NCBI GenBank assembly: GCA_012845835.1 | Contig: JABAKD010000016.1 | Span: 16,335,625-16,399,624 of the forward strand | DNA: 64,000 nucleotides | From: Undaria pinnatifida | Taxonomy: Eukaryota; Sar; Phaeophyceae; Laminariales; Alariaceae | Reading direction: 5' to 3' | Part shown: piece by piece, positions 1-64,000 of the stretch | How positions within the stretch are numbered: position 1 is the first letter of the stretch | Layout: each line of letters opens with the position of its first letter | Position numbers and translations under genes: made by a program | Notes under the pieces: model-generated | Database searches by the model: none | Seen by the model: only the letters and a program-made list of their open reading frames with translations | What the model was told of the DNA's origin: nothing

Positions 1-554
1 GCTCAGGTCTCACGTCGCTCGGAAATGTTTTGGCCCGAAGAAGTGATACCTGGACGCCGTGCTACGAAATAGAGGAACATGGCTACTACGACAGAGGGCC
101 ACGGCTACGGAAGGTGGGCCTCTTTTTTTATATAAGTGGCTTGGGGTCACTCGCTCGATTGACCCCCCCCCCCCCCCCCTACTCCATTGCGGCCTTAACG
201 CCTTTACTACTGGAACTCTTTTCGGGGGGAAATTACTTGAAGTTAGTATAGGGAGGGGTTCCGGGGGATCTTTTGTCGGCGACATTATGAAACCGCCTTG
301 GAATGATTAGCTTAGCTGTGCTGCGCCAAAACGAAACTCGCCTATAAGGTGCTTTTTCCAGTGAGGTACAGAGTCGCTCGGGCGAGTGGGTCAAGCACAC
401 TAGTGAGAGAGAGGGGTTCCCCAGATGACGCGGTCTGAGGAAGATGATATCCCGATATAAGGCGGCCACAGTCGCTCGGCGCGACTGGGGAATAGCACCC
501 ATTACCTGGAGTAAATAAGGCGGCTTCCGCCCAATGAGTGATCCCACACTAGGC

Positions 555-810
555 TAGGTGGGGGTGCAGCAAGTTCTAAGAATTTTCCGAGCTCCTACCA
601 TGGTAGGGGAGCAGAAGATTTAAAGATTTTTCTGAGCTCCTACCGTGAGGAGCTCACTCAAGATCTCACCCCCGAGACATGACTTCGAAGGCGTTCGTTC
701 GCGGCCACCCGACCAACATCTCTATGCGCTATTCCTAAAAACAACCATTGTACTCGTAAAACGATCATGCTAACCGATACTTCCACACATACTTGAGGAG
801 CTCAAGCGGT
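555..810. repeat. Dispersed repeat family B (also 2760-2975, 7866-8115, 13405-13665)
   Basis: The segments share GAGCTCCTC-type ends, a central TTCGAAGGCGTTCG-like block and GGTTGCGCGAACG in either orientation. The copies at 555 and 2760 run opposite to those at 7866 and 13405. They are non-coding and probably another small non-autonomous element. Confidence 0.4.
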
Positions 811-1381
811 GAGAAACACGCTGAGAAATGTTCCGCCCTAGAAGCGCAACACCCACCGCAGGGGGAGAGCAATAAGGCGGTTGTACTCATCTGGCACGCC
901 AGCGCCGGACTGGGTGAGCCGTGCTGTACTCAGGTGACTACCCTCATGAAAATAAATGGTGCGCGTCTGTACCTTAGCATGTGTTATTTGTAGCAGTCCA
1001 GCAGCGGAAAAAAACAACTATCCGCCCTTTCGTCGACCAATCGCCTTTTACGAACAACATCGACATGTTTCAGTTCGTAGCAGACACAACCGACGGCCGT
1101 CTTGTTTTACCCGCCCGCACGTAGGATACCCAACAAGTCCAATAAAACTTGTCACCCTCCCCTGTCGAGCAAAGGAAAAAAAAATTCACGCCCAACATCT
1201 ATCAGGCCAAGCCAAACCCTTTGTGAACAATAGCAGCAGCGGTGTGTTTGTTTCGTAGCGGGCCAACAACGGCCTCCATCCAAAGCTACTCCTCCTTCCG
1301 TCGAGCAAGGTTTCGGTGTACGAAAAACATGGATTGATCATTTTTGTAGCAGAACAGGCCAACGATGGCCCTCTTCATCAC

Positions 1382-4300
1382 CTGTCCGTAGGACACTCGA
1401 GTCGGATCAGGACAAGCAGCGATGTCCACCACCTCCTCCGTCTCCTCTTCGTTTTTGGCCCTCCCCGTGTCATTGTTGACGCTAGACCCGTCGTTTCCTG
1501 ATTCCGCATTTGCCCACAGAAGGACGTCAGTCACGACCACCGTCATCAACGTCAAGGTTGGACACGTGGCGATAATAAACATAAAACGATCAAACCACCG
1601 CCACGCGCTACCGCAGAGGTAGCACTCAAAAAAAAGAAGAAGCATGTTCTGACTGACGGGTGGGGGTCCCTTAGCCCCTATTATTGGAGCCCCCGAAACC
1701 CCCTCCCTATACTAATTCAAAGTAATTTGTCCCCAAAAATAGGTTTCCAGAGTTGTAACGGCGTAATTACCCGAAACCGTCGGAGTGCCATTCTTGTTTT
1801 TGCAACACATGTATGGTTGTCAAGAACCTTTTTATTGCGTATATAACATTGGCCATGAGCTTTAGCCATCGGGTTGAACTTTTCATCTTACATACTCTAC
1901 TCTAAAATCAGCTTTCGGGCGAGGAACGGGGTTCTCTCAAGCAGCCACCCTTGGGAGGAAAAAGCAAAAAAGGTGCACAACTTTTCTGTCTGTAGCGTGT
2001 GGACACGGGAAACGTGTTGGTTGTGGACGCGTGCTACGATAGAGATGAAAATTTTCGTCTGAAACAGGTCCTGCATGACGGGACTCCTCAACCCAAAATC
2101 GCCGAAAATACGCCCCCTTGATTTTAACATGATTGTCGTCGTGTATATCTAGGCCATGGGGTTTTCCATCCGGTATCATAGCAGTTTCATTTTTCTCCGA
2201 ATCAGTCTTTTGCCTTAAAGAGGTCTTAAGCTCCCAAATTGAGGGGTAGTATTAGGAAAAAAGAGGTGCACCTCTATCGTAGCACGCGTCGGTGCACCAC
2301 TCTTTTTTGCTGAGTCTCCCAACCCCTTCAGTGTCTCTACGTACAATATACACCCCTTTGAGGCAAAAACTACCGACCCGACCCGACCCGACCCGTTCCG
2401 TGAGACTTTCAAACACCGCCTAATCCCGCCGGACCCGACCCGCGAGTTTAGAAACCCTGATTACCCGACCCGAAGGCCGGGCCACGACCCATGAAAAGCC
2501 CTGATAAAAAAAACAAAAAGATGCCATCCTTATCGTGGCGCGTTGCTCAGTGCCGTAGAATACCTGGTGAAGCTCCCGACCCTTCAAGCTTAGCTGCGGC
2601 TTCTGCGAGTCTGAGCGTCACGATCCCGGACTCGACAGGCGTGAGTTGTACGCCGAAGCCGGCCAGCACGCTGTAGAAGTAGTCTACGTCGATGAAGCGA
2701 TCTTTGTCGTCGTCCGTGGGGGGTAGCGGGATCTGCGGGGGAGTCATTGAACAACAATTTCATGAGTTTTTCCGCGGTAGGGGTGCAAGCGGAACTTTCG
2801 GGGAATTTTCGGAGCTCTCCTGCCGCGCGGAGCTCCTCAATACCTCACTCCGAAACACGCCTTCGAAGTCGTTCGATTGCGCAATCCGAACAACACTTGC
2901 ACACGCTAGCCCCACAACAAACATTCTCGTAAAAAGCATCAGAATAGCCGGTAGCCCGTCACTTGAGGAACTCAAAAATGAAAAGTACGACCCTTACCGT
3001 GGGATGCCTCCAAGGTTTCCACACATCGGACATGTGTATGCCTCCAAGGTTTCCACACATCGGAAATATATACAGTGGTGGGATGCCTCCAAGGTTTCCA
3101 CACATCGGACATATATACAGTAGTGGGATGCCTCCAAGGTTTCCACACATCGGACATATATACAGTATTGGGATGCCTCCAAGGTTTCCACACATCGGAC
3201 ACATATGCAGTAGTGGGATGCCTCCAAGGTTTCCACACATGGGACATATATACAGTAGTGGGATGCCTCCAAGGTTGCCACACATCGGACATATATACAG
3301 AGGGATGCCTCCAAGGTTTCCACACATCGGACATATACAGAGGAATGCCTTCAAGGTTTCCTCAAATCGGACATATTAGATCCTTACCGGTATGATATAT
3401 AGAGTATCTGTGTCTTTCGGATCAGATAGATCCCTGGTCTATATAGGATCTGTATGACCTACATATCATATCGCCCGGTGAGAGCCGGGTGACCTCACTG
3501 ATCTCGCACAATAAAAGTAAGCCGTGTAACTATTGAGCGAGATCGATGTCGTAGGTTCGAGTCCCCCGAGGGACTCTTCCTGAAAAATTGACAGGCTGAT
3601 ATGTACGAAAGCGCGCGGTTGGCGAAGTTCGGTGCAAAAAGCGGCGAGCGTTAAAAGGACCAACACTGGGAATAGCGCTGAACCCTACACGCGATAAAAA
3701 TGAAAGGCACCTATCAGGGGAGGAAAGAACCCTCCAAACTCAAGACTCAAGACTCAATGCCCAAGCCCCAAGACTTAGCGCTGAGCGTCTCAACGCCTCA
3801 GCCCTTGACGCTCGGTTCCAAATAAACCAGCCGCTGGGTTAGGCGCAGCGGCGGCGGTGGCGGCAGCATGGACGTAAGTGGGGGTGCTACGCAGAGGGCG
3901 ATATAACTTGGGAGTTTAGGAATGCTCGAATAGCTTTCCGAGCGGTGCATTCATTGTGTCGTGTCAGAGCAATCAGCGTGTTTGGCAATAATCTGTTGTA
4001 GTTCGGAACATATAGTGTATGACACACAGGTCATTGTCTCCCCTGTCTTGCTTTTTTCACACGAGCATCTCGCACATAAAACGGATGTGTAGGCCTAGAG
4101 CTGCGTACTGCAAGTGGCACAATCACCGAAGAGAAAACGAACACACCGCTGTTGGTAGCTCAACATCAGACTACAGCATCACTCGCGCACTTATATGGAC
4201 AGGATTCGGGGACGTTATGAACGGGATTCGGTAAGCGTTGATCTGTATGCAGAGGGTGCAGGACGTTTCCCAGCGAACCCTCGGCTTGCAAAGACGCCGT

Positions 4301-7300
4301 CCCGAAAGTGTTTTTCCAGTGACACAGATGTCACCCTCACCCCCAAATTGTCTACACGAAACCAACGTGCAGTGATAAATCGGTTTTGAAACGGGCGCAG
4401 AATGGTCCCGCCCCCACGCTTGGTGACCAAGTTCAGCGATCAAAGAGGGTTCCCCCTCCTGAAGACTCAGTAGTTCAAATATCTCCTGCAGCGTAATTTG
4501 GACCGTCGAATGCTTCCCTCGTGTGGATCGTTGTGAGTACTGTCGTACACGTACTGAAACGTGGTACGATAAAGGCATACCGTTTTTTGGTTATTTAGTT
4601 TTCTTAATGACGGGGCTCCTTAACCCGAAATCGTGCAAAATACGCCCCATTTATTTTGCATGATTTTCTCGTTGTGTATACATAGGCCATGCGATTTTTC
4701 ATCCGGTACAAGTTTTGGTTTTTCTCCAGATCAGTTTTTGGTGGAGGTCTTAAGCTCCCAGATTGAGGAAAACTCAGATAAAAAAAGTGGTGCACCTCCA
4801 CCGTAGCACGTGTCTACTGTATACTAAGTGGAGTACTCGCGGTTAAATTTCCGTGCACCGCAACACACAGCGTCTCCTTCGATGGCGGAACCTTAAGCAA
4901 AGTCTTCAATTAGCATGAGTTGATTTAACCACTTCACCGCCTCACTTTGCCACCTATCGTATGGAAACTAATTGATACCTTGACGTAGTATAAATGCAAT
5001 TCACTTTTTCCTCCGTCACCATCATCTCGCGTCGCACCTCGTTCTCGGCTTGGTGGTGCTCCGCGCCGAAAGCGCTGGCAATCGTGCTCCAGCAGCGGAC
5101 AAGCTTGGCGAACAAGAAGCGATTGGCGTGCGCCTTGAGCTGCACGAGGTATCCGCGAGTGGCGAGCGCGGGCATGGAGGCATTCGTCCTTGCGACAATG
5201 TCGCCGTGCCTGCCGATAGTACGCCATCTCTCTCTGCGAACAATGAAAAGAGAACGTGACAGCAAGCGCGTTTGGTCGGCAGTTTTCTCCGATTACGCAC
5301 GCAGTTTTCATGAGCGTGAAGCACACAAACCGGGCAGGAAGCTTTATTTTATGGACCAAATCTCCCAGGATGGGGGAGTGCAGTTTCATAAAGAGGAAAA
5401 TAATCAAACTCGGGATTGCGTCGCCGTGTCTATCGGCGGTAAGTCACGTCTCCCTGCCGGCGAGGAAAGCACGCCAAGCTCACAAGCACGGGCAAGCATG
5501 CGCAAGCACCCGTGCGTTTGCTCAATACTTTGGCGCTGAATACGTGTGCAGTTTCCGTGCGCGTGCGTACAACACGCGAGCCGGGTATCACAACATTATT
5601 AATAGCTTGTTATCATGGATCGCAAACTTCAGGGTAGGGAATTCTGGCGGGTGTCTGCTATGGTATCCCCGTCAAACAAGCGGACGAGTTTTTCCGAATT
5701 CGAACACTGTGACAGCCGACTTTCCTACCCACCCCGATCGCGTGTGACGCAACGCCTCTCACGATGTCCGTCTTTGACTCAACGACCCCCGCACCTGTTC
5801 CAGCGGCTTTTCTGTTCTGCTTCCAGCTTTTTCTTCCTACGCTCGAGCTTCCTCCGAGCCTTGTTTTCCTCCCTGAGCCCGGACGAAAACAGTTCGTCGT
5901 AGCTATGTTACGTTAGGAAATGCCCATATTGTTGTTAGAGATCCATGTTAGGAAACGCCGATCACTTTTAGTTGGGTCGTCAATAGGTTATGCTAGGAAT
6001 TACTTTTTAGTTGGGTCGTCTCTATGTTCTGTTAGGAAAAGGACGATAACTTTTAGGTAGATCGTCCGTGTCAGTCAAACGACGCGCCGCTACAATAGCT
6101 AGAAGCAAGTGCCCTAGGTTTTGGACTAGAGTAATTAGTCGAGGGATGTTTCCGACATTTTGTTTACAATATGCCAGGTAGTTAAACTTGAAACCCTGAT
6201 CCACACCTTAAACCTTAATCCCAATCCTAGCCCCGACCACGTGATAAGTTTCTCGTCATGATCATGTAATGAACATGCCTGTGATACTGCGGTTTCATAT
6301 ACTGGTCTACGGATAGTTGGGTTTCTTATGGCATGGGGGAGCGTTACTGCTCCTCGATTCTCCTCAAGATGGGTGGCCTGCCTACCGAAGGCACAAATGC
6401 TAATACGATACGACCCGGGTGCGTGATATAATTATACCACCCGTATATATGACCGAGGAACGCGCTCTACGATGGAGGTATCACTTTTCGTCTGAAGTTA
6501 TTTCTGAATGACTGCGTTCTTTAACCCAAAATCGTCGGGAAAAAAAAAATAATAGGCAATTTTTTTTTGCACGATCCTCGCTGTATACCTGGGCCATACG
6601 ATTTTTCATCCGGTAGAGCAGTTTTATTTTTATCCAAATCAGTTTTTTGGGAGAGGTCTTAAGGTCGCAAATTGAGGAGTAGAATTAGAAAAAAAAGCGG
6701 TGCAAGCACCTCTATCGAAGTATGCGCCTAGGGGAGACAGTGACGAAAAGGTACGGACCATTCGTGTGTGTACGGAGTTTGTGACAATCTGGTACGGCGT
6801 CTCCTTGTTCTGTGGGAGGGTCGGGCTTGCGGTCGCAAGCGGTGGTGACATATTCTACAGCTCTCGTCGAACATCTTGGTGTGACCGCGCTTGCACCTGG
6901 TGCATGCGTTCAACAGCGGCGACAAAACTAACAGAAGAGTTAGCGTGGCCTGTCAACCACTTCGGCGAAGCTGGGCCTACTTTGTCTCATTATATACATA
7001 CGCAGACTCCACCATCTTCACTCGCTTGTGTATCCTTAGAAAAACTCTTGGTGCTATTCCTTGTGTCACGGTCACGGAAACAACAGAACTTAATGCGCGA
7101 ATGGGGCATATTCATCATCCTCTGTTCCCTATACGCACACCTTCAACGGCATGTGAAAATCTTATATCCATATCTATATGCCCCATATCTTGGACCCTAC
7201 GCCTTGCTAGGCGCCCAGGGCAATAACATAACGCCAAGTGGGAAACCCTACCACTATAATGTAGCATACCGTAGTGAGTGTCTGAACATGATATGTAGCT

Positions 7301-10300
7301 AAATGGGTAGTTCCTGCTGGCTAACAAAGTAGATTACTACGGGATCTCGAAGCACCGAAATTTTGTCAGCAATCTACCAGGGAACAACTACTGAAGAGCG
7401 ACTCTCGCGACCACATCCCACCACAATTAGAGACAATTACTAACGACACACCTCTGTCTTTCCCTCTCTTCTTCAGCTTCAGCGTCTTCCTCCTCGTTTC
7501 CGGTCGTCGCCGGCTCCGCTGGCTCCGCTGGCCCCGCTGGCTCGACGATGTCCGAACCATCGCTTTCGCTGGAAAAATCGTTTCTTTTCCTCGAGGCCCG
7601 CTCCAGTTTTCGACGAGCTATACGCTTCAGTCTGACGCCATCCCGGGAGGAGCGGTGGGGGGAGGGGAGAAGAAGCGGGGGGGGGGGGGGGGAGTGGGCG
7701 TACTCATTTGTTGCTTGCCTTAGTCATTTGACCATTGACCACGCATCCCTTTCGAGACGGAGCACCGTTGATACTCCCAACAGAGACACCGCCAACATTT
7801 GGGCGCTCATCACGCTTCTTCCATATATAACATAAAAACGGGGGGAGGGGGGGGTGTTTAACTCACTTGAGAGGCATTATCCCACGGTAGGGGTTGCATC
7901 TTTTGGGCGAAACGTTTCTTGTCCGATTGAGCTCGTATAAAGCGTGGCACGATAGGTTATCATACTTGTAGCACGATAATTGTACGCATTTTTTCTTGTT
8001 TTTGTTATTGTTTTGTTTTTTTTCGCGCATAGAAATCTTGGTCGTCGGGTTGCGCGAACGAAAAGGTCTTCTTCTCGAATTGGTCGTTGTTTTCGGGTGA
8101 GGCATTGAGCTGCTCAAGCTAGGATCTCATCTTAAAAACAAAACAAAACCAAATCTGCCGCCCCTAGCTACTCGTAGCTGGCGTGGGACGACTCTTAGGG
8201 ACCCGCTTTTTCTTTTACGACGGATATCAAGATAAAAAAAGTACGATCTTGACGCATCCTAGGGTGGAGGTGTACCTTTTTTTGGCGAGGATCCTCGGTT
8301 GAGGACCTCTTTGAGGCAAAATACCATATTCTGAGTAAACTGAAAGACGCGTGGTACGATAGAGGTGAACCGCTTTCTTTTCTTCAACCTTGGTTCCTCA
8401 ACTTTGGGAGCTTTTAAGATCTCTTCCAGAAACCGATTTGGAGAAGACTAAAACCTGCGATCAGTCCTGCCGACGACGCCATGTATAATGAGATTAAGGG
8501 GCTGTTACAGATGTAAGGTTATAGGTGGGGACACAGAGTGCCCCCTGCAGGTCTGCCAATTGAGCAGATCCTCGGAGAGTACTCACTTTATATTTTCCTT
8601 CGTAGAGACGTTGCTTTATTCGATTCCACCAGAGACCCGGATGGCTTCTGAGATCGGAGGCACGTGCCTCCGATCTATTTCCTAACTTTCCCGAATATAA
8701 AACGCATCATACGAAACCCATCCAAATGATCTCCAATTTGGATAATTTCAGGTCTTTCGAGGCCGTATAGACACAGGCCAACCCTTTGCAGCTTTCTCTA
8801 CTAGGCAGGTTCCACGTTTGGTCACTCAGTTGTACCATTATAGATGAGCTCTCGTCTTAGTTCCACAGACGCCCACGGACGAACTGAATAGCGTTCAACT
8901 CCGCGAGGCAAAAGCATCATTCCCTTTTTTCCTATACGCACATGCCTTCAAAGGCATGTGAAACCCTTTTTATATCCAGCCGTATCCCATATCTTACGCC
9001 TTGTTGGGCTCCCAGGGGAATAACATAACACTACGTACCGGATGAAAAATCCCACGGCCTAGATGCACAACGAGAGTAAAAAAAAAAAAATGACCTTTTC
9101 CCGACGATTTTGGGTTTAAGGGGCTCCGTCATGAAGAAAACCAAATAGTCAAAAAAGGGTATACCTCGATCGTAGCACATGCGTCCGAAAAAAGGTACAG
9201 CTCGATGAACCAATCCCGTGGCCTACGGTTCTATACGACGAAAATCGTGCGAAAACAGAACGTTTTTTTTTTTTTTTTTTTGGACGATTTTGGGTTAAAG
9301 AAACCGTTTCGAACGAAAAAAATGCTACCTCTATTGTAAAATGCGTCTCTTGTCAACGGTGAAGAGTGTTCCTATCGTAATTAGCGTCCGTCCGCTGCAC
9401 TTCGGATACACTCCTTGTGCTAGAAAACCGAGTTTTTTTTCATGCGGCCAATGCGTCGAAATTACTAGCAATCTGTGAGTCGACACGACTCAAACACAAC
9501 CTAGTTATTGGTCGGACTAGCAGCTAGTCGTTTCCCGAAGGGTGCCGACCATCCGACTTGTTTGGCTTCCATACCTTTAGGCAGGGTTGTTTATTGTATT
9601 ATACAAGTAGGATGTTTTTTCTTCTTTTTGTCCGCCCATCTTCCCTAGAGCAGGGAGAGGCTAGCTTGGCTCGATTCGCTCGCCTGACTTACGTTGGCAA
9701 GTCGGCTGGGCATCAGCTGGCATGGCCAGCCGACGACTTCCCGACTAAAGCCAGTTTAGTCGCCTAAGAACACGTACCCAGTAGTTATTAATTTTGAAAT
9801 CTTGGCGACTCACAGCTCTAGTATTGACGCTGTAGTTCGAAAGTTTGTCCCGCTGAAGAACCAAGGGAGTTACGCAGTCCCCGCGTTGTCGATCACGCGT
9901 GCTACGATGGAAGTTTTACAAGGTATACCACTTTTTGGCTTAAACGTGTTTATCTGAACGAAGGGGCTCCTTAGTGTTAAGGTTATTAGTGGGGTGTTAG
10001 TCCGTTTGATCACTTGCAAAAGGTTAACCAATAGCTTACCTAAACTAAGCCTTATAGCACTCTTTCCCCCTGAAACGGCGGGATAGCAGGTCCGCCGGAC
10101 ATACCGGCGGACCTGTCAATACATCCAAGCCGTTTCATTTCCTGCGTGTACCGGGGAGAGTATTTTTCAAGTTCGACATGGGGAAAGTCTGAAAAAGTTT
10201 ATTCGTGGTGGATGTGGGATTTGAACCCACGACCCAAAAAACCCATGTCCTGCCGACGACGCCATTTGTTAAGGTTATTAGTGGGGGTATTAGTCCGTTT

Positions 10301-13300
10301 GACCACTTGCAAAAGGTTAACCAATAGCTTACCCAAACTAAGCCTTACAACACTTGCCCAAACTAAGCCTTACAACACTTGCCCAAACTAAGCCTTACAA
10401 CACTTACCCAAACTAAGCCTTACAACACTTACCCAAACTAAGCCTTACAACACTTACCCAAACTAAGCCTTACAACACTTACCCAAACTAAGCCTTACAA
10501 CACTTACCCAAACTAAGCCTTACAACACTTGCCCAAACTAAGCCTTACAACACTTGCCCAAACTAAGCCTTACAACACTTACCCAAACTAAGCCTTACAA
10601 CACTTACCCAAACTAAGCCTTACAACACTTACCCAAACTAAGCCTTACAACACTTACCCAAAATCGTCGGAACGTCACCCTTGTTTTCGCAATACGAAGG
10701 TTTCGTATATGTACGAAGGCCATGGGTTTTGTTCATCCGATTGAAATTTTTCAGTTTTCTCAAGATCATTTTTTTGGGTGTGATATATAGAGCTCAAGTG
10801 AGGGCACCACCCTCAGAAGGAGAAAAAAAGAGCCGGTGCACCTCTGCCCTAGCGTGTGTCGCTGTCCTCTACTTGCTGTACTGTTAGTAGCGTGTGTCGC
10901 TGTCCTCTACTTGCTGTACTGTTAGCATGTGTTGCTGTCCTCTACTGTATTATTAGAGCGTGTGTCGTTGTCCTCTACTGTACTATTAGTAGCGTATGTC
11001 GTTGTGCTCTACTACACTATTAGTAGCGTGTGTCGCTGTTCTCTACTGTACTATTAGTAGCATGTGTCGCTGTGCTCTACTGTAGTATTAGTGGCGTGTG
11101 TCGCTGTCCTCTACAGTACTATCAGTAGCATGTGTCGCCGTCCTCTACTGTACTATTAGTAGCATGTGTCGCTGTCCTCTACAGCACTATTAGTAGCACG
11201 TGTCGCTGTCGTCTACTGCACTATTAGTAGCATGTGCCGCTGTCCTGTAGTGCACTATTAGTAGCGGGTGTCGCTGTGCTCTACTGCACTAGTAGTAGCA
11301 TGAGTCGCTGTCCTCTACTGCACTAGTAGTAGCATGAGTCGCTGTCCTCTACTGCACTAGTAGTAGCACATGTCGCTGTCCTCTATTGCACCATTAGTAG
11401 CATGAGTCGCTGTCCTCTACAGTGCTATTAGTAGCATGTGTCGCTGTCCTCTACTGCACTATTAGTAGCATGTTTCACTGTCGTCTATTGTACTGCTAAT
11501 AGCGTGTGTCGCTGTCCTCAACTGCACTATTAGTAGCATGTGCCGCTGTCCTCTACTGCACTATAATAAGTAGCATGTGTCGCTGTCCTCTACTGTACTA
11601 TTAGCAGCGTGTGTCGCTGTCCTCTACGGTTCTATTAGTAGCGTGTGTCGCTGTCCTCTACTGCACTAGTAGTAGCATGAGTCGCTGTCCTCTACTGTAA
11701 TATTAGTAGCGTGTGTCGTTGTCCTCTACTGTCTGCTCTAACAGAGTTTTCTGAAAAATGGGAACGGAGCCTAAAATGAGAACCAAGCGTTATCTCCAGA
11801 ACCATGTGGTGTGTCAGAGAACCGAAATGATCCTGTGAAACCCCTTGACCAGCCCTGTGAGAGGAGCTCGTCAGATCGTCAGAACGGTCATGCTCCATCT
11901 CGTGCCTTCGGGTGGGCGCAAAAAGCGATATACGCTGGCTCTATTGTGATTTCTCTAGATGCTGGCTACCAAGGCGATGCCGAGGACTTCCAGCCTGAGC
12001 GACAGCTCATTCGAAGGCTGCTGTACAGCCCCACAGGACTGTCAATTTTTTTTTTTGAGTTGTACACAATTGGGTTGCTTTCTAAAAAAAACCGTCCGTT
12101 CTCATTTTAGGCTCCGTTCCCATTTTTCAGAAAACTCAGTAACTGCACTATTAGTAGCACGTGTCGCTGTCCTCTACTGCACTATTAGTAGCGTGTGTCG
12201 CTGTCCTCTACTGTACTCTGTACTACTAGTAGCGTGTGTCGCTGTCCTCTACTGTACTATTAGTAGCATGTGTCGCTGTCCTCTACTGCACTATTAGTAG
12301 CATGTGTCGCTGTCCTCTACTGCACTATTAGTAGCATGTGTCGCTGTCCTCTACTGTACTTTTAGTAGCATGTGTCGCTGTCCTCTACTGTAATATGAGT
12401 AGCGTGTGTCGCTGTCCTCTACTGTAATATGAGTAGCGTGTGTCGCTGTCCTCTACTGTAATATTAGTAGCGTGTGTCGCTGTCCTCTACTGTAGTACTA
12501 TTAGTAGCATGTGTCGCTGGTCCCTACTGTACTACTAGTAGCGTGTGTCGCTACCCGCTAGTACTATTAATAGAATGTGTCGCTGGTCTCTACTGTACTA
12601 CTAGTAGCGTGTGTCGCTGTATGTAGAGCAGCTGCTGTAGCTTCACGTCTAATCAATTTTTGGGCTCCGACGAAAAACGTTCGTGAAAAACGTGGGGCTC
12701 GGCTGTTTTTGCCTTGCCCTGAACCCATATTTTTCTATAGGGTTATTTCTTCCAGAGCAATACACCATCCCTTTACCCGGGTTCTTAATCCTGGCCTTAC
12801 GCAGTACACAGTAGGTAATATTTTGCTTAGAGCTTCCAGGGCAATATCGCAACAACGACCATGCTCCTTTGCCTCAATACCTGTAGAATGACGCGTGCTC
12901 ACGATAGGGGAACAACAGTACGATTTATTGGTGGAAATATTTCTGGCTGACTGGGCTCCTCAATTGCTACTAATTAGACTAACAAACTAAGCAATGTCGT
13001 TGGAGTAATACCATTATTGTGTTTTCATGCCCTATAGGGTCATTCCTAACGAACGAAAACAAAACGTCAGGAACCATGAAAACAGAAAACGCGACATTTT
13101 TTTTCGTGAATCGTGAAATTTGTCACGAATCTTGACTTTGAAGTAGGTATAAATCAGACGCTTCCAATAAAATTGATGTCAGGAAGGATTCCTGAACAAG
13201 AAAAAAAACAAAAAAACGTGATGTTTTGTTTTGGAAAACAGTGCCAAATCAGAATTAACAAAGAGGAGCGTCTCGGGAACCGTGTGATGTTTTGTGTTCG

Positions 13301-15859
13301 TTAGGAGCGCACGCTCCTTGTTCAGTACCAGGGGGCGTACCTGCAGACCGTACCTGGTAGGGTGGTTTGTCGGATTTGACTCTCGTCTTTTCTCAGATTC
13401 AGTTTTGGATGAGAGTCATCCCACGGTACCGGTTGCATTTTTTAGCCAAAAAAAGGTATACCTTTCTGGCTGAGCTCCTCCATTGTGAAATTATCGGTTG
13501 GCATGACAATTTTACGTGTATCTCCGTTTCAGAACTACGGCAGTGCAGAATAAGTGTTGGTTTTGATCGGGTTGCGCGAACGAGAATGTTTTCGACGCCG
13601 TGCTTCGGATACGGTATTGAGCTCCTGATGTTATTAAGAGGAGCTCAGAAACTTCTGCGGCACTCCTATTAATAGCGTGTGGTGACTGATGAAGCAGAGA
13701 CTCCCCACGTGAGGAGCCTCAGAAGCGCATCTAGTTGGTGCTACCGCACAGTGGCATGGTTCAACGGCAACACTCCTCGCCCCTACACTAAGTTGGGGAA
13801 TACATACATGTGGATTAAGATTACCGAGTCAAACTGCGGAGTACATTTCGATTGATGTTACCGAATCTCTCGCAGTTTGTCGAGGCGTGTCTGTGAAGCA
13901 TCCGGTCTGTCCACGTCCGGCGCCATCCATCGCTCGGTGGTGTTGAGAGGCCAGTTCCCAAGGTTTTCCAGGCGGATATCCGGCATTCCCGATCGGGGGC
14001 GGAGGCTAAACTGTGACACATAAAAAAAACATTGCCAGAGATGTTCCATTGCAAAGACAAAATAACAATATCAGAGTCGCTCTAATAATCCCCCTATGCA
14101 TGCAAGCGGACCGAGGCCTGGGAGAGACGCATCAAAAGCGCGAAGAAAAACTGCTGGCGAAAAAACTCGACATTCAAGCTCACGAGTAGTATTGGGATCT
14201 CAACAAAACGTTTTTTTTGGGGGCGTGTAGGAGTCACATGTTATAAGCCTTAGTGTGGGTAAGCTATTGGTCAACCTTTTGCAAGTGGTCAAACAGACTA
14301 ATACCCCACTAATACCTTAACAAATGGCGTCGTCGACAGACCATGTTTTCTTTGGGTCGTGGGTTCAAATCCCGACATCCGCAATACTTCGAAGTAGTAA
14401 ATTTTTCAGACTTTGCCCATGTCGAACTTGAAAGATACTCTCCCCGGTATCCCCAGGAAATGAAACCGCTTGGATATATTGACAGGTCCGCCCGTATATC
14501 CGACCGACCTGCTATCCCGCCGTTTCAGGGGGGAAGAGTGTTAATAAGGCTTAGTTTTGGGTAAGATATTGGTTAACCTTTTGGAAGTGGTCAAACGGAC
14601 TAATACCCCATTAACATCCTTAACACATAGCTGCTTCTGCTTCATCGGCCCGTCTGCTGTTTCCGTTGCTTGATCAGGGTTGCGGCAGAGGGGGGGGTGC
14701 CTCCGTTCTTCACCACAAAATTTGAGCAACTCGCACAAATGACTCCCTACCTTATGGGGAAAAATAATATCTTCACGCGATTTTTTTTTGGCCCGGCATA
14801 GGTTGCGATTCGGTTGCGGATTCATATCGCGCAGTAAAAATAGCACGAGAGCCTGTGACCGCAAAGGGAACAGGTGGGGCACTCGCGCGAGGGGCCCCGA
14901 GCCACAAACAAAAAAAGGCCCACTGTACCCTTGGTCACTTATAGAATGGCGCGCTATAACGCAATTCCCATGAGGCCATGTTGTTGTTGTGTTCACATTA
15001 AACCGTTCTTTCTACCCAACGACATCAGTACACCCAGCGTCCGTGCTGATTCATCCTATAGAGATACAAATTAAGTGGTCACGGACGACTGTGAAACAGA
15101 GCAAACCACGCAGTCGCAATTCATTAAGGTAAAGCAAGTGGAATGCTCGCGTACCGGTTACGAGGACACAACAAAACAAGCCAGACCATAAAAAAAGAGC
15201 AAAAGAAAGGGAAAAATAAAAGAAAAAAAAGCTACGCCATCCGATAATGGGTAAAACCAACAACATGATGGAGAACATAAATCAACACCACCGAAGAGCA
15301 AAGCGTGAAAAAACGCATTCAACACCTTTCTCGTACAAGATCGCTGCAGGGGACACAAAAGGCAGTGCGCGGACGGTGCTAACCTCGGCAGAGCGGCACG
15401 ATCGAACAGGAGCCACGCGAAAACTACCCGTGTGCGGCCGAAGGGCAGGACGACGCGATCCTCCCAGGGAAGACGTAGCGAGAACCTATCGGCGCCGTTT
15501 GAACACGAGCAGCGACCGGGCTGTTAGATGTTTTAAGCATATACCAGGTGTTGGGGTATGCAAGAAGGGATGGAAATCCTATACTATTAATAGTGGTCTG
15601 TAAACCAGGTATCTATACGTTTCGTCTCCCCTCCCCCCCCCCTGCCCGCTGGGGCTGGTGTTCTCCTGCAACCCACATTTGAAAAGCCTCCGTAATTCTG
15701 CCGCTTCGATGTTGCGGCTGAGCCTGAACGCGGCGCCCAATCCATTTCGTTATTATCGCCAGTTAAACCCCCTCCCAGTTTCCCTTGGGCACTGACTGTG
15801 GACGTATTCCATGCGCGGAAAAGAACAGCCGACGACGCCACTCTCTGGAAGTCGGTAAA
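1382..15859 (-). CDS. Multi-exon gene with degenerate EF-hand, unknown function (partial, 3' end unresolved)
   Basis: I do not recognise this gene. Proposed minus-strand exons, in order: 15677-15859 (tentative), 13862-14010, 7452-7631, 5038-5233 (left edge could be 5020 or 5005), 2564-2732, 1382-1497. Each has AG acceptor and GT donor, and the reading phases chain correctly (0-0, 0-2, 2-2, 2-0, 0-1, 1-0), which random exon-like pieces would rarely do. Visible parts are a basic stretch leading into an acidic Glu/Ala/Pro linker (exon at 7.5 kb), a helical GC-rich segment (5.1 kb), and an EF-hand-like loop DDDKDRFIDVDY (2.6 kb) with acidic residues at positions 1, 3 and 5 but Arg for Gly at 6 and Tyr for Glu at 12, so calcium binding is doubtful. 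An acidic exon follows. Introns reach 6 kb and are packed with repeats. No start codon or stop is identified; the gene may run off the left edge. Confidence 0.55.
2027..2289. mobile_element. MITE family A, copy 1
   Basis: A 263-bp element with terminal inverted repeats: it begins ACGCGTGCTACGATAGAG and ends with the reverse complement CTCTATCGTAGCACGCGT. There is no coding capacity. It shares internal sequence (GGTCTTAAG, GGCCAT, TTTTCATCCGGTA) with other copies in the first 14 kb. Confidence 0.6.
3000..3370. repeat. 45-bp minisatellite, about 8 copies
   Basis: The tandem unit includes GGGATGCCTCCAAGGTTTCC and ACACATCGGACATATATACAG, with shortened units at both ends. The unit length is a multiple of three, so several frames on both strands are open throughout. 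That openness is a by-product of the period, not evidence of a gene. It lies between proposed exons of the EF-hand gene. Confidence 0.9.
3370..3490. repeat. Diverged repeat shared with 42460-42700
   Basis: Both sites follow an ACACATCGGACA-like motif with AGATCC, 'GATAGATCCCTGGTCTATA'-like text and a CCCGG/GAGCCG stretch. They are old copies of one dispersed repeat, each adjoining the minisatellite-type motif. Confidence 0.45.
3470..3600 (+). repeat. tRNA-like fragment, possible SINE head
   Basis: Contains GTAGGTTCGAGTCCCCC, a good pol III B-box, downstream of a tRNA-sized region. I cannot fold a full cloverleaf, so a tRNA-derived repeat is likelier than a functional tRNA gene. Confidence 0.3.
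4559..4812. mobile_element. MITE family A, copy 2
   Basis: Diverged copy of the element at 2027-2289 in the same orientation. Its ends are GTGGTACGATAAAGG and CCACCGTAGCACGTG, with the same central landmarks (CATCCGGTA, GAGGTCTTAAGCTCCCA). Confidence 0.55.
5890..6060. repeat. Short tandem repeats of about 55 bp
   Basis: Three to four imperfect copies of a unit containing ATGTTAGGAAA and CTTTTAGTTGGGTCGTC. Non-coding. Confidence 0.6.
6460..6727. mobile_element. MITE family A, copy 3
   Basis: Diverged copy of the same element with ends CGCTCTACGATGGAGGT and ACCTCTATCGAAGTATGCG. Further partial or rearranged relatives are at about 8225-8450, 9035-9345 (reverse), 9895-9975 and 10655-10860. Confidence 0.5.
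7116..7234. repeat. Partial LTR related to 8482-9030
   Basis: Matches the right end of the 549-bp LTR: CCTATACGCACACCTTCAA, GGCATGTGAAA, CCCATATCTT, AATAACATAAC. Confidence 0.55.
8482..9030. mobile_element. LTR of a retrotransposon (549 bp), with adjoining primer-binding-site complement
   Basis: It starts TGTATAATG and ends ATAACA. Immediately left, at 8465-8481, is TCCTGCCGACGACGCCA, which looks like a tRNA 3' end and is the reverse complement of the primer-binding site used by the TRIM-like elements. The retained site implies a minus-strand element with its internal region lost to the left. Homologous pieces lie at about 7116-7234 (partial, same orientation) and 23552-23965 (reverse). Confidence 0.6.
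9975..10352 (-). mobile_element. TRIM-like element, copy 1 (378 bp)
   Basis: Direct terminal repeats at 9975-10059 and 10267-10352 (about 85 bp, ends TGTTA...). Read on the minus strand, the primer-binding site is at 10248-10264, two bases inside the 5' terminal repeat, and the polypurine tract GGGGGAAAGAG (10060-10070 in reverse) abuts the 3' terminal repeat. There is no coding capacity. A T-arm-like hairpin with loop TTCAAAT is at 10214-10230. It sits in a large intron of the EF-hand gene. Confidence 0.75.
10326..10668. repeat. 25-bp satellite grown from a TRIM terminal-repeat end, about 13 copies
   Basis: The unit ACCCAAACTAAGCCTTACAA plus CACTT is exactly the last 25 bases of the terminal repeat at 10267-10352. 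The array runs rightward from that end, with G/A variation at one site (CTTGCCC or CTTACCC) and almost no other change, so the expansion is recent. Confidence 0.9.
10850..11737. repeat. 34-35-bp minisatellite, left block, about 26 copies
   Basis: The unit reads roughly AGTAGCRTGTGTCGCTGTCC then TCTACTGYACTATT. The copies are clearly diverged and were once continuous with 12143-12640. Confidence 0.9.
11742..12139. mobile_element. MITE (PIF/Harbinger-like) inserted in the minisatellite
   Basis: A 398-bp insertion with near-perfect inverted ends of about 42 bp (left GAGTTTTCTGAAAAATGGGA and on; right its reverse complement). It is flanked by TAA on both sides (11739-11741 and 12140-12142), matching the TWA target-site duplication of PIF/Harbinger elements. 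It has no transposase. Confidence 0.75.
12143..12640. repeat. 34-35-bp minisatellite, right block, about 14 copies
   Basis: Continuation of the array at 10850-11737 after the MITE insertion, with slightly more irregular units near its right end. Confidence 0.9.
13045..13305. mobile_element. Small inverted-repeat element (about 261 bp)
   Basis: The ends CCTAACGAAC and GTTCGTTAGG are perfect inverted repeats, extended imperfectly by AAAACAAAAC-like text. The interior is AT-rich with TGTCA and CCTGA motifs. A diverged relative lies at about 31593-31745 in an intron of the zinc-cluster gene. Confidence 0.5.
14239..14625 (+). mobile_element. TRIM-like element, copy 2 (387 bp)
   Basis: Same structure in the opposite orientation: terminal repeats 14239-14322 and 14539-14625, primer-binding site from 14325 (TGGCGTCGTCGACAGAC, diverged from copy 1), T-arm-like GTGGGTTCAAATCCC, and polypurine tract GGGGGGAAGAG at 14528-14538. 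No clear target-site duplication is visible. Confidence 0.75.
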
Positions 15860-16179
15860 CTGAGCGCTATCTCGTAGTAGGGCGAGGCTTGTCCGAGGTC
15901 GTTTCCGAGGAGGATGTCTAACGGAAGAGGTCACTCTAGAAGGACCCGCCAGTGAGCCTTTGTAGTAAGTAGGCCGTGGTAAGGTTCGTGTTTTTTTCGA
16001 GATTCCTGGTGGTTGCTGGTCTTGGTCGGCGATTGGTGCTGTTGGAGTAGAAGCGGAGATGTTGCCTCGATGCTTTCGTAACGATGTTGGAAGGTTGTTG
16101 CCGCTGTGGGTTTTCCTCTGCGTGAAGGTCGGAGGGAGCGTGCCCGCTGGTATCGAGAAAAGGGATCGTTCACGACGCG

Positions 16180-17220
16180 ATGAATGTGTTAGTGGTGGTT
16201 GGTGCGTGATGTAGTGTGTGTTGTACGTATGTTGTGCTTTCTCTCCCCATTGTCATTCTAGAGAGACACATATTCGGCACTATTACATACCAAGTACGAA
16301 GTATGTACAAGTCCTGTGGTTCACAGACTGATAAAGTGAAAACCGAACTCATCGCAAACGAATCGAGGTATCAGATCACGGTACCACAGGTACGTACCCA
16401 CATGAAGTGTGTAGAGCGCACTACAACAATGACTCTAGCAGCAGTCATCACCGGCTTCAGCTATCACATTAGTCTAGACTAGACTATAGCTTATTTATGC
16501 GCAGTATGATAGGGTTAGACTAAGCATCATAAAACGCGAGATATAATTCGCTCGTCTCTGTCACCTACGATTCATACGCCGTTGATTGACATACACGTAG
16601 ATACGAGTTGTACTGCTGTAGTTTGAATCATGAGAATTGCAGCGAGCAGCAGCATGAAAATCGAGAATGCGAGCACATACAAATACGATGCGCTGGGGTT
16701 CTGCGATACAGACAGCTGGCAGAATGTCCCTGTGGGGTGCTTCGTGCATGGCAGCAAGCAAAAGCATGCAACACCAGCACGTAAAGAAAGACTTACAGGG
16801 TGCTTCTCCGTCGCTTCCATCCCACACCGAGTACTTGCTCCTTCCCCTCTCGTCTTTTAGGCGGGACGCACATTCCGCCTGGTGGTGGATGGCCGACAAA
16901 AATGATTTGGGTCGCCGTTGATCTACGACGTCTACATCTTGTTGACGAGCATTGTCGGCAGGTGGGTGCGACTGCTGCTGTGGTAATTCCTTGTTGCTGT
17001 TGCTGCCCCCGATCATAATAGGGTTGCTCCTGCCATGCCGGCGGCCATCTGCGGACGTGTCGAAAGACGTGTGATATGCCAGGTATGGCAAACAGCAGGC
17101 GTTTGTATGATTCCGGTCTATTTTGTCAACGACGATGTTAAAGAACCAAGATTTTTTTGACAGGGCCTGTAGGGGTGGTCCCGGGTTAGTACTACAGCTG
17201 TGCCTTGGTCAGATGACAAT
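16180..17220. other. Intergenic, no supported gene
   Basis: Separates the EF-hand gene from the deaminase cassette. Open frames on both strands (for example 16572-16820 minus, with a hydrophobic stretch) lack splice or family support. The 5' end of the minus-strand gene could lie here. Confidence 0.4.
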
Positions 17221-17223
17221 GCC

Positions 17224-18630
17224 CGCACTAAAGTGAGACGCCGAGATATCTGGGGACAGTTCGGCACAGTACTCTGTAGACCGAGGTCGTGCCAAGCATT
17301 TTTCAACGCACTAAACTGGGGGGACGCGCACTAAAGGACACAGCACTAAAGCGGGACGACAACTGCACCACGAAAATAGCCGGCCTGATGTCGTCGTCGC
17401 CGTCGTCGTTGTCGTGGTCATTGAAAAAACTAAAGAACGGTTTCATTTTGAGGAGTTCCACACCATCGCAGGCGTTCTAAGGACTGTCTGACCCTCCTCA
17501 AGTCTGACCGCTTCCCTATAAACATAATCTCCGTTGTCGTCGAATCCTCGCTACCCACCAACCTGTCCCGTCACGCCCTGAAGCAAATCAAGCAGCCAGA
17601 CATATCTGCGCTTCGCAATTGCTCGGCTTCCATTCGTCGCTGTCTTGCTCCCCTGGGAAAACAGCACAAGCAAAAAGCACAACACAAGCAACAAGCACAC
17701 AAGCTTTTTTCTGCTCTCTTTTGGAACACAAACCAAGAAGATGGCGCGCTTCGACGACCAGCAGGACTGCTGCCTCGGCGCCGAGGCCTCCTCCTCCTCC
17801 TCCTCCTCCTCCTCCTCGAGGATGTCTGGCTTCAGTCCGGACTTCGTCCTACCGAGGCTCTTTGACTCCCTCGGCCTTGTCGCCAACCCTAAGCTCTTCG
17901 GCGAGGCCCAAGCGATAGCCCTCCGACGGGTGGGGGCGGGACAGGGCGAAAGAGGGGATCAACCTTGTTCCAAAGAATAAAGCAGTCAGCCGCCGCGGCG
18001 CCGGGTATAACCACCTCACGATAGTTTGCCGTACCGGCCAAGTCATCGCCTGGGGCTTCAACCAAGCTCCGCGCAGGGGCCCGTCCGCCAGCGTTCACTC
18101 CGAGGTGAACGCTCTGAGGGCCCTGTTCAACCACCTCAAGAGTGGGCGGGGTGGGAGGTCGCCCCGGCGTGGGGGGTCGGCGCGGCACCACGAGGATGGG
18201 TTCGATCTCGTCAATGTCCGCTTTACTTTCGACTCGCTCCGCATTTCGAAGCCGTGCAGGCGGTGCTGGCTGTTTCTGACGAAGCATTTGTGGCGGTTCC
18301 GACGCGTGATGTACACTACCTCGGACGGGATCGTCATCTGCATGTCGGCGGACGAGTTCGCCGCTGACCCTCCCGACCACATCAGCAAGGGCCATCGCCT
18401 CGACTACTACAAGAAGAAAACGTGCGAGTCGGGTACCTGTCCTTACGAATCGTGCACCTGCTCGAGGGCCTGATCTCTAAAGCGGGTACCTGGTGTAAGC
18501 AGCCGTGGGGCGCGCGTTGGTACCCTTTAGTGCGAGGCCCCAGTTTAGTGCGTTAAAATGCCAGGTACCTCATGTTGTGGCCCCTGGTTAGTGCGGTAAC
18601 CTTGAGTGCGGGACCCCAGCTTAGTGCGGT
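17224..18630. mobile_element. Candidate inverted-repeat element carrying the deaminase gene
   Basis: Copies of a CGCACTAAA motif lie left of the deaminase (17224, 17307, 17326, 17341) and their reverse complements TTTAGTGCG or TTAGTGCG lie right of it (about 18526, 18543, 18590, 18620). The best pair, 17305-17337 and 18524-18554, shares 17 identical bases, a short unmatched spacer, then 11 identical bases, in inverted orientation. Clustered subterminal repeats containing CACTA resemble those of CACTA (En/Spm) DNA transposons, but no transposase and no clear target-site duplication is seen. A non-autonomous element or a captured-gene cassette is inferred. Confidence 0.45.
17741..18473 (+). pseudogene. 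Cytidine/deoxycytidylate deaminase-fold protein, reading frame broken once
   Basis: The start is ATG 17741, followed by a serine run; this frame continues to a TAA at 17978-17980. The second frame is open from 17919 to TGA 18473 and carries the zinc-dependent deaminase signature: HSE near 18096 (zinc His and catalytic Glu), then KPCRRC near 18255 (PCxxC zinc cysteines), with the alternating strand-helix pattern between them. The C-terminus is Cys- and Lys-rich. The family deaminates cytosine-containing nucleotides, nucleosides or nucleic acids; the substrate cannot be told from sequence. The N-terminal part and the domain are in frames offset by one base, so an indel lies between 17919 and 17980, near a G-rich run. 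It may be a true frameshift, a sequencing error, or an unrecognised tiny intron. No convincing intron is seen, unlike neighbouring genes, which suggests retroposition or transfer. It is flanked by inverted repeats. Confidence 0.65.
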
Positions 18631-18639
18631 GAAAATCAC

Positions 18640-21600
18640 TTGCGGCGAACTCGCCCTACAGCGACATAGTACCGCACTCTTCCGGGTTAGTCTGGTGCCT
18701 GGTAACATATCGGCGTATATTTGCTGCAGTGTACGACGGGCACAAACTTGTGCTTGCTTTTTTGCTTGGCTGGCTGTTGCTGGTTGGTTCTGTGTGGTGC
18801 GCTTTTGTTTTCACGACTGTATGATAGTGGCAAACTCAGATTGATGCGGTGGGCGGGGAAAGGGATGGGGGAACATACATAAACGCGTGTTACATCTGGT
18901 ACGACTGTACTACAAAACTGGTTGTTGAATGACGGGGGGGGGGAGGGACGGAGGGAGAGACGCGGAGGAGCAGCAAGGCAAGGAGTGGGGGAGAGGAAAG
19001 GAATGAGGCGGAGTTGGTACCCGTGTCGGTGTTGTTACCGGTGTTGGTGTCAGGGTGGGTAAGGGTGGTGGCGGTGGTGGTGGTGGTGGTGGTAACGGTG
19101 GTGTGATGGTGGTGGCAGTGGTGGCGGTGATGATGAATGTTGGTGACGGCTGTGACAGCTGTGGTGGAGGTAGCAGCGGGCGACGCCTCGGGCGGAGCGG
19201 TGTTCTAACATCGTGGGAGAGTGAGCGGGAGGTGAAGGGGTTGGGGGGGGGGGCGCTGATGGACGAAGGCCCGATTTTTGTGTCAAAACATATCGAGGCC
19301 GTAGCGGCCGTTTCCTTCCATGCCTAGAATTGGGGATGGGGAGATGTGGGTGAGGAGTGGAATGGGGAGGTGGACCGAAAAGCGGAGGAGGAAGGGGGGA
19401 GAGGAGGAAGAGAAGGAGGGCACTAAGAGAACAGTCAACAGCACTATGTGCGAGTGGACGAGGTGGAGAGGGGCGAGGAGATGGAGGGGGGGGGGGGAGG
19501 AGGAGGAGAAGGAGGAGGAGGGCGGGGAGGCTGAGAAAGAGAAGGGGGATTGAGGTGGAGGGGCAGCGGGAGGAACTACTACGCGCGACCCGGATTTAAG
19601 GTCGCTTTGTCGTGGTTAAGAGAAAGCCTAAAAGTTTGGCATTCAGAGCGCCCCCCGGGTGCTTGTCGCTGCTGCTGCTGCTGCTGCTACTACCGCTGCT
19701 ACTGCTACTACTGCTGCTGCTGTTACTGCTGTTACTGCTGCTACTGCTACTTCTTCCGCTACTGCCGCTTCTTCTGGCGCTATGGTCGATGCTGCCGCAG
19801 AGGGGGGAGGCTAAAGGGGGGGGGGGGGGGGGGGGGCTGCGTACCGCAAGTTCAATGATAAGAGCAATGGAGTTGCTGGTGAGAGACGGCTTCCATTCTA
19901 ACCTGTGTGGTGTGCGTTCACGGTAAGGGGTGGGGGTGGGGGCACGTAAGGGGCGCGCATCTCTTTCTTGAGTGCTACGCGCACGCGAATTTTGCTTTGG
20001 TCTTACGAAAGTGGTGGCGACAGCCAAAAAGGAGCTGCCACGTATATACGACGAATAAAGCAGCAGCCGCACGTACTTGAAGTTGAAGCACGAAAACAAG
20101 AAAAAAGTGTACTCGTATGCCATTGGTTGGTTGGTTGATCTTACGTTGGTTGATTCACCCTTGGTTGATGCTGGCACGAGGTGACGCTAGCCGATACACG
20201 AAGGGCGGTGGCGGGCTCCGAGACTCTAGAAGTAAGAGGATAATAACGATGACCCGAGCTCGTCGCGTACGGTCTTTTCGTGTTACCCGGTTTGATACCT
20301 GGTACATTATTTGTGTGAGTGTAGGTAGCCTGGGGGGAGAAAGAAACGTTCGAGCGGAGGTGTTGTTCCATCGGTTTGATGCGTGTGTCGGAGGGCGAGC
20401 GGGAGGGCGGCATCCACTTTTTTGTTTGTAGCAGTCGGTGGGCGTTGTGCTCCAAAGTTCTTTGCATTACGGTGGGCCGAAATCATGGATTAATAGATGG
20501 ATGGGTGGATAGATGGATTGATGGGTGTTTGTTCCGCCCGTCCCGCTATCGTGGGTGCTTCCGCTGTGTCTTCTGCCATGTGCATGTTTTTTTTTTAACA
20601 TTTGGCGACTGTCGGCAACGGCCGTGTTTGGGGGGATGGGTGGCAGAAAGGGGCGTGAACGCGGAGGGATTCCGAAAAGTAGGCGACCGACCGACCAACC
20701 GATTGATCGGTCTACTCACCCACCGACCTGTGTACTCACCGAGTTCTACCGCCAACGTTTAGCTCGGAGGAGGGGTCTTGCGCGCGATTTGTTTATTCCT
20801 CCATGCCAGTCTGTTCGGAAAATATAAGGACCATTTTCGTTATTAATATAGCTATCAAACGGTGCTTACATTTACGGACAGTGATATGTTGTAGTACTCT
20901 GGTTGAGTGGGCGATGAACATTGTTGCTGAATTAGTGCTTTCGCGTTTTGTTTTTGTCTGTTGTGGTGATTGTGGAGTGAATGAGTGAGGTGGGTAGCTG
21001 GGTGCGTGGGTGGCCTGACAAGAGTGTCTGTTCGAGCCCCTGCTGCTGCCGCTGTTAAGTGCTGCGGTTCGTACGGCTGTCTGAGTGAGTGAAACTTTTT
21101 TTTTTCGTGTTTTTTCCTCTTCTCTCTTCCTCTCCCTCACTTTCTCGTGCGTGTAATGTGTACCGTGCTCACACCTCGTGCTGCATCGGTGCTGCTCTTT
21201 TTTGCGTGTTTTCTTTTTTTTTTTCTTCGTCTGGAGTATGCCGAACGCTTTGCCAATGACTGGCGGGCGGGCCGGAGTGGGACGTAGATTCGTTGTGGTG
21301 TTTGTTGCGATGATGCCCTTACGAGTTTCGCGGGGGTGGAGGGGTAAGGGGGCAGTCATTGTCCCGCGCGTACACTCTTCTTGTCACGCAGTAACGCAGT
21401 AGTACAGCAGCAGTAAGTTGAAGAAGGCAACATGATTGGGTGGGGGTGTTGTGGCGTGGGGTGGCGTGGGGTGGGGTGGGCTGTGGCTGTAGTGTTTTGT
21501 ATATTTCTTTGTATGTATTTTGGGCCATGGAGACTCATTCGGATGGATGCTTGTTGTGTCTAGTCTCTTTTTCTCTTTTGACATGTTGTCGACGGAGCTC

Positions 21601-22500
21601 TGTCTATGAATAAAGTGAATATATACGCTGTTTCTGGAACATTTATTTAGGATTGTTTCGGGTGGTTCGCCGACGGTACCTTGCGTGCCATTTTTTTTTC
21701 GAGAAGTTGTTTTGCTGGCTGTGTGGCCCACCCTCGATATGCTGCTACCGGCCCGTGATTATGGTCAGCGCGGGTTCAGGGTGCTTGGTGGGCCCTCCCA
21801 GCGGTGACTTATATACCCAGCGTCAGTTTGGAGGGCTCAGGTCTAGGTGGGATGAGGTCTATGTGGTGTCAGGGTGCCAGGTGCAAGTTAGTGTGTGTTC
21901 GTGTGGTGAACAATTAAACAAGTCGAAATATAAGTAGTTGACCAATAAAGGGGTTTCTCGAATACCAGGTATGTGGTAAGCTCTACTGGTTTCGCCCGTG
22001 CTTCACGCGTCATGATCGCGCTCACCCTATATTTCCAATGCACCCCCACCCCCACTTCAATATGTGTCGGGACGCTCGTCGCCTCGTTGTAGCGTAGGCA
22101 TTGGGACGACCACTGCCGCCACTGCCGCCGCAGCCGCAGCTTGTTTTGCCCTGCGTGCCTACCGCATGATGCTTCCTGATGGTTGTTGTCGGTTGCTCTC
22201 CGCCGCTGTCTCCGCTCAGTCAGGTCCAGATTCAATGCTAGCGTGTTCGTGCCTTGCTCTCCAGCGTCCACTATTTTCAGATTTTTCCCTTGCGACAGGG
22301 TTTCACCGCCCTTCGGAAAGAGTGTTTGATCACCATTTTTTTTCGTGTCTTATCGTTGTGCAGTTTTCCGGGAAACACCCCTAGCTCCAGAACACCTCGC
22401 CGCTAGTCGACTCGAGTGTCGGTGCGAACTTTTACCCAATCGAAACAAAAACCTCTTGGGAAACAGTTCGCGGTCTCGAACCCTCCGCGCATAGTCTATG
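18640..22500. other. Intergenic, simple-repeat rich
   Basis: No convincing exon. It contains GGT-rich DNA at 19050-19250, purine-rich GGAGGA at 19320-19560, a CTG/CTA trinucleotide tract at 19670-19780, a long poly(dG) at about 19816-19835, and pyrimidine tracts near 21090-21230. Long open frames here follow the trinucleotide periodicity. Confidence 0.5.
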
Positions 22501-22974
22501 AGGCACACTGGGGAATAGGACGCTAACACATATCGTTGGCGCTGCGATGTGTTTGGTAACCCTTTTCAGAGTGTTTATCACTTGAGGTGTTTTATCATCC
22601 TTCATGAGATTCTAAATTATATTCTTGAGAGCATTTTATCGAAGACGCAACGTGGTTTTACACAAGGAAAGGGCTACATCAAGAAACACATCTCTGTTCT
22701 ATGCCTCAAGAAAGGTATCCAACCGTTTTGTTGGAGCAAACCGTCACTCCCTGGACGTTCTATCGGACATTTTTAGAGCTTCGCCACCGTTTCTTTCGAA
22801 TTTCCGAAGTTTGTTAGGGTTATCTCTAGCAGAAAGTCCAAATCTGTCCGTCGGCACAATCAAAATATGTCCGTCTGATCAAAGTACTGGAATAAACACT
22901 GCAAGCCCTTTAATCAAATACATTGCAGACGTACGTAAGCTGCAGCAATTATCACGGTTGTACGTGAACGATTT

Positions 22975-23215
22975 GATTTTTTCGCGGATAGTCGCGGTTA
23001 TGTCCGTGGCAAGCTGCGGCGCTCCACGGACATTGCCGCGGCTATCCGCGGTCTGCCACAGCAATCCGCGGATAGTGCCGCGGATTGCCACGGACATGTA
23101 CACGGTTATGTCCACGGCAATGTCCGCGGCAGTACCCGTGGCAGTACCCGCGGCTGTCGGCGGCACTGTCCACGGCAAGTCCGCGGCCATGTCGACTATC
23201 CTGCCTTCGACCCCA
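22975..23215. repeat. GCCGCGGACA-type dodecamer array, block 1
   Basis: Imperfect 12-bp units built on the CCGCGG palindrome with ACA or ACAT(T) linkers, in mixed orientation. This creates many hairpins and open frames of Ala/Met/Thr repeats. Confidence 0.75.
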
Positions 23216-23551
23216 GCGTTTTGGCATTTTTTTTTTTGCCCGGATTTTCCCGTTTTCCCTTTTATGCTACCTTTGGTCCCATTTCCCTCGTTAATCTGCG
23301 GAACGTGATAGCTCTCGCGCCTGTCGATCCCGCCATTCGCTGGGGTGTTATGTAGCCCGTTTCCTGTCTTCCGTTCTCCGTTTGTGGTTTTCTGCTTTAG
23401 CATTTTTCTTGAGGCTTCATAGCCTCGCAGGGTAGAGGCGTGGGAGTAGGTTTTGAAGAGCCGCATCGTGGAGTCATGTTCTAGACCGTGGAACCGGTGC
23501 TTCCCCGACCCTTCCATATTTCTGCAGAGACGGCTCATCAGGGTGGGCTAG

Positions 23552-23965
23552 TGTTATGGCATTGCTTTGGGATTCTAACATGGCGTAATATGTAGGATAC
23601 GGAAACGATATAAAAGGATTTCACATGCCTTTGAAGGCATGTAGCGTATAAGAAAAAAGAAATTGTTGCATTTGCTCCATTGATTTTGCAGCGCGTTCAG
23701 CGCTTAGTTCTATCCGTGGCTTGTAGAACTAATACAAGAACTTATATTATAAAAAAAGAGAAAAATACACTTCAGCTTTTGATCAAAACTCAGCTTTGCA
23801 AGCAGCGTGTGATACTTCGATCGCGCGTATTACGGGGTGTGTACCCTCGTGAATAACTTATATATATAATATCTGGTACAAGTGAGTAACCAACGTGGAA
23901 CCTGCCTAGTAGAGAGACCTGCAAGAGAGTGCCCTGTGTCTGTAACAGCCCTTACTCTTATAATA
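23552..23965. mobile_element. Solo LTR, reverse orientation, related to 8482-9030
   Basis: The reverse complement shares CTACTAGGCAGGTTCCACG, GGGCTGTTACAG and CATGCCTTCAAAGGCATGTG with the LTR at 8.5 kb. It starts TGTTATGG at 23552 and abuts a dodecamer block on the right. Confidence 0.6.
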
Positions 23966-23967
23966 AG

Positions 23968-24035
23968 CGTCAATGTCCGCGGAAATGCCCGCTGCGGTGT
24001 CCGCGGCAATGTCCACGGCAGTCCGCAGCAATACC
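23968..24035. repeat. GCCGCGGACA-type dodecamer array, small block
   Basis: About five units of the same family immediately right of the solo LTR. Confidence 0.6.
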
Positions 24036-24289
24036 CGAACTGACCTAACTGTTTTTATTATTTTCTTGCAGTTTCAGGTCAAACACCAATGATACTCCTC
24101 TCCATGTACGTGGTGTAGACACGTCGACCTTGCACCATCATATACGAGACGGAAATCAAAGCACCCCAAACTGGTACCATAACGTGCGGTCTGAACTCAT
24201 CATGTACTGCATGCTTTAGTCACTCGTTGTTATTACCGTGGATCCGCGAAAACGTTTTTGCTTTCGTGGGAGGGTTGGCGCTCGGGTTA

Positions 24290-24730
24290 GGATTGCCGCG
24301 GACATCGCCGCGGACAACCGCTAACATTGCCGTGAATTTTGCCGCGGACAACCGCAGACAGTGCTGCGACAACCACGGACCTTGCCGTGGACAACCGTGG
24401 ACTTTGCCGCGGACAGTTTCGTGGACAACCGCGGATATTGCCGCGGATATTGCCGCGGACATTACCGCGGACATCGCCGCTGACATCGCCTCTGACGTCG
24501 CCCCCGGCATCGCCGCGGACGCTGCCGTGGACATGGCCGCGGACATTGCCGCAGATATTGCTGCGGGTATTGCCACCTGCCGCGAACATTGCCGTGGCGA
24601 GCCGTGTCTGTGGCGGTGTCTGTGGCCGCGGACAATGCCGCGGGCATTGCCGTGGACATCCGTGGCAAACAGTGCCGCGGCTAGCCAAGGACGTGTCCGC
24701 CGCCACGGACATGTCCGCGGCTACGCAAAC
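24290..24730. repeat. GCCGCGGACA-type dodecamer array, block 2
   Basis: About 35 imperfect 12-bp units. The reverse-strand ORF of MSAA-type repeats is a consequence of the period. Flanked to the right by an inverted relative (about 24985-25110) of the sequence left of block 1 (about 22835-22965). Confidence 0.8.
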
Positions 24731-25119
24731 ACGTAAAATAATGCACATCCCTCGGCACAGGATGCAAATACCAAGGACCAGAGGACAACACATGAGTGTT
24801 GACTAGACCTGCTAACTATTGTGCAACGCACTGAGACTGGATCTAGAGATATGGGAATTCAGCCCCTTAGACCGTCCATAATCCTGGTCAGCAGTTATAA
24901 AAAGTTGCTGTTGCTGGGGGCCAGACATTTCGCGTTGTCTCGGGTTTCATCTGGTTCTGATCTGCGATTAGCGAGCTCGGAAAGGTGCATGCAGTGCTTT
25001 CTAGCTTACGCACGTCTCGAAAACATTTGATTACAGGGTTTGCATTGCTTATTTTCCAGTATTTAATGGGGCGGACGGACACATTTCGATCGGACACAGT
25101 TGGACTATTCGCCACAAAG

Positions 25120-27560
25120 AACTCCACTAGACGGAGAAGAGAATGGAAAATGCATCACAGCAAAAAAAAAAAACTCGAGAAACAATAGATAACATATTAT
25201 TTTTCCTCTTCGTCGATTATTCATATCATTCTTGTATGGAGTATACACACTCCTCCAATCACTCCGGGCTGCATCGTGTGGACCAATCTCTCACGCACAT
25301 AAACCAAAACTGTTACCCTAATTCAATAGCATTATTCTCACTATAATAGTTGTATAATATATATATGAAGACACAAACCAAACAAACAACACACCACCAT
25401 CAAACTAACTCTATGTATACAACGTGTTATATGGAAACACAGCGTAAGACACAACAACGGAACGACAGAGAAGCGATACCCCCCCCCCCTCCCCCGCCCG
25501 ACCCACCCTGACATCCCAATCGCCTTTGGAGGGCGCGCGTTCTTCTACCATTAATCAATAATAGTAAAACTATTAATGCCACAATTGAAAACACGCAAAT
25601 CCAGCACGTTACATTCAAGACGAGACAGAAAACACCGCTTCTCCCTACGAGTATTGATTTTACTGTTGTTGCTGCTGCCGCCGCTGCCGCTGCTGTGTGT
25701 ACTATTCTTACTGCGTGCGCAATTACGTGCACTTCTGCGTCTGCGTGCGCCACGTACTGCGTGCGCGCGCGCCCTTGGTGAGCGATGACACCTCCGTTGT
25801 CGCGCTTCCACCGATATATAAAACAAATACGACTCGTAGTGCTACTCTTTCCCTACCTCCTTCGTCGCGAGAGGGGAGGACTTCAAAAGCTAAAAGCCTC
25901 CATCTTGGGGAACAACGCACACCTCCAAGCAACCCCAACCAGTCGGGGACTGAGACACAACCGCCTGCATGATATCCACTCTTCTCTTGTGTACACCAGC
26001 ATCCCATACAATAAACAAAAACCAAACAAAAAACAACAACGAAAGTTTCTCGGAATGTCCTCCCCCTACTACTCGGCCCCCCTCCCCCCCTTTCCCCGCG
26101 AACGTATGCCTCCATACTGTTAATATTACGCGACATCAATCTCTACAAACAACGATTTAATTCCGGATCCACGACAATTTTCGTCGAATTCACGCTGGAA
26201 CGCATAGGGCGGGGTTCTTACCACACAACCCGTACGACCTATCATATCATGATTTGCTCCCGCAGTGGACGAATCCCCCCCCCCCCCCCCTCCGCCCCCG
26301 CCGCCAGCCCGCCTTCCCAACCTCCTAAATTGTACAGGCCGGAACGCACATATGTTCATAAACGACATTCTTGTGCACGTTCGCGAGCTGTACTTCTACT
26401 CGTAAGTCCTACTTCTAGCGACACCACAATATATCGAGTCGATTTCAACCAACAAGGAAAGCACAGCACAAAACAAAACATAAAAACCCGGCCATTAAGG
26501 GCACCAGCCGATTGGGGCGGGCGGGTTAAAAATTACACCGGCAGGAAAGGACACGACTATTCGAACCTCTTGTCTTCGCGGCAACAGCAACAACTCGACA
26601 CAAAGCGCACGCGCGCGCGCGCGCGCGCTCGCCGGCTTACGACTTTTGCTAGGCCCGCTTTGCGCGATACGCACTCCCCGCTAGCCCCCCGCCCGATCGT
26701 TTGGCGTCCTTCATTCCCCCTTCACTCCCTTCTGACAAGTGCGAGTTCCGGTAGAAGACTGACAAATCCAGCCGACAACAACAACACGCCCATCACCATT
26801 ATCAACGATCAAAACACAACACACCGCACCGACCATTCGCTCGTCGACTAATCCACACCATATTTCGACGAATTGACGTATATTATAGACGGCCTATTTG
26901 TTGCGACAAATACACCTATATATTTGCAACGAATCGAGCCAATATTACTGCAACGAATCGACCGAAAAAAATATGATCGCCCAACAGGGAAAGACAGCAC
27001 ATGGGTGTCCGGAGTTTTCCTTTCACGTTCTCGTCGCGGATGTTCTCGCGACGAAGTTGTCATATAGCGACGAAATTGACCCAATATTGTGACAAATCCA
27101 CAAATTGTGACGAATCCACTCAACACGGCGACGAATCGATTAATTGTTGCGACGAATCGACCCACTATGGCCACGAATCGACCTATTTCCCGGCGCCATG
27201 GCATGCACGCCCACCGCCCCCGTCCATCGCGCACCACGCCTCCTCATTTCACTCCTCCTGTAGCGCAACGAAAGCGCAAAGGCTCAAGCCCGAGCTCAAG
27301 CCCCGCCGACGCCCGCAGAGCACAGCACTGAACTGCACCGTACCGCACCACACCACATGCTGGCGCGTAGTATGTTCGCCGCAAAGAGTTTATGATACAC
27401 GGCTCGGATGACAACGAAAACGCTAAAACCACTAGCGCAGAGCGCAAAACGCAAAAGCGCAAAAAGCAGAAGCGCAAAACGCAAAAGCGGAAAAGCGAAA
27501 AGCGCAAAACGCCGGCACACAACCCCCCCCCACAACATGAAAAAACGCCTGAAGCCTAAC
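25120..27560. other. 3' flank of the zinc-cluster gene, no gene seen
   Basis: Probably includes its 3' UTR. It holds poly(dC) runs (about 25480 and 26276), a CG dinucleotide run at 26612-26635, degenerate CGACGAATCGACC repeats at 26850-27200, and GCGCAAAA-type purine repeats at 27434-27515. Confidence 0.5.
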
Positions 27561-27578
27561 AGCCAGCCGTTAATCAAT

Positions 27579-29353
27579 TCACATTCCATCGAGCATACCC
27601 GACAGCAGGTTCGCGTCGTTCGGGTCGGTGTAATCACCGAGCCCGTCGGTGACAACGCCCGTCACGCGCCGTGACGGCGAAGTCTCGGACAAAGGTCCGG
27701 CGTCGATCGGGGACGAATCCACCGAGTTCAACATCGCCCCTCTCCTTCCCACGCCCCCTCTTGCATCCTCGCCGGCCCCTGCCCTGTACACGCTGTCATT
27801 GCCGATGCTGCTGCGGCCACCGCCGCCGCCGCCGCCGCCGCCACCGCCGCTGTTGTGGCCTCCGGTACTCCCCCCTCCCCCCCCCGCCACCGTGCCTGAT
27901 ACCGCCGAGGCTGCAGAACCGCGGCTCCTGCTATCCCCCCCCCCCGCGCTCTGGTCGTCCAACGACGGCGGAGGGCTCAGGATGAAAGGGGAGAAAATGT
28001 CTCGCCTGTCGCTGTCGATCTCAAAGGTCGCCCGCTGGTTGTGGTAGTGTTGATGGTGCAGCGGCGGTGTCCGCGGCAGATGGTGGTGCGGATGGTGTCC
28101 ACCGATATCCCCAAACGGTACATCGTGCCGAGGCAGCATGCCAATAACCCCGGATAACCCGCCAGGGTGAAGAGGGTGCCCAACCGCCCCCGACCCCGAC
28201 CCCACCGCCGCCTCCACCAATCTGGCGTCAAACAGAGCACAATTGTCCAAAATGGCACCGCTGCTTACGCTAGGCGATCTAGCTCCGCCCCTCGCTCTAT
28301 CCTCGAACCCGCCGCCTGCGTCCGAGCCACCACCGCCACCAACGTCCCCTACGGAAGAAGCCATCACCCACGCATCCATCGAATCGCTGCCTCTTACCCC
28401 CCCCACCGCTCCTCCTCCTCCACCGCCCGTCCCTGGTGTTGCTGTTGTTGTAGGCCCCGTCGTCCGCTCGAGGCCGGCCCTCCCCGCCGAACCAGTAGCT
28501 CTTCGCTTCGTGGGTCTCTCCCTGCCCAACGACTCGCTTTGCTGCCGTTGGTTCGGCTGCTGCTGCTGCTGAGGCTGGCCACCCGTCGCCGCCGTTGCTG
28601 TATCCACAGTCCGCTTGACCGCCTCCGCTTTTACCTCCGCTTTTGCCTCCGCTTCTGCCTTCGCGTGTGCGTCCGCCGCGCGAGACTTCCCAACAGCGGC
28701 GGCAGCTGCGTCCGCAGCTGTCTTCTCCGCGTGTGCGTCCGCCGCGAGAGACTTCGCAACAGCGGCAGCAGCAGCAGAGGCCGCCGCGGACGCAGCTGCC
28801 GCCGCAACGGCCGCGGCAGCAGAAGCATTGGGGGGTTTCGAGGAGGGTGGAGGGACGGTAGCCGAGGCGGCTGCGCTGGTGGAGGAGGCTGCGGCGCCAG
28901 TGGTAGAAACAGCAGCCGTCACAGAAGGGATGAAGCTGGCGTGGTCGCTCGTGTCGTGGTGGCGCTTTCGCGAGATGGAAGGGTCCGACTTTGCCGCTGT
29001 TGAGAAAAGTCCCCTGTCGGACGCGGACCAACCCTTGCCAGCGTAGACGCCGAGCACTTTTTGCGCGACGCCGCAGCAGCTGTCGGCGAAGGCTAGTGTA
29101 CCACGGAGGGGGTCCATTACCTCGTCCATGCCTGCGGCAATTGCGTGCACGCCCTTGCGGCGGAGAAAGGCGCTCACGCAACGACACCTGGGCACAGGTG
29201 GGGGTGGTGGGGGGGTGCGAGCCGGCGGGGGTTGAGGAGAGGCGCCGGCACGGAAGCGAAAATTCGATGAATGGATGAATCGATGAATAAATGAACGGTT
29301 CAATCGAAAATCTGTCAAACGTTAATCAACCAATCAATCAACCAATCAATCAA

Positions 29354-29386
<33 letters not shown>

Positions 29387-29395
29387 GAATCAATG

Positions 29396-29432
<37 letters not shown>

Positions 29433-32400
29433 ATCGATCAGTCAATTAATCAATCAGTCAACAAATCAACCAATCGTGTCAATAGATAAAAAACAAGCAT
29501 CCAATCAAATAATCAATCAATCAATCCGTCACTGAATTAATCCATCAGTCAACAAATCAACCAATCGTGTCCATACATAAAAAAATCGAGCATTCAATCA
29601 AATAGTCAATCGATCAATCAACCAGCCCGTCAATGAATCAATCAACCAATCAGTCAATATATCAACCAATCACATCAATTCATAGATCAAGCACCCGATC
29701 AACCAATCAATCAATAGCTCAATCAATCAATCCATCCATCAGTCAAAAAAACAAGCATGTACGTACTCGTACCAGGTACCTGATTCAAGGTAAGAAACGC
29801 CAAATATCCATCCATCAGTGAACACGTACGTACTCGTACCAGGTACCTGGTACCAGCTAAGAAACACCAAATACCTGGTACCAGGTAAGGAACGCCAAAT
29901 TCCAGCAAGAAATGGCCCAAGTGGTAAGAAATACCACTCACATATGCCAGCATAACGGGAAGTGAAGCACCCCGTGGTCGGCGTCAAGGGCCTTTGACAC
30001 CGGGAGAGCCACCAGCTCCAGCACCTCTTGCTCGCAGCCCTTCATCAACAAGAAGTAGCCGCGAAGTGTCTTCATCACGATCACAGCGAAGGACCCTGGG
30101 TCCTCGACCATGCTCAGCAGAACGTCCGCCTCGTCCGACTGCAGCAACGACCAACAAATAGAGAAAACACAAATAATTAACAACAAAATATACCAAAAAT
30201 ATACAGTTAACCCGAAACTATATATGCAGTATATCTGGTCATGAAGAACAACCATAAAAACCGACAAAACGAACCAAAAAAAAAGAAAAAGAAAAAAAAA
30301 AAGGCGGGCGAGGCGTGGAGAACCGCGGCCACGCCGACGACGGGGAACTGCAAACGCTCGGTCGGGGCAATCAACGCCCCGTCCCCAATCCCCCACCCAC
30401 CCCCGCCAGTTCGCCTTGTAGGCGAACACAGTCGACCGATATCGTTACAAACTATTTCTTCTTGTTCACGGAAAAAAACTTAGCTCTTGGCCGCAAAACA
30501 CAAGACGCCGCAAAAAACAAGCGCCTATTTCGCTGAACACAAATCTCCAAATTTCACGCGAAACAAAAAAAAAAAGCTCGAGTTTCCATCTCGCGCCGTT
30601 CCCCGTCTCTCCCCTCGCCCTGGTTCTAAGGGCTACGGTCATGCAAGCTATGATGATCCCCCGCCCACGCCCCCCGCCCCCCTTCCTGCCCATGCTGCTA
30701 TGCTCTATACTGGCGGTAGTAGGTCTCACCAAGGTTGCTAGGCTCGCGGTGGTGGGGAGCGTTTTGTTGGGAGAGGCTTTTGCAGCTGCCTCGGGGTCCG
30801 TCTTCCGGTAAAGCATGAGTAGGACGTGCGAGAATACAGCTATCACGCGAGAAAGAGACCCGCTTCCTGGTTCGGGGCACCTCTCCGACGCCAGGTCGAT
30901 CTCATCGGCCCTGTCGTCCGGGAGATACATAGGGGAGGGAGTTGTAGAGGGAGGGAGGGAGGGAGGGAGGGAGAGAAATGTTAGACAAAGTGGCCAGACG
31001 TAACTGCAAAAAAAAAGCAAAGCGAGGGCGAGAGGAGGGTTGAACAAAGTGGTCAACGGTACAAGTAAAAAAAAAGAGTGAGAGGAAGACACAACGTGGC
31101 CAGTGACCAATGCAAAAAACAACGAGCGCATTAATCTCTCGCAGGACCGACTCCCAAAGCTGCCTGCACTGGAAGCGTCATCGCCAAGCAAACCGCCTTC
31201 AAATTACTTGTACACGTACAAAACCCAAAGAACACAACTAGCTGCTCTTGTCCTCCAACAGCAACCACCCTTCCCTCCGCGTCGACGAAATATTGGAGAG
31301 CAGTTCGGGATCCACACCATCACGACCACCACCACGAGGGCCACCACTACCACGCCTTGTCCAAGTAGAGGAATACCTCTTTTTTTTATTTGTTTTTTAT
31401 CCTCCGGCGGATGGGGAAAAATAAAGCTTTACGAGCTCACCACACTTCCACGTATTTTCATACGCGTTGTGTGTCGATTTAACTCAGTTGCTTTTGCAGC
31501 CCAACGCTAGCTGGCCGAATAAAATCAACACACGCACCAGGTCACCAGGTCCCTGTCAAACGTCATAAAAAAAATAACCTTGAAACCATTTAGGGCCGTT
31601 CTTAACGAACAAAAAAAGTGCCTGAAAATCGTGACAATTCCGCGAGTCGTGACATTTGTCAGGTATGCGGACTGTGAATCGTTTTGACATTTTCCAATAA
31701 AAAATGATCGTCAGGAATCCTGACAAAGAAAAAAAAGCCTTGCTCGTTTTTTTCTTTCAAACGTGATTGATACCAGGAACGTATATTATATATATATTTA
31801 TTCAAAACGTAATATTTCAGAACATCAAAGTGCCAGGGATCATGATTTTTTGTCAGGATTCGTGCTGTTTTCTTCGGCGTTTGCTAGGATGGACCCTTAT
31901 AGGCCTGAAAGGCACGCCTAGAGCACCAGCATCTGGCAACAAAATCAACAACCTCCCTTTCGGAAAACACGTTTTTGGCATACATCACTCGCAGTGAGTG
32001 AAGAATACTTTTCGCAGTTCTAAAGAGGGTTGGAGGCGATGAGACATCGCCATCGCCACTTACCTGACGTCGCTGCTGCATGCCACGTGGAGGAAGGTGC
32101 TGAGCATCCGCACGCTATCTCTCACATAGCTGTCTGCCACCTGCCCATGTCCGGAAAGCGGGAGGAAAGGGGAAAACGAAAAGAAAACACGCATAAGGGG
32201 TACGAAGGTGGCGGTCTATAATACATATATTCTTATACATATGCGTACGGCTTTTTTTGTTCCTGGGATATCATTTCAGGCGTCAGCGGTACTCGAGCCT
32301 GTCTTCTTGTGATTCACGGACTAGACAATGGCGACGAGTTCGTGCGAGAACAACAACCATACTACATGTTCACCTAACAGGTATGTACGAGTACGATACA

Positions 32401-35400
32401 GCAGCAGTGTTATTCTTGAATAAAGTGTTTACAAACATGTAGGCTACGTAAGTAACTGGTACACCAGATGTGAAATCGACCAAACCGGTCGCTACTCGTG
32501 AGCTTGGCAAGGTGCGTGATGCGGTATTGAATATATGCCTTGTTACATAAAAATACTAAAACTAACACATGTCAAGCAACAAAAACGTAAAAATCGACAT
32601 GTAAGTTGGGACCACTCAATCGGTATCACTCACAGCTCACGCTTTTTTTATAAACTTGGTTAAACTACGCCAGCTGTGACTTCGACCAGTTGAGTGGTCG
32701 ATACTTATCTTTGCAAGCTGCGTGATACTTCGGCTGCACTTAAGTACAGTGATCTTCTCATAGTCAAGGTGCCTTGCAAAAACATGACATAAATAAAAAA
32801 GATGTGTTCGGTGGAACCGCTATGCGGGTCTCGTAAACAAACAAGCAAGTTAGTATCAATCGCTCAACTGTGATCGAACTCACAGCCGCGTGCATCGAAT
32901 CACTACACAAAATAACATCTCCCGTAAAATATACACGAGCGCCAGCTCATGCTTACCGTCGTCGATTGCGCCAGCTCTCGGTAGGCCTGCTGGGCGAACC
33001 CAATGTAGCGGAAAACCTTAGTGCGGTCCAAGAAATGGAGATGGTACACCACCATGATCAGATAGCAGCTCACCACCTGGTACCCGCCCACAAACGATCG
33101 GAGAAGCGCGGCGCAAATAGGGCACATAGGGGACAAGCAGTTCACGAGAAACGTAGAGAGATATAGCGAGAGAGATAGCGACAAAGGGAGAGAGAGAGAG
33201 GAGAGGATCTTCGGATATTTCGCCTACTTTTTAGCGAAATACTTGCAACCCATTCAACGAACCAACAAACCAACCACAGATAACCAATCAAAACACCGAC
33301 CAAGCCGTCATTTAACCACGATCTAAGCTTTAACCTCTGCTAAGCACCCTTGTTATTGGGGAAAAACCGCTCGGAATTACAGTGACATCAAGTATTCAGT
33401 TACCCACTTTTTACGGGACAAACTAGCTCGCCATGTGGGATCAATCTTCCACCACCGGGTCCATTTTCCAAGTCTACGTCAACCCACTCAACCGGGTCGC
33501 CACCCATCCCATCCGCACCTCTGGCAACAAAGCGTCGAAGCAGTCCTTCAGGTGGATCTGTGCCTGGGCCATGTAAGCTCCGGCCGAGGCCTCGTCGTCG
33601 CAGAAAACGGCACCGACGGCGACGCAGCCGAGGAGGACAGCCTTGCGCGCGTGGTACACGTTCTTCTCCGCCTGAATACGTAACGGTGGTCAACGAAGTG
33701 TCTTTAAAACCAGGCAAAATACCACCGGTCATCGATCACGGGCGTTAACCCTCGTAAAACTGTACCGAAGTTTTAGAGGCCTTTAGTGGGAGAAGGCGAA
33801 CTAACGTTTGTGGCAGAAAAAGGGTTGGTCAAGGTGGTCAAAACCGAGGTGATGAACATCAAGGTGGTCAAAACCGAGGTGATACACATCAAGGTGATCA
33901 ATCTGGGTGATCAATCTGGGTGATCAATCTGGGTGATCAATCTGGGTGCTCAACCAAGTCAGCGAGATCTGTCGAGGTCGTCAAACCAAGGACAGGACAT
34001 CAGTTTGTAATCACATCGAATGCGTCAAAATCAAGGGAATAAACCAATCGCAAAAACCAAGGTGACACTCGCAAATCAAGGCAAAAAGACGAAGATCAAG
34101 CGAGGTAGAGAGAGAACACCCTCACTACCAGGGCGTAGAGGAAGAGAAAGAAAGACGGCGCAACCTCATCACCACGGCGCCTTCCAACAGAAAAACCGCA
34201 CTTCTATTTGAAACAACTCAACACAAGCACGCCCCCTCACCCCCTCCCACCCCGGCACTCCCAACCCTTCCGGCAAGACGCACCTCCGTTGACGAGATGC
34301 CGCGGATAACATCGAGCGGTAGCGGATTCATGGCGTCGCGGATGACGGTGAGACACGTCATCGGGATAAACTTGTTCACGGAGGAGTAGAACTTCGCCAG
34401 AAACTGCTGCTCCCTCGAATTCAACACCTTGCGCCCCCCGTGGCCATAGCCATCGCCGTGGGTTATCGCGCCGCCAACACCGCTGGTTGCATCGCTATCG
34501 TCCCCCGAGTCGTCGCGGCAGCTCTTCCTGCGCTTCGGACCGCACCTCCTGCGAGAAAAAAAATATAAACAACTAATACGTAAGCAATTTGGGGGCTTAG
34601 GGACAACCGCTGCAAAAACGAATCCACCGTCCTTTTTAAAGTAGCACATTACAGGACACCTATACAACTAAAGAGACATAAAAACACCTTACACTGACCC
34701 AGGCTGGGTTTCTTATTTTTAAAGAGAGTGTGTGCGTTCTGCACAAACTTCAGTAGAACGGCTGTCGGCTTTGCTATCTTCCTGGAAAAATGTACCAGGC
34801 CACGTTCCTTAATACCTTGTTTCTGACTAGGGGTCCTGTATCCTCTACCGCACTTAATGTTTCGGCGCGATCAAACCCTAACCCCTAACCCGGAGCCCAA
34901 AACGGGCGAGAAACGCGGATGCTTCCCTTTCCGCTTTTTTTTTTTTTTAGTTGTTCCGATCCGCGGACCACCCCATATAGCCCTCCGCCAACGGGAGAGC
35001 GTGAAAACTACTCTCCAAGATCCGCGCGGCCGAACTGTTAGGTTTGCTGGCGACAAAACCCCTTTTGATACTCTGCAAAATAATCGGCGCTACAACCAAC
35101 CGCCCTCCCCCCCCCCCCAAAAAAAAAAAAAAGAACGTGTGTGGAGTCGTACCGGCGATATTGGTTCTGGGACGGCTCTTGTTTCCCGGGAGCTCTAATG
35201 GCGACATTTGTTCTGGAGGACGATTTCATTCTAGAGGACGATTTCCTCCCTCCCTCCGGATAAAAAGTTGCGTTTACTATTTCTTCTGGTGAAAATTTCA
35301 AAGTTGAAGCCATTTTCGTAGAATCAATCAATCAACCCCTTTGTCAGAGGGAAAACATTGCCGACGATAATTGCCGACGTGCGGCATCCGCCACTGCGGA

Positions 35401-36689
35401 AGTTCGCGACGAAAAAAAAATGGTGTCCACAACTACTGTGAAACCATGCAAAATACCCCGTACGGGAGACGATTGCATCGTGATCCTACTCGTACCGCTT
35501 GCTGCGCGCAACACGCTACTCCCAGACGCTCGAAAATATCGCAATAACAGTCGTTTTTTTTGTAATCGCTACACACGGGTCCCAAAACCTCCCTTGACCC
35601 TTTTAGCACCGCGGTCCCGACACGGGGGGCAAAATACTTGGAGTTTAGACTAGATTTTACTCTCAGGAGTTGGAAATGTGTCAAGTTAGCCTTGTTGGAG
35701 ATGAAAAAATACAAGCAACGGCACGCACTAAGCGCGTACGTAGAGAGAAACACATATATGGCGAAATACAACGTTCGAGAAAGAAGGGCGAATCGAGACG
35801 TGCGCGTACGTAAGCATGCTCCCAGAACAAAATAACCAAACAAGAAGCAAGCACGCAAGCAAGCAAGCAAGCGCCATCGCAAGCAAGCACATCCGAGCGC
35901 CGCCCCCCCCCCCGCCCTTCGGCCCCAATACTATACAATCGACCGCCCCTCCCCTCTCCTCCTCCCTCCCTCGTTCACTCAGTGCCATCGCAAGCAAATA
36001 TATCCAACCGCCCCCCTCCCCCCACTTTGTTTTACAGTCGGCCTCTTTCCCACCCGTCATCCTCCCCCCCCCCCCCCCGCCGCCCCCTGTTCCCTCAAAA
36101 GCGCCAGCACATCCGAGCGCTCCCTCCCCAAAATACTTTACAAAGGGGCCGCCGCTCCTCCCTTCTCCTCCGCTCCCCCTCCCCCCCTCCTTCTCTTCTT
36201 TCTTCCCCCCTATCCCCCATATATTTTTCAATCGGTCGCCCCTCCCTCCCTCCCTCCCTCCCTCCTCCTCCCCCTCCCCCTCCCTGGCTCAACTCACTTC
36301 TTCTCCCTGTAAACACACTCCACGCGCCTCCTTGAGCAGCGCTTGCACGGATGCCCTCCATCACACTTGATTTTGCTCACGGTGCAACCATCGCACGTGG
36401 TCCTCAGCTTCTGATCCTCATCGTGTACGTCTAGTAATGAGGCGTTTCGCTCCACCCCTGCCGTGGGTTCGGCACCAAAGCCCACGCCGACGCTGACACC
36501 AACGGAGGGCTGGCCAGTCATCAGGCCAGTACTGCTGGTAGGGCCACCCCCACCCCCACCGCTAGGGCCACCCCCACCGCTGCTGCTGGTGTTACGGTTG
36601 TTGGGGGTGTTGTTGTTAGCGTTGTTGTTGTCGTTACGGTCGCCTCTGGACCTAGTGAAATCTTCGGCAGCGTCAAAGGCTGCTGCCAT
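27579..36689 (-). CDS. Zn(II)2Cys6 (fungal-type zinc cluster) transcription factor, complete
   Basis: Eight exons, in order: 36298-36689, 34284-34548, 33519-33671, 32957-33076, 32064-32140, 30730-30910, 29942-30138, 27579-29187; 2,994 nt, 997 residues, all phases consistent. Donors include GTGAGT and GTAAGT; the 33519 donor is the least certain. The start chosen is MAAAFDAAED, preceded by an untranslated C-rich tract. The DNA-binding domain at about residues 99-125 has the exact C-x2-C-x6-C-x5-C-x2-C-x6-C spacing, with basic residues between and an RRK-rich linker running across the first splice. Exons 2-5 encode helical segments (for example GYQVVSCYLIMVVYH and FRYIGFAQQAYREL) resembling the middle homology region of fungal regulators. 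Exon 8 holds long Ala, Gly, Ser and His runs, typical of activation or disordered regions. The predicted role is nuclear, sequence-specific DNA binding; the targets are unknown. Confidence 0.85.
29325..29760. repeat. CAAT/CAACC simple repeat in an intron of the zinc-cluster gene
   Basis: Degenerate (AATC)n tetranucleotide tract over more than 400 bp in the last intron. Confidence 0.9.
31383..31515 (+). repeat. Dispersed repeat family C, copy 1 of 4
   Basis: About 140 bp: TTATCCTCCGGCGGATGGGG, AAAATAAAGCTT, CACCACACTTCCACGTATTT, GTGTGTCGATTTAA, CCAACGCTAGCTGG. Other copies: 49836-49990 (+), 50540-50720 (-) and 53036-53196 (-). It lies inside an intron here. The common end TAGGGACAGC is kept in the minus copies. 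No coding capacity. Confidence 0.7.
33835..33960. repeat. Short tandem repeats in intron 2 of the zinc-cluster gene
   Basis: Two copies of a 29-bp unit (CATCAAGGTGGTCAAAACCG) followed by four 13-bp units GGTGATCAATCTG. Confidence 0.85.
35840..36290. repeat. C-rich low-complexity tract in intron 1 of the zinc-cluster gene
   Basis: Plus-strand poly(dC) and TCCC repeats, so G-rich on the coding strand. The GGGA repeats begin about 20 nt after the GTGAGT donor of exon 1 and could form a G-quadruplex. Confidence 0.8.
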
Positions 36690-37029
36690 TAGAAGAGTGT
36701 TCTGTGAGATGATACCGGGGGGGGGGGTGTACCGGCGGATGGGGGAGAGAGATTGGGGGAGGGGGGGGCAGAGGCGGGAAAATAAGGGTGGGAGGGGGGG
36801 GGGGGGGGGGGGAGACGAGAGACAGGGGGGGCGGGCGGTGTGGGCAGCGGAGCATGGGGGGGCGAGAGAGAGAGAGATGGAGGGGAGGGGGTGCAAGAAA
36901 ATATTTAGTTGGCGCCAACAACTAATTGGGGGCTTCAGTCGTATCACCGAAAAGCCACAACAAACTTGCAGCATGGGTCTGATACTACGTACTGCTGTAG
37001 TAGACAGCCCTGTTGCAGGACCGCTGCAA

Positions 37030-39100
37030 TTGGCAAGACGATAGTTGAACAAGTCTCCATTTTTTTTAGTACTTTGTTGAAGTGTCTCCAAACCTATACT
37101 TAGTATTTCAGTACTTGCTGAAGAGATTGGGCAAGGCGATAGTTGAACAAGCCTTCATCTTTTTTTTGCGTGTACTGCTGTACTTTGATGAGGAGATTGC
37201 GGTATTGTCGCTGTGGGGAAAAACGTTATTTTCTTGCTGGTTCTGCCTGTCATAGGTTCAATTCGTCAACTTTCACCAAGCTCGAGTCAGCGCTGTCCAG
37301 CAACCACATTTGACATTTGATCTCGAGACCGAGGCAACCCACGACCAGCCCTCTTCGTTCCGGACATGGCCACATAACAAGAGTGCAGGTGACAGCGCCG
37401 AAGAGTTCATCTTGATTCATGTTGTATCCCGTCACATCCGCAAAAATCCTATTTGTTGCCCGTTGGGAGACGATCGAGAGTTTTCGCCTCTGTTTTCCTT
37501 ACTCCAACCAACCGTCAAATGCATTTTGAACAGCAGCCTGGTCTGCGCGTGCCAAACATCGCCGGCGGTAGTGTGAGCACTGCTGCACACCAGGGTGGGT
37601 CGGAGCCCCTAACGAGCTCGCCGCGTTCAGATTTCACGACGCTGTCGTTGACTTCGTCGAACGAAGGGTGTGGAGACACGAATTTTCGCTGTTTCAAATC
37701 CAAAATTATTTTTCGTCTGAGAAATTCTCAGAGGTTGCCCAAGGTCGCCGTAAGAAATCCATTTTTTTTTAGAAAAAGAGAAAAATTCCAAAACATAGAC
37801 TTAAAAAATTGTAAAAATAAAAAATAATACGGCCGACAGACACACAGCCGCCAAGGAAAATTTCGGCTGGTGCCTCCGAATATTAAACTTTTATGGCTAA
37901 ATCGGCTTGCCAAGAACAACGGTCTATAAGCGATGACGCATTTAGTGTCCGCACTGAGATGTATCAGCACGCGCGCTGGCTATTTTACATATTACGACAA
38001 ATGAGCCATGCTCCACGTTCACACTAGACAGGTAGCACGACCAAACGTCTCATTTCTCGACCGCTTACGCTGGACCTCAAAAGGGTTACACCTGCTGATA
38101 TTGCACAGCGTGTGTACTGCTGTATGTACTGGTGCAGTGCACTTTGTCTTCCTGTTATGTACGTGTACGGTTGTGTTCAGCTCAGCCCTGTTTGCCGCCG
38201 TCGGAGAAGCAGCAGCAGCTAGCAGCAGGAAAATTCGATCTGGGTCGATCGTAAGGGATTTCCAGTGCTGGGGTTGTATTATAGGTTTCTAGAGTAGAGA
38301 TTCAAGGCAGGACTGCGTAGTCCGGCTTGAGTATCGTTTTCTGGTATGAGCGACTGCTGCGTTGTCGTCGTTTGTCGTGCGTGTTGACATATATATGTCA
38401 TGAGCTAGTGGCGCCGCTCGCCAAGCGTGCTGGATTCTTGCTCCGAGAACGAGCGCACAGCAGTCGGACCGGGTGCAGAACAAAACAGTGAACGTACGTA
38501 CAGCAGTATCGTACTCGTACGAGTATTCAAAATGGTAGCCTACTTCCCCGTGTAGCGAACCTGCCTTCTTGTTGGTTCGGCCACAGAGCGGCGCACTGAC
38601 AGCGGCAGCGGTTGCCGTAGCGGTGGCGGCGGTGGTGCGTGTGTCGCTTCTATAATGTACCTAGTAGCGTGTACACCACGCGGAGACTTTTATTTGCCAA
38701 AAAAGCAGACAAAAAACGAAGTTTTATAGTCTAGGCTCGTACTTGTATGTAGAATATGAGCCAGGGCTGTGAGAGGCGAGTTGGAATTGGTCGCGAGCAT
38801 CAGTCGCCACATGTGTATAGAGAGACTTGATCAGCTTTGCTAGCGGTGTGCTTAGAGGGTACACGCTTATTGGCCGGCTGCCAGAGTGTGTTCCCCACAG
38901 CAAACCCTGGGGAAAAAACAATTTATGATACGTATGATACGTGTGTGACGAGTATGATACGTACAACACTCGCAGAGCAGACTGGTCGTGCATGAGTACT
39001 CGTTACAGTGTTATTTTTTTAAGATGCACCGCGTTTTTTATCAGATTTCATTTTCAGCCCCTGTAGAAGACATGCCTCAAAAAAAAGTTGAAACCAACCA
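37030..39100. other. Upstream of the zinc-cluster gene, no gene seen
   Basis: Holds a direct repeat of about 100 bp (37029-37085 and 37130-37190, sharing GGCAAG.CGATAGTTGAACAAG). Open frames at 37310-37577 and 38008-38292 have no family or splice support. A promoter is expected near 36.7-37.1 kb but no element is identified. Confidence 0.4.
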
Positions 39101-39387
39101 AAAACATATGGAGAAACGCGTTCTTACGAGACGACGCTGGGCCAGAGTTTCTGAGATGTCGAAGAACCCCGCCAAAACGGATTGAACGCGACACGTCATC
39201 GAGAGGGGGTGCTGGCGGGAGCATACTTGTGGAGGTGAGCACGTTGTTAGGTGATGTTATTCACGGGGCAACAGTTGATCAGTGGCCAACTTAGAGCTTT
39301 GTTGTGTATGTCTTCAAACCACGCACAAGTCAAGTAGGTATGATACTGCAACACAACAACAATACAAGAAGCAGCAAGCAAGAGACG

Positions 39388-39980
39388 TCGTAACACATGA
39401 CCATTCTCGCGCTTTGAGATGCTTTGCGCATCGATGGCGCCAAGCAACCTATGCTAGGTACAGGCAGCAGGCAGGTGCAATACACATGCCAAGCGAGCCG
39501 AGGCTGTACCTATGCCAGACTGCAGATGCGACGCTTGCACACACGATCTGTACAGCAGCAGAACACTCGTTCCTGCGTTCGTTCGTAATTTTTTTTCCTC
39601 CGCACTTTCATGTCCTATACTATTCCCAAGTAGTCTGTCAAAGTAGGACAGGAAGGAAGACGCACGTATCTTCCGAACAAGACGTCGTACACACACCATT
39701 CCCGCGATTTGAGATGCTCTGCGCATCGATGGCGCCAAGCTATCTTTGCTAGGTACAGGCAGCATGCAGGTATAATACCCATGCCAGGCGAGCCGAGGCT
39801 GAACCTATGTCCGACTGCAGATGCGACGCTTGAACACACGATCTGTACGGAATACAGCAGAACACTCGTACGATTTTTTTTTTCCTTCCCACTTTGATTT
39901 CCTATACTATTTCCAAGTTGATTGTCAAAGTAGGCAGGAAGACGCAGGAGGTATCTTCCGAGCACGACGTCGTACAACAT
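39388..39980. repeat. Tandem duplication of about 295 bp
   Basis: 39388-39680 and 39681-39980 align along their length (GACGTCGTA, GCGCATCGATGGCGCCAAGC, GCCGAGGCTG, CGATCTGTAC, AGTAGG), diverged by substitutions and small indels. Confidence 0.85.
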
Positions 39981-40559
39981 GACCATACTTATGCCTAGTC
40001 TAGTAAAGGCATAAGTATGGTGGAGCTATCTATGCCGTGTTCGGTAGGGAGTCATGATATCTCGTTATTATACCAGAAATAGTATTTCTTTCGTCAAAAA
40101 CACGTTAAAAGTAGGTCAAGGTATCAAAATACTGCCGTACTTCTTTGTTGACTCACGTACTCACTTTGTTGTTCCAGGGTTGCCGTGACCGAAGGTGCCC
40201 TTAAATTTGATATCAGCATTCAACAGCAGGAGGAGCAGTAGTAGCGTGTGCCTCGTTAATTAATGCCTTGAATTAGTATGAATTAATTGAATCCCCCCCC
40301 CCCCAACTCGTGTTCATTAGATTTCACCACCCCCCCCTTTATCGTGTGTATATACCACTGTATTATCAATATTTAATACCTGGCACCTGCTAGTCCTTTG
40401 CAAACACATGTACTGGTACTACCGCAACATAAAACTTGCGCAGCACTTTATCAGTGCTCTACCTGGTCCTGCTGCACGTCTGTAAAAGCATGACGTACGA
40501 CCATATACATCTTGTTCGCACCATGCAAGACACTATCTTATCCGTCCTGTATTCCATGC

Positions 40560-41103
40560 CTGCCCCCCGTTTCAACGACCAGCCACACTGTGCCGGAGGT
40601 CGACGGGGCTGGTGGTTCCTACGATATTGACGTGGAAGCTGACACCAACCCACACAAGGTAAGGCCCAAGAACATACTCAGTCCGAGAAGCTATTTGAAC
40701 TGCGCGCATTTTTTGGGGACGAACAGCTTGGATTTGGAGCCAGCTTGGATTTGTACTACTGTAGGCGATATACCAAGAAGCGAAAAAATAGTGGTACTAC
40801 TCAAGATGGAGATGTAGGTGTTGCACATCAATAATGTAGTGTCGATGCCTATGATACTCCGTTGTTTGTATTATTTATCTTTGTAGTTACGGTTGTGGTG
40901 TGCATCTCACGCTACAGTAATTGTGTGTTTTTCACATCATACGGTATCGTTATTGTATTCTTTCAGGCGTCTATGGCGTTGAGAAGGCAAGCGCATAAGT
41001 TGAGCTTTTGTTTGCTTCTGCTCACAGGTCAAGCCCCAGGCCCGGTTGCGCCCGACGAATGACCCGGAGGCGACGACTGGGCGGCATCCACACGGAGCTC
41101 GGA
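40560..41103 (+). CDS. Tentative 3' exons of a plus-strand gene convergent with the methyltransferase
   Basis: An exon-like stretch ending at about 40662 with the strong donor AAG|GTAAGG reads VPEVDGAGGSYDIDVEADT before it, acidic and with good codon bias. A second block follows the acceptor CTGCTCACAG at about 41026 and is open in two frames, ending in TGA or TAA near 41105. Upstream, 39103-39236 is another open block with a GAG|GTGAGC donor, but its phase does not chain to the next. The product is not recognised and the model is weak. Confidence 0.25.
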
Positions 41104-41288
41104 GACGGCGTCCAAATTGACATAAATTAATACCCAGCCCTTCAGGATTTATCACCGCAACCGAGGGACGTCGCTATCATACGCCGAACATCGATTATTA
41201 TTACGTGCATGCTAACCCTGACCCCTACACCAAGCAAACGCCAACGGTTGCTTTGCCCCCTGCATTCCAAACGCCCCAATGCACCAGT

Positions 41289-44001
41289 CTAAACCGCGAA
41301 AAATACAGCCTGCACAGTAGGTGTCCCATCAGCACAACTCCGGCGCCAAACAAACCACGCCTCCGGTGCATTGCACGGCCTCCCGCGGTACGTTGCCCGC
41401 GGGAGTGCAACAACCGCACTAGGCGGATTTTCTTTGAACCAGTTACCGCGCGCCTTTGTGGGTTCGAGGAATGTCAGCCTCAGCTTGAATGCCACTCCTA
41501 CCCGCGCAATCCGCCAAGCAATACTCAAAATTTCGAAGGCGTTCTTGTACGGGGGGCTAGTAACTATCCAGTCTACAAGGCTTGATTCGTCGGTGAAGGC
41601 CTTGAAGCACGCCTCTGAGGATGCGTCGTAGTGCGTGTCCGCCTGCAAACTGGACGAAGCGAGGCACGCGCACATTTGGGGGGGTTGGGGGGGGGGGGGG
41701 GGGGGGGTTGTTAACCGGTATGCACACAAGTCACAGACTCCACAATCAGCCGCCATTCTGAAGCATTGCCCACAATTCATGTACACAACAAGTGGCCCAA
41801 AATCCAAACGAGTTTTGTACCACGGACTGAGGTATTTCCAATATTATGACGCTGCAAAGCGAGTTTCTAGTTTACGGTGGCGCCCGAAAAGTAGGGACCA
41901 AGGAGCTCTACGACACGCGCGGAGCATTGCGGTACTCGTACTGCTGTACACTCATCCTGGACGCTTGATAAGATCGCACACATTGTTTGTCTGGCGCATG
42001 GGCCCCAAAATGGTTAAGGGGTGTTACATTTATTAAAACTAGTGGTACGACCGCTGCTTGCGCCAGCGGGGCCTGTACGGCAACGGCCCACCCACCCACA
42101 TACACCCATAGACCCACACACCCACCCCACACAACCACCCACCCACTCATTCAACCACACACGCACTCAACAACAACCCACCCATCCACCCACCCACAAT
42201 AATACGTACAGAGAAGGAAGAAAAAAAACAGGCGCTCCTTCTTTCACCGGGGACACCGAGGGCTGCCGTGCGGGGTGGGCTTGGAACGGCTGTGGTGCCG
42301 GCTGGGGTCCGGTGGCGGTCGGGAGAAGCCGGTTTCCCGCAGGGTATAATAAAAAGCAATACACTGTGAAGATCCAAAATAACGTCACGACGCTATCGTA
42401 TTATATTATAAGGATGTTTGCAAGTGTACTATAATATAGAACAAAAACGTCATCTGAGATATCAAGGATTTGCACACATCGGACAGATCAGATCCCCATT
42501 CATGATCTGTGCCGTTCAGGGTAGACAGATCCCTGGTATACATGGTCTGCATGGCCTAGATCATGTTGCCGAGCGTGGAGCCGTGTGGTCTGCATGATCT
42601 AGCATATGTTTCCTGGGTTGGATCTGTGTTACGCAGATCCTGCACAACATATCAGAACGACAGATAGATGTTATAGATCATCTGGATCGTGATCTGTCCG
42701 ACGTGTGAAGTATTTGGCCAAAATCATCTGTGCAAGCAAAATCCTGTACTGCCTTGCACACACAGCAGAGTTTTTATATATTGGTTGCACGTAATAATAC
42801 TAATAATAAGGGGGGCGGGGGGGAGGGGCGGGGGGGGGTACTATTTTATGCTCTTCTGTTTTGATATATTGGTTACATCTGTGTTGCAGACAGCACGAAA
42901 ACAACTCTTTTTGGCCAAAACTGCACTCAAATCGACAACTGAAAAGCACTTTACTTGCGTTTTTTTCCTGCTGTAAAAAGGACCAGTACGTGCGTAAAAC
43001 TTTTTTTGCAGCTCATACAGCAGCAACAGCAAAGCTATCCAGCAGCAGCAACCGTCCCTCACCATCGGTTCAAGTCGTTCGTAGTGACGCGCAGGCCTTG
43101 CTCTGTCAGCACCATTGCCACAGCGTCTCCCTTCGCGCCGCAGATGTCAAGCACCTTTCCCGTAACCTCCACTTTCTCCAAAAGAGCTCGCACCTGCCGC
43201 AATCGAAGCGACGTCGAGCGATATAAGGTTAAGCCAGTGAGAAACGTTGCTATCTGACACAAAAGGATGTCGGCCTCATGAACAGCTCTGCTGCACAACA
43301 CTCGCGTACGTACATACTGGTATATCATACCATACAGCCATACCCCTTTGTTTTTAGAAGCAACGTACAACATGAGGCAGGGCCGTATGATATGAACAAT
43401 GTGTTTATGTTTGCGACACAGCAGTACTTGATCTCAGTGAGTGCGGTCAGTCGCTGCTTGTAAAAACAGCGGAACATATGTGGGCCTGCTCTATGGTCGT
43501 ACAGGCTACACACCACATACGCATGATCATGCGACGTACAGGCAGTCTATCAGGTATACATCATGGGGAGCATGCGACGTACAGCCTATCAGGTATACAT
43601 CATAAACAGCTTCACACCTGAAATGAGGTCGAGGGGTATCGACCAAGAGGTGAGGCTTGACCCGTAGCCATGGTTCCCAACGAACCCTTCTCCGCTTTCT
43701 GCTGCTGCGCGATGAACTTCTTGTACATAGAGACTACACAGTCCGTGCGGCAACATACGCATTCACCAGCCACAAAACGCTGCTCCGTAATGTCGCGAGA
43801 GTGCACCCATGCGGCTCCAACACTAGCAGTCCATTGCTCCAGCGCCGACCAGCAAGGACCGCTCCCCACGTGCCTCCAGCCGACATTCGACCTATCCCGA
43901 GCGCCAGGCCGGCCGCACGCATAGCAGAGCGCAAGCCCTCCTTCCGGATTTGGCTTCCCATGCTGTGCCAGCCCGCAAGCTCCGCGAGACCCCCTCGGCA
44001 T
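41289..44001 (-). CDS. SAM-dependent DNA methyltransferase, SPPY (N4-cytosine) type
   Basis: Three exons, 43618-44001, 43063-43253 and 41289-41649, give 936 nt and 311 residues, ending at TAG 41289-41291. Splice phases agree (CAG|GTGTGA, then TG|GTGAGG with acceptor TCCAG). Residues 1-128 are Cys-rich (CYAC, ECVCC) and unrecognised, perhaps zinc-binding. Around residue 162 is SAM-binding motif I, VLDICGAKGDAVA, with an acidic residue after the next strand (TTNDLN). Around residue 222 is catalytic motif IV, DWIVTSPPYKNAF. The tail has conserved-looking PRATYRG and EAWFVWRR. Motif I before IV fits the gamma order, and T/S-PPY is typical of N4-cytosine methyltransferases, whereas DPPY or NPPY marks N6-adenine enzymes. 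No restriction endonuclease is nearby. The introns argue for a resident nuclear gene, although the family is mostly bacterial or phage. The start could instead be Met at 44055. Confidence 0.75.
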
Positions 44002-44059
44002 GTTTTGCTCAAAAAAACAGGAAAAGTACAGATTTATTCGGTCGATGTTGATCACGAAT

Positions 44060-44135
44060 ATCTCTTCGAATCGAGATCGAACGCGGGACCACCAGCTAAC
44101 TGTGGAAAGCAGAGGACCGTGCCTACTCGGTCTTC
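44060..44135 (-). repeat. tRNA-like sequence just upstream of the methyltransferase start
   Basis: The reverse strand has GCGTTCGATCTCGATTCG (B-box-like) preceded at tRNA spacing by GACCGAGTAGGCACGG (weak A-box). Probably a degenerate tRNA-derived SINE; not a credible functional tRNA. Confidence 0.3.
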
Positions 44136-44139
44136 CGGA

Positions 44140-47100
44140 CGCTTGCCCGCGTTAGAGCCAAGGTATCGGTCGAGAGGCGCTCCGAGAGGCGCTCCTAGGC
44201 ACTCCTCCCAGAATACGACCGTACTTTTCGTCGACGAGTCGGAGGCCCAGAAAAGTTCGATCGCGGACGATCGCAGATAAAAAACAAGGCAGGCACCACT
44301 GGCTTGATGGGCGACACCACTCTCACGAAGTCTGGAGAGATTTCACGCAGAGGGGCCTCTGCTATGACGACAAGTCTGTTTGGTGATGATGGGGGGGGGG
44401 GGTGGTTTGGATAGGTTCCCATGAAAAAAATGCAAAATATTACTGGAAACCCGCAAAACCCAAAAACGGTATTTCTCAGCACCACATAATTGCTCGTGCA
44501 TCAAGGCACGTCGGCGCAAGGCTCTTCTTTTTTGCTGCAGGTGCACCCCGATGCTCATGGCTACCTGACCGTCCTGACAGCTCGAGAAGGTGCCCACTGT
44601 AGCGTGCGCACCATTGACAAACGACGTGATCTAAAAAATGCGGTGCATCTTAAAAAAATAACACTGGTTAAATTTTGAAGAAAAAATATTGCTGCTGCAT
44701 CCATGCTGCATGCTGTTTTCCTTTTTCATCGAAAGAGGCATAATATGTAGAACAATAACAGTCGCCGATCAAATCTCAACGAGAAAAAGAAACGAAAAAT
44801 GAAGGGATTTCTGCATTTTCAGCTGGTATTTCGAGCCGATCCCCCGCAACAGAACGCCAGCACAAGCAAGACTACTACTACTATTAATACTACTGTAGAA
44901 AATGCTCGAACAGAAAAAGTACAAGGAGCCCTGGCTCGGTTGGGGTATTTACGTGCATGCCGCTGTACATGCACGAATACACGCAGCAAAAAAAGTCATC
45001 GTTTGATAATTTTTGTTGGTGTCACATAGCAGTGTCGGCGGCGTTGTTTTCGTGGATTGGTGAGGAGCTCTGCTGTTGCGCCCGTGGTACAGGTGGTGTA
45101 TTGATACCTCGGTTATAGCCTCAGTTTGTCCGCGGAGTGTACCCACCAGTACTGCTGCTGTGTAGGTACAACTAGACCTTCCATGATGTTGTTGTTCTCA
45201 CATTAACTCGCATAATCAAGTCCGTGGTCACAGGAAAGGCTCCAGTCACTCTGGAGCCAATGAATACCCCAGGGAGAAACACAAACGAACCAAAGGTGGT
45301 ACACGCATATATCACAGCTGACACAATTCATGCCTCCACCAGAAACATATAAAAGTGAAATCGGCGGTGGCAGCCTACGATGTGCCAGGTCCATACTGGT
45401 GCATACGTCTCACTACTCGCGCCTGGAAAAACCGACTATCCCGCTTTCCACCCAAGAAAGACTACCACGTACCAGGTATATATTGCACGTAATACATCAC
45501 TACGCATACGCACGACAGACGCAAGTCAATTGGAAAAAAGAAACAAAGAAAAGAAGAGTAGATAAACGAAAGGAAAGAAACGACAAGAAATCGAAAAAAC
45601 GAAAAAAGGAAGGAAAGAAAAGACAAGAAAAGCAAGAAAAGACAAGACAAGAAGGGGAAGCAAGGAAACGAAAAGAGAAAAAAATGTCATACTATTAATA
45701 GCAGACCCTACGAAGGCACTGACTAAAGACGGCATTGAGCTCATAGAGGGCATCAAGTGCATAATCAATGGCGCTGGGGAGAGAACGCAACATGGCGAAA
45801 AAGTCAGGGCGGTCTTACGTAATCTTGTGACGGCCGTTGGAAGGCCCACAAATTTTAAGACGATGATGGTCAGACCCAGACTTCAGTCTCTTGGGCATGA
45901 CACCCAGGCCCTCTGAAGACGTGGCGTGATTCAATGCTACAAAGGTCTCTGTCTGCGGTGATAGCCCCGCCCAAGTACACAAACTCGATTGTTTGTATAC
46001 CTGGCCGGCTGCATTGACTGCGAATGACACCTTTCCCCCGCCTTGGTTTGCAGGCATATAATCTCTGCTTTCGCCTCGGAGACCGTAAGCCCGAACGACG
46101 AGCACGCAGTCACGATCACCGTCATCATCCTCTCTAGGCCTTCTGATCGCATAATGAATCACCGCGACTCATGAAAAAAAAAGAGCAAAAAAAAATAGGT
46201 ACGACAGCAAGCCTGTTCCTAGAGATCCGACGCCTCCCAAGCGACGGCTATTTTGATCACGCATGAGGCGTGAGCGTGCGTGCACGATATCATAGGTAGA
46301 TGTGATCACAATGGATGATGCCAGACACGTTCGTTGCTTCAGACACGTTGCTTCACTCCAACCATGCATTGCGAATCATGTTGGATGTACTGAACGCGCG
46401 GAAATCAGAACCGGAACAGGGATCAACAGCCGTTTCTGCTTCTTCTGCTGCTTGCTGCTGCGTGCTTGCGCCCGGGGAATGGACGAAGGCACGCAGCATG
46501 AGGCACTTGTTGCTGATGCTGTTGTGGTTGGTTTGATTGTTGTTGGTGCTGTTGTTGTGGTTGGTGTCGTTGTTGGTGCTGCTGCGGCAGTGTTGTTGTA
46601 GTTGCTGCGGGGCAACGTGATTAAGAGCCCACGAGAAGGCTGCAAAAAAATCGAGGACAGCCGGGTTGGTGCACACCCATGTTTGCATCGACGACGCGGA
46701 GCATTTTCAACCACGGGCATGATAGCAAAAAAATGTCAATGACGGGCATCAACAATAAGCACACAGCAGCAGAAGAAGCTGCATCCAGTAAGTACCAGGC
46801 AGGAGCACCAAGCAGCAACAGCTGCTGAGCGATCGGTGGTACCAGGTATATCGTAGCAGCTTTCACTTTCATCATGAATGAGCAGCCTTTTCATGATTTT
46901 TTTGAAGACTAAGCCATGTTAGAGGTCACGACTGATGACCGATGAAGAAATTTATCTTGGGTCACATAATGTTGCGAGAGGTACGAGGAACAGAAACGTC
47001 TAGGAGATTACTCGTACTGCTGTTGTCAATTGGCTGTTGTTGTTGTTTCTGCTGCTGCTGTAGAAGCAGCAGCCTTATACGGAAAGGCAACAGCAGCTTG

Positions 47101-47940
47101 GCAGCACTGTCGGCGTCGCTACGCAAACCACGGCAGATTACTTCAACACACACGCATGCTGTCCGCACCACGCGTAACCAAGGTACAAATCAATCGCCAT
47201 AGCGCCAGCATACGCTGCACAGACCTCGTTTCGAGTTGACCTTTCCGGTGTCTATCCAAGTGAGAGAGCATATTTGCCGCGAGTGCAGATGCTGCTGCTG
47301 TAGGGTATCAAATCGCGAGAGAACACTTCGCTCACCTTTAGTCGAAGCTGTCCCGGACTCGGTACGACCAGGCCACCTGCGACAGGTAGACCTCCTTTGG
47401 TATCGAAAGCTGTTTGTGTGGGTAGGGTACCCATGGTCGGCGTCGTTCTTCTGCCAAACGAGCGGTTGATCGGCTGGTCTGGGTGGGAGCGACACAGGAA
47501 AATGTACCGCTCTAAAGCCCGACGTCCTACCGAGATAACCCGTAACTTGCCGAGGTTTCCACCAGCCGATATTTTGAGAATTCCTCGAAAATAACAGGGG
47601 ATAGGGGACGTGTTTTCGAGTTCGTAAAATCTTTTGTTTGAAGATTTTGAAGTTCATATTTTAAAATTTGAACACGAGGTTTCCACATAGACCTCAATTT
47701 TTTCGAAAGAACATGAGAAAGAAGGGGTTAGGGGAAGGCAATCCCATATGCTTCCGGGCCAGCGGGTCACAAGCAACCCGTTGTTGTTTCTGTGTGGACA
47801 GGCTGCTGCGTCCCTGCTCGTGGCTGAGCGAGGAAACGGAAGGCGGAGAAGGGGGGCAAGTTGCTTGCAAGCGCCCTCCCGTCCTTGCTCTCTCTCTCCA
47901 TGTTCGTGTCACCGTTCACGGTTTCTTTGGCATGTGATGC
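44140..47940. other. Mostly intergenic with unassigned exon-like blocks
   Basis: Possible plus-strand exons follow acceptors TTTGCTGCAG (44541) and GCATTTTCAG (44820), but neither gives a recognisable product or a phase chain. It contains a Lys-rich AAAGAAA tract at 45535-45680, the LINE remnant and GTT/CTG triplet repeats near 46500 and 47040. Confidence 0.35.
45815..46160 (-). pseudogene. Decayed non-LTR retrotransposon reverse transcriptase fragment
   Basis: On the minus strand, one frame reads ERMMTVIVTACSSFGLTVSE and another continues with GGGKVSFAVNAAGQVYKQ. Together they match the region of LINE-type reverse transcriptases after the catalytic YADD box, where 'F-G-L-T-V-S-x-x-K-T-E' is typical. 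The frame switch and loss of both ends show that it is dead. Confidence 0.6.
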
Positions 47941-47942
47941 AG

Positions 47943-48043
47943 CCGTGATCGTCGTGTACCTCGAGGATGCGGAAAAATTTGGAGGCACTCCATGGTTTGC
48001 GATAGAGTTCGGCAAGGACTACACGTCAGAAATGGTGGACATA
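47943..48043 (+). CDS. Orphan exon-like segment
   Basis: A pyrimidine-rich tract and GATGCAG acceptor precede an open 101-nt block whose translation includes YLEDAEKFGGTPWFAIEFG and DYTSEMVDI, followed by a consensus ATA|GTGAGT donor. Codon use and composition look coding, but no partner exon was identified on either side and the family is not recognised. It may be part of a gene with distant exons or a captured fragment. Confidence 0.35.
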
Positions 48044-48480
48044 GTGAGTGACCTATGCTGTTATGTGCAGGGCGCATGCTTCGTCCCTTTGTTTCCGCTA
48101 TGTGGCACGGCCACTAATCTTTTCAGTTTTACCTCATGATTTACTACTGCTGTCAAAATGCCGTGATTTTACCGCTGTGTTTGTTGTCTGTCCGAATACC
48201 GCACGAAGCTTTTTTTGAGCGGGTGCGCTGCTGTGTCTACCGGTATGTTACCATCACAGATCACAGCAGGACTCACAACTCACAACCGCAGTAGTATAGC
48301 GCACGTCGTACCCGTACCGCAGCAGTCCTGTTGACCTGTATGTGCGCATGCAACAGAGCTTCAAGGTTCATGTGCATGTGTGGGATTGCGGGGCCTACCG
48401 TGCTCGACCGCTGCTGCTGCTGCGCGGGCGAGCCCTTCCCTTCCGCAGCAGTAGTGCTGTTTTTTGCTTTGTTTTGTTTT

Positions 48481-48790
48481 TCGCACACATTTACGTATGT
48501 ACTTTCCAGCTTCTGGACATGCCGTGGTCACAGGTGTCGTCCTTTCTTCCCCCCGGTCCCCGGTTCATGCCTTCAATTTGTATCGCGCATCTAGGGTTCA
48601 GCAATCCCACTGCTCGTCGATTTTTCATCGAGTGTTGTTAACTCACGCTCTCGCGCTTTCCGCAAGTAAATTTGTGCGCAAGAAAAAGTCCCTACGAATT
48701 TATACGAGTATGCACTCGGCGGGGCTCGAACTCACGAAACCGACCTATACCGGGGTCGAGGATAACCTGATACGCCACCGCGGCGACCGG
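48481..48790 (-). mobile_element. tRNA-derived SINE, copy 1
   Basis: Reverse-strand copy of about 310 bp. The head has CCGGTCGCCGCGGTGGCGTA, A-box TGGCGTATCAGG and B-box GAGTTCGAGCC; the body includes AAGTCCCTACGAATTTA-like text and ends at CCAGAAGCTGGAAAGTACAT. It aligns over its full length with 58998-59292. Confidence 0.8.
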
Positions 48791-48828
48791 TGCTGTACAT
48801 CATACCAGGGTACAAAGGTCCAGGTTCC

Positions 48829-49195
48829 CCTTCGGGATGTAGTTGGCTTGTGATCCCGCGGGTGTCGCAAATCGGAAAAGGGAAACCCGGCGTTTCTACA
48901 AGCTATGACCCCAGGTATGGGTAGCTGTGGAAGTGAAGAAAAGTCAAATAGCTATCACGCAAGCAATATGCGCGTAGGGCAGACCAGCCCAAACGAGTTT
49001 ACCCCAGAGGTTTAGTCTGCATGCTTCCCGCTTCGGGATGGATGTGGTTAGCTTGGAATAATACCGGAGGTGTCGCAAGTTGAACAGGGGGAACGAGAGC
49101 CTTGAACTAGAGAGAACATAATCAGTTACTGCGCAAGTAACCCGGTAAGTGACACCGACCAGCCCTAACGAGTTATGTTCACCAGGTAGTCTATA
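48829..49195. repeat. Two tandem units of about 200 bp
   Basis: 48829-49015 and 49030-49195 share TTCGGGATG, GGTGTCGCAA, 'CAGACCAGCCC(A/T)AACGAGTT'-like and GTAACCC-like text; strongly diverged. Confidence 0.5.
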
Positions 49196-49548
49196 CCCTC
49201 GTAATATATTCTATCCATCCATGCCGTAGCTCCAATTAATCCCCCCCCAACCCACCCCCAACGCCCCCCCAACGCCCCCTCCTTCCCCACCACCCGCACC
49301 ATCGCCTAGACCTAGCACCACGTGTATAGCAAGTCCCTACATCTATGCGACCTAAAGCTGTTGGAAATCCCATCCCTCCCCCCCCAAATCCCCCCCCCCA
49401 ATAAAACACCCCTTCGAACACTCCGCCCTCTCCTTACTGGTTGTACGACTTACAGGGTATACTTAATAAACTGATACATTTCCTTCCACAGCTGTCAGAT
49501 TTTGTCCCCCTCAAAACGGGTTTTATAGTTGCCGCGCACGACTGACTA

Positions 49549-49735
49549 ACATCACCCTGTTGACCCTGGTACAAGCCACATTGCTGTAGTTCCAAGGGGA
49601 GTCGCCCACCTTTATCCTTGATGAGGACACACACCCAGTAATACGCGCGATCGGAGTATCACACACAGCTTGCAAATATGAGTTTCGACAAAATAATCAA
49701 TCTCACAGCTGGAGTGTATTTTTATTTGTATAATA
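49549..49735 (+). repeat. Dispersed repeat family D (second copy 55489-55670)
   Basis: Both copies run from ATCACCCTGTTGACCCTG through ATCCTTGATGAGGACACACA and CGCGCGATCGGAGTATCACA to CACAGCTGGAGTGTATTT, same orientation, non-coding. Confidence 0.8.
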
Positions 49736-49835
49736 ATACCTGGTGCGTACGCATACCGGTACGAGTACCGGTATTGCTGCCACGTATGTACAATACCGAG
49801 TACCCGGCATCCCGAAGGCATACTGCTGTCTTTTT

Positions 49836-49990
49836 TTCTTTCTTTTTTTAAATCCTCCCGCGGATGGGGAAAAATAAAGCTTAAGCTCACCACACTTCCA
49901 CGTATTTTCATACGCGTCGTGTGTCGATTTAAATCATTTGCTTTCGCAACCCAACGCTAGCTGGCGCACCCTTCGGATTCCACTGTAGTG
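49836..49990 (+). repeat. Dispersed repeat family C, copy 2
   Basis: Same unit as 31383-31515, extended rightward to GCGCACCCTTCGG. Confidence 0.7.
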
Positions 49991-50539
49991 ACAGCGTGAG
50001 CTGACTTTATCAGCTGTCGTCGCATACGTGCCGGTACCTAAATGGTACCTGGTACCGGACTGACGGAAAAAAATAAAAGGACGGACGGACGGACGGACGG
50101 AGGTACTGCTGCTGTGTAGTACGTTTGATAATACTGTGCTGATTGCGAGCAGTTTTCGAAACGGCGGCACTAATTGACCGCGTGATCGTGACCTCGTGAC
50201 CGCTGAATCGAGCCTATAGTGCTGATGAAACTGCTGGCTGTGTCGACCGCGGCGGTGGTGGCCGTGGCGGTCCATGCATAATCGTATGCCGTGACCACCG
50301 TTGCATAGTTGATGCATGGCGATTCGATGAGTCGTATCATGTCATGATATTGTGTACGCCAAGTTGTCTTACTGCAAATGTACGTACGTGTATCGTACAG
50401 CAGCGTCACACAACAAAAGGGCGCTGTTAGTGCTAACGTGGGGCTATCTCCACCGCACATGACCCCCACGGTTCGGGTCGGGTCGACATACTCATGCATC
50501 CGTATACAACGGCAGCTTGCGCTGCCGGAGTACTAACGG

Positions 50540-50720
50540 GGACCGCCGGTAGGGACAGCTCGCGCTATCGCCATCACGGGAATTGAAGGACACGCCAGAA
50601 AACCAGCTGGATTGCGAATGCAATTGAGTTAAATCGGCACACGATGTGTATAAAAATACGTGGAAGTGTGGTGAGCTTAAGCTTTAGTTTTTCCCATCCG
50701 CCGGAGGATAAATTAAAAAA
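50540..50720 (-). repeat. Dispersed repeat family C, copy 3
   Basis: Reverse-orientation copy beginning TAGGGACAGCTCGCGCTAT and ending at CCGCCGGAGGATAA. Confidence 0.7.
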
Positions 50721-51061
50721 AAAGAAAAGCTAACGTGGGAGCGGCTCCTGATAAAGAATAAAGTCGTGACGATGCGACGAAATGATGATAGCCCTGTCAC
50801 TCGAAAAGACCCGAGCCTTCAGCATATTGCAATGTCACCAAAGTGCTCATACGTACTGGTATCTATCAATAGATTCATTATTTCATTGGCCGAGGACGTT
50901 TCCCGGAACGTTCTTCTTTCTTGCAGTGCTTATCCTCGGAACGTTTTTTTTATAGGAGGCAACACAGGCAGCTAAGTAAAACAGCGAAGCAACCGGTTTA
51001 TTACCGATGGCACCCATGCGGGAAGGCAATAAAATAGCTGGTTACGGTTTGCGACGAGCAT

Positions 51062-51620
51062 GTGCTTATATGTACAAGGGCTCCGCATGGGTGCCGGCGA
51101 ATGCCGGCACCCATGCTTCGGGTAGGGCAGGGCAGCACTTCGACTTGTTCGATTCAATACCATTACCACACTACACAACAATCTACGCTTGTAGAATGTG
51201 AAGTAATGCCAATACATCGATATAGACTAACAGTGGACTACTTGTGCCGTTTCTTGCGTGAATCCGATTCCGAGCCCACGCAGACTGACCCTCTAGTCTG
51301 GCGACGAAAAGACGTTTCGAGTGCGTTTCTAGATGTTTTGACTCAACCAAGCATCCAGGGCCAGTAAGGGGATGGCCATGTATGCGGCATGTTCTCCACG
51401 TAGCCACTGAGAGGCGCGCACTGGGCCAGCTTCTGCTACACCATGCACGACAGTATCTAGATCCGAGGCTCGCAGACCGACTGTCTGTGTGTGTATATTA
51501 TGATCGTGGAGAGACTTGCTGACGGCTTCTAGGCGTGAAACATGGTGTCGCTGCCTTCGTCATTCAATTCTTCGAATGTTATTATAATATTGCTACTTGT
51601 TGCTATCTGGTAGATAGAGT
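51062..51620. repeat. Segmental duplication, copy 1 (pair of 53931-54545)
   Basis: About 560 bp aligned with the second copy: GGGCTCCGCATGGGTGCCGG, AGGGCAGCACTTCGACTTGT, TCTTGCGTGAATCCGATTCC, GACGTTTCGAGTGCGTTTC, TGAGAGGCGCGCACTG, GGCGTGAAACA. Begins with a 30-bp hairpin at 51086-51115. Confidence 0.9.
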
Positions 51621-53650
51621 GTATAAAAAAGCGATTTTGAGCCGATATCAGGTTGCCCGGCAGACGAGTTTGCAAATGATGTCAATTTGGAAATGATGCC
51701 ATTTAAAATGCCAGTTGAAAAAGCATTTTCCCATGTTTTATTCGTTCAAGCTCTGCAGACGTTATTTGCATAATAGGTCGCGCAAAAAAACGATTTTGAG
51801 CCTATATCAGGTTGACGTGCAGACCAAGCACGCTCAAATGATAAACATTTCAACAGCACCAGACGCAATATAAAAAGACGAATTAGAGCGATCTACTACT
51901 GGTATAAAACACGCGTTCTTGTGGAAGTATCTCGTTTGTCTTGCAGGTTTTCTAATCTCTTTGCATCGCATTCTCCACAACTCCCAATTTCCCGTGATTT
52001 ATTCGTTCAAGTCCTTCAGACGTCAAGCAAAACAAACGCAATTTGGCTAGTTACTTGCATAATAGGTCGCGCAAAAAACGTTGGCCTGTTGGGTCAAAGC
52101 CTAACTAAGCTCGCAATTATTTACACGGTCGCAATTTGGTTAGTTATTTGCATCATGCGTCGCGCAAAAAAGATTTTGAGCCTATATCGGGTTGCCTGGG
52201 AGACCAATTTGTAAATTTTGTCAATTTGGAAATGATGTAATTTAAATTGCCATGTGAAAAAACATGTTCCCCTGTTTTATTCGTTCAAGCTCTGCAGACG
52301 TTATTTGCATAGTAGGTCGCGCAAAAAAACGATTTCGAGCCTTTATCAGGTTGACGTGCAGACCAAGCCCGCTCAAAATGTGTTATGCGTTCAAGCTCTG
52401 CGGACGTTATTTGCATAATAGGTCGCGCAAAAAAACGATTTTGAGCCTATGTCAGGTTGACGTGCAGGCCAAGCCCTCAAAATGTTTAATTCGTTCAAGC
52501 TCTGCAGACGTTACTTGCATAATAGGTCACGCAAAAAAACGATTTTGAGCCTACATCAGGTTGGCGTGCAGACCAAGCACAGCAATATATACAGACGAAT
52601 TAGAGCGATCTACTACTGGTATAAAACACGCGTTCTTGTGAAAGTATCTCGTTCGTGTTGCAGCCTTTCTAATCTTCTTGCATCGCATTCTCCACAACTC
52701 CCAACTTCCCGTGTTTTATTCGTTCAAGCCGTGCAGACGTCAATCAAGCAATACAAACGCAATTTGGCTAGTTACTTGCATAATAGGTCGCGCAAAAAAC
52801 ATTGGCCTATTAGGTCAAAGCCTAACTAAGCTCGTGATTATTTACGCGGTCGCAATTTGGTTAGTTATTTGCACCATACGTCGCGCATGAAAACGATTTT
52901 GAGCCTATATCAGGTTGCCTGGGAGACGAGTTTGCAAATGATGTCAATTTGGAAATTATGTCATTTAAAATGCCATTTGAAAAAACACGTTCCCATGTTC
53001 GATTCGTTCAAGCTTTGCAGACGTTATTTGCACTGATAGGGACAGCTTACGCTATACCTACAATGGGACCCGAAGGGTGCGCCAGCTAGCGTTGGGCTGC
53101 GAAAGCAGCTGAGTTAAATCGACACACGACGCTTATGAAAATACGTGGAAGTGTGGTGAGCTAAAGCTTTATTTTTCCCCATCAGCCGGAGGATGCATAA
53201 AAGGTCTCGCAAAAAAACGATTTTGAGCCTTTATCAGGTTGACGTGCAGACCAAGCACGCTCAAAATGTGTGATTCGTTCAAGCCCTACAGTCGTCATTT
53301 GCATAATAGGTCGCGCAAAAAAACGACTTTGAGCCTATATCAGGTTGACGTGCAGACCAAGCACGCTCAAAATGAGAAACATTTCAACAGCACCAAACGC
53401 AATATAAATAGACGAGGTAGAGCGATCTACTACTGGTATAGCACGCGTTCTTGTGGGCGTATCTTGATCGTCTTGTAGCCTTTCCAATCTTCTTGCATCG
53501 CATCCTTCACAACTTTCCCGTGTTTTATTCGTTCAAGCCCTGCAGACGTCAAGCAAAACAAACGCTCGAGTATACCACCGCAAAATTCAAAACTTGAGCA
53601 ACTACCATTTGGAAATGATGCCAATTTTGGAAATCATCACGCTCTGCAGA
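51620..53650. repeat. Satellite-like complex repeats with higher-order structure
   Basis: Basic units of roughly 100-120 bp contain GCAAAAAAACGATTTTGAGC, CAGGTTGACGTGCAGACCAA and TTCGTTCAAGCTCTGCAGAC. A larger period of about 730 bp repeats GACGAATTAGAGCGATCTAC and TATAAAACACGCGTTCTTGT at 51880, 52597 and 53413. A further copy of the unit is near 55340-55480. Confidence 0.85.
53036..53196 (-). repeat. Dispersed repeat family C, copy 4, inserted in satellite-like DNA
   Basis: Reverse-orientation copy that interrupts the repeat units at 51.6-53.6 kb: the unit text breaks at TTTGCA(53032) and resumes at GCATAAAAGGTC. Confidence 0.7.
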
Positions 53651-53689
53651 CGCTGCAGACGTCAAGATGCAACCGAAACCTCGAGATTA

Positions 53690-53910
53690 CCTCCTTAAAA
53701 TACAACTTTTTTGCAACTTCTCGAATGTCTCGCTCAGCGTCTATCCGCGTTCACGTCGAGGTGCAGAACAGATAAGGCAGGGCGACGGGCGTTGGAGCCT
53801 CCCCCCGAAGACGGCGCTCGAACGGAGCGATTTGACCGAGAACTTTCAGTTCCGAGAATCCCATACTGAGAGCGAGACAAGAAAACTCCTGACCAAATTC
53901 CTGCCCCCTC
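53690..53910. repeat. Dispersed repeat family E (second copy 56940-57145)
   Basis: Shared text: TTTTTTGC.ACTTCTCG, TCGCTCAGC, CACGTCGAGGTGC, AACGGATAAGGCA, GCGATTTGACCGAGAA, CCCATACTGAG. The second copy lies just upstream of the first PI4K exon found. Confidence 0.75.
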
Positions 53911-53930
53911 AAGAAAAAAATCAACTTAGT

Positions 53931-54545
53931 ATATGTACAAGGGCTCCGCATGGGTGCCGGCATTCGCCGGCATCCATGCTCCGGGTAGGGCAGGGCAGCA
54001 CTTCGACTTGTGCGATTCAATATCCGATAGAGTAAAAACCGTTACTACGCAATACAAAGTGTACGCGTGTAGAAGGTAAATTAATGCCAAGAGACCGATA
54101 TAGACCAACAGTAGACTACTTCTGCTGTTTCTTGCGTGAATCCGATTCCGAACTTCATAATATTTCGATAGGTAGGATAAATCCGAGCCCACGCAGACTG
54201 ACCCTCTATTCTGGCCACGAAGAGACGTTTCGAGTGCGTTTCCTGATGTTTTGACTCAACCAATCATCCAGGGCCAGCAAGGGAGTGGCCATGTATGCTG
54301 CATGTTCTCTACGTAGACACTGAGAGGCGCGCACTGAGTCAGCTTTTGCCACACCATGCATGGTAGTATCTGTAGATCTGAGGCTCGCAGACCGACTGTC
54401 TGTGTGTATAGTCTGATCGTGGAGAGACTTGCTGACGGTATTCTAGGCGTGAAACACGGTGTCGCTGCCTTCGTCATTCAATTCCTCGAATATTAGTTTA
54501 GTAATAGTACTGCTACTTGTTGCTAGCTGGTAGATAGAGTATTAG
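53931..54545. repeat. Segmental duplication, copy 2
   Basis: Direct-orientation copy of 51062-51620 with small indels. The hairpin at 53949-53978 carries the inverted loop. Confidence 0.9.
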
Positions 54546-54639
54546 TAGTACGCGATAGCACTGGATCAAGAATTTGGTAGTTAAGAATTTCAGGCTCGAG
54601 TTCTAGACAAAAAAAACAAAAACATACACTACCTAGAAT

Positions 54640-55215
54640 GGCCTTTTTTTGTGATCGCTGGTCGCTCATTGGCCGGGAATCGTACATAAAGTAACCGTCG
54701 TCTGGGGACGATAGGGTCCCATCCCAGGATCATAATCAATCCACACATACATATACAACTCCGACAACCCGGTAACAAACACGGATGGATACCACCAGGG
54801 TTGATATCTCCCCGCACAGTGTGGAAATCCCCAACCCCACCGACCGGCCAATCTCTGATTGGCTGGGGATCGTATATTATAGGGCCAGCTCCGCCCGGGG
54901 ACGATAGGGTCCCATCCCCGGTCCAGAGGTCATTCTATATATTTAAAAGTTAGACAAACCGGGGAATACAACCGATTTCTCTCCGGTCGTCACCGCCCCT
55001 AACGTTGTGGAAGCCCCGACTCCGTTGGCTAAAATCGCTGATTGGTTCGAGCTCCACAGCGCCGCCCTACCCTAGGAGGATGATAGAGGCTCATCAACCA
55101 ATGGGGGGCAGTTCCGTCGCACACGGGAGAGATAGGGCCCCATCCCTGGTTCAGAAATCCTCCGAATCTTTACAGCTCCCGGGTCGATACCTCCCCGCAC
55201 GGCGTGTCAACCCCG
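54640..55215. repeat. Three tandem units of about 190-200 bp
   Basis: Units at about 54640-54830, 54850-55015 and 55050-55215 share GGGGACGATAGGGTCCCATC-like text, ATTGGC/CCAAT boxes and CTCCCCGCAC; diverged, non-coding. Confidence 0.7.
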
Positions 55216-56034
55216 ACCCCATTGGCTTATTGTTCGTGATTTGCTGGTAGGCTTTGACCCAATAAGCTCACAATTGTTTCGACCCACCTGAGTTTTCTGG
55301 CATACTTCCGTATACGGCAAACATTTTCGATGCGAGCGCAATTCGACCAGCTATTTGCATGATAGGTCGCTCAAAAAAGCGATTTTAAGCCCATATCAGG
55401 TTGGCGTGCCGAGCAAGCACGCTTGAAATGAGGGTGAGAAACACTTCAACAGCAACAACAGCACCAAACGCAATATATAAATGAATCACCCTGTTGACCC
55501 TGATTTCTACACTGTAGTTGCAAGGGGAGTCGCCGACCTATATCCTTGATGAGGACACACAACCCTTAATACGCGCGATCGGAGTATCACACCCAGCTTG
55601 CGAAGAGGAGTTTCGACAAAATATTCGAAATCACAGCTGGAGTGTATTTTAATTTTTATAATATAAATGAATGAATTAGAGCGATTTGTATCCAGGATTC
55701 ATGGCCCCCGGGTATAAACACAATTCCAAACACAGAAAATGGCGTGTTCAAAGCAAAGCGACATACCAGGTAGTAAATAGAATTAACACTGGCACAAAAG
55801 GAGCATAATAACCGTGGAAAAAAACCTGAAATGAGGCCAAGACACTGCGTATTTGACCCGCGTAATAATAGTCGAATAGTCATGGAATACTATAAACACC
55901 TCTTTGTCGCTCATGCGACACCGAAGTGTACCTACCCACGCTGCTGAAGTGTACCTACCCACGCTGCTAGGCGTTCTCAGCAGTTAGTTGATCCTTCTTT
56001 TTTTGCATTTCTGCATATAAAATCATGTCTCACA

Positions 56035-56115
56035 AAATTGGGAATCGAACTCGAGGACCAACGCTAGTAGTATTCGAAGGTAACCACTAGATAGACCACC
56101 GGGGCGACCGGCTCT
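56035..56115 (-). repeat. tRNA-derived SINE head of a related family
   Basis: The reverse strand reads CGGTCGCCCCGGTGGTCTAT then, at tRNA spacing, CGAGTTCGATTCCC. It shares the head of the SINEs above but not the body. Confidence 0.5.
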
Positions 56116-57353
56116 ATATAACTCACTAGAGATGTTCAATCAGCGATCAGCAGCAAGGAGCACGTCAAGTAGGAAACAACACAGAGCTATTTATCAGTTA
56201 CGTACCTACACGACCGCTGTTTTTCCAGTTGACCGCGGCAAACGACCAAAACAGCAACGGAGGCAGAGGCACCACAGCAACAACAAAGAACGCCTCCCAC
56301 ATTGCCTATACTTCTCCATAGAGTAGTCTCGGAGAAAAGAACCACCAAACGATGCGATACCGGGACGAATGCATGCCACTGGTTACTCCCGTGGATAACG
56401 TCTATACTACTTACTATACGACCTTCGTATGGCGCAGCTTAACAACAGGACCGATTTTTCCCCTTGTTTTTCATGTCGAAAAGTTGTTCCCTGTTTTTTG
56501 GTTTACCCTCCCCCTTGCTATAAGTCCGACAAAAAGCGTGTGTGTAATAGAGCGCATCGGTGTGTGTGTGCTCTTACTCGTGTCTATATTACTTGCACGA
56601 GTACAAACTATGTCGATGTGCCCGAACTACCACACCCTCGAGGCCGGGGACGCAGCCACTCGCAATGCTGCTGTGTGGCGTTTTCTGCTGCAATAGCCGT
56701 AATCACTACCTCCTAGTTTTAGCCATGTGTGCGCTTGCCATGTCTATCCATGTACGTACGTACCTACCGAAATTAAATAATGAAATGCACTACTACTATG
56801 ATATCACATCTACCGCGGTACCGTGGGGATTTTTTTTACATTAAATATTTTTTGTTTTGGGAGAAAATATGACGCCAATTTGGAAATATTGTCTTGCCAA
56901 GTTTATGTTATCAGCCTCTCCATACACACATGTACGCCAAGATCCAAAGAATAACTGGAGAGTACCGTTCAAATTACATTTTTTTGCGCGCTTCTCGCTT
57001 GTTTCGCTCAGCATCCATCCGCACTCACGTCGAGGTGCTGAACGGATAAGGCAAGGCGAGGGGCGCTCGAACGAAGCGATTTGACCGAGAAATTCCAGTT
57101 CCGAGCATCCCATACTGAGGCCGAGACGAAAAAAATTCTGACCGAATCCAAAAAATAAGAATGATATACGGTGTATATATTTATATATATATATAAGTGT
57201 ACCCCCCCCCCCTCACCTAGGCTTCCGCGCCCGCTGCCACCTCTAACTCCGTTCTGCCGCTGTTTCCTCCCTTCCTCCCTCCGTCCCCCCCTCCGTCCTT
57301 CCCACCCCCCCCCCTTCCTCCCTCTCTTCCTGGGATCTCTATTAACTCCCCAG

Positions 57354-60300
57354 GCGTGGCTGGCCATCTTGCGAATCGCCTTCCTGCTGCCTCATGTGCT
57401 GCCCTTCCTGAATCAACGTCGGCTCAGCTGTCCCTCTTTCCATAAGGCCTTCGTGGCGGGGAACGCCATCTTAGTCGTTGCCAAAGCAGTCACCATCGTC
57501 ATCGACCCCCCCCCCTCTAGCGATGTGTTCTCCTGGTGGTTGCTCTTGGTCCTCTCCGCCGCTTCGGTGGTGGCGCAGTGGGGCTGTCTCCACCACCTCC
57601 GCAGTAGCATGCCCACGCCGAGGTATGTACCAGGTGGTGTTGGTGCTGGTGTTGTCGGTGGGGAAGATGTGTGGTGGTGGGGTGGTGGTGGCGGTGGTGC
57701 CTGTTTGGTGGTGATGGTGGTGGTGAGGGGGTTGGTGATGGTATTGGTTGTGGTGAGGGGTGGCGGGGGTGGTGTGTAGGTGGGGGTCGGGGGGAAAGGG
57801 TTGGTAGCAATAGCGGAGCGTGGGGCTGGTTGTGGTGTTGGTATTGGTATTGGTTCTGGTGTTGGTATGGGTGATAATGATGCTGGTGTTGGTGCTATTG
57901 GTGTTGGTCGTGTTGGTGGTATTGTGGTGTTGGTGTCATTAGTTTTGGTGATAGCTTTTGCGTTGTTGGTGATGTTGGTAATGTTGGTGTTGGTGTCGTT
58001 GGTGATGTTGATGATGTTGGTGTCGTCGTAAGAGAAAGCCTCTGTGGCTCTATTTTCTGCTCACTTGGCACTACGCGCCATGCCGTCCCCCCAAGCTATC
58101 CACGTATGATGACCCCGCCCCCGCCCCCCCCCCCTCCTCCCGACGGCAATCCTCCAGATACAAGACGATTTTCATCGGCTCTAGGCTTGACTCGCGCCTC
58201 TTGGGCGAACGGTACGACAACTACCATTACCCCAATGACCAAGACCCAGATCAAGACGGATCATATAGCGATGACTCCGAGGACGGCTTGGGCGTTGAAA
58301 ATATGGAGGCGGGTGGGAAAGGGGGAGGACAGAGCGGCGGTGACAGTGGTAGTGGGGAAGATGCTGACAGTTATCTCGAGCGTGGCAAGCGGTCCAGCAG
58401 TGGAGGGCGGGGGGGGGTCACGCAACGGAGAAGGCGCAGGGGAAAGCGGCGGCGGGGCTTGCAGCGCCGAACTCGAGAGCGACAGGAGTCGACGAGAGAG
58501 CTCGTGGACTTTTTCGCGGAGCGGATGCAGGAGGCAAGGGACGCGTGGTCGTCACGGGTGCAGGCTCTCCAGAAGAGGTGGCAAGCGTCCTTTCTCAGGG
58601 GGGAGTGGGGCATGCGCGGCGGGGGTAGCGCGTCGGTGGACAGGGACGCGGCGCTCAGGCTGACTTTCGGGTTGATCGTGCGCATGTACGCCTACGAGGA
58701 CGCCCTGGATGACCTGAGGCTGGCGGCGGAACAGGATCCCTCCTGCCTAGAAGCGTTTGCGCCGCAGGTAACGGGAAAAATATGAAGCCCCCCAATAATG
58801 ACAAATTCCATGCCAAAGGGGGCAGGGGGTTGAAAAGGACGAAACGCAGTTGGTTTCGTCGACAAGTGCTGTGTGTGCCCCGTTTTGTTCGTTATGGTGG
58901 ACGTCCGGTAGCCCGTGGTCCATCTTTGCGTTCCGTCGCTTTTCGGTGAGGACTCTTAGGACTGGACTGTCTGCGTGTTGAGCTCGGGGGGCTATATCCG
59001 GTCGCCCCGGTGCTGTATCAGGTTATCCTCGAGCCTGGCATAGGTCAGTTTCGTGAGTTCGAGTCCCCCTTAGCGCGTATTCGTATAAACTCGTGGGGAC
59101 TTTTTCTTGTGCACAAATTGACTTGCGGGAAGCGCGAGAGCGTGAGTTGGCAACACTCGATGAAAAATCGACGAGCAGTAGGATTGCTGAATCCTATGCG
59201 CGATAAGGATTTGAAGGCAAGAACCGGGGGGGAGAAGGGACGATACCTGTGACCACGGCTTGTCCAGAAGCTGAAAGTACAAGTGTGAAAAAATATACCA
59301 GGTATATATATGTGCCGATTGGATGTTTCTCGGTTGCGTCTGTTGCCCCCCTTTTTCCTCCTCTGTTTTGTCTTGTGCCTCATCCTCCTGCACTTCCTCC
59401 TTCTCCTCCTGCTTCTTGTGTGTCAGTTCGCGTCTTTCCTCGTATGGAACTCGTACTACATGAGCGGCCAGCTGGAAGCCTGGCTCCTGGACCGCTGCTC
59501 GGAAAATCTCTACTTCGCCCACGCGCTGGAATTCCAGCTTAGAGCGTCTTGTCTCCCGTCGGACGGTGCGGGCGTGGGGGCAGGGGCGGGGGTTGGAGCG
59601 GGGGCGGGAGGGACTACGGTGCTTGGGGGAAGCAGTAACGCCTCGCCAAACCAGGATGGCGGTGGCGGTGGCGGTGGCTGCGAGGGTATCCGGAAAGGGC
59701 TCGAGTCTGGTGGTAGCGGAGGCGGTGGTGGTGGTGCCGGGGATGGCAGCGATGGCAGTGGCGGTAGCGGAGGCGGCGTCGGTGGTGATGTCATTGATAG
59801 GGTGGGGAGGCTTGCCGTGTGGCTGCTGTTGGAAGATATAGCAGCTCAAGGGGAAATCGCCGCGCGCAGGCTCGTAAGCGACGGCTTCGGTGGCGTCGCA
59901 GGCGCCGATGCTGCGCGAGCGGGCGGGCGTGCTTATTCGGAATCAACGCGCCCCGAGTCGGCGGCGTCGACGCCGTCAGAAACCGATCAAGCGGAAAGAA
60001 AAAATGATCTGTTTGGGGGGGAAACCGATAGAGCGATGAGTATCGACATAACGGAGAAAATCGACGTAGCGAGGAGTACCGGCGTAGCGGGGTTAGTTGG
60101 AGGCGGCGATAAGGAACAGGTTCCCGCCACGCGTTTGTACCGGCAGACGCTGGACTTTCTGGCGAGGCTAACCGAAATCGCATGCGTCCTCACGCCGCTC
60201 TCAAAGGCTGAGAGGACCCCGGCCCTGAAGCTGCGGTTGGCGGAGGTAGGGAAGGAGTTCCTTGGGGCAGGCATGTCTGGTGTTGGGGACGGCGGCGTCG

Positions 60301-63300
60301 GCGGCGCATCAGGCAGCGATGGTGGCGGTAATGGTAGCGGTGGCGATGGTGGTGGTGGCGGTGGTGGCGGTGGTGGTGATGGTGGCGGGGGCAGGAGGAG
60401 AGAGGAGCGCATTGTATACGTCCCTATTGGTGATAGACATCACCGCATTGTCGCCGTTCACCCTTCCGACTCTTTCGCCTTTTCCACTCGGGAGCGAGCA
60501 CCGTGCTTTATCTGCCTCGAGGTCGTTTCCGCGAGAGCGTCTGCGAGAGAGCCGGGAGGGTACGGGCCCCCAGGAGAAGAGGAAGGCGGAGAAGGGGAGG
60601 GAGGGGAGGGGCAGGAGGATGAGAAGGGGGAGAGGCGTAGTGGGATGCTCGGGAGGAGAATGCGCGCCCTGCGGCAGTGGTTGCCGACGGGTGTGGGCTT
60701 CCAGCCGACATTTTTCCGCTCCTCTGGGAAAGAGTGGACGCTCTCGCTGGGCGGGGACGCCGATGGAGCTGGGGTTGGAGATGAGGGAGACTTTGACCGC
60801 CTGGAGAGCACCGTGGCGCGCGAAGGGGCGGGGGCGGGCGAGCGGGGTGGTTCCTTGAGCGGTGGAGGTAGCGGTAGCGGTGGTGGTGGTCGGGGTCGCC
60901 GTCGGAGGGGAAGCCGCACTGAAGGTGGAGGCGGTGGAGATGGAGGGGAGGGAGGGGGTACCACCGAGAAGTACCAGCTGCTGTCGGAAGATGGAGAGGG
61001 GGAGGCGGGGGGAGGGGGGCGGTGTAGGCCGCCAGGGCGTTGGCGGGAGGTTACCAGCGAGTGACGCGAAAGAGTGGTGGGTGGGGGACGGTGGCGGCAG
61101 CATCGGTGGCGGTGGGGTGGGTGGGGGCGCGGGCGCTTCCACTAAGTCGTGGGGGAGTAGCGATGACGATGACCGCAGCGATGAGGGTGCTTGGGGGGCG
61201 AATGCGCCGCCGGGACGGCGGGGGCGGGCGAGAGGTCTCGGGGGGAAATCTTTGTCTGCTCGTGGCGCGGCGTATATGGCTAAAATTGCCGCCATCACGG
61301 GCGCAGGGGAAGACGCGGGGGGTGGGCAAGAGTGCGAGCTTTGCGGGCCCGAGAGCGAGAGTAGTTGTCGCCCTAGTTGTCCTTCGGTGACAAGGAGAGA
61401 TTTGAGCGTAGAGGAAACAGAGGCGAGAGCGGCATCAGAGCGTGGGCTAGGAGGAGAAAGAGTAGAAGAAGGTAAAATTGGGCGCGAGGGAGAAGCTCGG
61501 CGCCAACCTCAGATTTTGTTCAACGAGCTCTGGAAGGACAAGAGCGACCGGTTGCGAAGGTGGGGTACCCGTGGTGGTTGTAAGATTGAGTCTTTTTTTT
61601 TTTTCTCTTGGCTGACGGCCTTGATTTTCTTCTGTCGTTTCTCGCTGGGACGTTCTCGTGTTACGTTTCCGGTCATCCTGTGTAGGTTATCGTGTTTCGG
61701 TTACATTGTGCTTTCATCTATTTCGATTATAATATTTTGGTTATCGTGTTGCGTATACCAGTTCCGGGGAACCCCACAACCCCCCCCCCCAGGCCCAGCA
61801 AATGAGTACGCCCCGCCCCCCCGCACCTCAATGCTGTAGATAGTGGTGCCGGTTCGAGCGGGGCTTACCAATCGCGTTCGCCACTTGCACCATGTTTTGC
61901 CGGCATTTCGTCGCTAGCTATCGGTATGATCCTGTTGATAGCTATCGGTATGTTCTTTGTGATATAAATACTTTTTTACAACCGCTCCCATCCCCTGCTA
62001 CTCCCTCCCACCATTTACTCGTCTGCAAACAAAGAGCGTCGCCGTGGGCGGACGAGCCGGGGTGGAGGCTCCTCCCAGTGATCGTCAAAAGCAACGATGA
62101 CCTTAGGCAGGAGCAGCTCGCGTCGCAACTGCTGTTCGCGATGAAACGCATTCTTCGGGCCGAGGGAGTCAGGGCTTGGCTCCGGCCGTACGACATTGTT
62201 GCCCTCTCATCGGACACGGGGATACTGGAAGCCGTCCCCGATACGATATCCCTCGACGCCCTGAGGAGGTATAGGGGAGGGAAGGGGGAGGATGGAGCGG
62301 CTAGGGGAGGGGAAGGGGGAGGAGAAGGGGCAGGAGGAGGAGGAGGAGGAGCGGAGGGGGATATGTCGGCGTCGCGGTTCAGGTCGGTGGCGAGTTGTTT
62401 GTGAGGTCGGTGGCGACATGGCCTGCCCTTGCCTTATTGCCTGATCAAAATCAAGATCGAAACGAAACTCGTTTTCGAAAACGAAAACGAACGCGAAATC
62501 GAAATGGACATCGAAGCCAAATCGAAGCCAAAATCGAATTCAAAGTCGACATCGAAATCGAAATCAAGATCAAATGCAAGATGGATAATCCCAACCTCAT
62601 TCAACTATCGCAATCGCGATCGCATCCAACGACGTATACGCCGTTCCCCTGCCCGTCGTATGTCAAGTAATTCGACGCTGCCGTCCACATGCAACAGAGA
62701 ATATACCCACAAGGCGCCGATGTCCGCCTGACAAGCCGTTCTTGGTAGGATGCAAGTCACCCTTCGTGCGGCTCGCTCAACACCTTACGGTGCTTCGCGC
62801 TTGGTGCAAGCTATGTCTGCCTGGTCAGTGAACACCCGGCATGCTCCGTCTCGGCATTGCAAGGAATTGAGAGTCTATTGTCTGCAGAGTGCCGCATTTT
62901 TGTATGCGATTCGTGCGTTTGTGGCTCGCTATGTGTTATTAATAGTGATCGAGAAAGACAAGTTACTGTATTTGGCGTACATACCCCGCTCCAACCTGCC
63001 CACCCAACCCACCCACCCAACCACCCACCCCTCTCCGTCGTCTGGTGCTTTTGGCTCGTTCAGCTTGACGGGGTTCTTCGAGGCAAGATTCGGGGCGAAG
63101 GGCACGGAGGGTTTCCAAAAGGCACAGCGGCGTTTTATCGAGAGTCTGGCGGCCTATTCCATCGCGTGCTACCTACTCCAGATCAAAGACAGGTATGACA
63201 CGTACTCCGACACATTGTTCTACTATTTTGGTGGCGATCCTGGGTTCAACATATTTAGCTTCTTTGAGGCGTTGTTCGGGCGAAAAGAACGAAGGGTTTC

Positions 63301-63781
63301 CGAGAGGCGCAGAGGCGTTTTATGTAGAGCCTGGGGGCTTACCCCATCGCGTGCTCTCTCCCCCAGATCAAAGACGGATTGATGCTTGCACGCTCGCACG
63401 CTTGCTTGCTTGTATGTTTGCTCTTGCTTGCTCGCTTGCTTACTTGCACGCTCGCTCACTTGCTCTTCCTACTCTTTATACTCAATCACGCTTCCGATCA
63501 TGCCCCCCGCCCCACCACCAACGCCTCCTCCGATACTCCTTCCCCGTCGCCAAAACAGGCACAACGGGAACATCTTGCTGGATGCTCAGGGCCACGTTAT
63601 CCACGTAGATTTCGGCTTCATCCTTGCAAACAGTCCCGGTGGCAACTTCGGCTTTGAGTTGGCGCCGTTTAAGCTGACCCGCGGCTTTATTAAGTTGATG
63701 GGTGGGACGCGCTCGCGCTGCTTTAGGGAATTCCGAGGGCTTTGTGTCGATACGTTTTTGGCCCTCCGGCGCAACTCTCAG
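57354..63781 (+). CDS. Phosphatidylinositol 4-kinase, type III beta-like, with N-terminal membrane segments (partial)
   Basis: Exons: 57354-57622, 58158-58767, 59427-about 61049, 61147-61559, 62035-62268, 63064-63192, 63559-63781; the intron near 61.05-61.15 kb is unresolved (weak GTTACC donor, CTAAG acceptor). The last exons are beyond the window. The enzyme phosphorylates phosphatidylinositol at the 4-OH, usually at Golgi membranes. The helical (LKU) region at 58.7-59.55 kb reads CLEAFAPQ then LDRCSENLYFAHALEFQLRA. At 60.44 kb, HHRIVAVHPSDSFAF begins the kinase N-lobe. Exon 62035 has the ATP lysine (PVIVK) and DDLRQEQLASQ; exon 63559 has the catalytic loop RHNGNILLD and activation loop DFGF. 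Exon 1 encodes three hydrophobic helices; its AG|GTATGT donor joins exon 2 in phase, but it might belong to another gene. Exon 3 is swollen by poly-Gly inserts. 5' exons are not found. Confidence 0.85.
57625..58050. repeat. GGT/TTGGTG simple repeats in a PI4K intron
   Basis: Degenerate trinucleotide and hexanucleotide tract between the exons ending 57622 and starting 58158, giving long Gly/Val open frames without coding value. Confidence 0.85.
58998..59292 (+). mobile_element. tRNA-derived SINE, copy 2, in a PI4K intron
   Basis: Same family as 48481-48790, plus strand: CCGGTCGCCCCGG head, A-box region TGCTGTATCAGG, B-box GAGTTCGAGTCC, body with GGATTGCTGAATCC and tail CCAGAAGCTGAAAGTACA. It lies between exons ending 58767 and starting 59427. 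Confidence 0.8.
63222..63372 (+). pseudogene. Decayed duplicate of a PI4K catalytic exon, inside an intron
   Basis: This stretch repeats the exon at 63064-63192 (FFEARFG...QIKDR) almost along its whole length: matching blocks include the TTCTTTGAGGCG start, GGCGTTTTAT, CCATCGCGTGCT and CCCAGATCAAAGAC. It has indels that break the frame, an internal stop in the original frame, and the GT donor after AAAGAC is changed to GGAT, so it cannot be spliced in place of its parent. It looks like a tandem exon duplication that failed or decayed. Confidence 0.8.
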
Positions 63782-64000
63782 GTATGGTGTGGTGTTGGTA
63801 TTGTGTTGTGTGGTTTTGGTATGGCATGGCATGGGATAGTATGGTATGCTCGCCCATGGGCAAGAGAATGTGCTGTGCGGGACCGTATACTCGCCTTTAT
63901 AGCCCATCCCGATCCCAAACCCCACCCCAGGCTACTATTAGTAACGCCCGCCGCCTTCAGCACCATTGGAGACTGTCCTGTGGTCACGGACTAGATTATG

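Follow-up and report, generated by a model that had tools for sequence, protein, structure and literature searches.

DNA transposons of algae that carry an accessory DNA methyltransferase gene are already known. The nearest precedent is in Ectocarpus, where the 21.5-kb Sola-1 element Sola1-1_Ec32 is described as encoding a ParB-methyltransferase of 1104 aa (PMC12477816). In bdelloid rotifers, N4CMT has the catalytic motif SPPY, which is that of most bacterial N4C enzymes and typical of such enzymes, and which has been shown to be necessary for 4mC in N4CMT (PMC8885841). For the brown algae themselves, DNA methyltransferases are said, in the excerpt available, to be lacking apart from homologues of DNMT2 (PMC13076208), the low cytosine methylation reported in Saccharina was put down to DNMT2, as there was no other enzyme to account for it (PMC6916402), and transposon silencing is termed largely unknown (PMC12477816).

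The locus described here is in the kelp Undaria pinnatifida, in a stretch of 64,000 nucleotides of contig JABAKD010000016.1 that is referred to as the window. On its minus strand, from an ATG at 44001 to a stop at 41289, there is a three-exon gene in which a Cys-rich region is joined to a methyltransferase domain (Table 1).

Table 1. Features of the transposon and of the methyltransferase gene, in positions of the window
Feature	Position	Strand	Remarks
DNA transposon, family A copy	39006..44666	.	5,661 bp; terminal inverted repeats, 4-bp target-site duplication; copy L110 on contig C38
Target-site duplication GTTA, left	39002..39005	+	
Left terminal inverted repeat	39006..39040	+	CAGTGTTATTTTTTTAAGATGCACCGC..., 35 nt, 97% complementary to 44632-44666
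Transposase-side remnant	39006..41113	+	Matches 5' side of the C2 gene region, main pieces 90-97% identical
Internal direct repeat	39400..39848	+	Two 154-nt copies, 39400-39553 and 39695-39848
17 residues of remnant	41063..41113	+	Identical to first 17 of the C2 transposase-like long open frame
Exon 3	41289..41649	-	Motif IV TSPPY (41561-41547), C-terminal part, stop
Intron 2	41650..43062	-	GT-AG, 1,413 nt
Exon 2	43063..43193	-	Motif I VLDICGAKGDAVA at 43154-43116
Intron 1	43194..43617	-	GT-AG, 424 nt
Exon 1	43618..44001	-	Cys-rich domain (about residues 1-105) and start of methyltransferase domain with GRYPSTSFQ
5' subterminal block	44484..44623	-	Kept between families A and B
Right terminal inverted repeat	44632..44666	-	On 5' side of methyltransferase gene
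Target-site duplication GTTA, right	44667..44670	+	

The transposon and its copies in the genome

The initial annotation had put the methyltransferase at a eukaryotic nuclear locus. Nuclear it is, but its carriage within a multicopy DNA transposon, with terminal inverted repeats (TIRs) and target-site duplications (TSDs), had been missed, and the picture of a host writer of DNA methylation is replaced. When the genome (511,146,479 bases in 68 contigs) was searched for matches to the exons, there were at least 55, which were grouped into at least 28 methyltransferase loci. By identity in exon 3, five of these loci, at 96–98%, make up family A, and 13 loci, at 70–73% over the whole of exon 3, make up family B; the remaining loci are more distant or partial. 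The copy on contig C38 (L110) is 97.5% identical to the window element over 5,328 aligned bases (39379–44666) and ends at the same two bases (39006 and 44666 in the window), with a TSD of its own, CACG.

The elements are 5.7–6.4 kb long, and a 4-bp TSD was found by script at 9 of the 12 distinct two-ended copies, in keeping with a TIR DNA transposon of the cut-and-paste type. On inspection by eye, GTGT stands next to a shortened end in L122, a 5-bp ATTAT is present in L117, and L113 has no TSD. For family C, no element ends were found at L126. In the Academ superfamily, an XPG nuclease or a helicase is encoded with the transposase; no nuclease or helicase domain was found in Pfam scans of the reading frames submitted, which come from an incompletely assembled transposase gene. 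AcademX DNA transposons are described as having a TSD of 3 or 4 bp and as encoding a nuclease (PMC10045372), whereas no nuclease was seen in the window element family, and the 4-bp length of its TSD does not by itself assign it to a superfamily.

Elsewhere in the window, several inverted-repeat pairs about 3.9–4.5 kb apart (9974–10352 with 14239–14626) surround arrays of 25-bp and 34-bp tandem repeats, and this region (9974–14626) is likely to be a further mobile element, or one that bears a satellite. There are also phosphatidylinositol 3-/4-kinase exons on the plus strand at 61844–63991 (PF00454, E 4.4e-9 and 7e-18), a Zn(2)-Cys(6) binuclear cluster domain, fungal by its Pfam name, on the minus strand at 36297–37154 (PF00172, E 3.5e-8), and one plus-strand frame at 17919–18470 with weak RCC1-repeat and deaminase-like matches, below the cut-off.

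Structure of the methyltransferase gene

Both introns carry stops in all three frames, and it is only once the two are removed that motif I is followed by motif IV, DWIVTSPPY (41573–41547, minus strand), in the gamma order. This had been seen in the initial annotation, as had the union of a Cys-rich N-terminal region with the methyltransferase, and both are confirmed. The three exons proposed there also stand; the start of exon 2 does not, having been misplaced by 60 nt, such that the product of 311 residues is corrected to 291 aa. The acceptor at 43255/43254, which gives the longer product, was dropped in favour of that at 43195/43194, since the conservation with family B begins at 43200 and the profile score is higher. 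The 291-aa product scores 146.8 bits on a profile built from 32 relatives, viral and plasmid, compared with 140.1 bits for that of 311 aa; in the shorter product the GRYPSTSFQ from the end of exon 1 lines up with the relatives' N-terminal Y-x-T-P stretch (motif X), which accounts for the difference. It is therefore most likely that exon 2 starts at 43193 and that the protein has 291 aa.

The gene is predicted to be spliced. The donor and acceptor sequences are identical across the printed copies of families A and B, and the same exon structure is found in family C, in partly decayed copies. In one of these (L126) every readable splice signal is intact; in another (L129) the exon 2 acceptor reads CG instead of AG and the second donor GC instead of GT. 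Bacterial contamination is ruled out by the introns with their conserved splice sites, the 26-Mb contig, and the presence of copies across many contigs.

The ATG at 44001, which begins the sequence MPR, is the preferred start, and MPR is also found in L121, L122, L127, and L128. The conserved block 5' of it (44484–44623) may be a promoter, an upstream exon, or a region to which a protein binds at the element end. When this block is joined to exon 1 through the donor CAG/GTAG and the three frames are compared by eye, one of them is stopped in family B and another is out of phase with exon 1. The remaining frame (VCQWCARYSGHL..., with a CxxC) continues into exon 1 in phase, both in the window and in L122, with no ATG in the window. 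The block is thus a possible extra 5' exon, either coding or untranslated.

Conservation and decay

At the DNA level, families A and B align only in the three exons and in the one 5' block at 44484–44623, the conserved part at exon 1 being 43613–43964; there is no alignment across the rest of the introns. The dN/dS ratio is 0.25 over 280 codons for A and B (0.21 for the Cys-rich exon alone), 0.12 over 244 codons for A and C, and 0.17 over 244 codons for B and C, with synonymous sites near saturation in both comparisons with family C. The Cys-rich exon is found upstream, within 8 kb and on the same strand, at 24 of the 28 methyltransferase loci listed.

There are also signs of decay. In eight of the 11 family B copies read (L113–L118, L120, and L123), a 3-bp duplication introduces an in-frame stop close to where exon 1 starts, the other three being open, so the full protein may not be made by most of those copies. 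Both family C copies have stops or a break in frame.

Relatives of the methyltransferase

The window protein has no significant domain in Pfam, nor any match there at E values up to 10, and its matches in PADLOC and NCBIfam are weak (E 0.011 or worse). Searches of solved structures gave chance-level matches only, including a DpnA fragment at E 0.24. In the phage families, residues 129–279 match phrog_799, a DNA methyltransferase, at E 4.8e-14, and the profile of 32 viral and plasmid relatives gives the protein 147 bits. By tblastn (E limit 1), 354 of 50,697 phage records and 25 of 72,556 plasmid records have a match, all below 60% identity, the best being to a Cyanobacterium plasmid (35%, 9e-21). 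A search of viral contigs with the single protein found no relative, whereas alignment-based searches did. Three such scans, of IMG/VR and of prokaryote genomes, together with eight annotated records, gave at least 217 loci with a match to the methyltransferase domain of the window gene, near-identical loci included.

A quick tree was built from 154 relatives, thinned from the matches listed, and three transposon sequences. The three transposon sequences group in a single clade (SH-aLRT 100) with a long stem, which lies inside a supported group of mostly viral contigs and two cyanobacterial plasmid sequences. From its sequence, the enzyme appears to be a gamma-order amino-methyltransferase akin to those of phages, IMG/VR contigs, and cyanobacterial plasmids. 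The proposal that an amino-methyltransferase of prokaryotic or viral type has been acquired, and now has introns and a Cys-rich domain joined to it, in a eukaryotic nuclear genome is supported.

The phrog_799-type phage enzymes and the cyanobacterial plasmid homologues (e.g. WP_330205493.1) share their methyltransferase domain with the window protein, with 35–41% identity over about 140–155 residues in the best matches among those listed. They differ from it in having NPP[FY] rather than SPPY at motif IV, a motif I like EPCxGxG rather than DICGAKG, and no introns, and in the eight proteins translated there is no Cys-rich domain. On Nostoc plasmids (L002 3899–5175 and L008 1908–3225) a related methyltransferase gene is directly followed by a gene for an AlkB-type dioxygenase; these two could possibly be a pair that methylates and demethylates.

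Catalytic motifs and the methylated base

Among the 217 relatives listed, motif IV is NPPF in 164, NPPY in 51, and NTPF or NTPY in two, and in none is it SPPY, even though the search patterns admitted either N or S at the first position. TSPPY is present in the family A, B, and C sequences compared. The Ser is, within the relatives sampled, seemingly peculiar to the transposon clade, and since the relatives have NPP[FY] or NTP[FY] it probably arose in or before that clade. The mark placed may be either 4mC or 6mA. The initial annotation had made the protein an N4-cytosine-like enzyme on the strength of SPPY; with that motif in 0 of the 217 relatives listed and NPP[FY] in 215, the assignment is not supported as it was put.

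Motif I is DICGAKG in the window (family A), DICGATQ in family B, and DYCGAAG in family C, and in departing from the bacterial pattern EPCxGxG it means that activity of the enzyme is not assured.

The Cys-rich domain

The Cys-rich domain probably binds zinc, as judged from its pattern of Cys residues. Its pattern of Cys, His, and Trp (CxxC ... WxH ... CxC ... C) is seen again at the N-terminus of the transposase-like protein described below. An hhalign comparison of the two gave a score of 28.3 (P 0.00087, probability 23%), which was reached by none of 300 column shuffles, although shuffling also breaks the spacing of the Cys residues, and the reversed alignment scored 16.3. With blastp, the protein with the Cys-rich domain matched the transposase at E 0.028 in a set of three proteins. 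Together these are suggestive of a domain common to the methyltransferase protein and the transposase N-terminus. At two other places (C13 1499880–1500260 and C57 12549932–12550312), a Cys-rich exon 1 domain of about 50% identity has no methyltransferase match nearby, and may be joined there to another partner.

The transposase-like gene and its remnant in the window

On contig C2 (14101350–14118700; L131, L133, and L134), 17 kb between two family A distal ends contain a long gene in two inverted copies, an arrangement that could be a true palindrome or an artefact of assembly. Two of its reading frames, when joined, match DUF6589, a family of unknown function, with 37.4 bits (cut-off 27); singly, each frame falls below the cut-off. 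The gene would be the large transposase of the element. The homology of the window to the C2 region stops at 41113, where the methyltransferase part begins, and this is a deletion junction. The remnant and the junction indicate that the window copy is a deletion derivative from which the transposase gene has been lost.

Genome matches to the transposase were grouped by the author into 17 places. Two have a methyltransferase within 12 kb (on C31 and C28) and three have its exon 1 alone (on C37, C22, and C30). At all five, the methyltransferase or its exon 1 is on the opposite strand, downstream or abutting, and N-terminal parts of the transposase are kept, convergent with it. At the other 12 places, eight of which are on C26, neither the methyltransferase nor its exon 1 is present within 12 kb. 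In the distal parts of the family B loci given, a transposase was found by tblastn at L128 only, and nowhere in the genome was an intact element seen that has both genes in full. The convergent layout at the five places would suggest that the ancestral element probably carried two convergent genes.

Origin and possible role of the gene

Starting from the observed element, copies, fusion, selection, transposase remnant, and deletion junction, the explanation that is probably correct is that the methyltransferase–Cys-rich protein is encoded by an accessory gene of a DNA transposon with TIRs. The ancestral element would have had its two convergent genes beginning one near each end, the first for a large DUF6589-type transposase and the second for the protein of 291 aa, in which a probable zinc-binding Cys-rich domain is combined with a gamma-order amino-methyltransferase that would have been acquired on a single occasion from a prokaryotic virus or plasmid. 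With its transposase gene gone, the window copy would need to be moved in trans. The Cys-rich domain, given its resemblance to the transposase N-terminus, would guide the enzyme to the DNA of the element itself; there the enzyme would methylate the amino group of A or C, and the mark may favour transposition, at excision or synapsis, or may hide the element from silencing by the host.

That the gene is instead a captured passenger without a role for the element, hitch-hiking as in a Pack-MULE, would fit a window copy without a transposase gene and the existence of family A copies without the methyltransferase domain (L132, C37). Such a passenger is unlikely, however, in the face of purifying selection between the gene families, with synonymous change between A and C and between B and C near saturation, of a fusion retained at 24 of the 28 loci listed, and of the convergent arrangement at five places. 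The methyltransferase fold might also be altered or dead, in a protein that binds DNA or has a regulatory function, or the enzyme might act on RNA. The absence of the usual GxG from motif I of family B, where family A has AxG, and a motif IV Ser at a position that is Asn in all 217 relatives listed would point this way. On the other side are the TSPPY motif shared by the sequences compared from families A, B, and C, the strong overall constraint, and the relatives' annotation, which is annotation only, as DNA methyltransferases, so that an altered or dead fold is considered quite improbable.

An epigenetic writer domesticated by the host, which like bdelloid N4CMT would place 4mC on nuclear or transposon DNA, is in accord with the SPPY motif, on which N4CMT and most bacterial N4C enzymes rely for catalysis (PMC8885841), and with the retention of TSPPY in families A, B, and C. 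It is rejected as the main reading because of the TIRs, the TSDs, and the number of copies, at many loci; moreover, there is no chromodomain match in Pfam, the relatives listed have NPP[FY], and N4CMT is described as permuted and of subtype beta (PMC8885841), against the gamma order of the window enzyme. A host writer is thus very unlikely here.

The accessory gene could be part of something larger, that is, a selfish element with a modification enzyme of its own, with a targeting domain shared by enzyme and transposase and a 4mC or 6mA self-mark that the element would read or profit from in moving. In a lineage reported to lack DNA methyltransferases, this mark would then be the main nuclear methylation of these kelps, confined to the transposon. 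This is speculative and, on balance, rather doubtful.

Comparison with known systems

In open-licence PMC text, no report of an SPPY enzyme of phrog_799 type with a Cys-rich domain in a DUF6589-associated element with a 4-bp TSD in kelp was present among the matches listed, and no paper was found there for DUF6589 or, by phrase, for methyltransferase-encoding transposons. The presence of such a gene in seaweed transposons is at odds with the statement, in the excerpt available, on the lack of DNA methyltransferases in brown algae (PMC13076208). The gene would be easy to miss, being inside transposons and having no significant Pfam match.

The anti-silencing protein VANC of the Arabidopsis VANDAL elements is a precedent for a protein encoded by a transposon and acting on the epigenetic state of that transposon's family; it is described as causing loss of DNA methylation (PMC10398659), and its likeness to the window protein is one of functional analogy only. 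Bdelloid N4CMT, too, is a eukaryotic SPPY amino-methyltransferase that came from prokaryotes, has gained a further domain, and is linked to transposons. As described, though, it is a host gene with a chromodomain, of permuted beta type and with proven 4mC activity (PMC8885841), whereas the window protein is transposon cargo, of gamma order, with predicted activity. In Sola1-1_Ec32, as here, a DNA methyltransferase (predicted to be N4C or N6A) is fused to another domain and encoded on the strand opposite the transposase in an algal DNA transposon (PMC12477816). There the other domain is ParB, for which the window protein has no Pfam match, and the element is a Sola-1; the window family has a Cys-rich domain in a protein of 291 aa, a phrog_799-like enzyme, a DUF6589-type relative, and 4-bp TSDs. 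Taken with Sola1-1_Ec32, the element described here suggests that prokaryotic DNA methyltransferases were taken up by algal DNA transposons on more than one occasion and combined with different targeting domains.
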